From positions 248,001 through 312,000 of the forward strand of contig NZ_FZOF01000003.1 of the NCBI RefSeq assembly GCF_900188405.1: a stretch of 64,000 nt of DNA, read 5' to 3'. The position numbers and the translations under genes were made by a program. The notes under the pieces were generated by a model that was not told where the DNA came from, made no database searches, and saw nothing but the letters and a program-made list of their open reading frames with translations. Positions 1-64,000 of this stretch are shown here, piece by piece (the first letter of the stretch is position 1; each line of letters begins with the position of its first letter). Source of the stretch: Actinacidiphila glaucinigra. Lineage in GTDB: Bacteria; Actinomycetota; Actinomycetes; Streptomycetales; Streptomycetaceae.

Positions 1-2
1 CG

Positions 3-290
3 GCCGCGGAGCAGCAGGCCAAGCTCTTCAAGAAGCAGGGCAGCTTCCCCTCCAACATCGGGGCGATCGAGTCCGTCAAGGACGTCACCGACCCGTACTT
101 CAGCGACGCGCCCATCGGGCGGATCTTCGGCGCCGCCGCCGAGGCCTCGCCGGTGCAGGTGCTCGGCGTGCACGACGGTGACGTCAACCAGCAGATCACC
201 AACGCGCTCGGTGAGGTCGAGCGCAAGGGCACGGACTCCGCGACGGCGTGGAGCCACGCCAGGAAGGGCGTCGAGAACGCCGTCGGCTGA
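3..290 (+). CDS. Sugar ABC transporter substrate-binding protein, C-terminal part
   Basis: This is the last 95 codons of a protein that begins before the window; the frame is open from base 3 to the TGA at 288-290. The visible tail contains 'QGSFPSNIGAI' followed by a Gly/Asn/Gln-rich stretch and a final 'ATAWSHARKGVENAVG'-like helix. A closing pattern of this kind (…N-A-x-x-x-V…A-W…A…V) is usual at the C-terminus of family 1 extracellular solute-binding proteins of CUT1 importers. Two CUT1 permease genes follow 102 bp downstream in the same direction, which supports the call. Inferred role: extracytoplasmic lipoprotein that binds an oligosaccharide. The signal peptide and lipobox lie outside the window, so localisation is by family only. 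Confidence 0.8.
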   Translation, partial: AAEQQAKLFKKQGSFPSNIGAIESVKDVTDPYFSDAPIGRIFGAAAEASPVQVLGVHDGDVNQQITNALGEVERKGTDSATAWSHARKGVENAVG

Positions 291-392
291 CGGCCCCCCG
301 ACCCGCCGGCGCCGGGCGCGCGGGACCGCTCCCCCGGTCCTCCGCGCCCGGCCGCACCGCCCTCGTACTCCCCCGAGCCGAAGGTCCGCCCC

Positions 393-1358
393 ATGACCCT
401 GACCGCCACCGCGCCGGTGCCCCCCGCCCGGCCCCCGGCAGCCCAGGCGCCCGCGGCGCCCCCGCGACGCCTGCTCGCCCGGCTGTCGCCCTACGCCTAC
501 ATCGCGCCGTTCTTCGCGCTGTTCGCCGCGTTCGGGCTGTTCCCGCTGCTCTACACCGCGTACGTCTCCCTCTACCGCGTCGAGCTCCAGACCCCCGGCG
601 AGATGGAATGGCGCGGCCTGGACAACTACACCGCTCTCCTGCGCGACGACTTCTTCTGGACCGCGCTGCGCAACACCTTCACCATCGGGGTCGTCTCCAC
701 CGTGCCCCAGCTGCTCATGGCGCTCGGCCTCGCCCACCTGCTCAACTACCGACTGCGCGGACGCACCTTCTTCCGGGTCACGATGCTCCTGCCGTACGCC
801 ACGTCGGTGGCCGCCGCGACCCTGGTCTTCGCCCAGCTCTTCGGCCGCGACTTCGGCCTGGTCAACTGGGCGCTCGGGCTGGCCGGCATCGGGCCCGTCG
901 ACTGGCAGTCCGGGACCGTCGCCTCGCAGATCGCGGTGTCGACGATCGTCACCTGGCGGTGGACCGGCTACAACGCGCTGATCTACCTCGCCGGGATGCA
1001 GTCCATCCCCGGGGAGCTGTACGAGGCCGCCGAACTCGACGGCGCCTCGCGCTGGCGGCAGTTCCTCCACGTCACGCTGCCCGGCCTGCGGCCCACCGTC
1101 CTGTTCACGATCGTGGTCTCCACGATCGGCGCCACCCAGCTCTTCGGGGAACCGCTGCTGTTCGAGGGGAGCATCTCGGGCGGCATCTCCCACCAGTACC
1201 AGACCCTCGGCCTCTACATGTACGAGCAGGGCTGGGGCTACTTCCACCTCGGCCGCGCCGCCGCCATCGCCTGGGTGACGTTCGTCCTCATCGTCCTGCT
1301 CGTGCTGCTCAACACCGCGCTGGCACGGCGCCGTTCACGGAAGGGGACCCGCCGGTGA
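393..1358 (+). CDS. CUT1 sugar ABC permease, MalF-type
   Basis: The 321-residue protein has a Pro/Ala-rich cytoplasmic N-terminus (about 1-28) and then six predicted membrane segments starting near 'YIAPFFALFAAFGLFPLL' (36-53). The EAA loop that contacts the ATPase is seen as 'YEAAELDGAS' (210-219). The size and layout match the first permease of CUT1 disaccharide and oligosaccharide importers, and the text resembles the cellobiose permease CebF of streptomycetes. It sits between the binding protein and a second permease, and its TGA overlaps the next GTG start by four bases, so translation is probably coupled. No ATP-binding gene is present; streptomycete CUT1 systems normally share the ATPase MsiK encoded elsewhere. 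Substrate is inferred from the beta-glucosidase downstream. Confidence 0.9.
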   Translation: MTLTATAPVPPARPPAAQAPAAPPRRLLARLSPYAYIAPFFALFAAFGLFPLLYTAYVSLYRVELQTPGEMEWRGLDNYTALLRDDFFWTALRNTFTIGVVSTVPQLLMALGLAHLLNYRLRGRTFFRVTMLLPYATSVAAATLVFAQLFGRDFGLVNWALGLAGIGPVDWQSGTVASQIAVSTIVTWRWTGYNALIYLAGMQSIPGELYEAAELDGASRWRQFLHVTLPGLRPTVLFTIVVSTIGATQLFGEPLLFEGSISGGISHQYQTLGLYMYEQGWGYFHLGRAAAIAWVTFVLIVLLVLLNTALARRRSRKGTRR

Positions 1359-2260
1359 GCGCGCTCCTCACACGACCGCGGTCCGGCCGCGCCGCCGGGA
1401 CCGCGCGTCCCCTCCCCCGCCTCCGCCCGGCCCGGGCGGGCCGGCAGCACCACGGCGGCCGCCTCGCCTACGCCATCCTGATCGTCGCGGCGGTGATCTC
1501 CGCCTTCCCCTTCTACTGGACGATCGTCGCCGCGACCCGTTCCAACGCGGAGCTCGCCGCGAGCCCGCCGGCGCTGCTGCCCGGCGGCAACCTCGCGCAC
1601 AACTTCCGCCAGGTGCTGGAGCAGGCCGACATCGGCAAGGCGCTGCTCAACTCCCTCATCGTCTCCGGCTCGGTGACGGTCGGCACCGTCCTGTGCTCCA
1701 CCCTCGCCGGGTTCGCCTTCGCGAAACTTCGCTTCCGCGGCCGCAACGCGCTGCTCACGCTCACGGTCGGCACGATGATGATCCCGCCCCAGCTCGGCGT
1801 CATCCCGCTCTTCATGCTCATCGCCGAGCTGCACTGGGTGAACCAGCTCCAGTCCGTCATCCTCCCGGGGCTGGTCTCGGCGTTCGGGGTCTTCTTCATG
1901 CGGCAGTACCTCGCGCAGTCGCTGCCCGACGAGCTGATCGAGGCGGGCCGCGTCGACGGGGCCTCGACGGCGCGGATCTTCTGGAGCATCGTCGTCCCCA
2001 TCGCCCGGCCGGGGATGGCGGTACTGGGGATGCTCACGTTCATGGCGTCCTGGAACGACTTCTTCTGGCCGATCATCGCGCTGACGTCGCAGGAGCCCAC
2101 GGTGCAGGTTGCCTTGCGGCAGCTGGGTGGGGGGTATGTGCACGACCAGTCCGTGATCATGGCGGGCACGTTGCTGGGGACGGTGCCGGTGCTGGTGGTG
2201 TTCGGGGTGCTGGGGCGGCAGATCGTGGGGGGGATCATGCAGGGGGCGGTGAAGGGGTAG
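1355..2260 (+). CDS. CUT1 sugar ABC permease, MalG-type
   Basis: The GTG at 1355 was chosen because it overlaps the TGA of the preceding permease in a GTGA junction; the frame stays open far upstream but that part has no family resemblance. The 301-residue product carries a hydrophobic segment 'ILIVAAVISAFPFYW' near 35-50, five further membrane segments, and the EAA loop 'IEAGRVDGAS' with Glu196. Length and order fit the second permease (MalG/CebG type) of a CUT1 importer. With its neighbours it would form the channel that brings an oligosaccharide, plausibly a beta-linked glucan fragment, into the cell for the glucosidase at 3030-4439. Confidence 0.9.
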   Translation: MSALLTRPRSGRAAGTARPLPRLRPARAGRQHHGGRLAYAILIVAAVISAFPFYWTIVAATRSNAELAASPPALLPGGNLAHNFRQVLEQADIGKALLNSLIVSGSVTVGTVLCSTLAGFAFAKLRFRGRNALLTLTVGTMMIPPQLGVIPLFMLIAELHWVNQLQSVILPGLVSAFGVFFMRQYLAQSLPDELIEAGRVDGASTARIFWSIVVPIARPGMAVLGMLTFMASWNDFFWPIIALTSQEPTVQVALRQLGGGYVHDQSVIMAGTLLGTVPVLVVFGVLGRQIVGGIMQGAVKG

Positions 2261-3029
2261 GGGTTGCCCGTTCGCAACGTGCGGCGCCGTCGTGGTTGCG
2301 GTTGCGGTCTCTCCCCCGCCCTCCCGCCCGATTGCCCGGCGCGATTGGTGCGGGCCTCGCCCGGTTCGTGGTGGGCCGGGGGCGGGGCCTCCGGGGCTGG
2401 GCATTCTGTACCGCATATTTATGTGCATGACGGGCGGTCCAGGTCGGACCCCGGATGCCGCACAACAAATACACGTCAGCGTCCAGAACGCCCACCCTCC
2501 CCCAACCTTCGGTCGGGGGTGCCCCCAACTCCCCCGCCCCCTCGGTCGGTTCGGCGACCAACGGCCGGAGGGGGGTGAAGGGAGGCGCCCCTCCCCGCAC
2601 CGCCGGGAACTGGCTCCACCAGGGGCCCCCGGCCGAAAGCCGAGCGAAGGTCCGCGCACCGGTGGCGCGGCCGACCCGCCAGCATCGAGCTGGATGCTGT
2701 GGGCGTTCGGTAAGACGCGTGCGGCAACCCCGGACCGCCCACTCACCACCCTCCGGCCGTTATGCGCCCAAACCGGCGGGAGGGGGTGTGGCGGGGTGCG
2801 CCCGGAAACGACGAGCGGCGAACCCGGCGCCGAATGATGTAGGCGTAAACCGCGAGCGTTGAGGACGTGCGCCGGCGCGGCACCGACCCAGGCACACGGT
2901 GCGAGGCCCGCACCAACCGCGCCGGGCAATCGGGAGGGCGGGCGGGAGAACAGCCCGCCGCAGGCGCAACGTACCCGCACACGTCAACGGACCGCACCCA
3001 CAACCACCCCGCACACAAGGAGCGCACGC
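2261..3029. other. 769-bp noncoding gap rich in degenerate repeats
   Basis: No frame here shows a convincing family or a clean start with a ribosome site. The sequence holds a long separated inverted repeat (listed separately) and at least three degenerate copies of a shorter motif that begins TGGGCRTTC and ends in a GGACCGCCC-like tail: about 2397-2445 on +, 2455-2500 inverted, and 2698-2745 on +. An AT-richer island (GCATATTTATGTGC near 2412) stands out from the GC background. The gap separates the importer genes from the beta-glucosidase, which are often adjacent in cellobiose loci, so it may be an insertion between them. Confidence 0.6.
2311..2950. repeat. Separated inverted repeat, arms about 50 bp
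   Basis: The left arm (2311-2360) and the reverse complement of the right arm (2901-2950) are nearly identical, sharing the core ATTGCCCGGCGCG followed by TTGGTGCGGGCCTCGC with one substitution between them; the outer parts are both CTCCCGCCC-rich but shifted. The arms are 540 bp apart. They bracket most of the gap before the beta-glucosidase. They do not match the two larger palindromic elements elsewhere in this window. Confidence 0.75.
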
Positions 3030-4439
3030 ATGACCACGACCGCACCACGCACCCACAACGCGCCGCACACGACACTCGCGTTCCCCGAAGGGTTCCGGTG
3101 GGGCGCCGCCACCGCGGCCTACCAGATCGAGGGCGCCGCCGACGAGGACGGCCGCACCCCCTCGATCTGGGACACCTTCAGCCGCACGCCCGGCAAGGTG
3201 CGCAACGGCGACACCGGGGACATCGCCGCCGACCACTACCACCGCATGCGCGAGGACGTCGCGCTCATGGCGGAGCTGGGCCTCACGGACTACCGCTTCT
3301 CCGTGTCGTGGCCGCGCGTGCAGCCCACCGGCCGGGGCCCGGCCGTGCAGAAGGGGCTCGACTTCTACCGCGCCCTGGTCGACGAGTTGCTGGACCACCG
3401 CATCCGCCCCGTCCTGACCCTGTACCACTGGGACCTTCCCCAGGAGCTGGAGGACGCCGGCGGCTGGCCCGTCCGCGACACCGCGGAGCGCTTCGCGGAG
3501 TACGCGGGGCTCGTCGCGGACGCGCTGGGCGACCGGGTGCCGTTGTGGACGACGCTGAACGAGCCGTGGTGCTCCGCGTTCCTGGGGTACGCGCAGGGGG
3601 TGCACGCGCCGGGCCGGACGGAGCCGGAGGCGGCGCTGCGGGCGGCGCACCATCTGCTGCTGGGGCACGGCCTGGCGGTCGGCGTACTGCGCGAGCGGCT
3701 TCCGGTGCCGGCGCAGGTGTCGCTGACGCTGAACCTCGCGGCGGTGCGCCCGCACACCGGGAGCGCCGCCGACGCGGACGCGGTCCGGCGGGTCGACGCG
3801 CTGGCCAACCGGATCTGGCTGGACCCGGTGTTCCGCGGGTCCTACCCGGAGGATCTGCTACGGGACACGGCCGCGCTGACGGACTGGTCGTTCGTGGAGG
3901 ACGGCGACCTCGCGGTGATCTCCCGCCCGGTGGACGCGCTGGGCCTCAACTACTACGCCCCGACCGTGGTGGCCGCGGGCGGCCATGCGGGGCCGTCGCC
4001 ATGGCCGGGGGCCGGGGAGCACGTGCGGTTCGTGCCGGCGCCGGGGCCGCGGACGGCGATGGACTGGCCGGTGGACGCGGGGGGTCTGCGCGAACTGCTG
4101 CTGCGGCTGCGGGACGAACTGCCGGACACCCCGCTGCTCATCACCGAGAACGGCGCCGCGTACGACGACTACGCCGACCCCGAGGGCGCGGTCCACGACC
4201 CCGAGCGGATCGCGTACCTGCACGCCCATCTGGCCGCGGTGCACCGGGCGATCGCCGACGGTGCCGACGTCCAGGGGTACTTCCTGTGGTCGCTGCTGGA
4301 CAACTTCGAGTGGGCCCACGGCTACAGCAAGCGGTTCGGCGTGGTGCACGTGGACTTCGCGAGCCGGCGCCGCACACCCAAGGACAGCGCCCGCTGGTAC
4401 GCCGGGGTCGTCGCCCGGGGCGGCCTGCCGGTGAAATGA
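3030..4439 (+). CDS. bglC: GH1 beta-glucosidase (BglC-type)
   Basis: The 469-residue enzyme is a full-length glycoside hydrolase family 1 protein. The acid/base glutamate is in 'TLNEPW' (Glu178) and the nucleophile in 'ITENGA' (Glu373). The N-terminal '[19 protein letters not shown]' and C-terminal '[18 protein letters not shown]' blocks are standard sugar-binding regions. There is no signal peptide, so it acts in the cytoplasm on imported cellobiose or similar beta-glucosides. The start at 3030 is preceded by AAGGAG at 3017-3022. Upstream ABC genes with the same orientation suggest a cebEFG-bglC type utilisation locus; the usual LacI regulator CebR is not in the window, and I found no clear TGGGAGCGCTCCCA operator. 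A 12-bp palindrome CCGCACATGCGG follows the stop. Confidence 0.93.
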
Positions 4440-4580
4440 GCCGCACATGCGGACAACCCGGGCTGTGCGACGGGGAGTTGGGCCGCCGCGCGTGTGAGAC
4501 GGTACGGCCACGGGAAGGTCACGTTCGGACATCGAAGGTGAAGGTGCGGTAAAGCGCACCCCGAACGGGCTGGAGGAGCC

Positions 4581-4715
4581 ATGGTCTACTCGATCGTCCT
4601 CGGCGTCGTCATCGTCGCACTCGGCCTCGGCAGCATCGTCTACACCTTCTGGCACGAGGGCAGCCCGCTGACCCTGCGCCGCGGCGGGGGCGAGCGCCAC
4701 AACGGAGCCGGATGA
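4581..4715 (+). CDS. 44-residue single-span membrane protein, unknown
   Basis: An ATG at 4581 with GGAGG at 4573-4577 opens a 44-codon frame. Residues 3-23 ('YSIVLGVVIVALGLGSIVYT') form one membrane span, followed by a short basic tail ending in 'RRGGGERHNGAG'. Small proteins of this shape are common between larger genes in Streptomyces and are usually missed. A perfect 15-bp hairpin lies four bases after the stop, which supports it being a transcribed unit of its own. I do not recognise a function. Confidence 0.6.
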   Translation: MVYSIVLGVVIVALGLGSIVYTFWHEGSPLTLRRGGGERHNGAG

Positions 4716-4718
4716 CCG

Positions 4719-4751
4719 CCGGCCCGGCTCCCCGACGGGGAGCCGGGCCGG
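4719..4751. terminator. Strong hairpin, likely bidirectional terminator
   Basis: A perfect 15-bp GC stem (CCGGCCCGGCTCCCC at 4719-4733 with its complement at 4737-4751) closes a GAC loop. It lies between the small membrane gene ending at 4715 and the convergent rsgA gene ending at 4758. There is no U-tract, as is usual in Streptomyces. Confidence 0.85.
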
Positions 4752-4757
4752 GTCCGG

Positions 4758-5879
4758 TCAGTACACCTTGCGGTGGCCGCCGCCGCGCTTGCGCTCGTAC
4801 ATCTCACGCCCCGCGGCGGAGCGCAGTTTCCACTCGCGCCGCATCTCGGCGCGGAGCCGGGCGTCGGTGCGGGAGGCGATCCACGCGTTCTCACGGAGCA
4901 GCTTGCGGTAGCTGTCCAGCCGGCGGTGGGTCAGGGTGCCGTCGTCCAGGGCGGCGAGGACCGCGCAGCCGGGTTCGGAGTCGTGCGAGCAGTCCTGGAA
5001 GCGGCATGCGCCGGCCAGCGCCTCGATGTCGGAGAACGTCTGGGTGAGACCGGCGTCGGCGTCGTACAGTCCGACCCCGCGCAGCCCCGGGGTGTCGATG
5101 ATCACCCCGCCGCCCGGCAGCGGCAGCAGGTCGCGGGTGGTCGTGGTGTGCCGGCCCTTGCCGTCGCTGTCGCGGATGGCCTGCACCTCCTGGACCTCGC
5201 GGCCCAGCACGGCGTTGGTCAGCGTGGACTTGCCCGCACCCGACTGCCCGAGCAGCACGGACGTGGTCCCGGCCAGTGCCGCCGCCACCTCCGGCACGCC
5301 GTGGCCGGTGGCCGCGCTGACGACCAGGACCTCCACGCCGGGCGCCGCGCCGCGGGCGTCGTCCAGCAGGTGTGAGGGCTCGTCGACGAGGTCGGCCTTG
5401 GTGAGGACGACCAGCGGCTGCGCGCCGCTGGTCCACGCCAGCGACACAAAGCGTTCCAGCCGCCCGAGGTCGAGTTCCGCGGCGATCGACACGGCGATGA
5501 CCGCCAGGTCGACGTTGGCCGCGAGGACCTGTCCCTCGGAGCGCTTGGAGGAGGTGGAGCGGACGAAGGTGGTGCGGCGCGGCAGCAGGGCGCGTACCGC
5601 GGGGCCGGCGTCCGGCGTCTCGTCGACGGCGGCCCAGTCGCCGGTGCAGGCGACCTTCATGGGGTCGCGGGTGAAGACGTCCTCGGTGTCGGCGCGTACG
5701 GTCCTCAGACCGCCCGGGCCGTCGGGCAGGACGACGTCGCACAGCCCGCGGTCGACGCGGACGATGCGGCCGGGTGTGAGTCCCCGCTCCGCGTGGACGG
5801 CGAAGTCGGAGTCGAATGCGGAGTCCCAGCCGTACGCGGTGAGCGCGGTGGACGGCTGCGGGACGGATCCGTTGGTCAA
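4758..5879 (-). CDS. rsgA: Ribosome small-subunit-dependent GTPase RsgA
   Basis: The 373-residue protein has the circularly permuted GTPase order that defines the YjeQ/RsgA family: an OB-fold N-terminal part (about 30-110), G4 'TKAD' (160-163), then G1 'GQSGAGKST' (211-219) and G3 'DTPG' (262-265). The C-terminal zinc site is visible as Cys292, Cys297, His299 and Cys305 in 'CRFQDCSHDSEPGC'. The enzyme works in late 30S ribosome maturation. The start used is TTG at 5877-5879; it fits the usual N-terminus but lacks a clear Shine-Dalgarno, and no in-frame ATG or GTG lies just upstream. A 23-codon ORF with good ribosome sites ends 68 bases upstream and may couple to it. Confidence 0.92.
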   Translation of the reverse strand: MTNGSVPQPSTALTAYGWDSAFDSDFAVHAERGLTPGRIVRVDRGLCDVVLPDGPGGLRTVRADTEDVFTRDPMKVACTGDWAAVDETPDAGPAVRALLPRRTTFVRSTSSKRSEGQVLAANVDLAVIAVSIAAELDLGRLERFVSLAWTSGAQPLVVLTKADLVDEPSHLLDDARGAAPGVEVLVVSAATGHGVPEVAAALAGTTSVLLGQSGAGKSTLTNAVLGREVQEVQAIRDSDGKGRHTTTTRDLLPLPGGGVIIDTPGLRGVGLYDADAGLTQTFSDIEALAGACRFQDCSHDSEPGCAVLAALDDGTLTHRRLDSYRKLLRENAWIASRTDARLRAEMRREWKLRSAAGREMYERKRGGGHRKVY

Positions 5880-5947
5880 CGGAGGAGAGCCCTTCGGGAG
5901 GGCGGTCGCGCGGGGTTGCGCCGTCGGGTGCTTCGCGACGGGCCGGG

Positions 5948-6019
5948 TCAGCCGGCGACCGCTGAGGTGGGGTTGATGATCTTCTGGATGCGGGCAGCGC
6001 CCATCACGGCGACAGTCAT
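5948..6019 (-). CDS. 23-residue ORF upstream of rsgA, possible leader
   Basis: Reading on the minus strand, an ATG at 6019 is preceded by GGGAGGTGTTGGAGAG, which contains two possible ribosome sites. It encodes 23 residues starting MTVAVMGAARIQKII and ending PTSAVAG, then TGA at 5948. Its stop lies 68 bases before the TTG start of rsgA on the same strand. The good ribosome site and the weak one of rsgA make a translated upstream ORF plausible. I do not recognise the peptide; it could also be a free small protein. Confidence 0.45.
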   Translation of the reverse strand: MTVAVMGAARIQKIINPTSAVAG

Positions 6020-6110
6020 CTCTCCAACACCTCCCGGTTCACTCGCGGTCTGACGGGGACACCCTAGCCGGTGCTCCGGGAGACCCCGCAACCGATTTTC
6101 CGCCGACGGC

Positions 6111-7175
6111 TCACGCCGTCTCGGCGTAGCGCTCCCCCGCGTACTCCCGCACCACGGGGACGACGGCCTCGGCCCCTCCGGGCAGCCGGTCGAGGCGCAC
6201 CAGGGCGTAGGCCTTGTGGCCGTCGACCAGGTAGGAGGGGTTGTCGTGCGGACGGCTGCCCGGCAGCGGCCACACCACCAGCCACGGGCGGGTGTCGCCG
6301 GTGGTCGGCGGGCGGCCCACCGTGACGGCGGCGATGTCCTGCCAGGAGAAGAACGACTCCTCGCGGGTCACCTCGCGCATGCCGATCCCGGCCGGTCCGA
6401 CGCGCAGCCGCAGCGGCTTGCGCCAGCGCCGGTACGACCGCCCCGTGAGGTAGCAGCAGCCGATCGCGCCGAGCGGCCCGAAGGCGGTGAAGGGCTCGGG
6501 ACCGACGGGGCGGCCGTGGACGAGTTCCCAGAACGAGTAGCCGAAGACGAGGGCGAGCGCCGCCCAGACCAGCGTCCAGGTGCCGGCCCGCCGAGCGTCG
6601 ACGAACTGCCGCTCCCCGCCGGGCACACGCAGTTCCGGCCCCGAGAAGGTCACCGGGATCGGCGGGCGCACGGCGCGCGGCGCGGTCTCGAAGGCGGCGC
6701 CGCCGTGCTCGGCCAGCACGGCCGTCAGTTCGGAGACGCTCTGGTCGAGGTCCTCGCAGTCGACGAGCGTGTAGCGCGGCCGGTCGCCGCGGGTGCGGTC
6801 GGGCCTGCGGGGGAAGGCGACGCCGGGCGCCGTCCAGAGGGTGAGCCGCGGCTTGGGCGGCGTGGTGGTCTCGCTGTCCTCACCGGTGTTGGGGACGTGC
6901 CACAGCGAGACCCTGTCGATCTGCTCCCAGGCGAGCTCCGCGTCCTGCAGCGTGATGCCGAACGCGTCGACCCGCAGCCGGAACGGCTGCCGCGCCCTCC
7001 GCAGGTCCTTCGCACCGCTCCAGGCCGCCACGCCCGCCAGGAACCCGACCATCAAGGGGCCCGTCGCGCTCCGTGAGGCGACCAGCCACACCACTGACGC
7101 GCCGATCGCGACCAGGCCTCCGGTCAGCCACCGCCGGCCCCGTCTCACGAGCGTCCGCTCTACCGTGAACTCCAC
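6111..7175 (-). CDS. Membrane protein with duplicated TM plus PH-like unit
   Basis: The GTG at 7175 was chosen because GGGGAG lies just upstream and the longer frame adds only low-complexity text. The 354-residue product consists of two copies of one unit. Unit 1 (about 8-95) has two membrane spans followed by 'RLRVDAFGITLQDAELAWEQID'-like text; unit 2 (about 196-287) has two spans followed by 'RLRVGPAGIGMREV…FSWQDI'. The beta-rich part with a conserved …W-x-x-I/D… turn resembles bacterial PH-like domains (bPH) found in small actinobacterial membrane proteins. No enzyme motif is present. It stands alone, between the rsgA region and the divergent cell-wall genes. Function unknown. Confidence 0.75.
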   Translation of the reverse strand: MEFTVERTLVRRGRRWLTGGLVAIGASVVWLVASRSATGPLMVGFLAGVAAWSGAKDLRRARQPFRLRVDAFGITLQDAELAWEQIDRVSLWHVPNTGEDSETTTPPKPRLTLWTAPGVAFPRRPDRTRGDRPRYTLVDCEDLDQSVSELTAVLAEHGGAAFETAPRAVRPPIPVTFSGPELRVPGGERQFVDARRAGTWTLVWAALALVFGYSFWELVHGRPVGPEPFTAFGPLGAIGCCYLTGRSYRRWRKPLRLRVGPAGIGMREVTREESFFSWQDIAAVTVGRPPTTGDTRPWLVVWPLPGSRPHDNPSYLVDGHKAYALVRLDRLPGGAEAVVPVVREYAGERYAETA

Positions 7176-7462
7176 TGCTCCCCGCCCCCTTTGACGTCCC
7201 CACCCGGATCTCATGATGCGCTCGCGGGGACGTGCGGCTGCGGCCGTGAGCTGGGTGTTGCCCAACCGTGACGCCCGGCCGGACGGCGGCTCCGGCCGGT
7301 CGCCGCCGCTTCGCCCGCCGTTCACCGACGGCACCGCCGAAGCGACTTTGCCCGTTCTTTACAACCGGCTCGCGGGCCGCCTCGTCTCTTCGCGCGATCA
7401 GTTGCCAGAACCCGCCCGTGCCCCACCGGGGGCAGGGGCGGGGTGACGAAGGAGAGCGATAC

Positions 7463-7780
7463 ATGCGCAGGAGTGTTCTCACCGCCGCGGCCCTGGCGTG
7501 CACCGCGGTGCTGGCGGGGACGGCGCCCGCGTTCGCCGACGGGCCGAGCGCGCAGCCCGCGCCGGCCCGCAGCGCCGCGCCGGCCGAGGCGCCGTCCGCG
7601 GTGCCGTCGCCGCGTCAGGTCGGCACGGTGCCGGCGGGTGCCCCCGACACCGGCGTGCAGCCCCCGGCCGCCGCGCAGGGTCCCGACGGAGCGGTGGTGG
7701 CCTCGGCCGCGGGCGGCCTGCTGCTCCTGGCCGCCGGGTCGTTCGTGGTGACGCGGCGCAGGCGCACCACCGCCGGATGA
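7463..7780 (+). CDS. Secreted, probably sortase-anchored small protein
   Basis: The 105-residue protein has a clear signal peptide (1-26, cleavage after 'APAFA'), a Pro/Ala-rich spacer, the motif 'APDTG' at 60-64, a membrane segment (about 76-96) and a basic tail 'TRRRRTTAG'. That order (xPxTG, hydrophobic stretch, arginines) is a cell-wall sorting signal of the variant type seen in actinobacteria. Its stop overlaps the start of a sortase gene in ATGA, which makes the pair a likely enzyme and dedicated substrate. AAGGAG at 7449-7454 supports the start. The spacer has no recognisable domain, so the surface role is unknown. Confidence 0.8.
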   Translation: MRRSVLTAAALACTAVLAGTAPAFADGPSAQPAPARSAAPAEAPSAVPSPRQVGTVPAGAPDTGVQPPAAAQGPDGAVVASAAGGLLLLAAGSFVVTRRRRTTAG

Positions 7781-8409
7781 CCCCGGGCGCGAGGTGGGCG
7801 GCGGCCGTCGCGGTCCTGGCGGTCCTGCCCTGGGCCGGCGGATGCGCGGGCGGGTCCGGTGGCGGTTCCGTCGCCGCGCCGCCCGTCGTCTCCGCACCGC
7901 CCGCGGCCGCCCGGACGCATCCGTCCCCGCCGCCCCCGCTCGCCCGCTCGGTCCCGGTACGGCTGCGGATCCCGGCGATCGGGGTCGACACCCCGGTCAT
8001 GGAGCTGGGGCTGGCCCCGGACGGCACGGTGGAGGTCCCGCCGGTGGCGCGCCACTCGCCCGCCGGCTGGTACCGGCACTCCCCCACGCCGGGGCAGCTC
8101 GGTCCGTCGGTGCTGCTGGCCCACGTCACCGTCGGCCGGTTCGGCGACGGGGTCTTCCGGGACCTGGCACGGCTGCGACCGGGCGACCGGGTCGTGGCCG
8201 GGCTGCGGGACGGCGCGTCCGCGCGGTTCACCGTGGACCGGGTGCAGACGGTGGCCAAGGCGCGGTTCCCGACCGAGGAGGTCTACGGCGACGTGGACCG
8301 CCCCGAGCTGCGCCTGATCACCTGCGGCGGCCCCCGCACCGCGGACGGGAGCGGGTACCGCGACAACGTCGTGGTGTACGCCTCCCTGACCCCGGCGGGC
8401 CGCGACTAG
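7777..8409 (+). CDS. Class E/F-like sortase lipoprotein
   Basis: The 210-residue protein starts with a signal sequence ending in a lipobox-like 'WAGGC', then a Pro-rich linker, and a sortase domain from about residue 60. The catalytic triad is visible: His116 in 'LLAHVTVG', Cys183 in 'LITCGG' and Arg195 in 'GYRDNVVVYA'. The short domain without extra helices fits the class F type common in Streptomyces. It is expected to act outside the membrane as a cysteine transpeptidase, and the co-transcribed gene upstream encodes the obvious substrate. A long hairpin terminator follows the stop. Confidence 0.88.
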   Translation: MTPGARWAAAVAVLAVLPWAGGCAGGSGGGSVAAPPVVSAPPAAARTHPSPPPPLARSVPVRLRIPAIGVDTPVMELGLAPDGTVEVPPVARHSPAGWYRHSPTPGQLGPSVLLAHVTVGRFGDGVFRDLARLRPGDRVVAGLRDGASARFTVDRVQTVAKARFPTEEVYGDVDRPELRLITCGGPRTADGSGYRDNVVVYASLTPAGRD

Positions 8410-8414
8410 CCGAC

Positions 8415-8459
8415 GGGCGGCCGGGCCGGTCGGGCTGCGCGCCCCCGGCCCGGCCGCCC
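8415..8459. terminator. 15-bp stem hairpin after the sortase gene
   Basis: GGGCGGCCGGGCCGG at 8415-8429 pairs perfectly with 8445-8459 across a 15-base loop. It lies 6 bases after the sortase stop and 17 bases before the sigma factor start, so it should end the two-gene sortase transcript. Confidence 0.75.
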
Positions 8460-8476
8460 CTCGGCAGGCCTGCGGC

Positions 8477-9010
8477 ATGATGAACGACGGAATGTGGAGA
8501 GTGTTGAAACGGTCTTCCCGGGACGAAGCGGCGTCCGAGCTGTTCGCCGCCCTCTACCCGCGCCTGGCCGGCTGGTGCCGGCGGCTGGTCGACGACGACG
8601 AGACGGCCCACGAGATCGCCTCGGAGGCCTTCACCCGGCTGTGGGCGCGCTGGACGAGCGTGGACGAACCGCGCGGCTTCCTCTACGTCACCGCCGCCAA
8701 CATCGTGCGCGACCACTGGCGGAAGATGGAGCGCGAACGCCGGGCCATGCGGCGCGCCACCGCGGAGGTCCTCGTCGGCGGGCAGGGCGAGGGGCGCGAC
8801 GGGCAGACCGACCCCTCGGTGCGGATGCTCGTCCAGTCGCTGCCCGAGCGGCTGCGGGTGCCCATCCTGCTCTACTACTACGCCGACATGCCGGTCCGGG
8901 AGGTGGCGGCCGCGACGGGACGGAAGGAAGGAACCGTGAAGGCCGACCTCCACGCGGCCAGGGAAATGCTGCGAGCCGGACTGAGGAGAAGCCTTGATCA
9001 CACCCATTGA
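8477..9010 (+). CDS. ECF-type RNA polymerase sigma factor
   Basis: The 177-residue protein has sigma region 2 at about 18-80 (including 'ETAHEIASEAFTRLWARW' and 'ANIVRDHWRK') and a region 4 helix-turn-helix at about 118-170 ('LPERLRVPILLYYYADMPV' then 'REVAAATGRKEGTVKADL'). It lacks regions 1.1 and 3, as in extracytoplasmic function sigma factors. The next gene starts inside its 3' end and encodes a membrane protein, the usual position for an anti-sigma partner. Target genes cannot be read from the window, although the sortase pair just upstream is a candidate. Confidence 0.88.
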   Translation: MMNDGMWRVLKRSSRDEAASELFAALYPRLAGWCRRLVDDDETAHEIASEAFTRLWARWTSVDEPRGFLYVTAANIVRDHWRKMERERRAMRRATAEVLVGGQGEGRDGQTDPSVRMLVQSLPERLRVPILLYYYADMPVREVAAATGRKEGTVKADLHAAREMLRAGLRRSLDHTH

Positions 9011-9458
9011 CGGTCCGGACGAGGAACGCGACCCCGAGCTGAGCGCCCTGCTCGGGCCCGGCACGGTGCTCCTCGGGCCGCCGCCCGGCCGCTTCCGCGA
9101 GGTCCGCCGCGCGGCGGCGCGGCGCAGGCTGCTGCGGACGGCCGCGGGAGCCGGGGTCTCCCTGGCGGTGGCGGCGGTCGTCGCCGTACCCCTGCACCTG
9201 CTGTCCTCCCCGGGGCAGGGCCCCGCGGTCGGGCCGACCGTGCCCGCGGTGTCCGTCCCCCCGGCGGCCGACCCGCCGCCATCGCCGCACCCGACGACGT
9301 CCCCTGTCCCGGAGCCGTCCGAGAGCAGCGGCCCGGACCGCCGCACCGGCTCCCACGACCCTCGCCGCGCCGCGTCCACCGCCCGCCAGTCCCGGTCCGT
9401 CTCGGCCACCCCGCTCGGCGGCCCCGGGGCGGACTCCCCGGCCGGCCCGCGGCGCTGA
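8994..9458 (+). CDS. Membrane protein, probable anti-sigma partner
   Basis: A TTG at 8994 has GAGGAG five bases upstream and overlaps the sigma gene by 17 bases in another frame. The 154-residue product has an acidic N-terminus (about 1-40), a basic 'RRAAARRRLLR' stretch, one membrane span (about 51-72) and a long Pro/Ser/Arg-rich C-terminal tail outside the membrane. The topology and coupling fit an anti-sigma factor, but no zinc-binding HxxxCxxC motif is present and the cytoplasmic part is short. The role is therefore inferred from position. Confidence 0.65.
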   Translation: MITPIDGPDEERDPELSALLGPGTVLLGPPPGRFREVRRAAARRRLLRTAAGAGVSLAVAAVVAVPLHLLSSPGQGPAVGPTVPAVSVPPAADPPPSPHPTTSPVPEPSESSGPDRRTGSHDPRRAASTARQSRSVSATPLGGPGADSPAGPRR

Positions 9459-9531
9459 CCGGCGCCGACCGGCCCGGTGCGTGTCCGATTCGTTCAAGAC
9501 GGGCCGGGCGGTGCGCGCCTACGGTTGCGGC

Positions 9532-9924
9532 ATGACTCTTCGTTTCGATGTCGTCGAGATCGTCGTGGCCGACATGGCCGCCTCACTGGCCTTCTACCGC
9601 AGGCTGGGACTGGAGATCCCCGCCGGGGCGGAGGCGGAGCCGCACGTGGAGGCGGCGCTGCCCGGGGGGCTGCGGATCGCTTGGGACTCCGTGGAGATGG
9701 TCCGCTCCTTCGACTCCTCGTGGGAGCCGCCGCAGGGCGGTCACCGGATGGCGCTGGCCTTCACCTGTGACGGACCGGAGGAGGTGGACGCGACGTTCGC
9801 CGAGCTGACCGGGGCCGGGTACGCGGGACATCTGAAGCCCTTCGACGCGCCCTGGGGGATGCGGTACGCGGTGGTCCTGGACCCGGACGGGAACCCGGTC
9901 GACCTCTTCGCGCGGTTCTCCTAG
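9532..9924 (+). CDS. Glyoxalase/VOC-family protein
   Basis: The 130-residue protein is a single VOC-superfamily domain: 'VVEIVVADMAASLAFYRRLG' at the start and 'MRYAVVLDPDGNPVDLF' at the end are the two beta-alpha-beta-beta-beta halves. Such proteins bind or convert small molecules (dioxygenases, resistance binding proteins), and the substrate is not predictable here. A GTG at 9481 would extend the frame, but a -10-like TACGGT at 9520-9525 lies just before the ATG at 9532, so a leaderless mRNA starting at this ATG is more likely. It is followed by the large palindromic element, whose first hairpin can act as terminator. Confidence 0.85.
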   Translation: MTLRFDVVEIVVADMAASLAFYRRLGLEIPAGAEAEPHVEAALPGGLRIAWDSVEMVRSFDSSWEPPQGGHRMALAFTCDGPEEVDATFAELTGAGYAGHLKPFDAPWGMRYAVVLDPDGNPVDLFARFS

Positions 9925-9967
9925 CCGGGTACTCCGGGCGCCGGGCGCGACCTGAGCCGTCCGGGTT

Positions 9968-10509
9968 CGTCTTGCGCCCTTCGGGCGCAAAACTGCGGGC
10001 TGCGGACGGGAGGGTGGAGGGCCGGGCCTTCCCGGCGGCGTGCGGGTTGGCCGGTGGCGGGGGTTCAGGCTCCGGAGCGGGGCCGGTTGCTCGTACGGTC
10101 CCGGTCTCGTTGCCGTCCGCGCGTACAGATGGCCGGTTGCCACGCCCACCGTTCGTGGGTGGCGCGCCCGCCGTAACCGGCGTCTGCGGGTGCTTCCCCG
10201 ACATCGGGCCCTGTTCCGACGAACATGTCGGCGAAACAGAGCCCGATCTCCCGCAGACCGCCCAACAGCACCCCGAATCAGCCGCAGCCGCCGGTCACGG
10301 CGGGCGCGCCCACCACCAGGAGTAGGCGTGGAAGCGGCCATCCGCACCCGCGGACGGCAACGAGACACCCGCCAACCGAAACCCCACCCGCTGCGGAGCC
10401 CGAACCCCCACCACGCACCCACCCGCAAATCGCCGAGGAGAGCCGCCCCACCCTCCCCTCCGCAGCCCGCATCTTTGCGCCCGAAGGGCGCGAGACGGCG
10501 CGACAGCCG
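9968..10509. repeat. Large palindromic intergenic element, copy A
   Basis: Two arms of roughly 260 bp face each other around a central hairpin near 10201-10250 (ATCGGGCYCTGTT…AACAGAGCCCGAT). Both arms begin with a hairpin of the TTGCGCCC-TTC-GGGCGCAA type (9972-9990 on the left; near 10475-10493 on the right) followed by GCGGGCTGCGGA and share GTCTCGTTGCCGTCCGCG. The left arm is 'type 1' (contains CACCGTTCGTGGGTGG), the right is 'type 2' (contains TACTCCTGGTGGTGGG when reversed). The same pair recurs in opposite orientation at 30974-31608. It fills the gap between two convergent genes. Confidence 0.9.
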
Positions 10510-10562
10510 ACCCACCCAGCCGCGCTCACACACCACCCCGCCCCCCGCGCGAGCCCCGGCAC

Positions 10563-11240
10563 CTAGAGCAGTTCGCCGAGCGGGACGCCCGCGAGGGCGC
10601 GGACGTCGCGGGCCAGATGGGCCTGGTCGGCGTAGCCCGCGCGGACGGCGACGTCGACGAAGGCGTGGCCGTGCCGGGCCAGCTCAAGTGCGCGCTGCAG
10701 GCGCAGGATGCGGGCCAGGGTCTTGGGGCCGTAGCCGAAGGCGTCCAGGCAGCGGCGGTGGAGCTGGCGTTCGCTGAGCCCGGTGTCCTCCGCGACCGTG
10801 CCGACGCGGGCGCCGGCCGCCAGGCTCGCGGCGATCCCCGGGCCCCACGGGGACGTCGCGTGCCGGACGTCGCGCGCGAGCACCAGGGACTCCAGCGCGG
10901 CGGCGGGGTCGGCGGCCGCGGCCACACGTTCGGTGAGCCGGCGTGCCTCTGCGCCAGGCCACAGCGCGTCCAGCGGCACGCGGCGGTCGCGCAGTTCGTG
11001 CGCGGGCAGTCCGAACACGGCGGGCCCGACCCCGGGGGCGAAGCGCAGCCCCGCGTAGCGCGTGCCGGGCGGGCTGCCGGAGAGGTGGGCGGTGGTGTCG
11101 GGCCCCGCCGCGAAGAGCCCGGTGTCCTCGCCCCAGATCAGGTCGATGCAGCCGTCAGGCAGCACGCGGGCGGCCCCGGCAGCCGCCGTCTTCGTCCACA
11201 GCACGGCGCCCGGCACCGTCGAGGTCCGTTCCCGGTACAT
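10563..11240 (-). CDS. AraC-family transcriptional regulator
   Basis: The 225-residue protein has an N-terminal sensor-like domain ('RVLPDGCIDLIW' near 25-36, typical of the DUF6597-type N-terminus) and a C-terminal AraC double helix-turn-helix from about residue 140 ('VGTVAEDTGLSERQLHRRC' and 'FVDVAVRAGYADQAHLARDV'). The ATG at 11240 was chosen because the frame upstream has no homology and a CATGCT box lies close before it. It would act as a cytoplasmic DNA-binding regulator; neighbouring genes give no hint of its ligand or targets. Confidence 0.87.
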   Translation of the reverse strand: MYRERTSTVPGAVLWTKTAAAGAARVLPDGCIDLIWGEDTGLFAAGPDTTAHLSGSPPGTRYAGLRFAPGVGPAVFGLPAHELRDRRVPLDALWPGAEARRLTERVAAAADPAAALESLVLARDVRHATSPWGPGIAASLAAGARVGTVAEDTGLSERQLHRRCLDAFGYGPKTLARILRLQRALELARHGHAFVDVAVRAGYADQAHLARDVRALAGVPLGELL

Positions 11241-11284
11241 CGCTCCAGCATGACACCGGCCCCCGGCACCGCGGCGGGTCCGTG

Positions 11285-12445
11285 TCAGCCGCGCGGTCGC
11301 CTGCCGCCGTCCTTGCCTGAGGGGCGGCGGCCGCGCAGCCGGGACCGTACGTCCTCCGGCGGCAGGAAGCCCGCCCAGCGCTCGGGGAATTCGGCGGGCG
11401 GGTCCTCCGGGCCGACCTCGTCGTCCGGGCCGGACTCGAACGCGGCGCGGCGGGCGGCGGCCTCGGCGACGAGGTCGGCGGCGGCGCGTTCCCTGGCCCG
11501 GGCGTTCTCCTCGCGGGCGGCCGCGGTCTCGATCGAGGGCCACACCCGGTCGATGGCGGCGTTGACGGCCGCTCCGACGAGCACCGCGAAGGCCGACACG
11601 AAGATCCACAGCAGCACGGCGACGGGCGCCGCCAGCGAGCCGTAGATGGTCGGGCCCTCGACGGTCTGGGTGAGGTAGATGCGCAGCACGAAGCTGCCCA
11701 GGACCCACATCAGCAGGGCGACGGCCGCCCCCGGCATGTCCTCGTACCAGGGCGATCTCACCGGTACGGAGACGTGGTAGAGCGTGGTGAGGAACGCGAT
11801 CGACAGCAGGAGGACGACCGGCCAGTACAGTATCCGGATCACGGCCTCGCTCCATGGCAGGAACGACACCACCGCGTCCGGTCCGACGACCATCAGCGGC
11901 ATGACGACCGCGCCGATCACCAGGGCGACGATGTAGAGGAGCAGGGCCAGCAGCCGCGTCTTGACGATGCCGCGCCTGCCCTCCAGCCCGTACATGATCG
12001 TGATCGTGTCGACAAAGACGTTCAGCGCGCGCGATCCGGACCACAGGGCGATGACGAAGCCGATGGAGATCACGTCGGGCCGGCCGCCGCCGAAGACGTC
12101 GTCGACCAGCGGCCGCATCAGCTGGTCGACGCCCTTGTCGGACAGTACGGTCGCCGCGGCGTCGAGGATGTTGCGGCGGATGTTGTCGATCGTGTCGGTG
12201 CCGATGATCCCGTCGACGTAGCCGATGGCGCCGACGAGGCTCAGCAGCAGCGGCGGAAGCGACAGCAGCACGAAGAAGGCGGCTTCGGCGGCGAGTCCGG
12301 TGACGCGGTACTCCATGCAGGAGTCGACCGTGTCCTTGAGCAGCAGCCAGCCCACCTTGCGCTTGGACACGTTCCGGTAGAGGGCCCGCGCCCGGTGGAG
12401 ACGGCCTCGCCTGGGCCGCTCGGGTGTTTCGTCTGCTGCCTGCAC
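11285..12445 (-). CDS. YihY/BrkB-family inner membrane protein
   Basis: The 386-residue protein carries six membrane segments between about 40 and 300 and the family's opening block 'VDSCMEYRVTGLAAEAAFF' (about 35-53). The C-terminal 85 residues are charged and coiled-coil-like, then Pro-rich. YihY/BrkB proteins are widespread and were once called ribonuclease BN; their real role is unsettled. The GTG at 12445 gives the N-terminus 'MQAADETPERP', typical of streptomycete members. It is divergent from the acyl-CoA dehydrogenase gene with only 18 bp between the two start codons. Confidence 0.88.
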   Translation of the reverse strand: MQAADETPERPRRGRLHRARALYRNVSKRKVGWLLLKDTVDSCMEYRVTGLAAEAAFFVLLSLPPLLLSLVGAIGYVDGIIGTDTIDNIRRNILDAAATVLSDKGVDQLMRPLVDDVFGGGRPDVISIGFVIALWSGSRALNVFVDTITIMYGLEGRRGIVKTRLLALLLYIVALVIGAVVMPLMVVGPDAVVSFLPWSEAVIRILYWPVVLLLSIAFLTTLYHVSVPVRSPWYEDMPGAAVALLMWVLGSFVLRIYLTQTVEGPTIYGSLAAPVAVLLWIFVSAFAVLVGAAVNAAIDRVWPSIETAAAREENARARERAAADLVAEAAARRAAFESGPDDEVGPEDPPAEFPERWAGFLPPEDVRSRLRGRRPSGKDGGRRPRG

Positions 12446-12463
12446 GCGCCTACCGTAACCGTC
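12446..12463. promoter_or_regulatory. Compact divergent leaderless promoter
   Basis: Only 18 bp separate the GTG of the YihY gene from the ATG of the acyl-CoA dehydrogenase gene. The sequence reads CGCCTACCGTAACCGTC: TACCGT lies 8 bases before the + strand ATG and TACGGT, on the other strand, 6 bases before the GTG. Both are good -10 boxes for leaderless transcripts. Any -35 elements would lie inside the opposite coding regions. Confidence 0.6.
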
Positions 12464-14098
12464 ATGAGTCCCCCCACACACACCGTGACCAACCAGCCTC
12501 CGCCCCTGGTCGGGTATGACGTGTACGCCGCCGACGCCGCGCTGGTGGAGGGGGTGGCGCGGCACGTCGCGCCCGAGCTCCGGGAGGAGGTCGACCGTGA
12601 GCTCGGCGAACTCGGCCGGGTCGCCGGTTCGGCGCAGGCGCGAGGATGGGCGGAGGCCGCCGACGCCCATCCGCCGGTGCTGCGCACCCACGACCGGTAC
12701 GGGCACCGGATCGACGAGGTCGAGTTCCACCCGGCCTGGCACCGGCTGCTGGGGCGGGCGGTCTCGTCCGGGCTGACCGACGCGTGGTCCCGCCCCGCCG
12801 GTCACCTTCGGCGCGCGGCGGGTTTCCTGGTGTGGTCGCAGGCGGAGGCCGGGCACGGCTGCCCGGTGTCGATGACGCACGCCGCGGTGCCGGCGCTGCG
12901 GGCGGACCCGGCGCTGGCCGCGGAGTGGGAGCCCCGGCTGGGGTCGCGGGTGTACGACCCGCGGCTGGTCGCCCCGGGGGACAAGCCCGGGGCGCTGTTC
13001 GGGATGGGGATGACCGAGAAGCAGGGCGGCTCGGACGTGCGGGCCACCACCACGCGCGCGGAGCCGCTGGCGGAGGAGGGCGCCTATCTGCTCACCGGCC
13101 ACAAGTGGTTCTGCTCGGCGCCGATGTCGGACGCCTTCCTGGTGCTGGCGCAGGCACCCGGCGGGCTGACCTGCTTCCTGCTGCCGCGGGTGCTGCCGGA
13201 CGGCTCGCGCAACGTCTTCCTGATCCAGCGGCTCAAGGACAAGCTGGGCAACCGCTCCAACGCCTCGGCGGAGGTGGAGTTCGACGGCACGTGGGCGCGC
13301 CGGGTCGGCGAGGAGGGGCGCGGGATCGCGACCATCATCGAGATGGTGTCGGCCACCCGGCTGGACTGCGCGACCGGTTCGGCGGCGCTGATGCGGCAGG
13401 CGGTGGCGCAGGCGGTGCACCACGCGGAACACCGCAGCGCGTTCGGCGGGCCGCTGGTCGACAAGCCGCTGATGCGGAACGTCCTGGCGGACCTGGCGCT
13501 GGAGTCGGAGGCGGCGACCACGACCGTGCTGCGGCTGGCGGCGGCGTACGACGCGGACGACGAGCAGGAGCGGCACTTCCGGCGGCTGGCGGTGGCGGTC
13601 TCCAAGTACTGGGTCACCAAGCGCTGCGCGCCGCTGGTGGCCGAGGCGCTGGAGTGCCTGGGCGGCAACGGCTACGTGGAGGAGTCGGGGCTGCCGCGGC
13701 TGTTCCGGGAGTCGCCGCTGAACTCCGTGTGGGAGGGCTCGGGCAACGTGCAGGCCCTGGACGTGCTGCGGGTGCTGCAGCGCGAGCCGCGGGCGCTGAA
13801 CGCCTTCCTGGGCGAGATCGGCCGGGCGCGCGGCGCGGACCACCGGCTGGACGGCGCGATCACGTCGCTGCTGACGGAACTGGCGGATCTGGAGGGCGTC
13901 GAGGCGCGGGCGCGCCGGGTGGTGGAGCGCATGGCGCTGGTGCTGCAGGGCTCGCTGCTGGTGCGGTTCGCCCCGGTGGAGGTCTCGGACGCCTTCTGCG
14001 CCTCGCGGCTGGGCGGGGACTGGGGGGCGACCTTCGGCACGCTGCCGCGCGGCCTGGACCTGGCGGCGATCGTGGAGCGGGCACAGCCGCGGGAGTGA
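12464..14098 (+). CDS. Acyl-CoA dehydrogenase, AidB-like
   Basis: The 544-residue flavoprotein has the acyl-CoA dehydrogenase core with 'FGMGMTEKQGGSDVRATTT' (about 185-203, flavin contact) and 'ECLGGNGYVEESGLPRLFRE' (about 402-421). The extra length at both ends and the N-terminal 'YDVYAADAALVEGVARHV' block match the AidB branch rather than short beta-oxidation enzymes. AidB of E. coli is linked to the adaptive response to alkylation; streptomycete members are usually annotated only as acyl-CoA dehydrogenase. Expected cofactor is FAD. No other alkylation-response gene is nearby. An 11-bp stem terminator follows. Confidence 0.87.
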   Translation: MSPPTHTVTNQPPPLVGYDVYAADAALVEGVARHVAPELREEVDRELGELGRVAGSAQARGWAEAADAHPPVLRTHDRYGHRIDEVEFHPAWHRLLGRAVSSGLTDAWSRPAGHLRRAAGFLVWSQAEAGHGCPVSMTHAAVPALRADPALAAEWEPRLGSRVYDPRLVAPGDKPGALFGMGMTEKQGGSDVRATTTRAEPLAEEGAYLLTGHKWFCSAPMSDAFLVLAQAPGGLTCFLLPRVLPDGSRNVFLIQRLKDKLGNRSNASAEVEFDGTWARRVGEEGRGIATIIEMVSATRLDCATGSAALMRQAVAQAVHHAEHRSAFGGPLVDKPLMRNVLADLALESEAATTTVLRLAAAYDADDEQERHFRRLAVAVSKYWVTKRCAPLVAEALECLGGNGYVEESGLPRLFRESPLNSVWEGSGNVQALDVLRVLQREPRALNAFLGEIGRARGADHRLDGAITSLLTELADLEGVEARARRVVERMALVLQGSLLVRFAPVEVSDAFCASRLGGDWGATFGTLPRGLDLAAIVERAQPRE

Positions 14099-14184
14099 GG
14101 GGCGGGTGCGGCGGCGGTCCGCCCGTGGTCCCGGCGGAAGGACCGGGACCCTCGGGGAAACGTTCCGCCGCCGCGCCGCACTGA

Positions 14185-14214
14185 GGGTGGTGCCGCGCCG
14201 ACTCGGCACCACCC
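14185..14214 (+). terminator. Hairpin terminator after the acyl-CoA dehydrogenase
   Basis: GGGTGGTGCCG at 14185-14195 pairs perfectly with CGGCACCACCC at 14204-14214 over an 8-base loop, 86 bp after the stop codon. Confidence 0.8.
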
Positions 14215-14301
14215 CCGGTCTCGCGTCACCGTCGCACGGATTCAGGGTTCCGTACGAGTAGCGTGATGCGCCGTCACTGTCCGTCGAGTGCGCGCATATT
14301 C

Positions 14302-14312
14302 GCAACCGTTGC
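14302..14312. promoter_or_regulatory. GCAACCGTTGC palindrome, possible operator
   Basis: A perfect palindrome GCAAC-C-GTTGC is followed 6 bases later by a further AGTTGCAAG half-site. It lies about 145 bp upstream of the GAF regulator start and could be an autoregulatory site. No protein is known to bind it from this sequence alone. Confidence 0.4.
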
Positions 14313-14454
14313 AGACAGTTGCAAGGTATTGGCCGGATATCCCACCGGAGGGACCGGCCCGACGGCACCATATGCACATGGTGTGGCAGCGGAGAAACGG
14401 CGCGGCCACTGCCGGGGCGCACAAAGCGCGGCGCACACGGACGCGGGGAGCACC

Positions 14455-15747
14455 ATGAGCCAGGTTCCGATCGACGCACGGTCGTTGTCGGTCCAGTCCG
14501 TCCAGGAACCGCGTCGTTCCGCACGGCTGCTGGCCGGCATGCGGGACGCCGCGCTGGGCGGCGGATCGGGTGGCACCGAGGCCAGACCGGTCATCCAGGA
14601 CTCCTGGCGGCGCGCCCTGGACCTCGGCGTCGACCCCGACAACGGCAGTCACGCCGGCATGCTGACCGCCGACGAGATCGAGGTGCGCAGGCGCCGCACC
14701 CCGCTGGGCGACGTCATGCCCGCGCTGCGCGACGGCCTGGTCTCGGTCGCCGACGAGGCCCGGCACATCATGGTGGTCACCGACGCCGAGGGGCGGCTGC
14801 TGTGGCGGGACGGCAGTCTGGCCGTCCGCAGGAGCGCGGACCGGCTCGGCTTCTCGGAGGGCGCCTCGTGGTCGGAGGAGGCCGTCGGCACCAACGCGAT
14901 CGGCACCGCCCTGGTCACCGGGCGGCCGGTGCAGGTGCACTCCTCCGAGCACTTCGTACGGGTGCACCACCAGTGGACCTGCGCCGCGGCACCGCTCATA
15001 GACCCGCGCGACGGTCGGCTGCTGGGCGCGGTGGACGTCAGCGGGCCCGCGGCCGGCATGCACCCCGCGGTGCTGTCGCTGGTGACGGCGGTGACCAAGG
15101 TCGCCGAGGCCGAACTGCGCAGCCTGCACTGGGCGGCCGTGGACCGGCTGCGCTCGGTCTCCGCCCCGCTGCTCGCCCGGATGCCGGGCCGGGCGGCGGT
15201 CGTCGACCCCAACGGCTGGACGGCCGCCGTGACCGGGATGCCCCCGGTGGAACGGATCACGCTGCCCGCCGCGCCGAGCGCCGGGCGCACCTGGGTGCCC
15301 GCGCTGGGCACCTGCACCCTGGAGCCCCTCCCGGGCGGCTGGCTGGTGCGGGTCGTCCCGCCGGAGGAGGTGGCGCCCGGGGCCGGGCACGTCGTGCTGG
15401 ACCTCGGCCGGCCCCGTACGTGGACGGTGAGCGTCTCCGGTGCGGCCGGCGGCTGGTCGCAGGAGCTCAGCCCGCGCCACGCCGAACTGCTCTTCGTGCT
15501 GGCCCTGCACCGGGACGGCCGAAGCGCCGCGGAACTGGCCGGCGACCTGTTCGGCGACCCCTCCCGCACGGTGACGGTGCGCGCCGAGATGTCCCGCCTG
15601 CGCCGCACCCTGGCCGGGGTGCTCGACCACCGTCCCTACCGCTTCGCCGACGGCGTCGAGGTCGCGGTGGTGCGCCCCGCCCATCCCGCGGACCTGCTGC
15701 CGCACTCGACGGCGCCGGCGGTGCGCGCGGCGCGCTTCGGGACGTGA
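14455..15747 (+). CDS. GAF-domain transcriptional regulator
   Basis: The 430-residue protein begins with a segment like the N-terminus of AcoR-type regulators ('VIQDSWRRALDLGVDPD', about 44-60) and a GAF domain (about 90-220) with the hallmark 'SWSEEAVGTNAIGTALVTG'. The C-terminal third (about 325-420) has 'SPRHAELLFVLALHRDGRS' and 'VTVRAEMSRLRRTLAGVL', which looks like a winged helix DNA-binding domain. There is no AAA+ sigma-54 domain, as expected because Streptomyces lacks sigma-54. In related genomes such proteins sit near aldehyde or alcohol dehydrogenase genes; none is adjacent here. The ATG at 14455 has GGGGAG upstream. Confidence 0.82.
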   Translation: MSQVPIDARSLSVQSVQEPRRSARLLAGMRDAALGGGSGGTEARPVIQDSWRRALDLGVDPDNGSHAGMLTADEIEVRRRRTPLGDVMPALRDGLVSVADEARHIMVVTDAEGRLLWRDGSLAVRRSADRLGFSEGASWSEEAVGTNAIGTALVTGRPVQVHSSEHFVRVHHQWTCAAAPLIDPRDGRLLGAVDVSGPAAGMHPAVLSLVTAVTKVAEAELRSLHWAAVDRLRSVSAPLLARMPGRAAVVDPNGWTAAVTGMPPVERITLPAAPSAGRTWVPALGTCTLEPLPGGWLVRVVPPEEVAPGAGHVVLDLGRPRTWTVSVSGAAGGWSQELSPRHAELLFVLALHRDGRSAAELAGDLFGDPSRTVTVRAEMSRLRRTLAGVLDHRPYRFADGVEVAVVRPAHPADLLPHSTAPAVRAARFGT

Positions 15748-15800
15748 GGGCGCGGAGCCGACGGGCCGCGGCAGCGAGCCGGGGACCCGCCGGGCCCGCG

Positions 15801-15975
15801 AGGTCGTGTCGTCAAAGTGGCTCCGGCCGCCCGGAGGGCGGGCCCCGCGCCGTCTGGTGCGGTGCATCGCAAGGCGGAGAATCGTCCTCGTAGTGGGCTA
15901 CTCGGGCGATTCGACAACGCAGCGAGGGGCCGTGCCAGGCGGCGCGGGGCAGGAGGGACTTCGACGACAGGGCCG
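15801..15975. mobile_element. 175-bp MITE-like repeat, copy 1 (decayed end)
   Basis: This element starts AGGTCGTGTCGTCAAA and is nearly the same, base for base and in length, as the copy at 16572-16746. It contains TGGTGCGGTGCATCGCAAGG and an inner imperfect palindrome around TCGTAGTGGGCTACTCGG. The right terminal repeat has decayed (TTCGACGACAGGGCCG instead of TTTGACGACACGGCCT). It encodes nothing and lies directly upstream of the GNAT gene. Confidence 0.85.
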
Positions 15976-15987
15976 AGGCCGCAGAAT
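15959..15987 (+). promoter_or_regulatory. Possible promoter partly formed by MITE copy 1
   Basis: TTCGAC at 15959-15964, the decayed MITE end, and CAGAAT at 15982-15987 are separated by 17 bases, the optimal spacing for a sigma-70-type promoter. The CAGAAT box lies 7 bases before the ATG at 15995, which suits a leaderless mRNA. In the intact repeat the same position reads TTGACG, close to the consensus -35. Confidence 0.4.
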
Positions 15988-15994
15988 GTGGCGC

Positions 15995-16573
15995 ATGAGC
16001 ACTAGCGTCACGGTGACCACGTGGTCCCTGGAGCAGACCTCCCACGCAGATCTGCGGCCCTCCCTGGAGCCGGACCCCGCGACGTCGGGCGTCCGCATCG
16101 TGCGGGCCGAGGTGCCGTCCCCGGAGTTCAGCCGCTTCCTCTACACCTCGGTGGGAGCGGACTGCGCCTGGACGGACCGTCTGCCGTGGTCGTACGAGCA
16201 GTGGCGGGCCTTCCTGGAACGCCCGGGCGTGGAGACCTGGGTGGCGTACGACCGGGACACCCCGGCCGGCTACATCGAACTGGACCCGCAGGACGACGGC
16301 CAGGTCGAGATCGCCTACTTCGGGCTGCTGCCCGCCTTCCGGGGGCGGCGGATCGGCGGGCACCTGCTCTCCGTGGGCATCGCCCGCGCCTGGGACCTGG
16401 CGGAGCGCCGGCCGGACCGCACCCCGACGAAGCGGGTGTGGGTGCACACCTGCAGCCTGGACGGGCCGCACGCACTGGCCAACTACGAGAAGCGCGGCTT
16501 CCGCATCTTCCGCACCGAGACGGGGGAAGAGGAGAAGAGGCCCGTGACCGGGCCCTGGCCCGGAGCCCGCTAG
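15995..16573 (+). CDS. GNAT-family N-acetyltransferase
   Basis: The 192-residue protein shows the GNAT acetyl-CoA fold: 'GYIELDPQDDGQVEIAYF' (about 89-106) and the pyrophosphate loop 'LLPAFRGRRIGGHLL' (107-121), followed by 'LDGPHALANYEKRGFRIF'. The acceptor substrate cannot be predicted. The ATG at 15995 has no Shine-Dalgarno but a -10-like box close by. The gene lies between two direct copies of a 175-bp repeat, and the second copy begins within its TAG stop codon, so the present 3' end of the gene coincides with an insertion point. Confidence 0.87.
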   Translation: MSTSVTVTTWSLEQTSHADLRPSLEPDPATSGVRIVRAEVPSPEFSRFLYTSVGADCAWTDRLPWSYEQWRAFLERPGVETWVAYDRDTPAGYIELDPQDDGQVEIAYFGLLPAFRGRRIGGHLLSVGIARAWDLAERRPDRTPTKRVWVHTCSLDGPHALANYEKRGFRIFRTETGEEEKRPVTGPWPGAR

Positions 16574-16746
16574 GTCGTGTCGTCAAATGAACGTCGGCCG
16601 CCCGGAGGGCGGGCTCGGCGGCGTCTGGTGCGGTGCATCGCAAGGCGGAGAGTCGTCCTCGTAGTGGGCTACTCGGACGATTCGACAACGCAGCGAGGTG
16701 CCGTGCCAGGCGCCGCTGGGTAGGCGAGCATTTGACGACACGGCCT
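16572..16746. mobile_element. 175-bp MITE-like repeat, copy 2 (intact ends)
   Basis: The ends AGGTCGTGTCGTCAAATG (16572-16589) and CATTTGACGACACGGCCT (16729-16746) are inverted repeats with one mismatch in 18. CTAG tetramers sit at both outer boundaries (16570-16573 and 16745-16748), which may be the target site. The internal sequence matches copy 1. Small size, terminal inverted repeats and no coding capacity fit a miniature inverted-repeat transposable element; the parent transposase is not in the window. Confidence 0.88.
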
Positions 16747-16774
16747 AGGGACCGGCCGGCGGGAAGGGGCGGGT

Positions 16775-17812
16775 ATGGACGTGGTCGGGGTCGGGGCGCT
16801 CAACCTGGACCTCATCACGGGGGCGTCCGCCCTGAACGGCAGCCCCGTGCTGGCCAGGCTCGGCGCGCACATGCGGCTGCGGCAGCCGCCGGAGAGCGGC
16901 GGCGAGCGCATGGTCGACGAGCCCGCCGTCCGCGCCGGCCTGGAGTGGCTGCGGGACGAGGGGGTGCCGCTGACGCCGGAGCCGGGCGGCTCGGCCTTCA
17001 ACACCCTCCACGCGCTGGGGCGCCTGGGCCGCGGGCTGCGGCTCGGCTACGTGGGCGTCGCGGGCCGCGATCCGCTGGGCGCGGCCGGTCCGCTCGCCGT
17101 CCTCGACGGGCTCGGCATCGACCGGCGGCTGGTGGCCACGGACCCGGACCGGCTGTGCGGGATCTGCCTGTCCGTGCACGACGGAGGGGAACGCACGCTG
17201 CTGACCCACACCGGGGCGAACACGCGGATCGCCGCCCATGTGCGGGAGCGCTTCCATGAGATCGCCGGCTACCTGGCGGCGGCCCGGGCGGTCCACGTCA
17301 CCTCGTTCCTGGACCCGGACGGCGGGTCGGCGCTGCACCGGCTGCTGGCGGAGGTGCGGCGGCGTTCGCCGAGAACGCTGATCAGTTTCGACCCGGGGCA
17401 CGCCTGGTCGGCGGAGCCGACCCCCGATGTGCTGGCCATGGCGGCGATGAGCGACTACCTGCTGGTCAACGGGCGGGAGTTCGAGCGGCTCGGCCATGTG
17501 CGGAAGGGGCGGGAGGGCGTGTCCGTGGTGAAGTACCCGGACCGGGTGGAGGTGCACCGGCCCGGCACCGTGGAGCGATACGCCCACCGTCCGCTGCCCG
17601 ACGGGGAGGTCGAGGACGCCACGGGGGCGGGCGACGTCTTCGCTGCGGGTCTGCTGGCGGCGCTGGTCGCGGACCGCGCCCTGCTCGGTGCGGGGGTACG
17701 GCTGGGTTCGGCGCTGGCGGGCCACAAGCTGCGGCACGTCGGGACCCGTGGGCACGGTGGATTCCGGGCCATCGCGGCCGATTTCCTGCGCCCGGCGAGT
17801 CCTGTCAGGTGA
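16775..17812 (+). CDS. PfkB-family carbohydrate kinase
   Basis: The 345-residue protein opens with 'VGVGALNLDLITG' and ends its active site with 'DATGAGDVFAAGLLAAL', where Asp287 is the expected base that activates the sugar hydroxyl. 'PGGSAFNTLHALGRLG' (about 70-85) is the substrate-binding glycine block. The family phosphorylates sugars or nucleosides with ATP; the specificity is not readable, and no sugar transport gene is adjacent. A long acidic insertion seen in ribokinases is absent. The start lies 28 bases after MITE copy 2. Confidence 0.88.
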   Translation: MDVVGVGALNLDLITGASALNGSPVLARLGAHMRLRQPPESGGERMVDEPAVRAGLEWLRDEGVPLTPEPGGSAFNTLHALGRLGRGLRLGYVGVAGRDPLGAAGPLAVLDGLGIDRRLVATDPDRLCGICLSVHDGGERTLLTHTGANTRIAAHVRERFHEIAGYLAAARAVHVTSFLDPDGGSALHRLLAEVRRRSPRTLISFDPGHAWSAEPTPDVLAMAAMSDYLLVNGREFERLGHVRKGREGVSVVKYPDRVEVHRPGTVERYAHRPLPDGEVEDATGAGDVFAAGLLAALVADRALLGAGVRLGSALAGHKLRHVGTRGHGGFRAIAADFLRPASPVR

Positions 17813-17905
17813 CCGACAAAACGGACGTCTCACCATGCGGGATATAGATGTCCACCATATGGATAACGGTGGACTGGCCCGAGATGCGCGTGACACGCTT
17901 TCGAC

Positions 17906-17989
17906 ATGTCTCGCACTGGAATCGCCTTGGTAGGTCGGCTGCACGTCGATCTCGGACGCATGTCCAGCGCCATCTGTCAGGCGTGCTGA
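17906..17989 (+). CDS. Cysteine-ending leader peptide of the sulfite reductase operon
   Basis: An ATG at 17906 opens a 27-codon frame that begins MSRTGIALVGRLHVDLGRM and ends SSAICQAC, with Cys codons TGT and TGC near and at the very end. Streptomycete genomes carry near-identical peptides before sulfite reductase genes, and a Cys-ending upstream ORF in mycobacteria has been shown to sense cysteine by ribosome stalling. Here it lies 170 bp before the reductase start, with a GGGCGC-AATGAC-GCGCCC hairpin at 18040-18057 between them. This fits translation-dependent attenuation by charged tRNA-Cys. The peptide itself probably has no other function. Confidence 0.8.
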   Translation: MSRTGIALVGRLHVDLGRMSSAICQAC

Positions 17990-18158
17990 GCACTCGCCGC
18001 CGTCCCGTCCAGGACTGATCCGGCCGTCCCCGGTCTCGCGGGCGCAATGACGCGCCCACGCCGTGCGCTGTTCGTGGCGTTCCGGCGTATCCGCAGGCCA
18101 CGGGGACTATTTGCGCTACGACCGACTCTTTCCAGCCTGCCAGAAGGACTCCATCGCC

Positions 18159-19856
18159 ATGGCTTCCACGCCTGACCAGCCGAACGCCGCCGCGCCGCGC
18201 CGCAAGGTCAGCCGCCACCGCGGCGAGGGCCAGTGGGCGGTCGGCCACATGACGCCGCTCAACGCCAACGAGCAGTTCAAGCGGGACGACGACGGTCTCA
18301 ACGTGCGGACACGCATTGAGACGATCTACCGGGACCGCGGTTTCGACGCGATCGACGGCGCCGACCTGCGCGGCCGTATGCGCTGGTGGGGCCTGTACAC
18401 CCAGCGCAAGCCCGGGATCGACGGCGGCAAGACCGCGATCCTGGAGCCGGAGGAGCTGGACGACAAGTTCTTCATGCTCCGGGTGCGCGTCGACGGCGGC
18501 CGGCTCACCACCGAGCAGCTGCGCGTCATCGGCGAAGTCTCCCAGGAGTTCGCCCGCGGCACCGCGGACATCACCGACCGGCAGAACATCCAGCTGCACT
18601 GGATCCGCATCGAGGACGTCGCCGAGATCTGGCGGCGGCTGGAGGCCGTGGGCCTGTCCACCACCGAGGCGTGCGGCGACACCCCGCGTGTCATCCTCGG
18701 CTCGCCCGTCGCGGGGATCGCCGAGGACGAGATCGTCGACGGCACCTGGGCCGTCGACGAGGCCCACCGGCGCATCGTCGGCAACAAGGAGTTCTCCAAC
18801 CTCCCCCGCAAGTTCAAGTCGGCGATCTCCGGCTCGCCGCTGCTGGACGTGGCCCACGAGATCAACGACGTCGCCTTCGTCGGCGTCCGCCACCCCGAGC
18901 ACGGCCCGGGCTTCGACGTGTGGGTCGGCGGAGGCCTGTCCACCAACCCGAAGATCGGTGTCCGGCTGGGCGCATGGGTGCCGCTGGAGGAGGTCCCCGA
19001 CGTCTTCGAGGGCGTCATCTCCATCTTCCGCGACTACGGCTACCGGCGGCTGCGCACCCGCGCCCGGCTGAAGTTCCTGGTCGCCGACTGGGGCGCGGAG
19101 AAGTTCCGCCGGGTGCTGGAGGACGAGTACCTGGGGCGCGCGCTGACCGACGGCCCCGCCCCCGACCAGCCGGTCCAGCAGTGGCGCGACCACGTGGGCG
19201 TGCACCGCCAGAAGGACGGCCGTTACTACGTCGGATTCGCGCCGCGCGTCGGCCGGGTCGACGGCACCACGCTCAGCAAGATCGCGGAGCTGGCGGAGGC
19301 GCACGGCTCCGGCCGGCTGCGGACCACCGTCGAGCAGAAGATGATCGTGCTGGACGTGGAGCGGGACCGGGTCGACTCGCTCGTCGCGGGCCTGGAGTCG
19401 CTGGACCTGCAGGTGCAGCCCTCCCCCTTCCGGCGCGGCACGATGGCCTGCACCGGCATCGAGTTCTGCAAGCTGGCCATCGTCGAGACCAAGGCGCGCG
19501 GCTCCTCGCTGATCGACGAACTCGAGCGCCGGCTCCCGGAGTTCGACGAGCCGATCACGATCAACGTCAACGGCTGCCCCAACGCCTGCGCGCGGATCCA
19601 GGTCGCCGACATCGGACTCAAGGGCCAGCTGGTGCTGGACGACGACGGCCGCCAGGTGGAGGGCTACCAGGTGCACCTGGGCGGCGCACTGGGCCTGGAG
19701 GCCGGGTTCGGCCGCAAGGTCCGCGGTCTGAAGGTCACCGCGGACGAGCTGCCCGACTACGTCGAGCGTGTCCTGAAGCGCTTCCAGGCCGAGCGCACGG
19801 ACGGCGAGCGCTTCGCGCAGTGGGTGACGCGGGCGAGCGAGGAGGCGCTGTCGTGA
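18159..19856 (+). CDS. sirA: Assimilatory ferredoxin-sulfite reductase
   Basis: The 565-residue protein has the duplicated nitrite/sulfite reductase architecture. The cysteines that hold the 4Fe-4S cluster and siroheme are visible as Cys431 and Cys437 ('ACTGIEFC') and Cys473 and Cys477 ('NGCPNAC'). It reduces sulfite to sulfide in the cytoplasm using ferredoxin. The ATG at 18159 has AGAAGGA ten bases upstream; an earlier start would add leader-derived text. It heads an overlapping operon with a small Cys4 protein, APS reductase and APS kinase, so its role in sulfate assimilation, not nitrite reduction, is well supported. The leader peptide upstream suggests control by cysteine. Confidence 0.93.
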   Translation: MASTPDQPNAAAPRRKVSRHRGEGQWAVGHMTPLNANEQFKRDDDGLNVRTRIETIYRDRGFDAIDGADLRGRMRWWGLYTQRKPGIDGGKTAILEPEELDDKFFMLRVRVDGGRLTTEQLRVIGEVSQEFARGTADITDRQNIQLHWIRIEDVAEIWRRLEAVGLSTTEACGDTPRVILGSPVAGIAEDEIVDGTWAVDEAHRRIVGNKEFSNLPRKFKSAISGSPLLDVAHEINDVAFVGVRHPEHGPGFDVWVGGGLSTNPKIGVRLGAWVPLEEVPDVFEGVISIFRDYGYRRLRTRARLKFLVADWGAEKFRRVLEDEYLGRALTDGPAPDQPVQQWRDHVGVHRQKDGRYYVGFAPRVGRVDGTTLSKIAELAEAHGSGRLRTTVEQKMIVLDVERDRVDSLVAGLESLDLQVQPSPFRRGTMACTGIEFCKLAIVETKARGSSLIDELERRLPEFDEPITINVNGCPNACARIQVADIGLKGQLVLDDDGRQVEGYQVHLGGALGLEAGFGRKVRGLKVTADELPDYVERVLKRFQAERTDGERFAQWVTRASEEALS

Positions 19857-20032
19857 GCGAGCGTGCCGCACCCTTCCACTGCCCCTACTGCGGGGACGAG
19901 GACCTGCACCCCGCGGAGCAGGGGCACGGCGCCTGGGAGTGCCGGTCGTGCAACCGCGCGTTCCAGCTGAAGTTCCTGGGCCTGCTGGCCCGGGGGCTGC
20001 GTACCGAGACCGGTGAGGGAGGCCCTTCGTGA
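19853..20032 (+). CDS. 59-residue Cys4 (zinc-ribbon-like) protein
   Basis: The GTG at 19853 overlaps the sulfite reductase stop in GTGA, and its own TGA overlaps the start of the APS reductase gene in the same way. The product has two CxxC pairs, 'HCPYCGDEDL' and 'ECRSCNRAFQLK', spaced about 21 residues, which would hold zinc or an iron-sulfur centre. Small proteins of this type are a constant part of actinobacterial sulfite reductase operons. Its role is not established; a metallochaperone or electron-transfer partner is plausible. Confidence 0.8.
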   Translation: MSERAAPFHCPYCGDEDLHPAEQGHGAWECRSCNRAFQLKFLGLLARGLRTETGEGGPS

Positions 20033-20736
20033 CCACCGCGCAGCGGCACACCGCGGACGAACTGCGGGCGCTGGCCGAGCAGGCGGGCCGTGACCTGGAG
20101 GACGCCCCCGCGCTCGAGATCCTGCGCTGGGCCACCGCGACCTTCGGGTCCCGGTTCGCGGTCACCTCCTCGATGGAGGACGCGGTCGTGGCGCATCTGG
20201 CCTCGCGCGCCGCCCCGGGCGTCGACGTCGTCTTCCTCGACACCGGCTACCACTTCCCGGAGACCATCGGCACGCGTGACGCGGTCGCCGCCGTGATGGA
20301 CGTGCGGGTCATCACGCTGACGCCCCGTCAGAGCGTGGCCGAGCAGGACGCCGAGTACGGGCCGAAGCTCCACGACCGCGACCCCGACCTGTGCTGCGCG
20401 CTGCGCAAGGTCAGGCCGCTGGAGGAGGGACTGACCGGCTACGACGCCTGGGCGACCGGTCTGCGCCGCGACGAGTCCCCGACCCGGGCGAACACCCCGG
20501 TGGTGGGCTGGGACGCCCGGCGCGGCAAGGTCAAAGTTTCCCCCATCGCCCGCTGGACGCAAGACGACGTGGACTCCTATGTCGCCGAGCACGGGGTACT
20601 CACGAATCCACTGCTCATGGACGGTTACGCCTCGGTCGGCTGCGCCCCCTGCACCCGCCGGGTGCTGGAGGGCGAGGACGCCCGGGCCGGCCGCTGGGCG
20701 GGACAGGCGAAGACCGAGTGCGGGCTGCACGGCTGA
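20029..20736 (+). CDS. cysH: Adenylyl-sulfate (APS) reductase
   Basis: The 235-residue protein belongs to the PAPS/APS reductase family. Two cysteine pairs, 'DLCCALRK' (Cys122, Cys123) and 'GCAPCTRR' (Cys205, Cys208), bind a 4Fe-4S cluster and mark the APS-using bacterial type rather than the PAPS-using enterobacterial type. The C-terminal 'ECGLHG' carries the catalytic cysteine. It reduces APS to sulfite, which the upstream enzyme turns into sulfide. Start GTG overlaps the preceding stop, so translation is coupled. Confidence 0.93.
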   Translation: MTTAQRHTADELRALAEQAGRDLEDAPALEILRWATATFGSRFAVTSSMEDAVVAHLASRAAPGVDVVFLDTGYHFPETIGTRDAVAAVMDVRVITLTPRQSVAEQDAEYGPKLHDRDPDLCCALRKVRPLEEGLTGYDAWATGLRRDESPTRANTPVVGWDARRGKVKVSPIARWTQDDVDSYVAEHGVLTNPLLMDGYASVGCAPCTRRVLEGEDARAGRWAGQAKTECGLHG

Positions 20737-21314
20737 TGACGACGGAACGGACCTCCCGGGAGGGGCGGATGGGTGTGACGGGCACAGGGGCCACGGTGTG
20801 GCTCACGGGTCTGCCGAGCGCGGGCAAGACCACGATCGCCCAGGCGCTGGCCGGCCGGCTGCGCGGCGACGGGCACCGTGTGGAGGTCCTGGACGGCGAC
20901 GAGATCCGCGAGTTCCTCTCCGCGGGCCTCGGCTTCGGCCGCGAGGACCGGCACACCAATGTGCAGCGGATCGGTTTCGTCGCCGAACTCCTCGCCTCCA
21001 ACGGGGTCAAGGTGCTGGTCCCGGTCATCGCGCCGTACGCCGACAGCCGGGAGGCCGTCCGCAAGCGCCACGAGGCGCGGGGCACGACGTACCTGGAGGT
21101 GCACGTCGCCACGCCGGTGGAGGTCTGCTCCGTCCGCGACGTGAAGGGCCTGTACGCCAAGCAGGCCGCGGGCGAGATATCCGGGCTGACCGGTGTCGAC
21201 GACCCGTACGAGGCACCCGAACTCCCCGATCTGCGGATCGAGACCCAGGACCACACCGTCGAGGACTCGGCGGCGCTGCTGACGGCGCTGCTGGTGGAAA
21301 GGGGACTCCTGTGA
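20736..21314 (+). CDS. cysC: Adenylyl-sulfate kinase
   Basis: The protein has the P-loop 'WLTGLPSAGKTT' and the family blocks 'DGDEIREFLS', 'GFGREDRHTNVQRIG' and 'YAKQAAGEI'. It phosphorylates APS to PAPS. The ATG at 20736 shares a base with the cysH stop and gives 192 residues; an internal ATG at 20769 would start right before the first strand and cannot be excluded. Because the reductase next door is of the APS type, PAPS made here is probably for sulfonation reactions or storage, not for the main reduction route. Confidence 0.92.
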   Translation: MTTERTSREGRMGVTGTGATVWLTGLPSAGKTTIAQALAGRLRGDGHRVEVLDGDEIREFLSAGLGFGREDRHTNVQRIGFVAELLASNGVKVLVPVIAPYADSREAVRKRHEARGTTYLEVHVATPVEVCSVRDVKGLYAKQAAGEISGLTGVDDPYEAPELPDLRIETQDHTVEDSAALLTALLVERGLL

Positions 21315-21459
21315 GCTGGGGGCACCTCCCGGCGACAGCCGGGGGAGTACGCGCGGCTACCGGGCCGCACCCGACCGGCCAGAGGCACGTTCGCCGCGCG
21401 GGCGGAGATGGGGGCACCACCCAGGCGCGAGCTCTGGGGGAGATCGAAGGGGGTACAGC
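21315..21459. repeat. Two REP-like hairpins between cysC and cysD
   Basis: The gap holds two related hairpin units, CTCCCGGC-GACA-GCCGGGGGAG near 21328-21349 and CACCACCCAGGC…CTCTGGGGGAG near 21416-21443, each introduced by GGGGGCACC. Units of this kind are dispersed in streptomycete intergenic DNA. They could partly separate expression of the cysHC and cysDN halves. Confidence 0.6.
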
Positions 21460-22395
21460 GTGACCACGGTAGTCGCGGTCGACGAGAGCACCGGCAATCC
21501 CTTCGCGCTGTCGCACCTGGACGCGCTGGAGTCGGAGGCGGTGCACATCTTCCGGGAGGTGGCGGGAGAGTTCGAGCGGCCGGTGATCCTCTTCTCCGGC
21601 GGCAAGGACTCCATCGTCATGCTCCACCTGGCGCTGAAGGCCTTCGCCCCCGCGGCGGTCCCCTTCTCGCTGCTGCACGTCGACACGGGCCACAACTTCC
21701 CCGAGGTGCTGGAGTACCGGGACCGCACGGTGGCCAGGCACTCGCTGCGGCTGCACGTCGCCTCGGTGCAGGACTACATCGACGACGGCCGGCTGCGCGA
21801 GCGCCCCGACGGCACCCGCAACCCGCTGCAGACGGTGCCGCTGACCGAGGCCATCCAGGAGCTGCGCTTCGACGCGGTCTTCGGCGGTGGCCGCCGTGAC
21901 GAGGAGAAGGCCCGCGCCAAGGAGCGGGTGTTCTCGCTGCGCGACGAGTTCTCCCAGTGGGACCCGCGCCGCCAGCGCCCCGAGCTGTGGCAGCTCTACA
22001 ACGGCCGGCACGCCCCCGGCGAGCACGTACGCGTCTTCCCGCTGTCCAACTGGACCGAGCTGGACGTGTGGCAGTACATCGCCCGTGAGGGGATCGACCT
22101 GCCGGAGATCTACTACGCCCACGAGCGCGAGGTGTTCCGGCGCGGCGGCATGTGGCTGACCGCGGGCGACTGGGGCGGCCCGAAGGACGGCGAGACGGTG
22201 GAGACCCGGCTGATCCGCTACCGCACGGTGGGCGACATGTCCTGCACCGGCGCGGTGGACTCCGACGCCGCCGGCATCGACGCCGTCATCGCCGAGATCG
22301 CCGCGTCCCGGCTCACCGAGCGGGGCGCCACCCGGGCCGACGACAAGCTCTCCGAGGCCGCGATGGAAGACCGCAAGCGCGAGGGGTACTTCTAG
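21460..22395 (+). CDS. cysD: Sulfate adenylyltransferase subunit 2
   Basis: The 311-residue protein has the PP-loop 'LFSGGKDSIVML' that binds ATP and the conserved blocks 'HVDTGHNFPEVLEYRD' and 'GGRRDEEKARAKER'. With CysN it forms ATP sulfurylase, which adenylates sulfate to APS. The GTG at 21460 follows a GAAGGGGG ribosome site. The cysN gene starts two bases after its stop codon, so the two are co-translated. Confidence 0.95.
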   Translation: MTTVVAVDESTGNPFALSHLDALESEAVHIFREVAGEFERPVILFSGGKDSIVMLHLALKAFAPAAVPFSLLHVDTGHNFPEVLEYRDRTVARHSLRLHVASVQDYIDDGRLRERPDGTRNPLQTVPLTEAIQELRFDAVFGGGRRDEEKARAKERVFSLRDEFSQWDPRRQRPELWQLYNGRHAPGEHVRVFPLSNWTELDVWQYIAREGIDLPEIYYAHEREVFRRGGMWLTAGDWGGPKDGETVETRLIRYRTVGDMSCTGAVDSDAAGIDAVIAEIAASRLTERGATRADDKLSEAAMEDRKREGYF

Positions 22396-22397
22396 CC

Positions 22398-23750
22398 ATG
22401 ACCACCGGTACCACCGCCGCCGAGCAGCTCTCGGCCACCTCCCTGCTGCGCTTCGCCACCGCGGGCTCCGTCGACGACGGCAAGTCCACGCTGGTGGGGC
22501 GGCTGCTGCACGACTCCAAGTCGGTGCTCGCCGACCAGTTGGAGGCCGTGGAGCTGGCCTCCGCGCGCCGCGGGCAGGACGCGCCGGACCTGGCGCTGCT
22601 CACCGACGGCCTGCGCGCCGAGCGCGAGCAGGGCATCACCATCGACGTGGCGTACCGCTACTTCGCCACACCGCGGCGGCGGTTCATCCTGGCGGACACC
22701 CCGGGGCACGTGCAGTACACGCGCAACATGGTGACCGGCGCCTCGACCGCCGAGCTGACCGTGGTCCTGGTCGACGCCCGCAACGGCGTCGTGGAGCAGA
22801 CCCGCCGGCACGCGGCGGTGGCCGCGCTGCTGCGGGTGCCGCACGTGGTGCTCGCGGTCAACAAGATGGACCTGGTCGACTGGTCGGAGCCGGTCTTCGC
22901 GGCCATCGCCGAGGAGTTCACCGCCTACGCGGCCTCGATCGGCGTCCCGGAGATCACCACGATCCCCATCTCGGCGCTGGCCGGGGACAACGTCGTGACC
23001 CCGTCGGCGAACATGGACTGGTACGGCGGCCCGACGATCCTGGAGCACCTGGAGACCGTCCCCGTCGGCAGCGACCCCGGCGCGCAGCCGGCGCGCTTCC
23101 CCGTGCAGTACGTCATCCGCCCGCAGACCGCCGAGCACCCGGACTACCGCGGCTACGCCGGGCAGATCGCCTCGGGCGTGCTGCGGGTCGGTGACCCGGT
23201 GACGGTGCTGCCGTCCGGGCTGACGAGCACGATCAGCGGCATCGACGTGCTCGGCACCGCGGTCGAGGTGGCATGGGCGCCGCAGTCGGTGACGCTGCTG
23301 CTCAGCGACGATCTCGACATCTCGCGCGGCGACCTGATAGCGCCCTCGGGCACCGCCCCGGCGACCACCCGGGACGTCGAGGCGACCGTGTGCCATCTGC
23401 ACGAGCGGCCGCTGGCGGTCGGCGTGCGCGTGCTGCTGAAGCACGGCACCCGCACGGTCAAGGCGATCGTGCAGCGGCTCCCGTACCGGATCGACCTGAC
23501 CCGGGGGCTGGAGCACCAGGACGATCCGGGCGAGTTCGGCGTCAACGACATCGGCACGGTGGTGCTGCGCACCTCGGAGCCGCTGCCGCTGGACGCGTAC
23601 GCCGACTCGCGGCTCACCGGCTCCTTCCTGCTGATCGACCCGGCGGACGGCACCACGCTGACCGCCGGCATGGCCGGCGAGGCCTTCGCCGCCCGCACCG
23701 CCACGGCCGCCGCGGACGCGGCCGGTGAGGACGAGGGGTGGGACTTCTGA
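22398..23750 (+). CDS. cysN: Sulfate adenylyltransferase subunit 1 (GTPase)
   Basis: The 450-residue protein is an elongation-factor-like GTPase with G1 'GSVDDGKST', G3 'DTPGH' and G4 'NKMD'. It drives APS formation by CysD through GTP hydrolysis. It lacks a fused CysC kinase domain, in agreement with the separate cysC gene upstream. The ATG at 22398 follows the cysD stop by two bases. Confidence 0.95.
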   Translation: MTTGTTAAEQLSATSLLRFATAGSVDDGKSTLVGRLLHDSKSVLADQLEAVELASARRGQDAPDLALLTDGLRAEREQGITIDVAYRYFATPRRRFILADTPGHVQYTRNMVTGASTAELTVVLVDARNGVVEQTRRHAAVAALLRVPHVVLAVNKMDLVDWSEPVFAAIAEEFTAYAASIGVPEITTIPISALAGDNVVTPSANMDWYGGPTILEHLETVPVGSDPGAQPARFPVQYVIRPQTAEHPDYRGYAGQIASGVLRVGDPVTVLPSGLTSTISGIDVLGTAVEVAWAPQSVTLLLSDDLDISRGDLIAPSGTAPATTRDVEATVCHLHERPLAVGVRVLLKHGTRTVKAIVQRLPYRIDLTRGLEHQDDPGEFGVNDIGTVVLRTSEPLPLDAYADSRLTGSFLLIDPADGTTLTAGMAGEAFAARTATAAADAAGEDEGWDF

Positions 23751-23854
23751 TGGCGTTCGACGACGCCTTCGCGGGATTCGCCAAGGAGGGCGGTCGCGTC
23801 GGCAGCGGCTGTCTGGGCAGCGGCACGGGCGGTGTCACGCGATGTGCGCGCTGA
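23750..23854 (+). CDS. 34-codon ORF coupled to cysN, uncertain
   Basis: An ATG shares one base with the cysN stop codon and opens a 34-residue frame beginning MAFDDAFAGFAKEGG and containing two cysteines. No hydrophobic span or known family is visible. Overlap with the stop makes translation possible, but it could be chance. A second short frame starting ATGTGCGCGCTG at 23842 overlaps its end and runs to 23937. Confidence 0.3.
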   Translation: MAFDDAFAGFAKEGGRVGSGCLGSGTGGVTRCAR

Positions 23855-23974
23855 CCCCGGCCGAGCACCGCACCCGCGCCGCGCAGGCGGCACCGCACCG
23901 ACGACCACCAGACAGCCACCACCCCGGCGCGCCCTAGACGGCGCCGACCGGGGCCATCGAGAGGATCACCTCCC

Positions 23975-25102
23975 GTGACTGCCGATCGCACCACCGCCCC
24001 GAGAACGTCCGCCCGTCGCCGCCTCATGGCGGGCGCCGCCCTTCTGCCGCTGCTGGCCCTCGCCGCCTGCGGCTACGGCTCCGAGAAGAAGGACGACACC
24101 ACCAACGCGGCCGCGAGCAGCGGCACCAGCAAGAAGCTGTCCGCCTCGACGGTGAAGATCGGCTACTTCGCGAACCTCACCCACGCCACCCCGCTGGTGG
24201 GCCTGAAGGAGGGCTTCTTCGCCGACGAACTGGGCTCGGGCACCACGATCAAGGAGTCGGTCTTCAACGCCGGGCCCGCGGAGATCGAGGCCCTCAACGC
24301 CGGTTCCATCGACATCGGCTGGATCGGCCCCTCCCCGGCCGTCAACGGCTGGACGAAGTCCGGCGGCAAGAGCCTGAAGATCATCTCCGGTTCGGCCTCC
24401 GGCGGCGTCAAGCTGGTCGTCAACCCGGAGAAGATCAAGTCCCTGAAGGACGTCAAGGGCAAGAAGATCGCCACCCCCCAGCTCGGCAACACCCAGGACG
24501 TGGCCTTCCTCAACTGGATCGCCGAGCAGGGCTGGAAGGTCGACGCCACCAGCGGCAAGGGCGACGTCTCCGTGGTCCGCACGGACAACAAGGTGACGCC
24601 CGACGCCTACAAGACCGGCTCGATCGACGGCGCGTGGGTGCCCGAGCCCACCGCCTCCAAGCTGGTCGCCGAGGGCGCGAAGGTGCTCCTGGACGAGAGC
24701 GACCTGTGGCCGGACAAGAAGTTCGTCATCACCAACGTGATCGTCTCCCAGTCGTTCCTCAAGGAGCACCCGGACGTCGTCGAGGCCGTGCTGCGCGGCT
24801 CGGTGAAGACCAACGCCTGGATCAACGCCAACCCGGACAAGGCGAAGGCCGACGCCAACGCCCAGCTGGAGAGGCTCTCCGGCAAGCCGCTGCCCGCCGA
24901 CGTCATCGACCCGGCGTGGCAGAGCATCCAGGTGATCGACGACCCGCTGGCGTCCACCCTGCAGACCGAGGCCGACCACGCCGTCACCGCCGGCCTGCTG
25001 GAGAAGCCCGCCCTCAAGGGCATCTACGACCTGTCGCTCCTCAACAAGGTCCTCCAGGCCGACGGCAAGCCCGCCATCGACGACGCCGGTCTCGGCGGCT
25101 GA
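23975..25102 (+). CDS. ssuA: Sulfonate ABC transporter substrate-binding lipoprotein
   Basis: The 375-residue protein starts with a signal sequence ending in the lipobox 'LAAC' (Cys32). The rest is an NMT1/SsuA-like binding fold with 'VKIGYFANLTHATPLVGL', 'AGPAEIEALNAGSIDIGW' and 'TPQLGNTQDVAFL'. It should capture aliphatic sulfonates or a related organosulfur compound at the outer face of the membrane. The ATPase and permease genes follow, and the sulfate assimilation genes precede it, so the cluster supplies sulfur from inorganic and organic sources. No SsuD-type monooxygenase is in this operon. Confidence 0.9.
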   Translation: MTADRTTAPRTSARRRLMAGAALLPLLALAACGYGSEKKDDTTNAAASSGTSKKLSASTVKIGYFANLTHATPLVGLKEGFFADELGSGTTIKESVFNAGPAEIEALNAGSIDIGWIGPSPAVNGWTKSGGKSLKIISGSASGGVKLVVNPEKIKSLKDVKGKKIATPQLGNTQDVAFLNWIAEQGWKVDATSGKGDVSVVRTDNKVTPDAYKTGSIDGAWVPEPTASKLVAEGAKVLLDESDLWPDKKFVITNVIVSQSFLKEHPDVVEAVLRGSVKTNAWINANPDKAKADANAQLERLSGKPLPADVIDPAWQSIQVIDDPLASTLQTEADHAVTAGLLEKPALKGIYDLSLLNKVLQADGKPAIDDAGLGG

Positions 25103-25155
25103 CGGCCGGCAGCACCCCATGAAGCCCGCAGCCCCAGCCCTCAGGAGGTGACGCC

Positions 25156-25950
25156 ATGGCCACCGCACTCACCAAGCAGCCCGCCGTGACGGTCGACGCG
25201 GCCCCCCACGCCGCACGGCTCGAGCACGTCTCGAAGTCCTTCGGCCGTCCCGGCGCGGAGACGCACGTGCTGGACGACATCAGCATCGACGTCGCCCCCG
25301 GCGAGTTCGTCTGCCTCCTGGGGGCCTCGGGCTGCGGCAAGTCCACGCTGCTCAACCTGGTCGCGGGACTCGACCGGCCGACCGCCGGGGGCATCGAGAC
25401 CCCCGGCGGCCGCCCGGCCCTGATGTTCCAGGAGCACGCCCTGTTCCCGTGGCTCACCGCGGGCAGGAACATCGAACTCGCCCTGCGCATGCGCGGCGTG
25501 CCGCGCGCCGAACGGCGCCCGGAGGCCGAGCGGCTGCTGGAGCTCGTCCGTCTGCGGGGCGCCTACGGCAAGCGGGTGCACGAGCTGTCCGGCGGCATGC
25601 GGCAGCGCGTCGCACTGGCCCGGGCACTGGCACAGGACAGCCAGCTGCTGCTGATGGACGAGCCGTTCGCGGCGCTCGACGCCATCACCCGCGACGTCCT
25701 GCACGAGGAACTCACGCGTATCTGGGCCGAGACCCGCCTGTCTGTGCTCTTCGTGACCCACAACGTCCGCGAGGCGGTGCGGCTCGCCCAGCGGGTCGTG
25801 CTGCTCTCCTCGCGGCCGGGACGGATCGCCCGGGAATGGACGGTCGACATCCCGCAGCCGCGCCGCATCGAGGACTCGGCGGTCGCCGAGCTCTCCGTGG
25901 AGATCACCGAACACCTCCGGGGGGAGATCCGCCGACATGGCCAGCACTGA
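25156..25950 (+). CDS. ssuB: Sulfonate ABC transporter ATP-binding protein
   Basis: The 264-residue ATPase shows Walker A 'LLGASGCGKST', the signature 'ELSGGMRQRVALARAL' and Walker B 'LLLMDEPFAALD'. The family resemblance is to SsuB/TauB. AGGAGGTGAC lies at 25143-25152 before the ATG. Its 3' end overlaps the permease gene by 14 bases. Confidence 0.92.
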   Translation: MATALTKQPAVTVDAAPHAARLEHVSKSFGRPGAETHVLDDISIDVAPGEFVCLLGASGCGKSTLLNLVAGLDRPTAGGIETPGGRPALMFQEHALFPWLTAGRNIELALRMRGVPRAERRPEAERLLELVRLRGAYGKRVHELSGGMRQRVALARALAQDSQLLLMDEPFAALDAITRDVLHEELTRIWAETRLSVLFVTHNVREAVRLAQRVVLLSSRPGRIAREWTVDIPQPRRIEDSAVAELSVEITEHLRGEIRRHGQH

Positions 25951-26830
25951 GACGAAGGCGCACACCGCGCACACCGGCGACCTCGCGGGGCTCGAGGCCG
26001 GCCTCGACGCCCTGGAGACCCGCTCCACCACACGTGTGCCGGTGGCCCGCGTGCTGCTGCAGAAGGCCGTTCCCCCGCTCGTCGCCATCGCCCTGGTGCT
26101 GGTGGTGTGGCAGCTCGCCTACCACTACGAGGTCAAGCCGCACTACCAGCTGCCCAGTCCGGCGGAGGTCGCACGCGCCCTGCAGGACAAGTGGCTCGAC
26201 GGCACCCTCCTCGGCTACGTCTGGACCAGCCTGTCGCGCGGCGCGCTGGGCTTCGTGGCCTCCGTCGCGATCGGCACGCCGCTCGGCCTGCTCGTCGCGC
26301 GGGTCCGGGTGGTGCGGGCCGCGATCGGGCCGATCCTGTCGGGTCTGCAGTCGCTGCCGTCGGTGGCGTGGGTGCCCGCGTCGATCATCTGGTTCGGGCT
26401 GTCGGACGCCACGATCTACTGCGTGGTGCTGCTGGGCGCGGTGCCCTCGATCGCCAACGGCCTGGTCGCGGGCGTCGACCAGATCCCGCCGCTGTTCCTG
26501 CGGGCCGGCCGTACCATCGGCGCCACCGGTGTCCACGCGGTGCGGCATGTGCTGCTGCCGGCCGCCCTGCCGGGATACCTCGCCGGCCTCAAGCAGGGCT
26601 GGGCCTTCTCCTGGCGCTCCCTGATGGCCGCCGAACTCATCGCCACCTCCCCCGACCTCGGCGTGGGGTTGGGCCAGTTGCTGGAGCAGGGGCGTGAACT
26701 GTCCGACATGCCGAGCGTGCTGGCGGCGATCCTGCTGATCCTGGTCGTCGGCATCGGCATCGAGCTGCTGGTGTTCGCGCCGCTGGAGCGCACGGTGCTG
26801 CGCAGCCGCGGCCTGTTGGTACGGAGCTGA
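25937..26830 (+). CDS. ssuC: Sulfonate ABC transporter permease
   Basis: The 297-residue protein has about six membrane segments after a 45-residue cytoplasmic tail. The EAA-type loop is in 'LRAGRTIGATGVHAVRHV' (about 193-210). Sequence blocks 'LPSVAWVPASIIWFGLSD' and 'WRSLMAAELIA' are typical of SsuC/TauC permeases. It overlaps ssuB and ends two bases before the chelatase start. Confidence 0.92.
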   Translation: MASTETKAHTAHTGDLAGLEAGLDALETRSTTRVPVARVLLQKAVPPLVAIALVLVVWQLAYHYEVKPHYQLPSPAEVARALQDKWLDGTLLGYVWTSLSRGALGFVASVAIGTPLGLLVARVRVVRAAIGPILSGLQSLPSVAWVPASIIWFGLSDATIYCVVLLGAVPSIANGLVAGVDQIPPLFLRAGRTIGATGVHAVRHVLLPAALPGYLAGLKQGWAFSWRSLMAAELIATSPDLGVGLGQLLEQGRELSDMPSVLAAILLILVVGIGIELLVFAPLERTVLRSRGLLVRS

Positions 26831-26832
26831 CC

Positions 26833-27588
26833 GTGACCGCCCGGCACGTCCTCCTCGTCATCGCCCACGGCAGCCGCGACCCGCGGCACGCCGCGACCGT
26901 CCACGCCCTGACCGAGCGGGTCCGGGCGGCCCGTCCCGGGCTGCGGGTGGAGACGGCCTTCCTCGACCACTGCGCGCCCAGCGTGCCGCAGGTCGTGGAC
27001 CGGCTGGCCGCGGAGGGCGTGCGCGACGTGGTGGCGCTGCCGCTGCTGCTGACCCGCGCCTTCCACGCCAAGGCGGACATCCCCGCGGTGCTGCGCGAGT
27101 CCGCGGCGCGCCATGCGCGGATGCGCGTCCGCCGGGCCGACGTGCTCGGCCCCTCACCGCTGCTGCAGGCCGCGCTGGAGCGGCGGCTGCGCGAAGCCGG
27201 GCTCGGCCCCGGCGACCGCCCCTCGACCGGGATCGTCCTGGCCTCGGCGGGCTCCTCCGACCCGGAGGCGATCGCAGTGATCGCAGAAATCGCGCGGGAG
27301 TGGCGGCGTACCGGTTGGTGCGCCGTGCGGCCTGCGTTCGCCTCCGCATCCCTTCCCACCACGGACGAGGCGGTGCGCGCGCTGCGCGCCGACGGCGTAC
27401 GGCACGTCGCCGTCGCGCCGTACGTCATCGCGCCGGGCTTCCTGCCCGACCGCATCGCCCGCGGCGCCCTGGCCTCCGGGGCGGACCTCCTCGCCGACGT
27501 CCTCGGCGACGCCCCGGAGGTCGCCCGGCTGCTGCTGCGGCGCTTCGACGAGGCGCTGCTGCCGCGTCTGTCGCTGGCCCTGGCCTGA
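26833..27588 (+). CDS. Sirohydrochlorin chelatase (CbiX/SirB type)
   Basis: The 251-residue protein contains two tandem CbiX-like halves. The first has 'LLVIAHGSRDPRH' with the metal-binding His and 'LPLLLTRAFHAKADIP' with another His pair; the second half keeps the fold but lacks the 'HGSR' motif, reading 'VLASAGSSDP'. Such proteins insert ferrous iron into sirohydrochlorin to give siroheme. Its position at the end of the sulfur cluster fits supply of siroheme to the sulfite reductase. Cobaltochelatase activity is an alternative. The GTG at 26833 lies two bases after ssuC. A G-quadruplex tract follows the stop. Confidence 0.88.
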   Translation: MTARHVLLVIAHGSRDPRHAATVHALTERVRAARPGLRVETAFLDHCAPSVPQVVDRLAAEGVRDVVALPLLLTRAFHAKADIPAVLRESAARHARMRVRRADVLGPSPLLQAALERRLREAGLGPGDRPSTGIVLASAGSSDPEAIAVIAEIAREWRRTGWCAVRPAFASASLPTTDEAVRALRADGVRHVAVAPYVIAPGFLPDRIARGALASGADLLADVLGDAPEVARLLLRRFDEALLPRLSLALA

Positions 27589-27596
27589 GGCGAGGC

Positions 27597-27630
27597 GGGG
27601 GCGGGGGGCGGGGGGCGGGGGGCGGGGGCG
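27597..27630 (+). repeat. Heptamer G-tract, five-run G-quadruplex motif
   Basis: G runs of 5, 6, 6, 6 and 5 are separated by single C residues. Four or more runs of at least three G with one-base loops form the most stable class of G-quadruplex. The tract fills almost the whole gap between two convergent stop codons (27588 and 27631) and would be in the RNA of the + strand transcript. Confidence 0.9.
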
Positions 27631-28482
27631 TCAGAACACGACGTCCGCCAGGCGCTCCACCTGGCCGGGGTCCGACGCCCAGCAGTAGAGCACCACTTCG
27701 TCGGCTCCGGCGCCAACGTACCCGGCGACCGCGTCGCGGATCTGCTCCGGGGTGGTCAGCAGGCCCTCCGCGACACGGTCGGCGAACTCGCTGAAGGCGT
27801 AGTAGGCGCGGATGTTGGCGCGGGCCGCGGCGACCACCGCGTCCGGTCCGAGCGCGACGTTGGCCTGGGCGACAAGCCGGGGCCGGCCGGGCCGCGCGTG
27901 GCGGTCCCAGCTCCGTTCCGCCTCACGGAAGAGGCGGTCCATCGCCTTGGGCGGCATCCCGGCGCCGAGGAAGCCGTCGCCGTGGCGGCCGACCCGGTCG
28001 AGCGCCGCCGGGACGAAACCGCCGAACAGCACCTCCGGCCCGCCCGGGGTCACCGGGGCGGGGCCGATCGGTCCGGCTCCCTCGCCGTACGGGTCGCCCG
28101 CCCACAGGCGGCGCAGCACCGCCATCTGCTCGTCGAGCAGATGGCCGCGACGGCGGAAGTCGGCTCCCGCGGCGCGGAAGTCGTCCTCGCGCGCGCCCAC
28201 TCCGACGCCGAGGGTGAAGCGGCCGCCGGAGAGGCGGTCCAGCGTCGCCGCCTGCTTGGCCAGGACGGCGGCGTCGCGGAACGGGGAGATGAGGACCTCG
28301 GTCTGCAGCCGGATCCGGCGGGTCGCCCCGGCGAGGACGGCGAGGGCGACCAGCGGTTCGGGGTTGTCGTACACGAGGCGGTCGAGCAGGCCGAGGCTGC
28401 TGAAGGGGCCGTCGTCGGCGCGGCGGGCCCAGGTCGTCAGCACGGCGGGGTCGTCGACGGGAAGGCCGAGACCGATCTTCAT
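27631..28482 (-). CDS. LLM-class flavin-dependent oxidoreductase
   Basis: The 283-residue protein is a luciferase-like monooxygenase-fold enzyme: 'MKIGLGLPV' start, 'DRLVYDNPEPLVALAVLAG' and 'RFTLGVGVGAREDDFRAAG' are family blocks. The ATG at 28482 has GGAGGAG upstream; a longer frame exists but adds unrelated text. Such enzymes use FMN or F420. It is convergent with the sulfur cluster; desulfonation (SsuD-like) is possible by neighbourhood but the sequence looks more like the F420-type group, so the substrate stays open. Confidence 0.87.
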   Translation of the reverse strand: MKIGLGLPVDDPAVLTTWARRADDGPFSSLGLLDRLVYDNPEPLVALAVLAGATRRIRLQTEVLISPFRDAAVLAKQAATLDRLSGGRFTLGVGVGAREDDFRAAGADFRRRGHLLDEQMAVLRRLWAGDPYGEGAGPIGPAPVTPGGPEVLFGGFVPAALDRVGRHGDGFLGAGMPPKAMDRLFREAERSWDRHARPGRPRLVAQANVALGPDAVVAAARANIRAYYAFSEFADRVAEGLLTTPEQIRDAVAGYVGAGADEVVLYCWASDPGQVERLADVVF

Positions 28483-28665
28483 GGGGAACTCCTCCGGAAG
28501 GGCAGGGACATGTGGTGCCGCCCCTCCCTCACCACGCACCTGCCGTGCGGGCCGCTCCCTTTCCGCGGCGTACTTCCGGGGAGCGTGGTCGTCGAGTCCG
28601 TTCACGGTAACGCGCGGTCCCCGGCCCCTGCGATTCATTTCCCCGTGTCGCGGCGGCCGGAGGCT

Positions 28666-30141
28666 CTAGTAGTAGTGGCGCAGCCATGACCACAGCTGTG
28701 ACCAGGGCGCGTTCGGCGCGGCGCACAGGACGACCGCGGCGAGCTGCTCCTCGTTGCCGACGTCGTGGCCGTTGTCCACGCTGCCGACCTGGCGGCAGTC
28801 GGTGAAGTACTGTTCGAGGCCGTCGGCCTCCCTCTGGCGGACCAGCAGCACAGGACCCGTCGCAGAGTCGGGCGGCGGGCCCCAGTCGGCGAAGCTCATG
28901 TGGGCGGAGTAGGGGGCGGGCACACCGCGGGCGGGACCGTAGTGGGCCAAGGCGCCCGCCTCGCCGTAGTTCTGGGCGAATACGACCGCGCGGGGCCGGT
29001 CGGCGGCGGGGACGGCGGACCAGGCGTCGGCGACGGCGTCGGCGAGCTGCGGCCAGCCGATCTGCTCGCCCTGCTCCTTGTTGACGCCGTTCACCGCGCC
29101 CACCGCGCCCGGCGGGAGCACCGGCAGCGAGATCAGGGCGCTGATCACCGCCGTGACCGCGACGGCCGGCCACATGGCGCGCGGCCGGGAGACGGAGGCG
29201 ACGCAGCCCGCGGCGAGCAGCACCAGCAGCAACGGCAGGCAGTAGTACGGCTTGCCGCCCGAGACGACGACCACGACGGCGAGCAGGAGGTAGGCCGGGA
29301 CGAACGCGCGCGCCCACCGCAGCGCGGGATCGCGCCACAGCCGCAGCCCGCCCGCGATCCACACCGGGACGAACACCGGTGAGAGGAAGACGATCTGCTG
29401 GGGCACGAACAGGACGCGGTTCTCGGCGCCGTCGTCCGCGCTGATGCCGCCCGCCACGGTCAGCTGGGGCCAGCCGTGCGCCGCCTGCCACCACAGGCTG
29501 GGCAGGGCCACCGCGAGCGCGACGGCGGCTCCGGCGAGCGGCCACCAGCCGCGCAGCACGTGCCGGGGGCCGGTGGCGAGCAGCGCCGCGAGCAGGGCGA
29601 GGGCCAGCAGGGCGACCAGGTACTTGTTCTGCATGCCGACGCCGAGGGCCGCGCCCACCGCGAGCCACAGGCGGCGGTCGCCGGTGCGCAGCAGCCTGAG
29701 CAGGAGCCAGCAGACGACCACCCACGCGAGCATGTCGAAGGTGGCGGTCGAGACCAGGTGGCCGACGGCGAGGACGAAACCGGAGACCGCCGTGCACGCC
29801 GCCGCGAGCACCTGCGCCGCCCGTCCGCCGCCCAGTTCCCTGGCGACGGCGGCGACGGTCACGACGGTCGCGGCGCAGGCGAGGGTGGCCACCACCCGCA
29901 GCCCGGCGGGCGAGTCGCCGAAGACCGCGGTGGACAGGCGGGCCGCGAGCGGGGTCAGCGGGGGCTGGTCGACGTAGCCCCAGGCGGGGTGGTCGCCGGC
30001 GACGAGGAAGTACAACTCGTCGCGGTGGAAGCCGTAGCGGCCGGACAGCGCCGTCAGCACGGCGGCGACCGCGACCGCGACCCCGAGCACGGGCGCGGCG
30101 GCGAAGGACGCCACCTGCGCGCGGACGTGCGTAGCGGACAT
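28666..30141 (-). CDS. GT39-like polyprenyl-dependent glycosyltransferase
   Basis: The 491-residue protein has around a dozen membrane spans. The first periplasmic loop carries 'RYGFHRDELYFLVAGDHPAWGYVDQPP' features, with the Asp-Glu (DE) pair typical of ArnT/PMT-like (GT-C) enzymes that take a sugar from polyprenyl phosphate. The C-terminal soluble part has 'VFAQNYGEAGALAHYGP'. The acceptor could be a wall polymer or a protein. The ATG at 30141 is used; a GTG two codons upstream is equally possible. It stands alone on the minus strand. Confidence 0.82.
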   Translation of the reverse strand: MSATHVRAQVASFAAAPVLGVAVAVAAVLTALSGRYGFHRDELYFLVAGDHPAWGYVDQPPLTPLAARLSTAVFGDSPAGLRVVATLACAATVVTVAAVARELGGGRAAQVLAAACTAVSGFVLAVGHLVSTATFDMLAWVVVCWLLLRLLRTGDRRLWLAVGAALGVGMQNKYLVALLALALLAALLATGPRHVLRGWWPLAGAAVALAVALPSLWWQAAHGWPQLTVAGGISADDGAENRVLFVPQQIVFLSPVFVPVWIAGGLRLWRDPALRWARAFVPAYLLLAVVVVVSGGKPYYCLPLLLVLLAAGCVASVSRPRAMWPAVAVTAVISALISLPVLPPGAVGAVNGVNKEQGEQIGWPQLADAVADAWSAVPAADRPRAVVFAQNYGEAGALAHYGPARGVPAPYSAHMSFADWGPPPDSATGPVLLVRQREADGLEQYFTDCRQVGSVDNGHDVGNEEQLAAVVLCAAPNAPWSQLWSWLRHYY

Positions 30142-30253
30142 CCCCACCCCCCGGTGCTCCCCTACGACGGTACCGGGGCGGTGCCCGGGGGGCCATGGTT
30201 CCGGCGGGAGGGCGGTGCCCTACCGTCGCCGTACACGGACTCTGGGAGGGGCC

Positions 30254-30925
30254 ATGACGGACGCGGGAAGACGGCGGCGCATCGCGGCGTGGGTGCTCGG
30301 ACCGGTGGGGCTGGTGCTCCTGGCCGGTGCGGTGGTGACGTCACGGACGGGCTACACGACGGGCACGGTGTCGAGCGCGGCCATGGAGCCCGCCTACTCC
30401 CCCGGCGAGCGGCTGCTGTTCGAGCGGATCGGGGCGGGCGAGGTGCGGCGCGGCGACGTGGTGCTGATCGACGGGCAGAGCCGCTACCAGGGCGGGCCGG
30501 TGCTGGAGCGCGTGATCGGCAAGGGCGGCGACCGGGTCGCGGAGCGGCGCGGCGGACCGGTGACGGTGAACGGCGAGGAGCTGTCCGAGCCGTACGTGAA
30601 GGACGGGGACCCGTCGGGCGGGGCGCCCGCGTTCGACGTCACGGTGCCCGAGGGGCGGCTGTTCCTGCTGGGCGACCACCGCGCGGACTCCATGGACTCC
30701 CGCTACTTCCTCCGGGAGCGGTCGGGCACGCTGCCTGCCGCGGGCGTCCGGGCCCGCGTGCTGGAGGACCGTACCGGCCCCCTGCTGCTGGCCCTGGCGG
30801 CGCTGTTCGGCTTCGCGTCGGCCGTCACCGGCCTGGTGCTGGGCATCGTGGCCCGGGCCGCGCGCCGCCGCGGGCGCGGCCCGGCCGTGCCGCCGTCCTG
30901 GGGCCCCGTACCGCCGACGCCCTAG
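30254..30925 (+). CDS. Signal peptidase I-like protein lacking catalytic residues
   Basis: The 223-residue protein has an N-terminal span (about 9-30), an S26-type core and a C-terminal span (about 180-203). The core keeps 'GERLLFERIGAGEVRRGDVVL' and 'GRLFLLGDHRADSMDSRYF'. In active enzymes the nucleophile is Ser in an S-M-x-P motif and the base is Lys in K-R-V-I-G. Here these read 'SSAAMEP' (Ala43 before Met44) and 'LERVIGKGG' (Glu85), so both residues are replaced. It is therefore probably a non-catalytic homologue, unless Ser40/41 and Lys90 substitute. It ends just before the second large palindromic element. Confidence 0.82.
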   Translation: MTDAGRRRRIAAWVLGPVGLVLLAGAVVTSRTGYTTGTVSSAAMEPAYSPGERLLFERIGAGEVRRGDVVLIDGQSRYQGGPVLERVIGKGGDRVAERRGGPVTVNGEELSEPYVKDGDPSGGAPAFDVTVPEGRLFLLGDHRADSMDSRYFLRERSGTLPAAGVRARVLEDRTGPLLLALAALFGFASAVTGLVLGIVARAARRRGRGPAVPPSWGPVPPTP

Positions 30926-30973
30926 AGGGGCGCCGAGGACGCGGCGCCTGCGGTCGTGCGGGTGGTGCCGCTG

Positions 30974-31608
30974 GTGTCTCGCGCCCTTCGGGCGAAAGGA
31001 CGCGGGCTGCGGACGGGAGGGTGGGGGGCGGGGCTTCACCGCAGGGTGCGGGCCGGTGGGTCGCGGGGGTTCCGGCGCCGGAGCGGGGTGCCTTTCCCGT
31101 GGTGCGGGTCTCGTTGCCGTCCGCGGGTGCAGACGGCCGCTTCCACGCCTACTCCTGGTGGTGGACGCGCCCGCCGTGACCGGCGTCTGCGGCTGATTCG
31201 AGGTGCTGATGAGGGGTGGGCGGGACATCGGGCTCGCTTCGCCGACATGGTCGGCGGAACAGAGCCCGATCTGTGAGCCCGAGAAGATCGGGCCCGCTTT
31301 CACCGACTGTGTCGGCGAAACAGAGCCCGATCTCGGCAGACCACCCGCCAGAGCCCCTCACCTGTCGGGGAATCACCCGCAGCCGCAGGTCACGGCAGGC
31401 GCGCCACCCACGAACGGTGGGCGTGGCCACCAGCCATCTCTACCCGTGGACGGCAACGAGACCTGAGCCCATGAGCAACGAGACCCGCTCCGGCGCCTGA
31501 ACCCCCGCCAAGCACCCACCCGCACACCGCCACGAAGCCCCGCCCCCACCCTCCCGTCCGCAGCCTGCCTCCTTGCGACCGAAGGGAGCGAGACGGCGCG
31601 ACAGCCGA
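30974..31608. repeat. Large palindromic intergenic element, copy B
   Basis: This is the same two-armed element as at 9968-10509, but inverted in the chromosome: the left arm here is type 2 (with TACTCCTGGTGGTGGA) and the right arm, reversed, is type 1 (with CACCGTTCGTGGGTGG). Outer hairpins around CGCGCCCTTCGGGCG and shared GTCTCGTTGCCGTCC blocks are kept. The centre is longer by about 95 bp and holds several ATCGGGCTCTGTT / AACAGAGCCCGAT units (31229-31335). It lies between convergent genes, as copy A does. No coding frame is shared intact between the copies. Confidence 0.9.
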
Positions 31609-31641
31609 ACACCGGCAGCACCACGCCCCGCTCGGGTACCC

Positions 31642-32436
31642 CTACAACCCGTCGACGTCGAAGCGGGACAGCCGCGAACCACCGCCGCGTGAGGCGCGGT
31701 CGAGCAGCGCGCTCAGCACGCGGCGCCCCGGGGTGAGCCGTGCGCGGGCCCGCGGCGGGAGGTCCCACAGGGTGCGGGAGTCACGCAACCGCAGCCCCCA
31801 GGCGGCCAGTTCGCCCGGGTCGTCGCAGCTCCAGCCGACGTCGACGGCGCGCCGGCGGCGGGCCTCCGCGGAACCGACGGTGTCCATCAGGAGGACCGAG
31901 CCGGGGAACCGGTCGCGGATGACGTCGACGGCGGAGCGGGCGCCGTCCTCGGTGAGGTAGATGAGCACGGCCTCGGAGACGAAGAGGTACGGGCCGGGGG
32001 CGGCCGCGACGGCCGCCGCCCACTCCGGTTCGGCCGCGGAGCCCGCGACCATGCGTCGGCGGTCGTGTTCCGCTAAGAGCTCGCGGCGCAGCGCGATGAC
32101 GTCCGGCAGGTCGATCTCGACCCAGGTGGCGGTGCCGTTGTCGAGCCGCTCGTAGCGGGTGTTGAGGCCGGCGCCGATCTCGACGACGGTGCCCGCCGGG
32201 TGCTCCTCCAGGAACTCCCGTACCCAGTCGTCGAGTACGACGCCGCGGAACACGGGGCCGAGCAGCGTCAGCCGGCCGCCGACGCGCGTGAGGTCGCGGT
32301 CGAGGGCCTCGGCCACCTCCACCGACCGGGGGTCGCTGGTCAGCGGACGTCGGCGGCGCGTCTCGGCCGCGCGCGCCCGCAGCGGTATGAGCAGGGTCTC
32401 CTGGACCCGGCCGAGTTCCACGCGGCGACGCTCCAC
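31642..32436 (-). CDS. SAM-dependent methyltransferase, LCMT/TcmP-like
   Basis: The 264-residue protein has the motif I glycine loop 'VVEIGAGLNTRYERL' and the acidic 'WVEIDLPDVIALRREL' that mark the leucine-carboxyl-methyltransferase-like family, which includes O-methyltransferases of polyketide pathways such as TcmP. 'FVSEAVLIYLTEDGA' is another family block. The GTG at 32436 has TACGGT seven bases upstream, so the mRNA may be leaderless. No biosynthetic neighbours point to a substrate. Confidence 0.86.
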   Translation of the reverse strand: MERRRVELGRVQETLLIPLRARAAETRRRRPLTSDPRSVEVAEALDRDLTRVGGRLTLLGPVFRGVVLDDWVREFLEEHPAGTVVEIGAGLNTRYERLDNGTATWVEIDLPDVIALRRELLAEHDRRRMVAGSAAEPEWAAAVAAAPGPYLFVSEAVLIYLTEDGARSAVDVIRDRFPGSVLLMDTVGSAEARRRRAVDVGWSCDDPGELAAWGLRLRDSRTLWDLPPRARARLTPGRRVLSALLDRASRGGGSRLSRFDVDGL

Positions 32437-32455
32437 CCCGGCACCGTACCGCGGT

Positions 32456-33067
32456 TCACGCGCCGCGCAGGGCGTCCGCGAGGGGGCCGTCGCCGGTGAT
32501 CTCGGCGCCCCCGTCCCGCAGGGCGCCGGTGATGCCGCGGACGGCTCCCGGAGGCAGTGCCACGACCGCGTCGGGGCGCTTGGCGGGGCCGTCGGCGTAC
32601 GAGGGGGTCCCGCCGCCGAGTTCGATGTGGAAGGCGCCCTCGTCGAGGCGGACCTCCACGACCCCCGCGGGGACTCCGGGGAGCGCGGCGAGGTGCCTCA
32701 TGAGGGGCACGGCGGCCCAGTGCGCGCGGACGGCGTCGGTCGGCCGGGGGTCCCGCAACTCCGGCGCGCCCCATTCGGCGAGGGCACCGAGTACGCCGAG
32801 CAGTTCCCTGCCGCGCGGGGTGAGTTCGTAGACGTACGCGGCACCGGGCGGCGCGAGGCGGCGGCGGGTGACCAGGCCGTCGCGCTCCATCTCCTTGAGC
32901 CGGGAGGCGAGGACATCGGTGCTGACGCCGGGCAGGTCGGCGTGGAGGTCGGTGTACCGGCGGGGGCCCGCCAGCAGCTCCCGGACGATCAGGAGCGTCC
33001 AGCGCTCCCCGACGGTGTCCAGGGCCCGGGCGACGGAGCAGTACTGGTCGTAACTTCGGCGCGGCAT
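32456..33067 (-). CDS. HxlR-family transcriptional regulator
   Basis: The 203-residue protein begins 'RRSYDQYCSVARALDTVGER', including the single Cys near residue 9-10 that is redox-active in several HxlR proteins, followed by the winged helix ('LLAGPRRYTDLHADLPGVS', 'RLKEMERDGLVTRR'). The extra C-terminal part (about 115-203) resembles an SCP2-like ligand-binding domain. Two palindromes in the 107-bp divergent gap are likely operators, so it may regulate itself and the aminotransferase gene. Confidence 0.88.
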   Translation of the reverse strand: MPRRSYDQYCSVARALDTVGERWTLLIVRELLAGPRRYTDLHADLPGVSTDVLASRLKEMERDGLVTRRRLAPPGAAYVYELTPRGRELLGVLGALAEWGAPELRDPRPTDAVRAHWAAVPLMRHLAALPGVPAGVVEVRLDEGAFHIELGGGTPSYADGPAKRPDAVVALPPGAVRGITGALRDGGAEITGDGPLADALRGA

Positions 33068-33089
33068 GATCCCCAGTGTAGACAATGAG

Positions 33090-33124
33090 TTGGACTTTCC
33101 AAGCGCGTACTTGGTAAAACCAAG
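33090..33124. promoter_or_regulatory. Paired palindromes, likely HxlR operators
   Basis: TTGGACTTTCCAA (33090-33102) and CTTGGTAAAACCAAG (33110-33124) share the pattern TTGGN5CCAA type symmetry; their centres are 21 bp apart, two helical turns. The sites lie between the divergent HxlR and aminotransferase starts, in an AT-richer stretch that also should contain the promoters. Confidence 0.7.
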
Positions 33125-33174
33125 GAGAGCAGCGCACCGGGCAGGACCGCGGGACCGGATCGGGAGGCCGTCGC

Positions 33175-34386
33175 ATGGAGTACAAGCAGTCGGGCAAGCT
33201 GGCCGACGTCTGTTACGAGATCCGGGGTCCGGTGATCGAGCACGCCAACGCACTGGAGGAGGCAGGGCACAGCGTCCTGCGGCTCAACACGGGCAATCCG
33301 GCGCTGTTCGGGTTCGAGGCGCCCGAGGAGATCCTTCAGGACATCATCCGCACGCTCCCCGCGTCGCACGGCTACAGCGACTCGCGCGGCATCCTGTCGG
33401 CCCGCCGCGCGGTGGCCCAGCACTACCAGGAACGCGGGCTCGCCGACGTCGGCGTGGACGACGTCTTCCTCGGCAACGGGGTCTCGGAGCTGGTGCAGAT
33501 GGCCGTCCAGGCCCTCGTCGACGACGGCGACGAGGTGCTGATCCCGGCGCCCGACTTCCCGCTGTGGACGGCCGTGACGAACCTGGCCGGCGGCAAGGCC
33601 GTGCACTACCTCTGCGACGAGCAGGCGGAGTGGTTCCCCGACCTCGACGACATCGCATCCAAGATCACCAGCCGTACGCGGGCGCTCGTCATCATCAACC
33701 CCAACAACCCGACGGGTGCGGTCTACCCCCGCGAACTGCTCGAGGGGATGCTCGACCTGGCGCGCCGCCACCACCTGGTCGTCTTCGCCGACGAGGTCTA
33801 CGACAAGATCCTCTACGACGACTCCGTGCACCACTCCGCGGCACAGCTCGCCCCCGACGTGCTGTGCCTGACCTTCAGCGGACTGTCCAAGGCGTACCGG
33901 GTGGCCGGCTTCCGCTCCGGCTGGCTGGTCGTCACCGGGCCCCGGCAGCACGCCAAGAGCTACCTCGAAGGCCTGACGATGCTGGCCTCGATGCGGCTGT
34001 GCCCCAACGTCCCGGCCCAGCAGGCGATCCAGGCCGCGCTCGGCGGCCGGCAGAGCATCAAGGACCTGATCCTGCCCGGAGGACGGCTGCACGAGCAGCG
34101 CGACAAGGCTTGGGAGAAGCTGAACGAGATCCCCGGCGTCAGCTGCGTCAAACCCAAGGGCGCGCTCTACGCCTTCCCCCGGCTGGACCCGAAGGTGCAC
34201 CGGATCCACGACGACGAGAAGTTCGTGCTCGACCTGCTGCTGCGCGAGAAGATCCAGGTCGTCCAGGGCACCGGCTTCAACTGGCCGCGCCCGGACCACT
34301 TCCGCATCCTGACCCTCCCCCGCGCCGACGACCTGGACGCCGCCATCAGCCGCATCGGCCGCTTCCTGGCCGGCTACCGGCAGTAG
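33175..34386 (+). CDS. PLP-dependent aminotransferase, AlaA-like
   Basis: The 403-residue protein is a class I aminotransferase: 'LNTGNPALFGFEAPEEI', 'NPNNPTGAVYPRELLE' and the PLP lysine block 'SGLSKAYRVAGFRSGW'. The 'MEYKQSGKLADVCYEIRGPV' start is that of AlaA/AlaT alanine-pyruvate aminotransferases. It should transfer amino groups between alanine and 2-oxoglutarate or similar acids. A probable HxlR-controlled promoter lies directly upstream. Confidence 0.9.
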   Translation: MEYKQSGKLADVCYEIRGPVIEHANALEEAGHSVLRLNTGNPALFGFEAPEEILQDIIRTLPASHGYSDSRGILSARRAVAQHYQERGLADVGVDDVFLGNGVSELVQMAVQALVDDGDEVLIPAPDFPLWTAVTNLAGGKAVHYLCDEQAEWFPDLDDIASKITSRTRALVIINPNNPTGAVYPRELLEGMLDLARRHHLVVFADEVYDKILYDDSVHHSAAQLAPDVLCLTFSGLSKAYRVAGFRSGWLVVTGPRQHAKSYLEGLTMLASMRLCPNVPAQQAIQAALGGRQSIKDLILPGGRLHEQRDKAWEKLNEIPGVSCVKPKGALYAFPRLDPKVHRIHDDEKFVLDLLLREKIQVVQGTGFNWPRPDHFRILTLPRADDLDAAISRIGRFLAGYRQ

Positions 34387-34745
34387 CCCGGATCCCGGGC
34401 CGGGTTCCCGGAAGGGAAGCGGGGGCGGGAAGAGGGTGCGCTGGGATTCCTTTTACAGAGGAGCGAAGAGAAGGAAGCACACCACGGAGCCGCCCCCGCG
34501 TGCCGCTCACCCTAGCGGGGAGAGACGGGTCGGCCGCATCCCGTTTTCGTGCGGCCCGAGCCCCGGACCGAGATCGGTGTAGGGGGCAGCACTCCCGCGG
34601 GCGGGGGTTTTCCCCACTCCCTGGGGAGGAGAAACCCGCCGCCGGTTCACCTGTCAGCCGGATGGGGCGGTGTCCCGCGGGCCCATAGCGTCGAGGACGA
34701 GGCGGTGGTGAGGTCCACCGCCCGGCTTCGAGGGGGTTCGCAACC
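34387..34745. other. Gap before the MMPL gene with two hairpins
   Basis: The 359-bp gap has no convincing gene. An imperfect hairpin at about 34601-34639 (GCGGG…TTTTCCCC paired with GGGGA…AAACCCGC) may end the aminotransferase transcript. A perfect 8-bp stem GGCGGTGG/CCACCGCC at 34701-34722 lies in the probable 5' leader of the MMPL mRNA, after a TAGCGT -10-like box at 34686-34691. A purine-rich stretch AGAGGAGCGAAGAGAAGG occurs near 34456. Confidence 0.55.
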
Positions 34746-37034
34746 GTGGCAAGCGCACACGGCAGGGCACGTACCGCGGGGACGGTACGCGGGCAGGGCA
34801 TCGCCGCCGCCATGGGCGGCTGGAGCGCCCGGCACCGCTGGACGGCGGTCGGGAGCTGGCTGCTCTTCGTCGTACTCGCGCTGGTCATCGGCTCGATGGC
34901 CGGGCGGGTCGACCTGACGGACCGGGAGGAGGTGCCCGGGGAGTTCGGGCAGGCGGTCGCCATCCTGGACGACGCGGGGCTGAACGACGGACCGGCCGGC
35001 GAGATGGTGCTGGTCCAGGCGGCCGGGGGTTCCCTGAAGGCCACCGACCCGGCCTTCCGCGCCGTGGTCGGGGAGGTCGTCGCCGCGGTCGAGGGCACCG
35101 GCGAGGTCGCCTCCGTCGAGTCGCCGTACGACGCCGGGGCGATCTCCGAGGACGGCCGGTCCGCACTGGTGAGGTTCGACATGCGCGGCGACCCGCAGAC
35201 GGCGCCCGACCGGGTCGAACCGGTCGTCGAGGCCGTCAGCGGCGTCCAGGACAAGCACAAGGACCTGAAGGTCGAGCAGTTCGGCGCGGCCAGCTCGGAG
35301 AAGGTCTTCAACGACGCCTTCGGCAGCGACTTCCAGCGCGCCGAGTACTCGGCGCTGCCGGTCGCGCTCGGCATCCTGCTGATCGCCTTCGGCGCGCTGG
35401 TGGCGGCGCTGCTGCCGGTGCTACTGGCGATGACGGCCTTCCTCGCGACGACCGGCCTGGTGGCCGTGGTGAGCCACACCGTCCACATGAGCGACACCGC
35501 CAACTCCGTGATGCTGCTGGTCGGTCTGGCGGTCGGTGTCGACTACTGCCTGTTCTACCTGCGGCGCGAGCGCGAGGAGCGGGAGGCGGGCCACGACGCG
35601 CAGACCGCGCTGCGGATCGCCGCGGCCACCAGCGGCCGGGCGGTGCTGGTCTCCGGCGTGACGGTGATCGTCGCGATGGCGGGCATGCTCTTCACCGGCA
35701 TCGGCGACTTCAAGGCGATGGGCCTGGCCACGATGATGGTGGTGGCCGTGGCGATGTTCGGCTCGGTCACGGTGCTGCCCGCGCTGCTCTCCCTGCTGGG
35801 CGAGCGGGTCGAGAAGGGCCGGATCCCCTTCCTGCGCCGCCGGGGCAAGGGGACGGGCGGGGAGTCCCGCGTCTGGCGGGCGATCCTCGGGGGCGTACTG
35901 CGTCGCCCGGTGGTGGCCGCGGCCGTCGCCGGCGGGGCGCTGGTCGCGCTGGCCGTCCCGGCGGTCGGCCTGAACACCGCCAACCTGACGCTGAGCCAGG
36001 AACTGGGTGACGGCCTGCCGATCGTCCGGGCGTACGAGGACATCAACAAGGCCTTCCCCGGCGGCCCGGACCCGGCCCAGGTCGTCGTCAAGGCCTCGGA
36101 CATCACCTCGCCCGAGGTGCGTCAGGCCATCGACGCCTTCTCCCGGGCGGCCGTGGCCGAGGGCGCCTCCCCCGGCCCCGTGGAGACCGAACTCCACGAG
36201 AAGGAGGGCGTCGCCGTCCTGAAGGTGCCGCTGACGGGCGGCACCGACGAGGAGAGGGCCGAGGCCTCGCTGAAGGTCCTGCGTGACGAGGTGCGCCCGG
36301 GCACCCTGGGCGAGGTGGCCGGCCTGACGGCGCCGATCGGCGGCTCGACCGCTGCGTCGATGGACTTCACCGACAAGATCGGCGACTCGGTGCCCCCGGT
36401 GTTCGCCTTCGTCGTGGCCTTCGCCTTCCTGCTGATGCTGCTCTCCTTCCGGTCGCTGACCATCGCGATCACCTCGATCGTGCTCAACCTGCTGTCGGTG
36501 GGCGCCGCCTACGGCATCCTCACCATCGTCTTCCAGCACGGCTGGGGCGCCGGCCTGGTGGGCGCCGAGGGCGTGGGCGCCATCGTGGCCTGGCTGCCGC
36601 TCTTCCTGTTCGTGATCCTCTTCGGGCTCAGCATGGACTACCACGTGTTCGTGGTCTCCCGGATCCGCGAGGCGCGGATGCGGGGGCTGACCACGCAGGG
36701 CGCGATCCGGCACGGCATCACGACGACCGCCGGTGTGGTCACCAGCGCGGCGGTCATCATGGTGGCGGTCTTCGCGATCTTCGGCACGCTGTCCATGCAG
36801 AGCATGAAGCAGATGGGCGTGGGCCTGGCCGCGGCGGTGCTCATCGACGCCACCGTCATCCGCGGTGTGCTGCTCCCGGCGGTCATGTCCCTGCTGGGCG
36901 AGCGCAACTGGTATCTGCCCAAGTGGCTCAGCTGGCTGCCGGACATGACCCACGACGAGGCAGGCGTCGCGCCCGCCCCGGTGCGGCAGGCGACCGCCCC
37001 CGCACCGGTCGAGCCTTCGGGTGTGGGCCGCTGA
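34746..37034 (+). CDS. MMPL-family RND transporter
   Basis: The 762-residue protein has two homologous halves, each with one span, a large extracytoplasmic domain and five further spans, as in MmpL/RND exporters. 'VGLAVGVDYCLFYLRRERE' (about 258-276) and 'FGLSMDYHVFVVSRIREAR' (about 628-646) are the paired membrane motifs with the Asp-Tyr proton-relay residues. Family members export lipids, siderophores or antibiotics. It stands alone, with a 5' leader hairpin and a strong terminator, and no cognate lipid gene or regulator is adjacent. Confidence 0.92.
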   Translation: MASAHGRARTAGTVRGQGIAAAMGGWSARHRWTAVGSWLLFVVLALVIGSMAGRVDLTDREEVPGEFGQAVAILDDAGLNDGPAGEMVLVQAAGGSLKATDPAFRAVVGEVVAAVEGTGEVASVESPYDAGAISEDGRSALVRFDMRGDPQTAPDRVEPVVEAVSGVQDKHKDLKVEQFGAASSEKVFNDAFGSDFQRAEYSALPVALGILLIAFGALVAALLPVLLAMTAFLATTGLVAVVSHTVHMSDTANSVMLLVGLAVGVDYCLFYLRREREEREAGHDAQTALRIAAATSGRAVLVSGVTVIVAMAGMLFTGIGDFKAMGLATMMVVAVAMFGSVTVLPALLSLLGERVEKGRIPFLRRRGKGTGGESRVWRAILGGVLRRPVVAAAVAGGALVALAVPAVGLNTANLTLSQELGDGLPIVRAYEDINKAFPGGPDPAQVVVKASDITSPEVRQAIDAFSRAAVAEGASPGPVETELHEKEGVAVLKVPLTGGTDEERAEASLKVLRDEVRPGTLGEVAGLTAPIGGSTAASMDFTDKIGDSVPPVFAFVVAFAFLLMLLSFRSLTIAITSIVLNLLSVGAAYGILTIVFQHGWGAGLVGAEGVGAIVAWLPLFLFVILFGLSMDYHVFVVSRIREARMRGLTTQGAIRHGITTTAGVVTSAAVIMVAVFAIFGTLSMQSMKQMGVGLAAAVLIDATVIRGVLLPAVMSLLGERNWYLPKWLSWLPDMTHDEAGVAPAPVRQATAPAPVEPSGVGR

Positions 37035-37060
37035 CGCGGCAGACCCCCGTGAGCACGATC

Positions 37061-37094
37061 CGGCCCGGCCCCCGACGCCACGGGGGCCGGGCCG
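37061..37094. terminator. 14-bp stem terminator after the MMPL gene
   Basis: CGGCCCGGCCCCCG (37061-37074) pairs perfectly with 37081-37094 over a 6-base loop. It lies 27 bp after the MMPL stop and 49 bp from the end of a small convergent gene, so it may serve both. Confidence 0.85.
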
Positions 37095-37142
37095 CGGCGT
37101 ACCGGCTGCCCGCTCAGGGCCCGCCAGGGGACTGCGCCGCGG

Positions 37143-37340
37143 TCAGCCCTCGGCGCCGGGGCGCGGCGCTATGGCCCCGCTCCCCGGGCCCTGCGCCGCG
37201 GATGCGGCCGGGGCCGTGGCCGCACCCGCGGAGCCGGCGGTCCGGAACGGGTCGAGGACGGGTGCCGGACCGCGCACCGCGAACGGCGCGGTCCGGTCGG
37301 GATCCGAGAAGAGGTCTCGCTCATCGCCTGAATTCGACAT
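37143..37340 (-). CDS. 65-residue Pro/Ala-rich protein, unknown
   Basis: The ATG at 37340 lies six bases after a TACGCT box in an AT-richer stretch (CAAATATTCGAAC), which suggests its own leaderless promoter. The product begins MSNSGDERDLFSDPDRTAPF and continues with a low-complexity Ala/Pro/Gly tail. No family is recognised. The frame is also open into the esterase gene upstream, so the start rests on the promoter-like sequence. Confidence 0.45.
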   Translation of the reverse strand: MSNSGDERDLFSDPDRTAPFAVRGPAPVLDPFRTAGSAGAATAPAASAAQGPGSGAIAPRPGAEG

Positions 37341-37389
37341 GCCTGCAGCGTATCCCGTGTTCGAATATTTGTGCGATCCCCCGAAAGGG

Positions 37390-38787
37390 TCAACGCCCCT
37401 GCGACCCGAACCTCCGCACCTGCGCGCCCGCCCCCGGCTCGTACGCCCGCCACGGCCCGCGCCCCTCGTCCTTCCCGCCACCCTCCCCGCCGTCCGGGCG
37501 GCCGGTCGCCACGAACGAGGCGAGCGCCCCGCCGAAGGCCCGGGCGAGAGCGCGGTCGGACTCGTCCACCGGGCCGAGCATCGGCGCCTCGGCGAAGGCC
37601 TCGAAGTTGCCGAAGAGGAAGGGGATTTCGGAGCAGTGCGTGGCACCCAGGGTGCCGTCGTCCCCGGGCGGGCGCCGCGTGAAGCGGTAGGCGTACGCGG
37701 GCCGGCCGCGCTCCGCGCAGCGGGACGCGATGTCGGTCACCCCGGCCCCGAAGACCCGCTCGGTGGCGCCCTCAACGGGGAAGCCGGCCGGCGAGGCGGC
37801 ACGGAAGGCCGTGATCTCGTCCTGCGTGCTGCCCAGCAGGACGTCCGTGCCGTCCAGACCGCCCGCGGCCACCGCCGCCAGCGGGGCGACCGGCAGGCCG
37901 GCCCCGCCGAGCACCGGGTACATCTGCGGTGCGACCTCGCCGGGCCGGGCGCGCTCGGCCGACAGCCGCCCGTACGCCGACACCAGCCGTTCCGCCGGCA
38001 TCTCCCGCAGTTCCGACGGGTGCCTGACACCCCGAAGGCGCAGATAGGCGGCGGCGACCTCGGCCGCCTCGGCCGGCTCCTGCGGTGCGAGCCCCCACGG
38101 CCCGCTCTCGGCGATCACCCGCCGTACGAGGGGTCGCGTCCCGGGGTCGGCGGCGAGGCAGAGCGCGCAGTACGCCCCGGCCGACTGCCCTCCCACGGTG
38201 ATCAGCGCCGGGTCGCCGCCGAAGGACGCGATGTTGTCGCGCACCCAGTACAGCACCGCGGCCTGGTCCCGGCTGCCCAGGTTGTTCGCACCGATCTCCG
38301 GCAGGTACAGCCAGCCCAGCGGGCCGAGGCGGTAGTTGGCCGTGACGACGACGATGCCGCCGAGGGCGGCGAGCCGCGCGCCGTCGTACCAGTCCCAGCC
38401 GCCGGAACCGGTGGTGAAGCCGCCGCCGTGGAACCACACCAGCACCGCCCGGGGGGCGGCGCCGGGCTCGAGCGCCCCCTCGGGACTCCACACGTTGAGG
38501 GTGAGGCAGCCCTCCTCGTCACCGTGCGTCTCGTGCGGGCCCGTGACGACCGCCAGCCGGGACGGCCCTTGCGGCACGTCGGGGCCGGCGTGGGCGGCGT
38601 CGCGGACGCCGGGCCAGCCGGTGGGCGGGGCGGGCGGGGCGAACCGCAGCGCGCCGACCGGCGACGCCGCGTAGGGGATACCGCGGAAGGCCGCCACCCC
38701 CCGCTCCCCGGTCACCCCGCGCACGGAGCCCCGCTCCGTGGCGACCACCGGCCGCCGCTGTCCTTCGGTCCCGCTCTCGCTCTCCAT
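37390..38787 (-). CDS. Carboxylesterase, type B
   Basis: The 465-residue enzyme is an alpha/beta hydrolase of the carboxylesterase/para-nitrobenzyl esterase family. The oxyanion motif 'VWFHGGGF' and the nucleophile motif 'GGQSAGAYCA' are both present, along with 'CLTLNVWSP'. The remaining triad members are probably in 'STQDEITAF' and 'ATHCSEIPF'. There is no signal peptide, so it is cytoplasmic. The ATG at 38787 was chosen over a longer frame that lacks homology. Confidence 0.9.
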   Translation of the reverse strand: MESESGTEGQRRPVVATERGSVRGVTGERGVAAFRGIPYAASPVGALRFAPPAPPTGWPGVRDAAHAGPDVPQGPSRLAVVTGPHETHGDEEGCLTLNVWSPEGALEPGAAPRAVLVWFHGGGFTTGSGGWDWYDGARLAALGGIVVVTANYRLGPLGWLYLPEIGANNLGSRDQAAVLYWVRDNIASFGGDPALITVGGQSAGAYCALCLAADPGTRPLVRRVIAESGPWGLAPQEPAEAAEVAAAYLRLRGVRHPSELREMPAERLVSAYGRLSAERARPGEVAPQMYPVLGGAGLPVAPLAAVAAGGLDGTDVLLGSTQDEITAFRAASPAGFPVEGATERVFGAGVTDIASRCAERGRPAYAYRFTRRPPGDDGTLGATHCSEIPFLFGNFEAFAEAPMLGPVDESDRALARAFGGALASFVATGRPDGGEGGGKDEGRGPWRAYEPGAGAQVRRFGSQGR

Positions 38788-38905
38788 GGCAGCCGGTCTA
38801 CCGGCAACGGGCGTCCGGTGGCCACGACCCGCCCGGCCGACGCGGCGGCAAGGGTGCCCGAAGCCGCCCGGACTGCCGAACGCGCGCCCTGTGCGGCCGC
38901 TGCCG

Positions 38906-39631
38906 TCAGGCCGATGGTGCGCCGGGCGCCCCGGCGGCCTCCCCCGCTCCTCCCTGGGCGGCTGCCACCGCCGCCGCCTCCGCGGCCAGGCGCTCCTGCT
39001 CCTTGCCGCGGGCTGCGGCGCGCCGTCCGTAGAGGACCGTCCAGGCGATGAGGGCACCGGTGACGGCGTACGACAGGACCGAGTTGACCGTCACCATGGT
39101 GGCGGTCGACAGTCGGTAGGAAAGGCTGACCCTGAAGAGGGCCTCCAGGACGTAGCCGACGCCCCAGACGACGGTCATGGTGCGGATGACATGGCGGAAG
39201 CCCGCGTACTGCCACAGCCCGTCGAACCGCTCGGCGCCCTCCTTGGTGCCGTCGGTGCCGAACTTCCGCCCGAAGTAGAACATCAGCGGCCGTGGCGCGA
39301 GCAGGCTGGCCAGGCAGACCACCCCGAACAGGCCGGTGACGGCGGAGTCCTTGACCAGCAGCAGGCGCGTGGAGTGCGGCCCCACGACGGTGACGACCGC
39401 AGTGATCACCAGGAAGACGAGGGTGATGACGGCGAACTCGTCCGCCTTGCGCCGCCAGGCGAGCGTGATGGCGGTGTCGAGCACCGGCCACACGCCGGAG
39501 GCGAGCAGGGCGGAGAACTCGCTCCAGCCGGCGTCGGTGAGCCGGCCGTAGGTGAGGACGGGCAGGACGATGTTGAAGGTGATGGTGAGCGCCCAGCCGA
39601 GCGCGGACGACGTGCCTGATCGTTCGGACAC
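38906..39631 (-). CDS. VC0807-family membrane protein
   Basis: The 241-residue protein has about six membrane spans and the family text 'GVWPVLDTAITLAWRRKADEF' and 'LLAPRPLMFYFGRKF'. The C-terminal 35 residues are an Ala/Glu-rich tail. The GTG at 39631 has GGGGGGAAA upstream and is preferred to an ATG at 39673, which has no ribosome site. Function is unknown. Confidence 0.8.
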   Translation of the reverse strand: MSERSGTSSALGWALTITFNIVLPVLTYGRLTDAGWSEFSALLASGVWPVLDTAITLAWRRKADEFAVITLVFLVITAVVTVVGPHSTRLLLVKDSAVTGLFGVVCLASLLAPRPLMFYFGRKFGTDGTKEGAERFDGLWQYAGFRHVIRTMTVVWGVGYVLEALFRVSLSYRLSTATMVTVNSVLSYAVTGALIAWTVLYGRRAAARGKEQERLAAEAAAVAAAQGGAGEAAGAPGAPSA

Positions 39632-39759
39632 GGCTTTCCCCCCGTAGTAGTTGCCGAAGCCGCAGGGGAACATATGCGCGACGCCGCCGCCCGGCCGGGA
39701 ACTTTGCCCAGCCTTTAGGACGGCGGCGCCATGAGATGCCGCCGGGGCCCGGCACCGGC

Positions 39760-40128
39760 TCAGTCCTCCGGGTGCGGCTCCCCCGCGAAGGCGGCGGCGA
39801 GCCGCAGCCAGGGGGCGGCCTCGGCCTCGCGGCCCTGCCGCTGGAGGGTGCGGCCCAGCATCAGGTGCGCGTAGTGCTCGACCGGGTCGCGCTCGACGAC
39901 CACGCGCAACTGCTCCTCGGCGCGGCCGAGCTGGGCGGAGTGGTAGTAGGCGCGGGCGAGCAGGAGGCGCGGGGCGACCTGCTCGGGCACCTCGTCGACG
40001 ACGGCCGTGAGCAGCCGGGCCGCCTCGGTGTACTCCTTGGCCTCGAAGTAGAGCCCGGCGCGCGCCCAGCGCTCCGCCGTGGTCTCCTCATGGGAGGCGT
40101 AGGACCCCTGGGTGGTGACGGTGTTCAC
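39760..40128 (-). CDS. Small TPR-repeat protein
   Basis: The 122-residue protein consists of about three tetratricopeptide units ('ARAGLYFEAKEYTEAARLL', 'LLLARAYYHSAQLGRAEEQL', 'AHLMLGRTLQRQGREAEA'). Its GTG start overlaps the stop of the pirin gene in GTGA, with AGAGGAG upstream, so the two are translated together. TPR proteins of this type mediate protein contacts; the pirin-TPR pairing is common in streptomycetes but its meaning is unknown. Confidence 0.87.
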   Translation of the reverse strand: MNTVTTQGSYASHEETTAERWARAGLYFEAKEYTEAARLLTAVVDEVPEQVAPRLLLARAYYHSAQLGRAEEQLRVVVERDPVEHYAHLMLGRTLQRQGREAEAAPWLRLAAAFAGEPHPED

Positions 40129-41114
40129 GCGAGCTCCTCTCCGGGTGCGGTGTGCGGCATGCGGCCGGCCGGCTCCAGTCCGAACCGGCCCCGCTCGAAG
40201 TCCTCGACGGCCTGGATGACCTCGGCCTTGGTGTTCATGACGAACGGGCCGAAGTGCGCGACCGGTTCGCGGATCGGGCGGCCGCCCAGGATCAGGACGT
40301 CCAGGGCGGGGGTGCGGCTGTCGGGGTGGTCGGTGGCCTCCAGGGTCAAGGTGTCGCCGCTGCCGAACACGGCCATCTGGTGCGCGTCCAGCGGGCGTCG
40401 TTCGGCACCCGCGGTGCCCCGCCCCGACAGCACATAGGCCAGGGCGTTGAAGTCCGGCCGCCAGGGCAGGACCAGACGCGCGCCGGGGCTGACGGTGGCG
40501 TGCACCAGCGTGATCGGGGTGAAGGTGCTCCCCGGTCCCGCGTGTCCCGCGACCTCGCCGGCGATGACGCGGACCAGCGCGCCGCCGTCGGGCGAGGACA
40601 GCAGCGCGGACTCCGGGCCCTCGATGCTCTGGTAGCGGGGCGCGTTCCACTTGTTCGCCCGCGGCAGGTTCACCCACAGCTGGACGCCGTGGAACAGCCC
40701 GCCGGAGACGACCAGGTCCTCCGGCGGCGCCTCGATGTGGAGGATGCCGCTGCCGGCCGTCATCCACTGCGTGGCGCCGTCGGTGATGGTGCCTCCGCCG
40801 CCGTGCGAGTCCTGGTGGTCCATGCGGCCGTCGATCATGTACGTGACGGTCTCGAAGCCGCGGTGCGGGTGCCAGGCGGTGCCCTTGGGCTCGCCGGGGG
40901 CGTACTCGACCTCGCCCATCTGGTCCATGTGGATGAACGGGTCGAGCTCCCGCGTCGGCACGCCCGCGAAGGCGCGGTACACCGGGAAGCCCTCTCCTTC
41001 GAAGCCCTGCGGTGCGGAGGTCACCCGGCGGACGGGACGCTGCTGCGCCGTCACCGGGTCGGGTTCGGCGACCCGGGGCAGCAGCAGGGTGTTCTCCACG
41101 GTCACGGCAGGCAT
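40125..41114 (-). CDS. Pirin-family protein
   Basis: The 329-residue bicupin has the pirin metal-site pattern in its N-terminal cupin: 'TAWHPHRGFETVTYMIDG' with two His, followed by 'DHQDSHGGGG' and 'SGILHIEAP'. Pirins bind iron and some act as quercetinases or redox-sensing co-regulators. The ATG at 41114 is the first good start. A TTGAATGTTAAA palindrome lies 52 bp upstream and resembles the site before the monooxygenase gene at 42219-43331. Confidence 0.9.
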   Translation of the reverse strand: MPAVTVENTLLLPRVAEPDPVTAQQRPVRRVTSAPQGFEGEGFPVYRAFAGVPTRELDPFIHMDQMGEVEYAPGEPKGTAWHPHRGFETVTYMIDGRMDHQDSHGGGGTITDGATQWMTAGSGILHIEAPPEDLVVSGGLFHGVQLWVNLPRANKWNAPRYQSIEGPESALLSSPDGGALVRVIAGEVAGHAGPGSTFTPITLVHATVSPGARLVLPWRPDFNALAYVLSGRGTAGAERRPLDAHQMAVFGSGDTLTLEATDHPDSRTPALDVLILGGRPIREPVAHFGPFVMNTKAEVIQAVEDFERGRFGLEPAGRMPHTAPGEELA

Positions 41115-41165
41115 GACGCCCTCCTCGGCGGTCCCGGCGGGCCCGGTCCGGACCCGCACGGTCGA

Positions 41166-41177
41166 TTTAACATTCAA
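41166..41177. promoter_or_regulatory. TTGA-type palindrome upstream of pirin
   Basis: TTTAACATTCAA (TTGAATGTTAAA on the minus strand) follows GGTTGG on the coding strand. The longer string ATCCGGTTG then GGTTGAAT is shared with the site before the LLM monooxygenase. The spacing to the gene start suits an operator over the promoter. Confidence 0.5.
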
Positions 41178-41257
41178 CCAACCGGATCCATTCCGCCCGC
41201 CCGGCCCCGCCTCCGACGACGTCCCACCGCCCCCGCGCTCCCCCGCCGCCGGTGGCC

Positions 41258-41581
41258 TCAGAAGCCGAAGCGCGGGCGCTCGCCCTCCGGTACCAGGTCC
41301 ACGTACTCGGGGTGCTTGCCGATCCACCCGCGGATGAACGGGCAGAAGGGCAGCACCGCGAGCTCGCGCTCACGGGCGGCGTCCAGCGCGGCGCGGGCGA
41401 GGGCGCCGCCGAGGCCGCGGCCGCCGAAGCGGGGGTCCACCTCGGTGTGGATGAACGCGATCTGGTCCCGGTACAGGTGGTACTCGGCGAAGCCGGCCAC
41501 CTCCTCGGCACCGCCCTCCTCCGCCGCGTCGAAGATCTCGAAACGGGACTTGCCGGGGTTGTCGGCGACGCGCAGTGCCAT
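41258..41581 (-). CDS. Short GNAT-like N-acetyltransferase
   Basis: The 107-residue protein matches the short GNAT type (GNAT_acetyltr_2/YidJ-like): 'YRDQIAFIHTEVDPRFGGRG' followed by 'LGGALARAALDAARE' and 'CPFIRGWIGKHPEY'. The start ATG at 41581 lies eight bases after the FMN reductase stop, so it is the third gene of an operon with that reductase and the monooxygenase. Substrate unknown. Confidence 0.86.
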   Translation of the reverse strand: MALRVADNPGKSRFEIFDAAEEGGAEEVAGFAEYHLYRDQIAFIHTEVDPRFGGRGLGGALARAALDAARERELAVLPFCPFIRGWIGKHPEYVDLVPEGERPRFGF

Positions 41582-41589
41582 CGTCTCTC

Positions 41590-42222
41590 CTACTCGGGCC
41601 GCAGGGCGGCCAATTGCTGCTCGAACGGAACGACCGTATCCACCGCGGTCACGGTGGCCGACGGCCGTGTCACCAGGAGCGCCGCCAGCTCGCCCGCGGC
41701 GCGGGCGACACGGGTCGGCAGGGTGTCGGTGAGCGCGTCGCCGCTGCCGCCCCAGTCCTCCGACGCCGCGTACACGGCGGTCGGGACGACCACGGCCCGC
41801 AGGAAGGCGAAGAGCGGCCGCAGGGCGTGCTCCAGCGCCAGCGAGTGCCGGGCGGTGCCGCCGGTGGCGGCGATGAGCACGGGCTTGCCGGACAGCGCGT
41901 CGTTGTCGATGACGTCGAAGAAGGACTTGAACAGCCCGCTGTACGAGGCCGAGAAGACCGGCGTCACCGCGATCAGGCCGTCTGCCCCCGTCACGGCCGC
42001 GACGGCCTCCGCCAGGGCGCGGCCGGGGAAGCCGGTGACCATGTTGTTGGCGATGTCCACGGCCAGGTCGCGCAGTTCGACCACGCGGACGTCGACCGTA
42101 CGGCCGCCGTCCGCGACGGCCCGCCGTACGGCCTCGGCGAGACGGTCGCCGAGCAGCCGCGTGGACGACGGCGTGCTCAGGCCCGCCGAGACGACCACGA
42201 GCTTCAGGGGCGCGGCGGTCAC
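41590..42222 (-). CDS. NAD(P)H-dependent FMN reductase
   Basis: The 210-residue flavodoxin-fold protein shows the FMN loop 'VVSAGLSTPSSTRLLGDRL' and 'VTPVFSASYSGLFKSFFDVI' of the SsuE/CE1759 family. Its GTG overlaps the stop of the monooxygenase gene in GTGA. It most likely supplies reduced FMN to that monooxygenase as a two-component system. Confidence 0.9.
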   Translation of the reverse strand: MTAAPLKLVVVSAGLSTPSSTRLLGDRLAEAVRRAVADGGRTVDVRVVELRDLAVDIANNMVTGFPGRALAEAVAAVTGADGLIAVTPVFSASYSGLFKSFFDVIDNDALSGKPVLIAATGGTARHSLALEHALRPLFAFLRAVVVPTAVYAASEDWGGSGDALTDTLPTRVARAAGELAALLVTRPSATVTAVDTVVPFEQQLAALRPE

Positions 42223-43331
42223 TTCGCGGCCTCCTTCTCCTTGCCCTCCAGGGCCCGCGCGTCACGGCGCGCGACCAGCGAGGCGTGCGTCGGGGCCTCC
42301 GGCACGTCCGCGGGACGGCCCTTGGCGAACTCCTCCCGCAGCACCGGCACGACCTCCTCGCCGAGCAGGTCGAGCTGCTCCAGCACGGTCTTCAGCGGCA
42401 GTCCCGCGTGGTCCATCAGGAACAGCTGGCGCTGGTAGTCGCCGGCGTACTCGCGGAAGGCCAGCGTCTTCTCGATGACCTGCTGCGGCGAGCCGACGGT
42501 CAGCGGGGTCTGCTCGGTGAAGTCCTCCATGGACGGGCCGTGCCCGTACACCGGCGCGTTGTCGAAGTACGGCCGGAACTCGCGGACGGCGTCCTGCGAG
42601 TTCTTCCGCATGAACACCTGGCCGCCCAGGCCGACGATGGCCTGCTCGGGGGTGCCGTGGCCGTAGTGCGCGTAGCGCGTGCGGTACAGCTCGACCATCC
42701 GCTTGGTGTGGTCGGCCGGCCAGAAGATGTTGTTGTGGAAGAAGCCGTCACCGTAGTACGCGGCCTGCTCGGCGATCTCCGGCGAGCGGATGGAGCCGTG
42801 CCACACGAAGGGCGGCACGTCGTCCAGCGGCCGGGGCGTCGAGGTGAAGCCCTGCAGCGGGCTGCGGAAGCGGCCGGACCAGTCGACGACGTCCTCACGC
42901 CACAGCCGGTGCAGCAGCGCGTAGTTCTCGATCGCCAGCGGGATGCCCTGCCGGATGTCCTGCCCGAACCAGGGGTAGACCGGTCCGGTGTTGCCGCGGC
43001 CCATCATCACGTCGACGCGGCCGCCGGCCAGGTGCTGCAGCATCGCGAAGTCCTCGGCGATCTTCACCGGGTCGTTCGTGGTGATCAGCGTCGTCGATGT
43101 GGAGAGGACCAGCCTCTCCGTGCGGGCGGCTATCCAGCCGAGCATGGTCGTCGGGGACGAGGGCACGAACGGCGGGTTGTGGTGCTCGCCGGTCGCGAAG
43201 ACGTCCAGCCCCACCTCCTCGGCCTTGAGCGCGATCGCCGTCATGGCCTTGATCCGCTCGTGCTCGGTCGGCGTCCTGCCGGTCGTGGGGTCCATGGTCA
43301 CGTCACCCACGGTGAAGATCCCGAACTGCAC
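42219..43331 (-). CDS. LLM-class FMN-dependent monooxygenase
   Basis: The 370-residue enzyme is a bacterial luciferase-family protein: 'GIFTVGDVTMDPTTGRTP', 'EVGLDVFATGEHHNPPF' and 'VDVMMGRGNTGPVYPWF' are family blocks (CE1758/LLM type). The GTG at 43331 is preferred because AGGAGG lies nine bases upstream; a GTG at 43340 would sit directly against it. With the FMN reductase it should form a two-component oxygenase. A TTGAATACTCAA palindrome about 37 bp upstream is a likely operator. Confidence 0.9.
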   Translation of the reverse strand: MQFGIFTVGDVTMDPTTGRTPTEHERIKAMTAIALKAEEVGLDVFATGEHHNPPFVPSSPTTMLGWIAARTERLVLSTSTTLITTNDPVKIAEDFAMLQHLAGGRVDVMMGRGNTGPVYPWFGQDIRQGIPLAIENYALLHRLWREDVVDWSGRFRSPLQGFTSTPRPLDDVPPFVWHGSIRSPEIAEQAAYYGDGFFHNNIFWPADHTKRMVELYRTRYAHYGHGTPEQAIVGLGGQVFMRKNSQDAVREFRPYFDNAPVYGHGPSMEDFTEQTPLTVGSPQQVIEKTLAFREYAGDYQRQLFLMDHAGLPLKTVLEQLDLLGEEVVPVLREEFAKGRPADVPEAPTHASLVARRDARALEGKEKEAAK

Positions 43332-43367
43332 CGGCTTCACCCTCCTCCGTCGTCTCACCAATATTCG

Positions 43368-43379
43368 TTGAGTATTCAA
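43368..43379. promoter_or_regulatory. TTGAGTATTCAA palindrome upstream of the LLM operon
   Basis: A perfect TTGA-N4-TCAA palindrome with a further TTGAA half-site 10 bp away (TTTTCAACC at 43386-43394). The flanking ATCCGGTTG…GGTTGAAT string is shared with the site before the pirin gene, so one regulator, perhaps of the MarR type, may control both operons. Confidence 0.55.
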
Positions 43380-43508
43380 CCATCCTTTTCAACCGGATGC
43401 CCCATCGGGCTATTCCGCCCCCGCCCCGCCCCGGCGCCCCACGGGCCCGGCGACCCGGGCCACGGCGTCTTCCGGGCCGTTCGCGGGGCCCTCGGCGCGG
43501 GCGCGGAC

Positions 43509-43682
43509 ATGGGACTGCACGGAATCGGAACCGAGGGGGCCGTGCTCGCCGCGACGGATCGCTCACCGCTCCTCGACATGGCTCGGCGCGTCGACGGGGA
43601 CGACTTCATGTCGGTGATCAAAGTGCACGTCAACGGCTTTGTCGTCACCCACACCCAGGTCAAGGTGTCGGTCCGGCTGTGA
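43509..43682 (+). pseudogene. 57-codon ORF or gene remnant
   Basis: The frame from ATG 43509 to TGA 43682 shows Streptomyces-like codon bias and reads MGLHGIGTEGAVLAATDRSP…MSVIKVHVNGFVVTHTQVKV. It has no ribosome site and no known family. It may be a short gene or the relic of a longer one lost beside the operon that follows. Confidence 0.25.
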
Positions 43683-43998
43683 CGGGGCCGGTGAGCGAGA
43701 GCGGATGCCGCGACGCCGCGATCGGTGCACCGCGCCGGGGTCGTGGGCCGCTCACGAACCACCTGCGGGGGACGCGGGGCGGTCCGGACACGGACGGTCG
43801 ACCGTAGCGGACCGCGTGAGGGAAAGGCGAATTACGTTCACGGGTGGGTGAAAAGCGCCCTTGTGACTGGATCGGAACACCTCCGGCAGAGCACTCTCGG
43901 GGGCGCCGCCAGCCCGGCCACCGCCCCTACACCGCTCCGTGCGCCGTGCCCCGCGACGCTTTCCCGCCCGCCTCCGAGCCGAAGTCCGTTCCTGACAC
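43683..43998 (+). promoter_or_regulatory. Probable control region of the P450/lipid operon
   Basis: This 316-bp gap precedes the five-gene operon. It contains a palindrome TTCAC-GGGTGG-GTGAA (43837-43852) and, just after it, GGAAC at 43874-43878 and TCTC at 43895-43898 with a 16-base spacer, similar to promoters of ECF sigma factors. The remaining 100 bp before the ATG would be a leader without strong features. No gene is evident. Confidence 0.45.
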
Positions 43999-45246
43999 AT
44001 GAGCCACGTGATGCTGCCCCCGAAGCCCACCACCCTTGACGCACGTTCCGCGGCGGGCCTCGTCCGGCAGTGGCGCAGGGCCGTGGAGCCGGAGGCGCTC
44101 GCCGCGGCGTACGACGCGCTGGCCGCGGCGGGGCCGCTGGTGCCGACGCCGTGGGGCGCGCTCCTGGTCACCGGGTACGAGGAGTGCCGGCAGGTGCTGA
44201 CGGGGCGCGAATGGCTCACCCTCGGGGCCCGGTGGCGCGACGCCCACCGCCCCGGGTGGCGGGAGAGCGCGAGCACGGTCGGGCTGTGCGAGACGCCGCT
44301 GCAGCAGGATCCGCCGGAGCACACCGCGCGCCGCCGCCCGCTCAACGCGGTGCTGGCCCCCCGGGTCGTGCGGGAGGCGGCGGAGCGGCTCGTGGAGCCG
44401 CTCACCGAGCGCCACGTCGGGGAGTTCGCCGCGACCGTGCGCCGCGACGGCGCCGCGGACGTCGTCGCCCGGGTCTGCCGGCCGCTGCCCACCGCGGTCC
44501 TGGCGGAGATGGCCGGGCTGCCGGAGTGGATCGACCGGGGGTGGCTCGCCGCCGAGAGTGCCGCCATGGTGCGGGTGGAGGAACTCGCCGCGCCGCCCAG
44601 CGTCGTACGGCGCGCGGACGCCGCCGCGCTGGCCCTGCTCGACGCGTACGACCGCGCGCTGGCCGAGCGGCTGCGGCACCCCGCGGGGGACCTGCTGTCA
44701 CGGTGGGCCGCGCAGGACCCGGCGGGGGCCCGCTACCTGCTGCTGACGCTGTTCTCCGCCGGCGTGCCCACCACGGCGGCGCTGCTGGCCGGGACGGCGC
44801 TGGCACTGACCGCCGACCCCGCGCTTGCCGAAAGGATCCGCCAGGAGCCGGGGTTCGCGGGACCGCTCACGGACGAGCTGCTGCGCTGGGACCCGCCGGG
44901 ACGGGTGGTGACCCGTGTGACGGACGCGGACACAGAACTGGGCGGCCGCCCGGTGCCCGCCGGGCGGGTCGTCCACGCGCTCATCGGCGCGGCGCACCGC
45001 GACCCGGAGCGCTTCGCCGCCCCGCACGTCTTCGACCCGGACCGGCCGGCGCAGCGGCTGCTCGCCTTCGGCGGCGGCCTGCACTACTGCCTCGGGTCCC
45101 ATCTGGCCCGCGCGCAGGCGCTCGCGTTCGCCCGTGCCTTCGCCCGCGAGCTGCCCGGCGCCCGGGCCGCCGCCCCGCCGGTGCGGCACGCCGGGCCGAG
45201 CATGGCCGACATCGCCCGGCTGACCATCCACTCGCCCCTCACCTAA
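43999..45246 (+). CDS. Cytochrome P450
   Basis: The 415-residue P450 has the heme-binding block 'FGGGLHYCLGSHLA' with Cys364, an I-helix stretch 'LLLTLFSAGVPTTAALL' in which the usual A-G-x-E/D-T is altered to A-G-V-P-T, and a K-helix 'DELLRWDPPGRVVTRV'. It is a soluble actinobacterial P450 that would need ferredoxin and reductase from elsewhere. It is the first gene of a tight five-gene operon with lipid-type enzymes; inferred role is hydroxylation or other oxidation of the lipid product or of a fatty acyl precursor. The ATG lacks a strong ribosome site. Confidence 0.92.
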   Translation: MSHVMLPPKPTTLDARSAAGLVRQWRRAVEPEALAAAYDALAAAGPLVPTPWGALLVTGYEECRQVLTGREWLTLGARWRDAHRPGWRESASTVGLCETPLQQDPPEHTARRRPLNAVLAPRVVREAAERLVEPLTERHVGEFAATVRRDGAADVVARVCRPLPTAVLAEMAGLPEWIDRGWLAAESAAMVRVEELAAPPSVVRRADAAALALLDAYDRALAERLRHPAGDLLSRWAAQDPAGARYLLLTLFSAGVPTTAALLAGTALALTADPALAERIRQEPGFAGPLTDELLRWDPPGRVVTRVTDADTELGGRPVPAGRVVHALIGAAHRDPERFAAPHVFDPDRPAQRLLAFGGGLHYCLGSHLARAQALAFARAFARELPGARAAAPPVRHAGPSMADIARLTIHSPLT

Positions 45247-45262
45247 GGGAGAACGAAGGCCA

Positions 45263-46504
45263 GTGACCGAAATCCAGGACGCCACGGACGCGTTCCGCAA
45301 GGACCTGTCGTCGTCGACCTTCGTGCGGGCCATGGTGGAGACGGGCGTCCGGCCCTTCTACCGCACCATGCACATGACGGGCGCCGGGGAGGCCGTCGTC
45401 GAGGGCCGGGACGTCGTCATGGCGGGCTGCAACGACTACCTGGGCCTGTCCACGGACCCCCGGGTGACGGCGGCCGCGGCCGAGGCGCTGACCCGCTACG
45501 GCGCGTCCTGCTCCGGTGCGCGCACCCTCAACGGCACCCTCCCCCTGCACGGCGAACTGGAGGGGCGGATCGCGGACTTCCTGGGCACCGAGGCGGCCGC
45601 CGTGGTCACCACCGGCTTCCAGGCGAACCTGGCGGTGGCCGCCATGATCGGCCGCGGCGACATCGTCTTCAGCGACATGTCCAACCACGCCTCGCTGGTC
45701 GACGGCATCCGGCTCGGCGCCGGGCGCCGCGTGCTGTACCCGCACTCGGACACCGCTCGGCTGGACACCCTCCTGGAGCAGGCCACGGCCGCGGAGCCGA
45801 CCGCCGGCAAGGTCCTCGTCACCGACGGGATGTTCTCCATGGACGGCGACCTGTGCCGGCTCCCCGCGCTGACGGAGCTCGCCGCCCGGCACGGCGCCCG
45901 CCTCGTCGTGGACGGCGCCCACGACATCGGGCTGCTCGGCCCGGGCGGGCGCGGGGTCGCGGAGCACTTCGGGCTCATGGACCGGGTCGATCTGTTCACC
46001 GGCACCCTGTCCAAGTGCTTCGGCTCCACCGGCGGGTTCCTCGCCGGGCCCGCGCACGTCGTCGACTACCTGCGCTACAGCGCCCGTTCCATCCTCTTCT
46101 CCGCGTCGATGCCGCCCGCCGCCCTCGCCGCCGGGATCGCCGCGCTCGGCATCGCGGCGGCCGAGCCCTGGCGGCGCCGGCGCGTGCTCGCCCTGGCGGA
46201 GGCACTGCGCGCGGGACTGCGCGCGCTCGGCTACGACACGGGGGACTCGGTCACCCCGGTCGTGCCCGTCCTCATCGGGGACGCCACCACGTGCGCGCTC
46301 ATGTGGCAGGCGCTGCTCGACGAGGGCGTGTTCACCAACGCGGTGGGGGCCCCCGCCGTCCCCGAGGGGCGGTGTGTGATCCGGGTGACGGTGCAGGCCA
46401 CCCACTCCGACGTCCACCTGGAGCGGATCCTGGACGCCTTCGCCGCCGCCGGCCGCCGGGTCGGCCTGGTCCCGGAGCTGCCCGCGCAGGCGGTGGCCCG
46501 GTGA
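45263..46504 (+). CDS. Serine palmitoyltransferase-like alpha-oxoamine synthase
   Basis: The 413-residue PLP enzyme has the alpha-oxoamine synthase fold with 'YGASCSGARTLNGTLPLH', 'TTGFQANLAVAAM', 'VDGAHDIGLLG' and the PLP lysine Lys251 in 'GTLSKCFGSTGGF'. The 'GTLSK…GGF' and 'LFSASMPPAALAAG' blocks are closer to serine palmitoyltransferase than to biotin synthase BioF or KBL. It would condense an amino acid, probably serine, with a long acyl thioester to give a 3-keto amino lipid. No biotin genes are near. GTG start with GGGAG upstream, 16 bases after the P450 stop; the stop overlaps the next start. Confidence 0.88.
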   Translation: MTEIQDATDAFRKDLSSSTFVRAMVETGVRPFYRTMHMTGAGEAVVEGRDVVMAGCNDYLGLSTDPRVTAAAAEALTRYGASCSGARTLNGTLPLHGELEGRIADFLGTEAAAVVTTGFQANLAVAAMIGRGDIVFSDMSNHASLVDGIRLGAGRRVLYPHSDTARLDTLLEQATAAEPTAGKVLVTDGMFSMDGDLCRLPALTELAARHGARLVVDGAHDIGLLGPGGRGVAEHFGLMDRVDLFTGTLSKCFGSTGGFLAGPAHVVDYLRYSARSILFSASMPPAALAAGIAALGIAAAEPWRRRRVLALAEALRAGLRALGYDTGDSVTPVVPVLIGDATTCALMWQALLDEGVFTNAVGAPAVPEGRCVIRVTVQATHSDVHLERILDAFAAAGRRVGLVPELPAQAVAR

Positions 46505-47649
46505 ACGCGGTCACCGTCACCCCCGTCGAGGACCGCGCCGCCACGACGGCCTTCGTCCGGCTGCCGTACGCGCTCCACCGCGACGACCCGTACTGGGTCG
46601 CGCCGCTGGAGCGGGAGATGCGCGCCTTCCTCGACCCGCGCCGCAACCCCTTCTTCGACACGGCCGAGGCGCGGCTCTTCCTCGCCCGCCGGGGGCGCCG
46701 GACCGTCGGCCGGATCGCGGCCGTCGCGGACCCCCGCTTCCAGGAGCGGCACGACTTCAGGTGCGGCCACTTCGGGCTCTTCGAGTGCGCCGACGACCTC
46801 GAGGCCGCCGGGGCCCTCTTCGACGCGGCGGCGGCGTGGCTCGCCGGGCGCGGGCTGACCCGGATGCTGGGCCCGCTCAGCTTCTCCGTCAACGACGAGT
46901 GCGGGGTGCTCGTGGACGGTTTCGACGGGCCGCCGAGCGTGGGCATCCCGTACAACCCGCCGTACTACGCGGACCTGCTGACCGGCTGCGGCTTCGGCAA
47001 GGCCAAGGACCTGCTGTCCTGGCTGGTGCCGATGCCCCCGGACGGGGAGCCGCCCGCCGCGATCGCCCGGGTCGCCGCGCGCACCCTGGCCGACCCCGCC
47101 GTGCGGGTGCGGCCGCTCGACCGGGACCGCTACGAGGACGACATGGCCGCCATCAAGGACATCTACAACGACGCCTGGGCCGAGAACTACGCCTCCGTCC
47201 CGCTGACCGACGCCGAGTTCCTGCACATGGCCGCGCAGCTGAAGTCGGTCGTCCACCCGGAGCTGGTGCGGATCGCCGAGGTGGACGGGGAGCCCGCCGC
47301 CTTCACCCTGTGGGTGCCCGACGTGAACCAGGCGCTGCGCGCCGCACGGGGCAGGCTGACCACCTGGGGACTGCCGATCGGCATGCTGCGGATCAGCCGG
47401 GCGATGGGGCGCATCACCCGCGTCAGGGGCGGTACGTCGGGCGTGCGCAAGGAGCACCGCAGCCGCGGGCTGGTCGCGGTGCTGCTCGCCGACGCGCAGC
47501 GCGCAGCGTTCCGGCTCGGCTACACCGAGACCGACCTGTCCTGGATCCTGGAGGACAACCGCGGCTCCAACCGGCACGCGCAGGCCATGGGCGGGGTGCA
47601 CTTCAGGACGCACCGGCTGTACGAGCGCGACGGCGGGGGCCTGCGGTGA
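46501..47649 (+). CDS. YghO-type GNAT N-acyltransferase, ceramide-synthase-like
   Basis: The 382-residue protein belongs to the long GNAT family typified by E. coli YghO: 'LPYALHRDDPYWVAPL', 'RRNPFFDTAEARLFLARR', 'GPLSFSVNDECGVLVDGF' and 'YNPPYYADLL' are its blocks in order. The bacterial ceramide synthase reported from Caulobacter is, to my knowledge, of this family. The gene overlaps both neighbours in GTGA junctions, between the oxoamine synthase and a reductase. Inferred role: N-acylation of the sphingoid-like base or of its keto form. An acyl-CoA or acyl-ACP donor is expected; no ACP gene is in the operon. Confidence 0.85.
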   Translation: MNAVTVTPVEDRAATTAFVRLPYALHRDDPYWVAPLEREMRAFLDPRRNPFFDTAEARLFLARRGRRTVGRIAAVADPRFQERHDFRCGHFGLFECADDLEAAGALFDAAAAWLAGRGLTRMLGPLSFSVNDECGVLVDGFDGPPSVGIPYNPPYYADLLTGCGFGKAKDLLSWLVPMPPDGEPPAAIARVAARTLADPAVRVRPLDRDRYEDDMAAIKDIYNDAWAENYASVPLTDAEFLHMAAQLKSVVHPELVRIAEVDGEPAAFTLWVPDVNQALRAARGRLTTWGLPIGMLRISRAMGRITRVRGGTSGVRKEHRSRGLVAVLLADAQRAAFRLGYTETDLSWILEDNRGSNRHAQAMGGVHFRTHRLYERDGGGLR

Positions 47650-48557
47650 GGTACCTCGTGACCGGCGCCACCGGCTTCGTCGGCGGCCACCTCGTACGCC
47701 ATCTCACCGCCCGCGGCCACGAGGTGACCGCGCTGGTGCGCGGCGGCCGCGACGTGCCCGGCGCCCGCAGCGTCCCCGGCGACCTCGTCACCGGCGCCGG
47801 GCTGGCCGCCGCGCTGCGGGGCGTGGACCGGGTCGTCCACCTGGCGGGGGTCACCAAGGCCGGCGACCCGCGGGTCTACGCGGCCGTCAACGCCGCCGGG
47901 ACGCGGCGGCTGTGCGAGGCGGCCGCGGCGCTCGCCGTGCCGCCCCGCCTGGTGTACTGCTCGTCGCTGGCCGCCTCCGGCCCCGGGCGGCGACGCCACG
48001 AGGACGCTCCGCCGGAGCCGGTCTCCGCGTACGGGCGCAGCAAGCTCGGCGGCGAGTGGGCGGTGCGGGACGCCGCGGACCGGCTGCCGGCGGTCGTGGT
48101 CCGGCCGCCGATCGTGTACGGCCCCGGCGACCCGGAGTTCCTGCCGCGGCTGGTGGCGGCGGTGCGCACGGGCCTGCTGCCCGCCGTCGGCCGGCCCGGG
48201 CCGCGGCACTACTCGCTGATCCACGTCGACGACCTGTGCCGGGCGCTGATCACCGCCGCCGATCCCGGCGCCACGGAGGTCGGCACCTACCACGTGTGCG
48301 ACGGCACCGAGCACCGCTGGGAGGACATCGGCGCCGCCGTCGCGGCCGCGCTCGGCCGCCGCGCGCCGCGGGTGGTCCACATCCCCGGGCCGCTGGCGAT
48401 GGCCGCGGCGCGGCTGTTCGGCCGCGCGTCGGCGCTCAACCCCGACAAGGTCGCCGAGGCGCTGCATCCCGCGTGGACCTGCGCCCCCGGCGGCCGGCTC
48501 CCGTACCGCCCCGCCGTCACGCTCCCCGAGGGGCTGCGCGGCGCCCTGAACCGCTGA
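47646..48557 (+). CDS. NAD(P)-dependent epimerase/reductase, CerR-like
   Basis: The 303-residue extended short-chain dehydrogenase has the Rossmann motif 'VTGATGFVGGHLV' and the catalytic pair in 'YGRSK' (Tyr129, Lys133). In bacterial sphingolipid loci an enzyme of this kind (CerR) reduces the 3-keto group left by serine palmitoyltransferase. A sugar epimerase role is less likely because no sugar genes are near. It is translationally coupled to the acyltransferase upstream (GTGA overlap) and lies 28 bp before the last gene. Confidence 0.86.
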   Translation: MRYLVTGATGFVGGHLVRHLTARGHEVTALVRGGRDVPGARSVPGDLVTGAGLAAALRGVDRVVHLAGVTKAGDPRVYAAVNAAGTRRLCEAAAALAVPPRLVYCSSLAASGPGRRRHEDAPPEPVSAYGRSKLGGEWAVRDAADRLPAVVVRPPIVYGPGDPEFLPRLVAAVRTGLLPAVGRPGPRHYSLIHVDDLCRALITAADPGATEVGTYHVCDGTEHRWEDIGAAVAAALGRRAPRVVHIPGPLAMAAARLFGRASALNPDKVAEALHPAWTCAPGGRLPYRPAVTLPEGLRGALNR

Positions 48558-48585
48558 CCGCCCCGCGAGGAAGGGGGAGCACCCC

Positions 48586-49818
48586 GTGCGCCGCCGACTG
48601 TCCCCGTACGAACGCGTCATCTGGGCCGCCGGTGAGCGGCTCCCGGTCAACATCGCCGCCGTGGCCCGCGTCGAGGGCCGCACCACGCCCGGGCGGGTCC
48701 GCGCGGCCGTGGCCGCCGTCCGGCGCCGCCACCCCCTGCTCGGCGTCCGCGTCGCCGACCCCGGGTGGTGGCAGGGACGGCTGACCACGGCCGGGGTGCC
48801 GGACCCGGGGGTGCGGGTGGTCAGGGACGCCGGCGCGGGCGCCTGGTCCCGCGTGGTGGAGGAGGAGCTCCCGCGGCCCTTCGACACCCGCAGCGGTCCC
48901 CTCGCCCGCTTCGTGCTCGTCGACGCGGGCGAGGCCTTCGACCTCGTCACCGTCTACCACCACCTGGTCGCCGACGCCGTCTCCGCGGGCGTCGTCCTGC
49001 GCGACCTGCTGACCCACCTGGGCGGGCCGGACCCGGCGGAGGCTCCGCCGCCCGGCTCGGGACCGGTGCCGGTGCTGGCGGCGCCCGCGGACGAGCTGAT
49101 CCCGGGCCCGCGCGCCCGCCCCGGGGACCTGCTGAGGACCGCCCGCGCCCTGGGCGGGCCCGTACGGCCGCCGTACCCCCCGGACGGACGGCTCGCCTAT
49201 CGCGCGTGGTCGCTGGAGCGCGAGGATACGGAGCTGCTGCTCAAGCGGTGCCGGGCGCAGGGCGCGACGCTGCAGGGCGCCCTGTGCGCGGCCTTCGCAC
49301 GGGCCGCCGCGCCGGGCCGCCCGGCCCGGATCGCGGTCGCCGCGGACCTGCGCCGGGTGCTCGAACCGCCGCCCGGGGAGGCCATGGGCCTGTACGCGGC
49401 GAGCTTCGTCGTCCCCGTGGACGGCGCGGCAGACGACCTGTGGGCGGCCGCGCGCGAGGCCAGGACCGGGATCCACGCCCGGCTCACCCCGCAGGAGCTG
49501 CGGCCGCTCGTACGCGTCTTCCGGCTGACCTCGTTCCTCCCGCACCGCGCCGTCGGCGCCCTGCTGCGACGCGGCGAGTCGCGCGGCCCCCGGTTCGACG
49601 TGTCCGTGAGCAACACCCGCCTGGACCTCCCCGAGGCGTACGGGCCGCTGCGGCTGGCCGCCGTCCACGGCGCGGCGCACACCAGCCTGTCCGGGGCTCC
49701 GCTGGTGATCGTGGTGGGGCTGGGCGGGCGGCTGTTCCTCAGCGTGACGTCCACGGCGGGCGAGGAGGCGGAAGCGCTGTGCCGGCGGGCCATGGACCAT
49801 CTGCTGTCCGCCGAGTGA
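48586..49818 (+). CDS. PapA/condensation-type acyltransferase
   Basis: The 410-residue protein has the two-lobed condensation-domain fold. The active site is 'YHHLVADAVSAG' (His125, His126, Asp130), with Ala where Gly is usual in HHxxxDG. The 'DLRRVLEPPPGEAMGLYAAS' and 'FDVSVSNTRLDLP' blocks are typical of stand-alone members such as PapA, which transfer acyl groups to lipid hydroxyls. As last gene of the operon it probably acylates the amino-lipid product on a hydroxyl, perhaps one made by the P450. GGGGGAG lies before the GTG. Confidence 0.85.
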   Translation: MRRRLSPYERVIWAAGERLPVNIAAVARVEGRTTPGRVRAAVAAVRRRHPLLGVRVADPGWWQGRLTTAGVPDPGVRVVRDAGAGAWSRVVEEELPRPFDTRSGPLARFVLVDAGEAFDLVTVYHHLVADAVSAGVVLRDLLTHLGGPDPAEAPPPGSGPVPVLAAPADELIPGPRARPGDLLRTARALGGPVRPPYPPDGRLAYRAWSLEREDTELLLKRCRAQGATLQGALCAAFARAAAPGRPARIAVAADLRRVLEPPPGEAMGLYAASFVVPVDGAADDLWAAAREARTGIHARLTPQELRPLVRVFRLTSFLPHRAVGALLRRGESRGPRFDVSVSNTRLDLPEAYGPLRLAAVHGAAHTSLSGAPLVIVVGLGGRLFLSVTSTAGEEAEALCRRAMDHLLSAE

Positions 49819-49863
49819 GGTCCGCGGACGGATAGCGGCGGGCTCAGCGGGTATCGGAAGGGG

Positions 49864-50940
49864 GTGGCACGCACCGTGGGAGTGGAAGAAGAGCTTCTCC
49901 TGGTGGACGCTCGGTCCGGCGAACCGCGCGCGGTGGCGGACGCGGTGCTGGACGGCGGCCCCTGGTCCCGGGAACTGGTGGCCGAGCTGCAGCAGCAGCA
50001 GCTCGAACTGAACAGCTCCCCCTGCGCAACCCTCGACCAGCTCAGGGAGGAGCTGCGCGCCTGGCGCCGAAGGGCGGCCGGCCTCGCCCGCTCGGAGGGC
50101 GTCGCGGTGGCGGCGCTGGGGACCTCCCCCGTGGCGGTGCCGCCCCGGCTCACCCCGAGGGGCCGCTACCGCAGGATGGCCCAGGCCTTCGGCCTCACCG
50201 CGCAGGAGACCCTGACCTGCGGCTGCCACGTCCATGTGGGGGTGGAGTCGGACGAGGAGGGCGTCGCCGTCGTCGACCGCATCCGCCCCTGGCTGCCGCC
50301 GCTGCTGGCGCTCAGCTCCAATTCGCCGCTCTGGCAGGGCGCCGACACGGGGTACGCGAGCTACCGCTACCAGGTCTTCGGCCGCTGGCCCACCGCGGGG
50401 CCGACGCGCGGTTTCGGCTCCGCCGAGGGGTACCGCGCCGCGGTGTCGCGGCTGCTGGCCACGGGGATCCTGATCGACCAGGGCATGCTCTACTTCGACG
50501 CCCGGCTCTCGGCGAAGTTCCCCACGGTGGAGGTGCGCGTCTGCGACGTGTGCCCGGAGTACCAGGACGCGGTGGTGCTCGCCGCGCTCGTCCGCGGCCT
50601 GGTCGAGACCGCCGCCCGCGAGTGGGCCGACGGCCGCCCGGCGCCCGACGACGATCTGGCCCTGCTCCGGCTCGCCTCCTGGCGCGCCAGCCGCTCCGGG
50701 CTGGACGGCGCCCTGCTCGATCCGCGCACCTTCCGCCCGGCGGGCGCGCACGACGTCGTCGAGACCCTGGTCGCCCACGTCGAGGACGCCTTGAAGGACG
50801 CGGGCGACCTGTACACCGTGCGCGCCGGCATCGACCGCCTGACCTCGCAGGGCTCCGGCGCACGCCGGCAACGCGAGGTGTACGCCCGCGGCGGCGGCAC
50901 CGCGGTCCTGCGCGACGCGGTGCGCCGTACGGCGGCGTGA
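49864..50940 (+). CDS. Carboxylate-amine ligase (GCS2/YbdK family)
   Basis: The 358-residue protein starts 'RTVGVEEELLLVD' with the metal-binding glutamates of the glutamate-cysteine ligase type 2 family and has 'CGCHVHVGVESDEEG' and 'NSPLWQGADTGYASYRYQVF'. Members of this group form gamma-glutamyl amides, but YbdK-like proteins have weak activity and uncertain substrates. It is 46 bp after the lipid operon in the same direction, so co-transcription is possible, yet no link is obvious. GTG start. Confidence 0.88.
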   Translation: MARTVGVEEELLLVDARSGEPRAVADAVLDGGPWSRELVAELQQQQLELNSSPCATLDQLREELRAWRRRAAGLARSEGVAVAALGTSPVAVPPRLTPRGRYRRMAQAFGLTAQETLTCGCHVHVGVESDEEGVAVVDRIRPWLPPLLALSSNSPLWQGADTGYASYRYQVFGRWPTAGPTRGFGSAEGYRAAVSRLLATGILIDQGMLYFDARLSAKFPTVEVRVCDVCPEYQDAVVLAALVRGLVETAAREWADGRPAPDDDLALLRLASWRASRSGLDGALLDPRTFRPAGAHDVVETLVAHVEDALKDAGDLYTVRAGIDRLTSQGSGARRQREVYARGGGTAVLRDAVRRTAA

Positions 50941-51060
50941 CCCGCCCGAACGGACCGCGCGGACGCGGCGGGCCGGCCTCGCCCTACGCCGGAGCGGGGG
51001 GCGGTCGCGGGTGGCGCGCTATCCTGCCGCGACGTCGGCGAGGGGGATCGGGGGCGGCTG

Positions 51061-54000
51061 ATGACGGACGCGCGGGCGGCCGTGGACCGCATGCTGACGC
51101 GCTTCGGGCTGGCGGAGACGCCGGGCACCGCGCGCCTGGTCGACGGTGCCGGCACGACGCCCGGAAGCCTGCTCGAGGCGGCGGAGGGCCTGCTGCGGGA
51201 ATCGTGGCGGGGCGGGGACGGACGGGCCCCGGCCGCCGCTGCGCTCGCGCTGATGGTGCTGGGCCTGGACACGGCGGCGCGCGACGATCCGTCGCGTGCC
51301 CGGCTCGTCCTGCATCTGCAGCTGGCCGACCGCACCCTCGCGCAGGTGCACGGCGACTTCCGTACCGCCCCCGAGGTCCGCCATCACCTGGGGGCGCAGA
51401 CCCAGCACCGCCCGCCCGACGACCTCGTGGCGGTCGCGGCCGTCTACCCGTCGGGCCCCGCGCAGCAGCCGTTCCGGCCGGCGGACCCCCTGGAGGGCAG
51501 GGTGGCGGAGCTGCTGGCCACGCTGCCCCCGGAGGATCTGAGCCGCCCCGGGCTGCTGGCCCGGCTCGCGCACTCCGCGCTCGTCCGGTACGAGTGCGGG
51601 GCCACGGAGGAGTTGCCGGCGCTGTGGGCGCGCGCCCGGGAGGCCTTCGAGGCGGTCACCCCCGGGCACGTCGACGCCCCGGACGCGGGCCGGGTGGCGG
51701 TGCTCGCCGGGGTCGCCCGGGTCCGGGCGCATCCGCGGGACCGGGAGGCGGTGGACGTCGCCGTGCGGGGCGGTCGGCTGGCGCTGGCCGCGGCGAGCGG
51801 GCGCACCATGGGCGGGCTCCGGGACCGGCACGAGATGCGCAGCGTCCACTTCGCGCTGGCGGTGGCACTGATGTGCACGCTGCCCTGGGCACCGGCCCGC
51901 GCGACGATCGACGAGGCGATGGGTCACCTGGAGGCGTACCGGGCCGAGGGCCTGCCGGACGAGGACGGCGCCTACGAGGTGAACGCGGCCTCGCTGCTGG
52001 CCGCCCGCGCGGTCGTCACCTGGGAGGTCGCCGACGCCGCCGAGGCGGAGCGGATGCTGCGCGCGCTCCTGGAGCGGCTGCCGCCGGGCCATCCGCTGCT
52101 GCCGCACATCGCGGAGAAGGCCGCCGCGGTGGGCGAACTCCGCGGCAGGATGCGGCTCCTGCCGCGGGCCCTGGGCTCGGTGGCGACCCGGTTCCTGCCG
52201 ATGATGGTGCGGTTCGCGCCCGCGCTGCCACCGGTGCGGTTGCGGACGCCCCTGCCACGGGGCGGCGTCCTGACCGGCCCCGCTCCCCCACCGGAACCGG
52301 TGCCGGAACCTGTGCCCGAAGCGGTGCCGGAACCGGAAGCGGCGCCCGGGCCGGAACCGGGGGACGACGCGGGCGACGACCTCCTCACGCGCTTCGCCTC
52401 GGCCTTCCCCGTCCCTCCCGACCTGCAGCCCCTGCTGCGGGCCGTGGCCAAGGGCCCCGGCACACCCCAGGGCATCGATCCCGCCTTCCTCGCCGACGCC
52501 GAGCGGCGGTTGCGCGGGGCACTGGAGCGGACGGAGGCCGGGAGCCCCGAACGGGCGCAGACGGCGGGCCTGTTGATGGCGCTCATCGCGATGCGCTACA
52601 CGGCCGACCAGGACGCGGCCGTGATCGAGGAGGCGGCGGCGCTCGGCGACCGCGTCCTGGCCGAACTCCCCCACGGCTCCCCGGAACACGCCCGCCTGCT
52701 CCTCACCTCGGCGCCGTGGCAGCACATGCGGGCGGTGCTCGCCATGGACGCCGCCGCACTGCGCGCCTGCTGCGCGGAACTGCGGGCGGCGCTCGACCTG
52801 CTGCCCGACGACGCGCCGGAACGCGCCGCGGGCGAGGCCGAGTACGCCAACGCGCTCACCAACCTCGCCGGGCTCACCCAGGACCCCGTCCTGTCCGCCG
52901 AGGCCCGCCGCAGGATCGCCGACGCCTCGCGGCGCGTGGAGCGGACCCCGGGCCTGACGGACCTGCTGGGCGGGATGGTGGCCTCGTACGGCCACTGGGC
53001 GGACTACACCGACGCCACGGTCCGCGGGGACGGGCGGGCGGCGCGGGCCGCCGAGGTCGCGTTCGCGGCGGAGCCCGGCGGCGAGATGCCCGCGCTGCGG
53101 TTCGAGGTGGCGCGCATCGCGATGGCCGACGCGCTGGAGCACCACGACTGGGCGGCCGCCGCCGACGCGGCGGCCCGGGCGCTGGAGACCCTGCCGTCGG
53201 TGGCCTCCCGCGCTCTGACCCGGGAGGACCGCCGGGCCTTCGTCGGCGGCGCGCTGCTCGGCCGCCGGTACGCCATGGCGCACCTGCGCACGGACGGCGG
53301 CGACCCGGCGGAGGCGGGCCGGCCCGACCCGCTGACGGGCACCAGCCTGGGCCGTACCGGCTGCGCCGCGGCGCTCGCCGCGGGGCGGCCAGCGCAGGCG
53401 CTGGCGCTGCTGGAGCAGGGCCGGGCGGTGCTGATGGGCCAGGACCTGGAGGCCCGCGCCGATCTGACCGCCCTGTCCGCGGCGCATCCCCTGCTGGCCC
53501 GGGAGTTCTCCGCGCTCGCGGGACGGCTGCGGCGGGCCGAGGCGGGCGAGGACTTCATGGAACGGCACGTCGCGGCCGCCGAGTGGGAGGCGCTGCTGAT
53601 GCGCGTCCGCGGTACCGCGGGTTTCGAGCGGTTCCTGATGCCGCCCACGGAGCGGGAGATGAGGGACGTGGCCGCACAGGGGCCGGTCGTCGCCGTCAAC
53701 GTGGACCGGCTGCGCTGCGACGCGGTCGTCGTCACCCGGGAGCGGATCTTCTCCGTGCCGCTGCGGGAACTGACGGAGGGACAGCTCGCCCTGCGCGCAC
53801 AGGAGTTCCTGGCGGCCGTGAGTCTGCCGCGGAACGCGCCCGAGGAGGAGCACGACCGCGCCCGCGAACTCGTGCTGGACACCCTCGCCTGGCTGTGGCG
53901 CACGGTGGCCGAGCCGGTGCTCACCGCCCTCGGCCTCACCCGCCCGCTCCCCGCGGACGCCCCCGCGTCGGCCGCGCCCCGGCTGTGGTGGTCGGCCTCG

Positions 54001-54744
54001 GGACCGCTGGCGTACCTGCCGCTGCACGCCGCCGGGCTGCAGCGCAAGCACCAACTGCCCGACGGGCGGAGCGTCCTGGACCGGGTGGCCTCCTCCTACA
54101 CCCCCACCCTGCGCGCCCTGCGGCACGCCCGGCAGGTCTCCTCCGGCCGCACCGGGGGACGGCTGCTCGCCGTGGGCCGCCCCACCGGAACGGCGGGCTC
54201 CGCGGGCGCCTCGGCCCGTGAGATCGCCGCGATCGCGGACGCGCTGGGCGGCGTCCGCGCCCTCGAGGGCGAGGCGGCCACACCCGAACGCGTCCTCGCG
54301 GCCCTGCGCACGGCGCGCTGGGTGCACTTCGCCTGCCACGGCGTCAGCGACCCGCGGGACCCGTCCGCCAGCCGCCTGCTCCTGCACGGCGGCCCGCTGA
54401 GCGCCGGGGACGTCTCCCGGCAGGAACTCCTCTACGCCGAACTGGCGGTGCTGCTGGCCTGCCACACCGCCCACACCGGGCAACTGCCCGACGAGGCGGT
54501 CCACCTCGCCTCGGCCTTCCAGACCGCCGGCTACCCGCAGGTCGTCGGCGCCCTCTGGGAGGCCGACGACGCGGTCTCCGCGCTCCTGGCCGCCCGCCTG
54601 TACGCCGCGCTCCGCGCCCCGGCGCCCGGTGCCGTCGCCCCCGCCGACGCGGGCCGCGCCCTCAACCACGTCGCCCGCGCCCTGCGCACCCGCTACGCCC
54701 GCTCCCCCGCGGTCTGGGCCCCCTTCGTCCACATCGGCCGCTGA
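51061..54744 (+). CDS. CHAT-domain (caspase-like) protein with helical repeats
   Basis: The 1227-residue protein has a long alpha-helical, TPR-like region (about 1-880) interrupted by a Pro/Glu linker 'PPPEPVPEPVPEAVPEPE' near 410-428, and a C-terminal CHAT protease domain (about 930-1225). The catalytic dyad is clear: His1093 in 'VHFACHGVSD' and Cys1134 in 'VLLACHTAHTG'. CHAT proteases act in bacterial conflict and cell-death systems, where helical repeats receive a signal and the protease cleaves a partner. No gasdermin, nuclease or obvious partner is adjacent; two unknown genes lie convergent to it. A TATCCT -10 box is at 51020. Confidence 0.9.
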   Translation: MTDARAAVDRMLTRFGLAETPGTARLVDGAGTTPGSLLEAAEGLLRESWRGGDGRAPAAAALALMVLGLDTAARDDPSRARLVLHLQLADRTLAQVHGDFRTAPEVRHHLGAQTQHRPPDDLVAVAAVYPSGPAQQPFRPADPLEGRVAELLATLPPEDLSRPGLLARLAHSALVRYECGATEELPALWARAREAFEAVTPGHVDAPDAGRVAVLAGVARVRAHPRDREAVDVAVRGGRLALAAASGRTMGGLRDRHEMRSVHFALAVALMCTLPWAPARATIDEAMGHLEAYRAEGLPDEDGAYEVNAASLLAARAVVTWEVADAAEAERMLRALLERLPPGHPLLPHIAEKAAAVGELRGRMRLLPRALGSVATRFLPMMVRFAPALPPVRLRTPLPRGGVLTGPAPPPEPVPEPVPEAVPEPEAAPGPEPGDDAGDDLLTRFASAFPVPPDLQPLLRAVAKGPGTPQGIDPAFLADAERRLRGALERTEAGSPERAQTAGLLMALIAMRYTADQDAAVIEEAAALGDRVLAELPHGSPEHARLLLTSAPWQHMRAVLAMDAAALRACCAELRAALDLLPDDAPERAAGEAEYANALTNLAGLTQDPVLSAEARRRIADASRRVERTPGLTDLLGGMVASYGHWADYTDATVRGDGRAARAAEVAFAAEPGGEMPALRFEVARIAMADALEHHDWAAAADAAARALETLPSVASRALTREDRRAFVGGALLGRRYAMAHLRTDGGDPAEAGRPDPLTGTSLGRTGCAAALAAGRPAQALALLEQGRAVLMGQDLEARADLTALSAAHPLLAREFSALAGRLRRAEAGEDFMERHVAAAEWEALLMRVRGTAGFERFLMPPTEREMRDVAAQGPVVAVNVDRLRCDAVVVTRERIFSVPLRELTEGQLALRAQEFLAAVSLPRNAPEEEHDRARELVLDTLAWLWRTVAEPVLTALGLTRPLPADAPASAAPRLWWSASGPLAYLPLHAAGLQRKHQLPDGRSVLDRVASSYTPTLRALRHARQVSSGRTGGRLLAVGRPTGTAGSAGASAREIAAIADALGGVRALEGEAATPERVLAALRTARWVHFACHGVSDPRDPSASRLLLHGGPLSAGDVSRQELLYAELAVLLACHTAHTGQLPDEAVHLASAFQTAGYPQVVGALWEADDAVSALLAARLYAALRAPAPGAVAPADAGRALNHVARALRTRYARSPAVWAPFVHIGR

Positions 54745-54762
54745 GCCCACCGCGGCCGGGGG

Positions 54763-55062
54763 TCAGGCGCCGCCGAGCAGCCCGGCCAGGACCGGGTGCA
54801 CGCGGGCCGGGTCGACGGTGGTCACCGTGTACGTGGCGACCCCCGCGGTCACCAGGGGGTCCTCCGCGGCGATCCGCTCGACCGTGCGGCGGTCCGTCCC
54901 GCGGGCGAGGATCACCCCGCCCTGGGACGAGGGCACCGTCTGCCCGGAGAGCAGGAAGGTGCCGGCGCGGTGGTGACGTTCCAGGAAGGCCACATGGGCG
55001 GCGACGAACGGCCCGGCGTCCTCTTCCGGTCCGGTGTACGTCAGGAACAGCAGGTGCAGCAT
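54763..55062 (-). CDS. YciI-family small protein
   Basis: The 99-residue protein shows the YciI/dimeric alpha-beta barrel pattern: 'LLFLTYTGPEEDAGPFVAAHVAFLERHH' features, with the conserved His after 'AAHVAFL', and 'AEDPLVTAGVATYTVTTVDP' at the end. These proteins are small enzymes or binding proteins of unclear function. The ATG at 55062 is plausible. It ends 18 bp from the convergent CHAT gene. Confidence 0.85.
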   Translation of the reverse strand: MLHLLFLTYTGPEEDAGPFVAAHVAFLERHHRAGTFLLSGQTVPSSQGGVILARGTDRRTVERIAAEDPLVTAGVATYTVTTVDPARVHPVLAGLLGGA

Positions 55063-55130
55063 CCGCGTCCGATCTCGTGGCGGCGGGCCGGGCGGCCCGG
55101 CACATCATGGCGGCGTCCGCTCCGGCGGCG

Positions 55131-56030
55131 TCACCTGCGGCGGCGCAGCACCAGGTCGAGCTCCCGCCAGGTCGCCGGGGCGACGGGCCCCGGCGGGACG
55201 GGGATCCCCACCGCGCGGGCGACGGAGCGCAGGCGCAGGTCCACGACGGCGTCGACGAGGTCCGCGAGGGCGAAGAGGCGTTCGCGGCCGAGCCACCAGG
55301 CGGCGAGGACGACCACCGCGCCCGCGACGAGGGCGGGCCACCACCCGGTGACGCAGGCCAGCGCCGTGTAGAGCAGGCCCCATCCGCACAGCCGGGTGGA
55401 CGCCTCGAAGGCGCCGGCCGCCGTACGGATCTCCCCGCGGTCGGCCTCCGTCGCCGCCAGCCACAGCCGCGGCCAGACCGCCGTGAAGGGCACGGCGTAG
55501 TACGCGCCGACGCGGTGCTCCAGGGCGTGCATCCGGTCGCCCATGCGGGTGGGACGGGCCGGGGGCAGGGGTGCGATCCGGTCCCGGCGCGCCTCGGCCG
55601 CGCGGGCGGCGGCCAGTTCGCCCTCGTCGCCGTCGCGTTCGTGGTTCCGCAGGTGGGCGGCGACCTCCGCGTCGGCGCGTGCACGGCGGGCGCGGCGGCG
55701 CCGCACGAGCCGCTCCCCCGCCCCGCCGGGCCAGGGCCCGAGCCAGAGCACCTGGACCGCGCGGGCCAGGGCCTGCACCGCCAGGCCCGGTACGACGGCG
55801 AGCAGCAGCGCGGCGACCAGGGCCAGGAAGAGCCCGGCCCCGCCGTGGACGTCGGTCCAGTCCGCGTAGCGCTCGACCTCGCGCAGCAGACGGCCCACGT
55901 CGAACGGCCGCCCGCCACCCAGCACATGGGCGGCCCAGGCGGTGCCCAGGAAGAGCGACCCGGGCAGCGCGAGCAGGGAGACCCAGCGCTCGGCGAGCTT
56001 CCCGCCGATCTCGTCCAGCAGACCCGCCAC
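55131..56030 (-). CDS. Membrane protein, unknown
   Basis: The 299-residue protein has two hydrophobic segments near the N-terminus (about 15-35 and 66-90), a charged Arg/Ala-rich middle that looks helical (about 105-150), and two further segments (about 212-243). The GTG at 56030 gives the N-terminus 'MAGLLDEIGGKLAERWVSLL'. No family is recognised. It is convergent with the CHAT gene and upstream of the YciI gene; whether it belongs with the CHAT protein functionally is open. Confidence 0.65.
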   Translation of the reverse strand: MAGLLDEIGGKLAERWVSLLALPGSLFLGTAWAAHVLGGGRPFDVGRLLREVERYADWTDVHGGAGLFLALVAALLLAVVPGLAVQALARAVQVLWLGPWPGGAGERLVRRRRARRARADAEVAAHLRNHERDGDEGELAAARAAEARRDRIAPLPPARPTRMGDRMHALEHRVGAYYAVPFTAVWPRLWLAATEADRGEIRTAAGAFEASTRLCGWGLLYTALACVTGWWPALVAGAVVVLAAWWLGRERLFALADLVDAVVDLRLRSVARAVGIPVPPGPVAPATWRELDLVLRRRR

Positions 56031-56197
56031 CGCGCTACGACCCGCCTTCCGGATCCCTGCGGCCTCGCGCCGGCCGGCGCGCGCGTCCGCCCCGAAGCCC
56101 TGGAGTGCCGGCCACCGGCACCGGCTGCTCCCCGCGCCGTACGGCTGCGCGCACCGGACGCTCCTCCTCTTCCCCCGCGGGGACCCGCACGGCGGGT

Positions 56198-56554
56198 CTA
56201 GTACCAGACGGGGCGCAGTTCGGCGTCCCAGATCTCGCAGCGCGGGGTGGTGACGGACGCCGTCGGGTCCTCGCTGCGGGCGCAGACGCCGCGCGGGCAG
56301 CGGTGGCGCAGGATGCCGCCGCCTCCACCGGTCGTACCGGGCACCTGGGCGTAGCCGCCGGCGTATGTGCGGCCGTCGACGACCCGTACGCCGAGCCGGT
56401 GCCCGAGGTCGGTGACCGCCTGCATGTCGCCGGCGCCCCGCCGCACGGTCTCGGTGACGGCCTCGAGCTCGGCCGCGTCATGCGGGTCGCCGCTCGCGGC
56501 GCGCCGCAGCCGCGGCAGCATCTCGCAGAAGGCCATGACGTCTTCCTCGGTCAC
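56198..56554 (-). CDS. 118-residue Cys-containing protein, unknown
   Basis: The protein has an alpha-helical N-terminal half and a C-terminal half with three cysteines: 'HRCPRGVCARSED' and 'PRCEIWDAELRPVWY'. The 'HRCPRGVC' spacing could hold a metal. The GTG at 56554 lies shortly after a TAGGCT box, so the mRNA may be leaderless, and the promoter region is shared with the divergent kinase gene. I do not recognise the family with confidence. Confidence 0.6.
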   Translation of the reverse strand: MTEEDVMAFCEMLPRLRRAASGDPHDAAELEAVTETVRRGAGDMQAVTDLGHRLGVRVVDGRTYAGGYAQVPGTTGGGGGILRHRCPRGVCARSEDPTASVTTPRCEIWDAELRPVWY

Positions 56555-56587
56555 CGGGCCAGCCTACTGATCTGCGATCATTGCCGT

Positions 56588-57448
56588 ATGGCGTTCACCG
56601 AAGAGCTCGCCCGGGCCGTGCTCGCGGCGGACGGGCAGGACGGCGCGAGGCTGATCGCGCTCGGCGAGAACGCGGTGTTCGAACTCGCGGACGGCGTGAC
56701 CGTCGCGAAGGTCGGCCGCGGTCCCGACCTGCTGGACCGGGCCGCCCGCGAGGTGCGCACGGCGTCCTGGCTGGCCGCGCACGGCGTGCCGGCCGTTCGG
56801 GCGGCGGCGCCGGAGGCCCGGCTGGTGGAGGGGCACCCGGTCACGTACTGGGAGCGGCTGCCGGACGCCGTACGGCCCGCGGAGCCCGCCGACCTCGCCG
56901 CGCTGCTGCGGTTCGTGCACGCCCTGCCCCAGCCGGACTTCGCGCTGCCGCCCCGCGACCTGCTCGACGGCGTGGAGCGCTGGCTGCGGCTGGCCGGAAC
57001 GGCGGTCGACCCCGCGGACGCCGCGTATCTGCGGGAGCGCCGGGACGGTTTCGCCGCCGCCGCGGCCGCGCTGACCCCGCACCTCACCCCGGGGCCCGTC
57101 CACGGCGACGCGCTGCCGCGCAATGTGCACGTCGGCCCGGGCGGTCCGGTCCTGGTGGACCTGGAGACCTTCTCCGCCGATCTGCGCGAGCACGACCTCG
57201 TCGTCATGGCGCTCAGCCGGGACCGCTACGGCCTCGCCCCCGGCTCCTACGACGCCTTCACGGCCGCCTACGGCTGGGACGTGCGCGAGTGGGACGGCTG
57301 CGCGGTGCTGCGCGGGGCGCGGGAGACGGCGAGTTGCGCCTGGGTGGCGCAGCACGCGCCGGGCAGCCCGGCCGCGCTCGCGGAGTTCCGCCGGCGGGTG
57401 GCCTCGTTGCGGGACGGCGATCCGTCCGTGCGCTGGTACCCCTTCTGA
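56588..57448 (+). CDS. Aminoglycoside phosphotransferase-family kinase
   Basis: The 286-residue protein has the APH kinase fold: 'VTVAKVGRGPDLLDRAAREV' with the ATP-binding Lys, the catalytic loop 'GPVHGDALPRNVHVG' (HGD…N) and the metal Asp in 'VLVDLETFSADL'. Family members phosphorylate antibiotics, choline, or other small molecules; resistance cannot be inferred from this alone. The ATG at 56588 has no ribosome site and may be leaderless. Confidence 0.85.
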   Translation: MAFTEELARAVLAADGQDGARLIALGENAVFELADGVTVAKVGRGPDLLDRAAREVRTASWLAAHGVPAVRAAAPEARLVEGHPVTYWERLPDAVRPAEPADLAALLRFVHALPQPDFALPPRDLLDGVERWLRLAGTAVDPADAAYLRERRDGFAAAAAALTPHLTPGPVHGDALPRNVHVGPGGPVLVDLETFSADLREHDLVVMALSRDRYGLAPGSYDAFTAAYGWDVREWDGCAVLRGARETASCAWVAQHAPGSPAALAEFRRRVASLRDGDPSVRWYPF

Positions 57449-57505
57449 CCCCGTGGCGCCGCCCGGGCTGCGAGGATGGGCACCCCTCCGGCCCGGGCGG
57501 TGTCC

Positions 57506-59158
57506 ATGCCAGATCCCTCGATCGTCCGTCGTGTCCTCGCCGACCGTCCCTTCGCGGAGGTCGGTGAACCTCGTGTCGCCGTCGCGGACCAGCGGCTGGA
57601 ACGCCTGGTCGTGGGCGGCGACATGGGGTGGATCGCCTGGCCGCACTCGGGGCGGGCGGGCATCGAGCGCCGACCCCGGTACCGCGTCGGCGTCTACGAC
57701 GCGCGGGACCTGCGCTGCCGGCAGGTGCACGACTGCCCGTGGCCGGTGGACTCGGTCGCCTTCCATCCGCTCCTGCCGCTGGTGGCCGTGGGCGTGGGCC
57801 GCTACGACGGCAGCTGGGACTTCGAGGGCCAACTGCTGTTGATGGACCTGCAGTCGGGCGACGTGCGGCCGGTCCTGGACGGCAGCCGCGAGGTGGTCTC
57901 CGTCCAGTGGCTGGACGAGCGGCGACTGCGGCTGGTCGTCACCCCCGAGGACAAGGACTACGAGTACGCCTTCAGCCACGGCTTCGAGTCCGTCCTGGAA
58001 CGCGAGGACTGGCGGGCGGTGCCCGCCCGCTCCGTCGGCTACCGCGAGGTGATGGGCCCTCGGGTGCCGTACGCGTACCCCGCGGGCGGCGACGCCCGCG
58101 ACCTGCTGGCGGAGCGCGGCGCCGCCCTCGGGGCGGCATGGGCGCCGCGCCGTCAGGTGCGGGCCGTCGAGGTGCTCGCCGACGGCCGGGTGCTGGCGAC
58201 GGCCGAGGGCGCGCTGCTGGAGTGCCGGCTGCCGTCGGGGGAACTCCAGTGGTCGGTGCCCGACCCGGACGGCGGGCAGCAGATCCATGTGGCCGCCGAC
58301 CAGCGGTCGGCCTGGGTCAACGTCCGGCACACCCTGCGCCCGTCGGGGCAGGGGTGGCAGCGGTCCGGCACGCTGGTGCAGCGGGTGTCCCTGGCGGACG
58401 GGGGGCTGCTGGAGGCCATCGAGCCCGGTCACGCCGTGACGTTCACCGGCAGCCGGGACGGCCGGCTCGCCGTCCGGCGGGGAGGGCCGGACCAGCCGGG
58501 CGGCGAGACCCGGCTCCTCGCCCCCGACGGCACCGAGACGGCGCGCTTCCCGCTGACGGCGAGCGACTTCCGTCTGCGGCGCGGCGCCGAGCTGCTGTTC
58601 GTGCGGGACCTCCACGGTGTGCCGCGGGGCCGGGCGTGGGTCGGCGCGCTCGACGGCGGGGAGCCAGGCGCTGAGCCGGGCGCGGAGCCCGCGCTGCGCG
58701 GGCTCTTCGCCCTCGACTGGGAGAACGGGCGCGGCTCGCACCTCTTCCCCGGCCCGGCCGTCCAGCTCGACGGCACCGCGCTGGTGCAGGCCGCCGTGGT
58801 CCGTGACGACGAGGAGACGCTCGCGCGGAACGCCTTCGTGGTGCGGCGCCGGCTGCCGGACGGCGCGCCGGAGTGGGTGTTCGCCGCCGACGAGCCGGTC
58901 ACGGCCCTGGACGCGGACGAGGACACCGTCTACGCCGCGCACCGGTCCGGGGAGGTCGTGCTGCTCGACGCGCGGACCGGCAGTCCGCGCGGGCGGCACC
59001 GGCTGCGCGTCGACGGGCAGGTGGTGGTGCCCCTGTCCCTCGCGGCGGCCGGTGCCGGCAGGCTGCTGGTCGGCACCGTGGACGGGCGGATCCTCGACTG
59101 CGGCACGGCGCCCCCGTCGGCGTCCGCGGACCCCGCGGTCACCTCGGCCGGGGGATGA
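57506..59158 (+). CDS. Beta-propeller (WD40/PQQ-like) protein, unknown
   Basis: The 550-residue protein is built from repeated four-strand blades; examples are 'RVGVYDARDLRCRQVHDCPW', 'VRAVEVLADGRVLATAEGAL' and 'DAVTALDADEDTVYAAHRSG'-like units near the end. There is no signal peptide or membrane span. The start at 57506 (MPDPSIVRR) is used; an ATG at 57476 would add ten residues. Its last 20 bases overlap the convergent exonuclease gene. Function unknown; propellers of this type usually bind proteins. Confidence 0.75.
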   Translation: MPDPSIVRRVLADRPFAEVGEPRVAVADQRLERLVVGGDMGWIAWPHSGRAGIERRPRYRVGVYDARDLRCRQVHDCPWPVDSVAFHPLLPLVAVGVGRYDGSWDFEGQLLLMDLQSGDVRPVLDGSREVVSVQWLDERRLRLVVTPEDKDYEYAFSHGFESVLEREDWRAVPARSVGYREVMGPRVPYAYPAGGDARDLLAERGAALGAAWAPRRQVRAVEVLADGRVLATAEGALLECRLPSGELQWSVPDPDGGQQIHVAADQRSAWVNVRHTLRPSGQGWQRSGTLVQRVSLADGGLLEAIEPGHAVTFTGSRDGRLAVRRGGPDQPGGETRLLAPDGTETARFPLTASDFRLRRGAELLFVRDLHGVPRGRAWVGALDGGEPGAEPGAEPALRGLFALDWENGRGSHLFPGPAVQLDGTALVQAAVVRDDEETLARNAFVVRRRLPDGAPEWVFAADEPVTALDADEDTVYAAHRSGEVVLLDARTGSPRGRHRLRVDGQVVVPLSLAAAGAGRLLVGTVDGRILDCGTAPPSASADPAVTSAGG

Positions 59159-59852
59159 CCGGCCAGGCCTGCTCGACGACGGCCGCCGGGTCGGCGGTGC
59201 GCCGCAGGTACGCCTGGAGGGAGGCCGACTGCTCGGCCGCCGCCCGGACCTGAAGGGCGTGCAGGTCCGCCAGCGCCATCAGGCCGACGGGCTCGTGCCG
59301 CTCCCCCATGCGGCGCACCACGCGGGCCGCGGCCACCGCGTCGGCCCGTGCGTCGTGGGCGCCCTCCAACTCCACCCCGTAGTGGGCGCACAGCGCCTGC
59401 AGGGCCCGCCTGCCCTTGCGGTACTTGTCGACGTGCTTGTCGATGACCAGCGGGTCGATGACGGGCGCGGGCACGCCGCCCAGCCGTTCGCCGACCGACG
59501 CGACGCCGTGCCGCCGGCACTCGCGGTCGAGCAGCGACAGGTCGTAACGGGCGTTCATCACCACCAGCGGTGTGCCCGAGCGCAGCACCTCGGCGACGGC
59601 GTGGGCGATCTCCCCGACCGCCGTGCCCGCCGGGGCGCCGTGCGCGCGGGCGTGGGCGGTCGAGATGCCGTGGATCGCCGACGCCTGCTCGGGTATGGCG
59701 ACGCCCGGGTCGAGCAGCCAGGTCCGCTCGTGCGAGACGGCCCCGTCGGCCTCCAGCCGTACGACGGCGGCGGTGACGATGTGGTCGGTCTCGACGTCGG
59801 TGCCGGTGGTCTCCAGGTCGAACGCGACCAGCGCGTCGCTGATCCAGCTCAT
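59139..59852 (-). CDS. DnaQ-like 3'-5' exonuclease
   Basis: The 237-residue protein is a DEDDh exonuclease: 'AFDLETTGTD' (Asp12, Glu14), 'HGISTAHARAHG', 'MNARYDLSLLDRE' and 'GAHDARADAVA' carry the metal and catalytic residues. The size without further domains matches stand-alone actinobacterial DNA polymerase III epsilon-like exonucleases. It would act on single-stranded DNA or RNA ends. It overlaps the propeller gene tail to tail. Confidence 0.9.
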   Translation of the reverse strand: MSWISDALVAFDLETTGTDVETDHIVTAAVVRLEADGAVSHERTWLLDPGVAIPEQASAIHGISTAHARAHGAPAGTAVGEIAHAVAEVLRSGTPLVVMNARYDLSLLDRECRRHGVASVGERLGGVPAPVIDPLVIDKHVDKYRKGRRALQALCAHYGVELEGAHDARADAVAAARVVRRMGERHEPVGLMALADLHALQVRAAAEQSASLQAYLRRTADPAAVVEQAWPVIPRPR

Positions 59853-60086
59853 CGCGCGGCCCCCGTGCCCGCGGCGTCCCCCGCGCCGCGCGGGCGGGTG
59901 CCCGCGGTCCTCCTCCGTCCGGAGCCGGCCGGCCTTGCCCGGCGTCGTCCCATGCCCATTGGCGCACGTCCTTCCCGCGGTTCCCCCGTGTGTCGCTCCA
60001 TCATCCCGCGCGCCACTGACACTGCCGCGGCCGGGCTGTCGGAGAGGCCCGCCCGGGGCGGTCCGCCGGGGCCGGCCACCGGGCCG

Positions 60087-61334
60087 TCAGGAGACCGGAC
60101 GGGAGTCGGCCCAGACGCCCTCGAACTCCTCGCGGTAGATCTCGAACAGCCCGTGCTCGGCCTCCGCGGTCTCGCCGGCCCTGGTCTGCACGAGTTCCCG
60201 CGGCCCGCCGCGCAGGATGAGCACCGGCGCCTCCATGCCGCGGGCCTTGCGCAGGTAGGGCTGGACGACCGCGATGCCGTCCGAGGTGTCGCCGTCCACG
60301 AGGTAGGCGGTGAAGCGCGGGGTCTCGTCGAAGACCCGGATCTCGAACGCGGCGGTGTCCCGCAGCCGGGCCCGCACCCGCCGCATGTGCATGATGTTCA
60401 TCTCGACGGAGCGGCTGAGCTCGCCGCGGCCGAGCCCGAGTTCGCGCTCACGGCGGCGGACGGCGCTGCTCGCCGGGTTGAGGAAGAGCAGCCGCACCCG
60501 GCAGCCGGACTCCGCCAGCCGCACCAGGCGCTTGCCCGAGTAGTTCTGCACGAGCAGGTTGAGGCCGATGCCCACGGCGTCGAGCCGTCGCGCGCTCCCG
60601 AACAGGTCCTCGGCCGGCAGCTGCCGCTGCAGCCGCACCCGGTCGGGGTAGACGCCGACGACGTCGGCGTAGCGGTCGGCGACGAGCTCCTCGACGGCGT
60701 CCACGGGCAGCCGCTCGGCGGAGGGGTAGCCGGGCCCGGAGCCGAGCACGTCCAGCAGCCGGGCGGCGGCCCGCTCGGCCTGGTCCAGGACGGTGCGGGT
60801 CAGGGCCCGGTTGCGGGAGACGACGTGCCGGGCCACCTCCAGCTCGTCCAGGGCGAGTTCGAGCTCCCGGCGGTCGTCGAGGTAGGGCTCGAAGCACGGC
60901 CAGTGCTGGACGGCGAGCTCGCGCAGCTGCGGCAGCGTCAGGAAGCTGAGGATGTTGTCGTCGGCCGGGTCGAGCAGGAACCCCTTGCGCCGGCTGACCT
61001 CGCGCACGGCGGCCGCCCGCTGCACCCACTCGTGACCGGCCGGGCCCGCGGCCGCGACCACCCACTCGTCGCCGTGCACGGGTTCGTAGATCGGGCGCAG
61101 CACGGCGTTGACGACGGCGCGCAGGCGCTGTTCGACGAGATTGAGCCATACGTACGCCCGTCCGGCGCGCCGTGCGCGGGTACGCACCTCGGCCCACTCG
61201 TCGGCGCCCCAGTCCAGTTCCGCTCCGATCTCCAACGGCAGTGCGAGGGCGGCCGTACCGGTGCTTGCCTCGCCGATGCCGCCGCCCGGGTCCCCCTGAT
61301 CACCACCACCGGGGAGCACCAGACCTCCCGACAT
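60087..61334 (-). CDS. SAV_2148-family HEPN-domain protein
   Basis: The 415-residue protein is strongly like a conserved streptomycete family named after SAV_2148 and described as HEPN-containing: 'GRAYVWLNLVEQRLRAVVNAVLR', 'SRRKGFLLDPADDNILSFL' and 'PCFEPYLDDRRELELALDE' blocks. HEPN domains are helical and often RNA-cleaving, but the usual RX4-6H motif is not evident here by eye. The C-terminal half reads like a phospholipase D-type or receptor-like fold with 'VRLLFLNPASSAVRRRE'. The ATG at 61334 was chosen by likeness to relatives. Function unknown. Confidence 0.8.
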   Translation of the reverse strand: MSGGLVLPGGGDQGDPGGGIGEASTGTAALALPLEIGAELDWGADEWAEVRTRARRAGRAYVWLNLVEQRLRAVVNAVLRPIYEPVHGDEWVVAAAGPAGHEWVQRAAAVREVSRRKGFLLDPADDNILSFLTLPQLRELAVQHWPCFEPYLDDRRELELALDELEVARHVVSRNRALTRTVLDQAERAAARLLDVLGSGPGYPSAERLPVDAVEELVADRYADVVGVYPDRVRLQRQLPAEDLFGSARRLDAVGIGLNLLVQNYSGKRLVRLAESGCRVRLLFLNPASSAVRRRERELGLGRGELSRSVEMNIMHMRRVRARLRDTAAFEIRVFDETPRFTAYLVDGDTSDGIAVVQPYLRKARGMEAPVLILRGGPRELVQTRAGETAEAEHGLFEIYREEFEGVWADSRPVS

Positions 61335-61458
61335 CACGACTGCACCCGCCTTCCCGCCCCCGTCCACGATCAAGGAAGGGTACTGCGGGGCGGGAGGCGG
61401 TGCAGCCGTAACGCCGCTACTTCACCACATGCTTACCGGCTCCGGCGGGGCCGGACGG

Positions 61459-62751
61459 TCAGTGTCCCCGCCCGTTGCGGCCCGAGAGCTCGTCCGGTGT
61501 GAGCGGGCTCATGGCGGTCACGTCGCGCGGCGCGAGCTGGAAGCCCTGCCAGTGGATCGGCATGGGCGTCTGGTCCTCGTCGCGAGGGATGTGGTGGAAG
61601 CCGACGTTGACCCACATCACCGGGTGCGTGAGGGTCTCGCCGTTCGCCCACTTGTCCACCGAGGTGCCCCGGCCGTGGCAGGCCGGGTCGCTGTTGCCGC
61701 TGGCCAGTCGCTCGCAGGCCCGGTACTGGGTGACGTACAGGTCCTTCGAGGTGTAGGCGTGCGCGTCGTAGCGGTCGGAGTGCTGCCGGACCAGCTCCCA
61801 GGATCGCGGGTGCCGGTCGGTGTTCTTCCCGGCCGTGGAGACCACGCGCCACCAGCGGCGCAGCGCGGAGTTGGCGGCGAGTTCCCTGCCGACCGGCGTC
61901 CGGGTGGTCTTCAGGACGGCGGAGCCGGCGCCCCGGCCGGCCTTCTTGGTGTCGTACTGCTCGACCTTCGCCCGGTTGGAGCCGTCCAGGCCGAAGTCCA
62001 GCCGCCAGAAGACCGAGTGGTAGTGGCTGGTGGCGTGGTCGTGGCGGCCCTTGCCGATGGGCCAGCCGGTCCCCTCGCCGCTGTAGTCGCCGGGCGAGAG
62101 GTCGCCGGTGGCGCCCATCTTGGCGGTGATGGTGCCGTCGTCGGAGAAGTTCCACTGGGTGACGTACTCGTACCAGCCGAGCTGGGACACGGAGAAGACG
62201 ACCAGGTCGCTGCCCTGAGCGGTGTACTTCTTCGCGGTGCCGTGCTCGTCGTACACGTCGCTGCGGTAGGCGTGGCCGCGCGGCGCGGTGGTGGCGCACA
62301 GCGCCTTGACGGTGCGTTCCTGCTGCGGGATGTAGGCCGCGCTGATGGTGCCGCCGGGGCACTCCTCGGGGCCGATGTCGACGGCGGTGTTGCCGAAGCC
62401 GATGTCGGACAGGTCGTTGTACTCGGTCAGCCCGGAGTCGTACGGGACGTTGACCTGCGCGAGGGTGGCGGAGTTCAGCACCTTGAGGGGCTGCGGCTCC
62501 TTCCTCGGCCGGTACGCGATCTTCTCCAGGACCAGGCCCTTGGTGCCGCTCATGCGCCAGCACATGCTCCAGCCGGTGCCGTTGGGCAGGGTCCTGGTGA
62601 GGGCGGTGGCGGTGCCGCAGTCCGCCGCGGCGGCCGTGCCGGCCCGGGGGGCCGCGACGGCCCGTCCGGTCGTGGAGCCCGCGACGAGCGCGGGCAGGAG
62701 GAGGAGCGCCGAGGCCGTTCCGAGGGCCCGGCGCACATGGGTGGTGCGCAT
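61459..62751 (-). CDS. Secreted copper amine oxidase catalytic domain
   Basis: The 430-residue protein has a Tat/Sec-type signal peptide (about 1-46) and then only the catalytic beta-sandwich of copper amine oxidases. Copper ligands are visible in 'SHYHSVFWRLDF' (HxH) and 'GFHHIPRDED'. The cofactor site, normally N-Y-D/E with Tyr becoming topaquinone, reads 'GWYEY' (Trp193, Tyr194), so the Tyr and Glu are kept but the Asn is Trp. 'YNDLSDIGFGN' probably holds the catalytic base. The N-terminal domains are missing and lie in the next gene upstream, 19 bp away. Substrate unknown. Confidence 0.85.
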   Translation of the reverse strand: MRTTHVRRALGTASALLLLPALVAGSTTGRAVAAPRAGTAAAADCGTATALTRTLPNGTGWSMCWRMSGTKGLVLEKIAYRPRKEPQPLKVLNSATLAQVNVPYDSGLTEYNDLSDIGFGNTAVDIGPEECPGGTISAAYIPQQERTVKALCATTAPRGHAYRSDVYDEHGTAKKYTAQGSDLVVFSVSQLGWYEYVTQWNFSDDGTITAKMGATGDLSPGDYSGEGTGWPIGKGRHDHATSHYHSVFWRLDFGLDGSNRAKVEQYDTKKAGRGAGSAVLKTTRTPVGRELAANSALRRWWRVVSTAGKNTDRHPRSWELVRQHSDRYDAHAYTSKDLYVTQYRACERLASGNSDPACHGRGTSVDKWANGETLTHPVMWVNVGFHHIPRDEDQTPMPIHWQGFQLAPRDVTAMSPLTPDELSGRNGRGH

Positions 62752-62770
62752 CGTTTCTGGGTCTCCGCTC

Positions 62771-63610
62771 TTAGTGGATCCGGCCGACGGTGCGGTCGCT
62801 GAGGTCGACGACGAGATTGGTCGTGTCGATCCACGGCCCGTCCTTCACCTGCGTGAACAGCCGTACGCACCGGTGCCGACCGCACTTGGCCAGACCGGCG
62901 GGGGCGGACTGCTCCGCGGTGTTGAACGAGATGCCGCGCAGCCGCAGCTGGTCGGGCGAGGTGAGGTCCCCGCCCTTGGTGGCGGCCGTGAAGTCGGCAC
63001 GGAGCCCCGTACCGAGGGCGTCCCCGATGAGCAGGCTCGCGGCCTCCCGGGTCTCGTCGGCCGATGGCGGCGGCTGCAGGCCGGTGGCGGTGTCGGTGCG
63101 CTCGACGGTGCCGGAGGCGAGGTCGACGGTCTTCTTCACGAGCCGGTCGTGCCCGTAGTCGTAGAAGAGCACCTCGACCCGTCTGGCCCGGTCGGTCCGC
63201 GCCCCCGTGGCGTCGGCCGGTTCGGCGAGGTCGGTGTCGAGGTACTCCGGGCCGCGCCCGCCGTCCACGTCCTGCGCGCTGCGCAGCGCGTCGCGGCCCA
63301 GGGCTATGGACTTCGCCCGGTCGACCTCGGCCTTGGTCAGAGGCCCGCGACCGCTCTGGTGCGCGCCCTCGGGCGCTTCGTTCTCCGTCACATCACCGCT
63401 GCCCGCGTCCTGCTGCCCCGGCGCTCCCGGCGCGGCGGCGGGGCCGCCCGTCGTGGAGTGGTCGTCGCCGGAGGCGTCACGCGGCAGCGTGATGCCGATC
63501 ATCACCGCCGTGGCGACGACGGCCGTGCCGCCGCCCCACAGGGCGCGCTTGATTCCGCGCCCGAGCCCTCCCTTTTGCGGTAAGGAACGGCTTTCCCCCT
63601 GATCTGTCAC
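62771..63610 (-). CDS. Membrane-anchored N-terminal (N2/N3-like) amine oxidase domain
   Basis: The 279-residue protein has a cytoplasmic start, one span (about 24-44), a low-complexity linker (about 50-90) and a domain with 'GPLTKAEVDRAKSIALG', 'VEVLFYDYGHDRLVKKTVDL' and 'TATGLQPPPSADETREAAS'. These are the features of the N2/N3 domains that precede the catalytic domain in normal copper amine oxidases. GGGGAG precedes the GTG at 63610. The catalytic half is the next gene in the operon, so the two products probably assemble outside the membrane. Confidence 0.8.
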   Translation of the reverse strand: MTDQGESRSLPQKGGLGRGIKRALWGGGTAVVATAVMIGITLPRDASGDDHSTTGGPAAAPGAPGQQDAGSGDVTENEAPEGAHQSGRGPLTKAEVDRAKSIALGRDALRSAQDVDGGRGPEYLDTDLAEPADATGARTDRARRVEVLFYDYGHDRLVKKTVDLASGTVERTDTATGLQPPPSADETREAASLLIGDALGTGLRADFTAATKGGDLTSPDQLRLRGISFNTAEQSAPAGLAKCGRHRCVRLFTQVKDGPWIDTTNLVVDLSDRTVGRIH

Positions 63611-63844
63611 GTAGGTCTCCCCTGTGTCGTACTGTCACTCGTTTCGACGGCGCTTCGACGGCACAGGTTGCCCCGGGACGGTGGATTCTTGCGGCAGGCG
63701 TGGGAATTGGGACACCCGTAACGGGGAAGATCTTGGCGATTCCATACCGGGAGGGGCCCAATTGCGTGACGATGCCCTTTCGGCACCGATGTGGCCGGGG
63801 TGCGGCCTACCGGCGCCCGGCGAAGAAGTGGAAGAGTCGACGAC

Positions 63845-64000
63845 ATGCAGGTCTGGCCGGGTCAGGCATATCCCCTCGGCGCCACGTACGACGGCGCCGG
63901 CACCAACTTCGCGGTGTTCTCCGAGACCGCCGAACGGATCGAGCTGTGTCTGCTGCACGACGACGGTTCGGAGACCGCCGTCGAGTTGCGCGAGGCGGAC
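63845..64000 (+). CDS. glgX: Glycogen debranching enzyme GlgX, N-terminal part
   Basis: The first 52 codons of a gene that runs out of the window. 'VWPGQAYPLGATYDGAGTNFAVFS' text is the start of the CBM48 domain of bacterial GlgX/isoamylase enzymes, which remove alpha-1,6 branches from limit dextrins of glycogen. GGAAGAG lies seven bases before the ATG. The 234-bp gap to the divergent amine oxidase gene contains a 10-bp direct repeat (TTCGACGGC twice near 63643-63662) and a CCCAATTG/CAATTGGG-like inverted pair, possible regulatory sites. Confidence 0.9.
   Translation, partial: MQVWPGQAYPLGATYDGAGTNFAVFSETAERIELCLLHDDGSETAVELREAD

Follow-up and report, generated by a model that had tools for sequence, protein, structure and literature searches.

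A five-gene streptomycete operon with a predicted ceramide core and two candidate tailoring genes

Ceramide is a membrane lipid long thought to be rare in Gram-positive bacteria, and a streptomycete producer has reportedly been demonstrated. Among described systems, the ceramide genes of Caulobacter and rhodobacteria (aasR, cerR, acpR, spt and cerS) offer a homologous synthase (Spt), a YghO-type N-acyltransferase (CerS) and an extended SDR (CerR) for comparison, and yghO is listed as the counterpart of Caulobacter CC_1154 (PMC9386255). Excerpts of PMC12134224, citing Stankeviciute et al. 2022, credit several Gram-positive Actinobacteria with sphingolipid potential from three genes, and an excerpt of PMC11324152 states that cerS invariably occupies a separate operon. 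Here we describe a five-gene unit from a 64-kb stretch of streptomycete DNA, called the window below, which we read with a probability of about 0.7 as a ceramide operon, complete in itself, that includes two tailoring genes. With it, Gram-positive ceramide synthesis becomes testable in a small unit of 5.8 kb.

The unit consists of five predicted ORFs on the plus strand, of 415, 413, 382, 303 and 410 aa, at 43999-49818 (Table 1). A 4-bp overlap like that at its Spt-CerS junction is seen in 16 of 17 collinear loci, and one like that at its CerS-CerR junction in 14 of the 17; the remaining junctions are gaps of 16 bp (P450-Spt) and 28 bp (CerR-PapA-like). All three core genes are probably carried on a single transcript. 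A preliminary description of this DNA had listed the same five ORFs, GTGA overlaps, gaps and gene families, and ORF prediction, the sequence itself and Pfam bear it out. This operon is an exception to the published rule that cerS always occupies a separate one.

Table 1. Features of the five-gene unit, in window coordinates
Feature	Position	Strand	Evidence
Cytochrome P450, opens the five-gene unit	43999..45246	+	PF00067 2.4e-18; FGGGLHYCLG, ELLR, AGVPTT
SPT-like alpha-oxoamine synthase (Spt)	45263..46504	+	PDB 8guh/3a2b 1.3e-87; tree; K251, A281
Tandem-GNAT N-acyltransferase, YghO/CerS (bCerS) family	46501..47649	+	YghO 33%, 98% of query (tblastn); AlphaFold fold
Extended SDR, candidate ceramide reductase (CerR)	47646..48557	+	PF01370 8.5e-38; SDR tree
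PapA5-like acyltransferase (condensation superfamily), candidate O-acyltransferase	48586..49818	+	PDB 8s6l 2.5e-25; HHLVAD at 125
GTGA stop/start overlap, Spt-CerS junction, translational coupling	46501..46504	+	sequence
GTGA stop/start overlap, CerS-CerR junction	47646..47649	+	sequence

The preliminary description also proposed looking for the same five genes elsewhere, and they recur, in identical order, in five of the 61 genomes searched as relatives (own genome counted). In three pairwise comparisons dN/dS lies at 0.12-0.45 for all five genes which, together with this recurrence, argues that the arrangement is not due to chance. Four other genomes carry the unit, and both flanks are unrelated in three of these, so that it is bounded exactly by the P450 and the PapA-like gene; the only relative collinear with the window outside the unit is G001. 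A larger cluster was rejected since no predicted ORF flanking the unit in loci L014-L016 matches the window's flanks at E ≤ 1e-15. As these loci lack the window's flanking genes, a downstream CHAT gene, which Streptomyces sp. NBC_01001 likewise has close to its cassette, is taken to be there by coincidence. At E ≤ 1e-60 the distribution is patchy, matches being present in 14 of the 394 Streptomycetaceae genomes.

The synthase matches Pfam Aminotran_1_2 (1.1e-51) and has intact catalytic residues, namely the PLP lysine K251 and the conserved Asp, His and Arg residues D217, H220, H142 and R374. In a PDB search the solved structures closest to it are SPTs (297.8 bits; Table 1). In a tree rooted by choice on KBL it falls within a 53-row SPT-type set (100/95), with KBL (100/100) and both BioF rows outside. 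The set includes nine proteobacterial and two Bacteroides-type SPT rows, four of which were scanned and all passed an NCBIfam SPT cut-off; it also contains four uncharacterised AOS rows (L119, L123, L127 and L128), mostly on long branches, which have no GNAT in the stretch examined. The cassette clade is joined to the clade with the Bacteroides-type SPTs by a branch of only 84/85. Five of the six other streptomycete oxoamine synthases in the tree lie apart from the cassette clade, and the sixth, L127, which is encoded on a plasmid and lacks a GNAT within the 5 kb examined, is the long-branch sister of that clade. Of the groupings which, according to the preliminary description, would speak against the ceramide reading (with BioF/KBL or with amino-acid-specific enzymes of antibiotic pathways), that with KBL or the two BioF rows was not seen. 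Placement with SPT stood in the tree but not against the NCBIfam SPT equivalog models, where the synthase is under every cut-off (best NF047600, 373.5 against 640 bits; others 324.6 against 500 and 275.2 against 670). Another actinomycete cassette (376.9 bits) and Rubrobacter (443.8 bits) also fall below the 640-bit cut-off, and the names of the models suggest that they are lineage-specific.

Residue 281 of the window synthase is Ala, as in SPT. The same residue is found in all 13 cassette synthases, all 11 SPT references and all 25 further synthases of the table that come from CerS-type loci; it is Asn in four of four KBL, Thr in two of two BioF and Lys in the cysteate transferase SulA (PMC9304779). 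A KBL or BioF identity for the synthase was rejected on the tree and on this position. Ala281 was also rejected as a diagnostic of SPT, since it occurs in seven of nine rows outside the table (L038, L119, L123, L124, L126, L127 and L128); one synthase from a CerS-type locus, L115, has Ile. Ala281 thus excludes KBL, BioF and SulA yet does not prove SPT. Substrate choice is not readable from these sequences, and the synthase might use alanine, glycine or another amino acid to give a 1-deoxyceramide or variant, with the PapA-like enzyme acylating the 3-hydroxyl or a P450-made hydroxyl. Position 90 is in keeping with this, varying among the cassette synthases (Asn in seven, Cys in four, Gly in two) but Asn in 11 of 11 SPT references. 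Against it, the single active-site position published as distinguishing SPT from cysteate transferase reads as SPT, although it says nothing on alanine or glycine, and overall we consider another amino acid rather unlikely.

The ceramide reading draws also on the other two core proteins. The GNAT is barely above the Pfam Acetyltransf_1 cut-off (20.9 against 20.7 bits) and its sequence finds a single weak match in the PDB (0.082). Its residues 4-377 align full length to E. coli YghO, it is 30-40% identical to proteins of Sphingomonas, Rubrobacter and Roseomonas, and its AlphaFold model (pLDDT 93.9) has a tandem GNAT fold (Z 25.0). A GNAT tree made by a quick method, with a poor outgroup that did not form one side of a branch, lends weak support. 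The protein is a relative of YghO and the bacterial ceramide synthases, for which N-acylation of a long-chain base is predicted; the YghO-type GNAT first proposed is thereby upheld, with full-length relationship to YghO/CerS proteins, many of them encoded beside SPT genes. Among 80 GNAT loci from one scan, the stretch examined contains a synthase in 42, an SDR in 38 and both in 32, both lying within 3 kb in 26; a synthase was not seen in 38 of the 80, many on short contigs. SPT, GNAT and SDR are together in E. coli, Roseomonas and Rubrobacter loci, and relatives of the YghO-type CerS and of CerR stay with the synthase across several phyla. A distant GNAT group (26-29% identity, seven of the 61 relatives), having no such synthase or SDR in the 20 kb examined, was not counted as CerS.

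In a quick tree, the SDR falls within a 51-row set of SDRs from Spt-CerS loci (SH-aLRT 90), and none of the eight extended SDRs that were used, from 12 others found in its own genome, is in that set. Two SDRs from GNAT loci, L075 and L165, lie outside it, among the genome's other SDRs. With the GTG at 47646 as start codon, the Rossmann glycine motif would begin at residue 7, too early for a signal peptide to precede it. The window SDR thus bears on a puzzle posed in an excerpt of PMC11324152, namely how a periplasmic CerR could act without NADH. A core of Spt, CerS and CerR for ceramide is well supported, and the ceramide-like lipid core of the preliminary description holds at the sequence level, through the synthase tree and the full-length relationship of the GNAT.

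AcpR and acyl-ACP synthetase genes were not found within the 64-kb window, in agreement with the earlier claim that a dedicated ACP and acyl-ACP synthetase are missing and that donor logic differs from Caulobacter. In the proteobacterial SPT clade an ACP is present in eight of nine loci (two of the eight supplied the model), the ninth being cut at the locus start, and the loci examined of the Bacteroidetes-type branch are mostly without an ACP gene beside the synthase. The window SPT lies with this latter branch, which would explain an acyl-donor logic unlike that of Caulobacter. An ACP-less locus, normal for this SPT branch, suggests acyl-CoA as donor.

By analogy with relatives, Spt would join L-serine, or a closely related amino acid like alanine, to a long-chain acyl thioester, most likely acyl-CoA, giving a 3-keto long-chain base; N-acylation by the tandem GNAT and reduction of the 3-keto group by the SDR, in either order, would then yield dihydroceramide. 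The P450 may hydroxylate one chain, and the PapA-like enzyme may attach another acyl chain by an ester bond to the hydroxyl at C1, to that at C3 or to the one newly introduced, producing a three-chain O-acylceramide. Both tailoring steps are plausible and, like the amino acid and acyl donor, are suggested by enzyme class and neighbourhood only. The predicted lipid class, a hydroxylated or O-acylated ceramide, would be searchable by mass spectrometry.

The heme-Cys loop, ExxR and AGxxT motifs of the P450 are all intact, and its best structural relatives are of mixed functions. The PapA-like protein matches Pfam Condensation (1.1e-9), with PapA_C under its cut-off, and contains an HHxxxD motif; its residues 1-409 match 8s6l, a phthiocerol/phthiodiolone dimycocerosyl transferase. 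Among 24 actinomycete loci (window counted) a synthase is present in 23, an SDR in 20, a PapA-like gene in 11 and a P450 in six, the P450 matches of L165 (128 and 37 bits) being excluded. An HHxxxD-superfamily acyltransferase lies beside the core in 14 of the 24, 11 PapA-like and three wax-ester-synthase/DGAT-like; the two types would have been recruited separately. A homologue of the yeast ceramide hydroxylase Scs7 adjoins the core in four of the 24, pointing to homologues of this eukaryotic enzyme in bacterial ceramide loci; S. altiplanensis has an Scs7-like gene (L040:12115-12732) with its core. That such a hydroxylase lies hidden at another site of the window's genome was rejected, the sole PF04116 match (C75) not being close to the Scs7-like protein. 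It is possible, though at well under even odds, that actinomycetes share one mobile Spt-CerS-CerR core with exchangeable tailoring genes, more than half of whose mapped versions make three-chain O-acylceramides similar to the ones in animal skin. Were that true, and this is pure speculation, the lipids might serve as a hydrophobic barrier, for instance around spores or aerial hyphae.

P450s and condensation enzymes are typical of secondary-metabolite clusters, and in the operon they might be tailoring enzymes of that kind, the product being a small secreted amino-lipid (an N-acyl amino ketone or alcohol) and not a membrane ceramide. The patchy distribution fits this alternative, as do the polyketide synthases of two related actinomycete loci, the Ala281 of the PKS-linked synthases L124 and L126, and the description, in excerpts of PMC12134224, of PKS-made sphingolipids as secondary metabolites. 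We nevertheless regard it as quite improbable: CerS and CerR relatives accompany the synthase in several phyla, an Scs7-like gene adjoins some actinomycete cores, and the five-gene unit is without PKS, exporter or regulator, its flanks differing in most of the other genomes. A sulfonolipid (capnine-like) pathway from cysteate is very improbable: the enzyme family is shared and the PDB cysteate acyltransferase 28eh is among the relatives of the synthase (223.7 bits), but SPT relatives score higher and Ala281 replaces the Lys of SulA.

Read as a ceramide operon, the locus resembles several known systems. Compared with the Caulobacter and rhodobacterial genes it lacks acpR and aasR, and a P450 and a PapA-like gene are added. 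The Bacteroidetes-type SPTs 8guh and 3a2b share the broad side of the tree with the window synthase and have no ACP beside the two such loci examined, but it scores just 373.5 bits (cut-off 640) to their NCBIfam model. A plasmid of Rubrobacter radiotolerans carries Spt, GNAT and SDR in the same order as the window, but then an LTA-synthase family gene in place of a PapA-like one, and no P450. PapA5-type acyltransferases share with the window protein a whole-length match and the HHxxxD motif, but its neighbours are ceramide genes. Among the matches listed in a literature search no title concerned a P450/PapA-extended streptomycete ceramide operon, and absence from print is not claimed. The core is of a known kind and has already been attributed to Gram-positive Actinobacteria; its decoration with exchangeable tailoring genes makes the present operon a new variant.

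Re-reading of the window sequence recovered the five same-strand genes exactly as listed in the preliminary description, together with its GTGA overlaps between genes 2-3 and 3-4 and its intergenic spacings of 16 bp (genes 1-2) and 28 bp (genes 4-5). Scans assign the products, in order, to the cytochrome P450, alpha-oxoamine synthase (Spt), GNAT (CerS type), extended SDR (the CerR candidate) and condensation-superfamily (PapA-like) families. An orthologue of the window GNAT, at 69-96% identity, is found in four of the 60 other relatives searched, and all four genomes keep all five genes in the same order. In one of these (G001) the surroundings are also collinear with the window; in the other three (L014-L016) no predicted flanking ORF matches the window's flanks, so that the conserved, discrete unit runs from the P450 gene to the PapA-like gene. 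Three pairwise comparisons gave dN/dS values of 0.12-0.45 with no internal stops for every gene, each being under purifying selection. The unit is rare: at E<=1e-60, counting its own 9.8 Mb genome, the GNAT is present in 14 of 394 Streptomycetaceae genomes and in three of a 394-genome sample of the class. A linear Streptomyces plasmid carries a four-gene version lacking the P450. The CHAT gene downstream of the unit has a counterpart near the cassette (Spt-CerS-CerR core plus tailoring genes) of the NBC_01001 plasmid, probably by chance.

Coordinates of the five-gene unit, its neighbours and compared loci
Locus	Coordinates	Strand	Content	Remarks
Window	41593-43379	-	Luciferase-like monooxygenase and FMN reductase	Divergent, upstream; outside the conserved unit
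Window	43999-49818	+	Five-gene unit	
Window	51061-54744		CHAT-domain protein, 1227 aa	Downstream of the unit
L040 (Streptomyces altiplanensis)	12115-12732		Scs7-like hydroxylase gene	Beside core
L081 (gammaproteobacterial)	9357-9818		Weaker Scs7-like match (28%, 3e-10)	Directly before GNAT
L158	11769-13115		PapA-like gene in two frames (decay or sequencing error)	Intact core adjoining
L128 (Streptomyces sp. NBC_00648 plasmid)	2860-6366		Oxoamine synthase, then SDR and P450	No GNAT in the stretch
L030 (Rubrobacter radiotolerans plasmid)	6704-12296		Ceramide trio, then LTA synthase family gene	
L038 (Kribbella antibiotica)	10001-19214		CerS-type GNAT, AT-ACP ORF, 2221-aa PKS fused to oxoamine synthase	GNAT shares 67% identity with that of the window; CerR-type SDR absent from the stretch
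L166 (G742, same class)	11363-18961		Spt-GNAT-SDR, then directly a 2532-residue PKS	PKS domains KS, AT, DH, MT, ER, KR, ACP

By its sequence relationships the window synthase appears to be an SPT-type enzyme. Among solved structures, the SPT sequences 8guh and 3a2b (297.8 bits each) come closest to it, and in a tree of 64 rows it joins the synthases of other actinomycete cassettes in an 11-row clade (support 100/99), nested in a 53-row set (100/95) that includes nine proteobacterial and two Bacteroides-type SPT rows. KBL (100/100) and both BioF rows fall outside this set, as the SPT-like assignment first made would predict. All four scanned SPT reference rows of the set pass an NCBIfam SPT cut-off; the window synthase lies below every SPT equivalog cut-off. 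The set also takes in uncharacterised synthases whose examined stretches contain no GNAT (L119, L123, L127 and L128), L127 being sister to the cassette clade; tree placement by itself is therefore no proof of activity. One of them, the plasmid-borne L128 synthase, has Ala281 and may belong to a different amino-lipid locus.

The sole clear active-site difference between SPT and the cysteate transferase SulA is described as Ala versus Lys281 (PMC9304779). The window synthase has Ala281, as do all 13 cassette synthases, 11/11 SPT reference rows and 25/25 other tabulated synthases from CerS-type loci; the residue is Asn in 4/4 KBL and Thr in 2/2 BioF. Nine further rows were looked at separately, and seven of them (L038, L119, L123, L124, L126, L127, L128) also have Ala281, which is consequently no proof of SPT; the others are Ile in the CerS-type locus L115 and Thr in an own-genome paralogue (L143). 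For the window synthase, Ala281 argues against KBL, BioF and SulA.

The suggestion that the GNAT is a ceramide-synthase relative is borne out by full-length YghO-type homology, with identities of 33% to E. coli YghO, 36% to Rubrobacter, 39-40% to Roseomonas and 30% to Sphingomonas proteins. yghO is listed as the counterpart of Caulobacter CC_1154, needed for dihydroceramide synthesis (PMC9386255), and in E. coli lies near SPT, ACP, SDR, fatty acyl-AMP ligase and LptFG genes; Rubrobacter radiotolerans shares the window's order Spt-GNAT-SDR. One scan of named genomes passed 105 GNAT loci, of which 80 were kept: a synthase is present in 42, an SDR in 38 and both in 32, within stretches examined that often came from short contigs. 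The predicted structure (35-row alignment; pLDDT 93.9, pTM 0.90) shows a tandem GNAT fold. Its top match is MAB_4324 (Z 25.0, rmsd 3.3, 304 residues), and N-myristoyltransferases match it too, at Z around 16; sharing a fold gives no indication of function. The window SDR groups in a quick tree with SDRs of Spt-CerS loci (51 rows, SH-aLRT 90), separately from eight further extended SDRs encoded by its own genome (8 of 12 other matches were included), and is a candidate CerR. The SDRs of GNAT loci L075 and L165 fall outside this set, among the genome's other SDRs.

Twenty-four actinomycete loci, including the window, were mapped. A synthase is present in 23 (three diverged, at <310 bits, and one in two frames), a CerR-type SDR (>=250 bits) in 20, and the order Spt-GNAT-SDR in 17. 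The Spt/CerS and CerS/CerR junctions are 4-bp stop/start overlaps in 16 and 14, respectively, of these 17 collinear loci, so that in the window and most of them CerS is coupled between Spt and CerR, contrary to the published claim that cerS always lies in a separate operon (PMC11324152). The tailoring genes vary. PapA-like genes occur in 11 of the 24 loci (one in two frames) and P450s in six; the 71 other loci of the scan, outside the mapped actinomycetes, yielded no PapA-like gene and one unrelated P450. A second kind of HHxxxD acyltransferase, of wax-ester-synthase/DGAT type, accompanies the core in L160-L162 (Streptomycetaceae), where a ketoacyl synthase and an ACP are also close by (Pfam on L160 alone). 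Four loci (L040, L160, L161, L163) have a fatty acid hydroxylase gene of around 200 codons beside the core. In the PDB, the L040 product has no relatives other than the yeast ceramide very-long-chain fatty acid hydroxylase SCS7 (5.8e-27). Of the independent pointers to ceramide as the product of the core, this Scs7-like neighbour is the strongest.

Two SPT subgroups have been described, the rhodobacterial one having a dedicated ACP and acyl-ACP synthetase (PMC9386255, PMC11324152); in some deltaproteobacteria such genes are reported to lie at other genomic locations (PMC9386255). A model built from three loci (L032, L033, L160) found an ACP gene in eight of nine rhodobacterial-clade loci, the ninth being truncated where the locus begins. 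In the actinomycete set, scanned without L029, ACPs were detected only in L160-L162 (Streptomyces), at around 4 kb from the synthase gene, and at the Kribbella locus, as part of the PKS; none was found in the 64-kb window. Acyl-AMP-ligase-like genes are present in L163 and L165. ACP absence thus seems normal for this SPT branch, which suggests acyl-CoA as donor.

Given the observed content, order, coupling, conservation, catalytic residues and family placement, a pathway may be proposed. As in their relatives, Spt would condense serine with an acyl thioester to a 3-keto base, the GNAT would N-acylate and the SDR reduce; from their enzyme classes, the P450 would oxidize and the PapA-like enzyme O-acylate the product. 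The only whole-length solved relative of the latter is phthiocerol/phthiodiolone dimycocerosyl transferase. Elsewhere, the LTA-synthase-family neighbour of the Rubrobacter trio suggests a phosphoglycerol head group, and L166 is a candidate for a PKS-fed ceramide.

The operon order Spt, CerS, CerR agrees with the proposal that acylation comes first in Caulobacter (PMC11087976), gene order being no evidence for reaction order. The L166 and Kribbella PKS loci are reminiscent of the PKS-made sphingolipids described in PMC12134224. The same source, citing Stankeviciute et al. 2022, already credits Gram-positive Actinobacteria with sphingolipid potential based on the three-gene core; since the titles listed in the literature searches make no mention of a P450/PapA-extended operon or of tailoring-gene exchange, we rate this extension and exchange as the new element on a known core.
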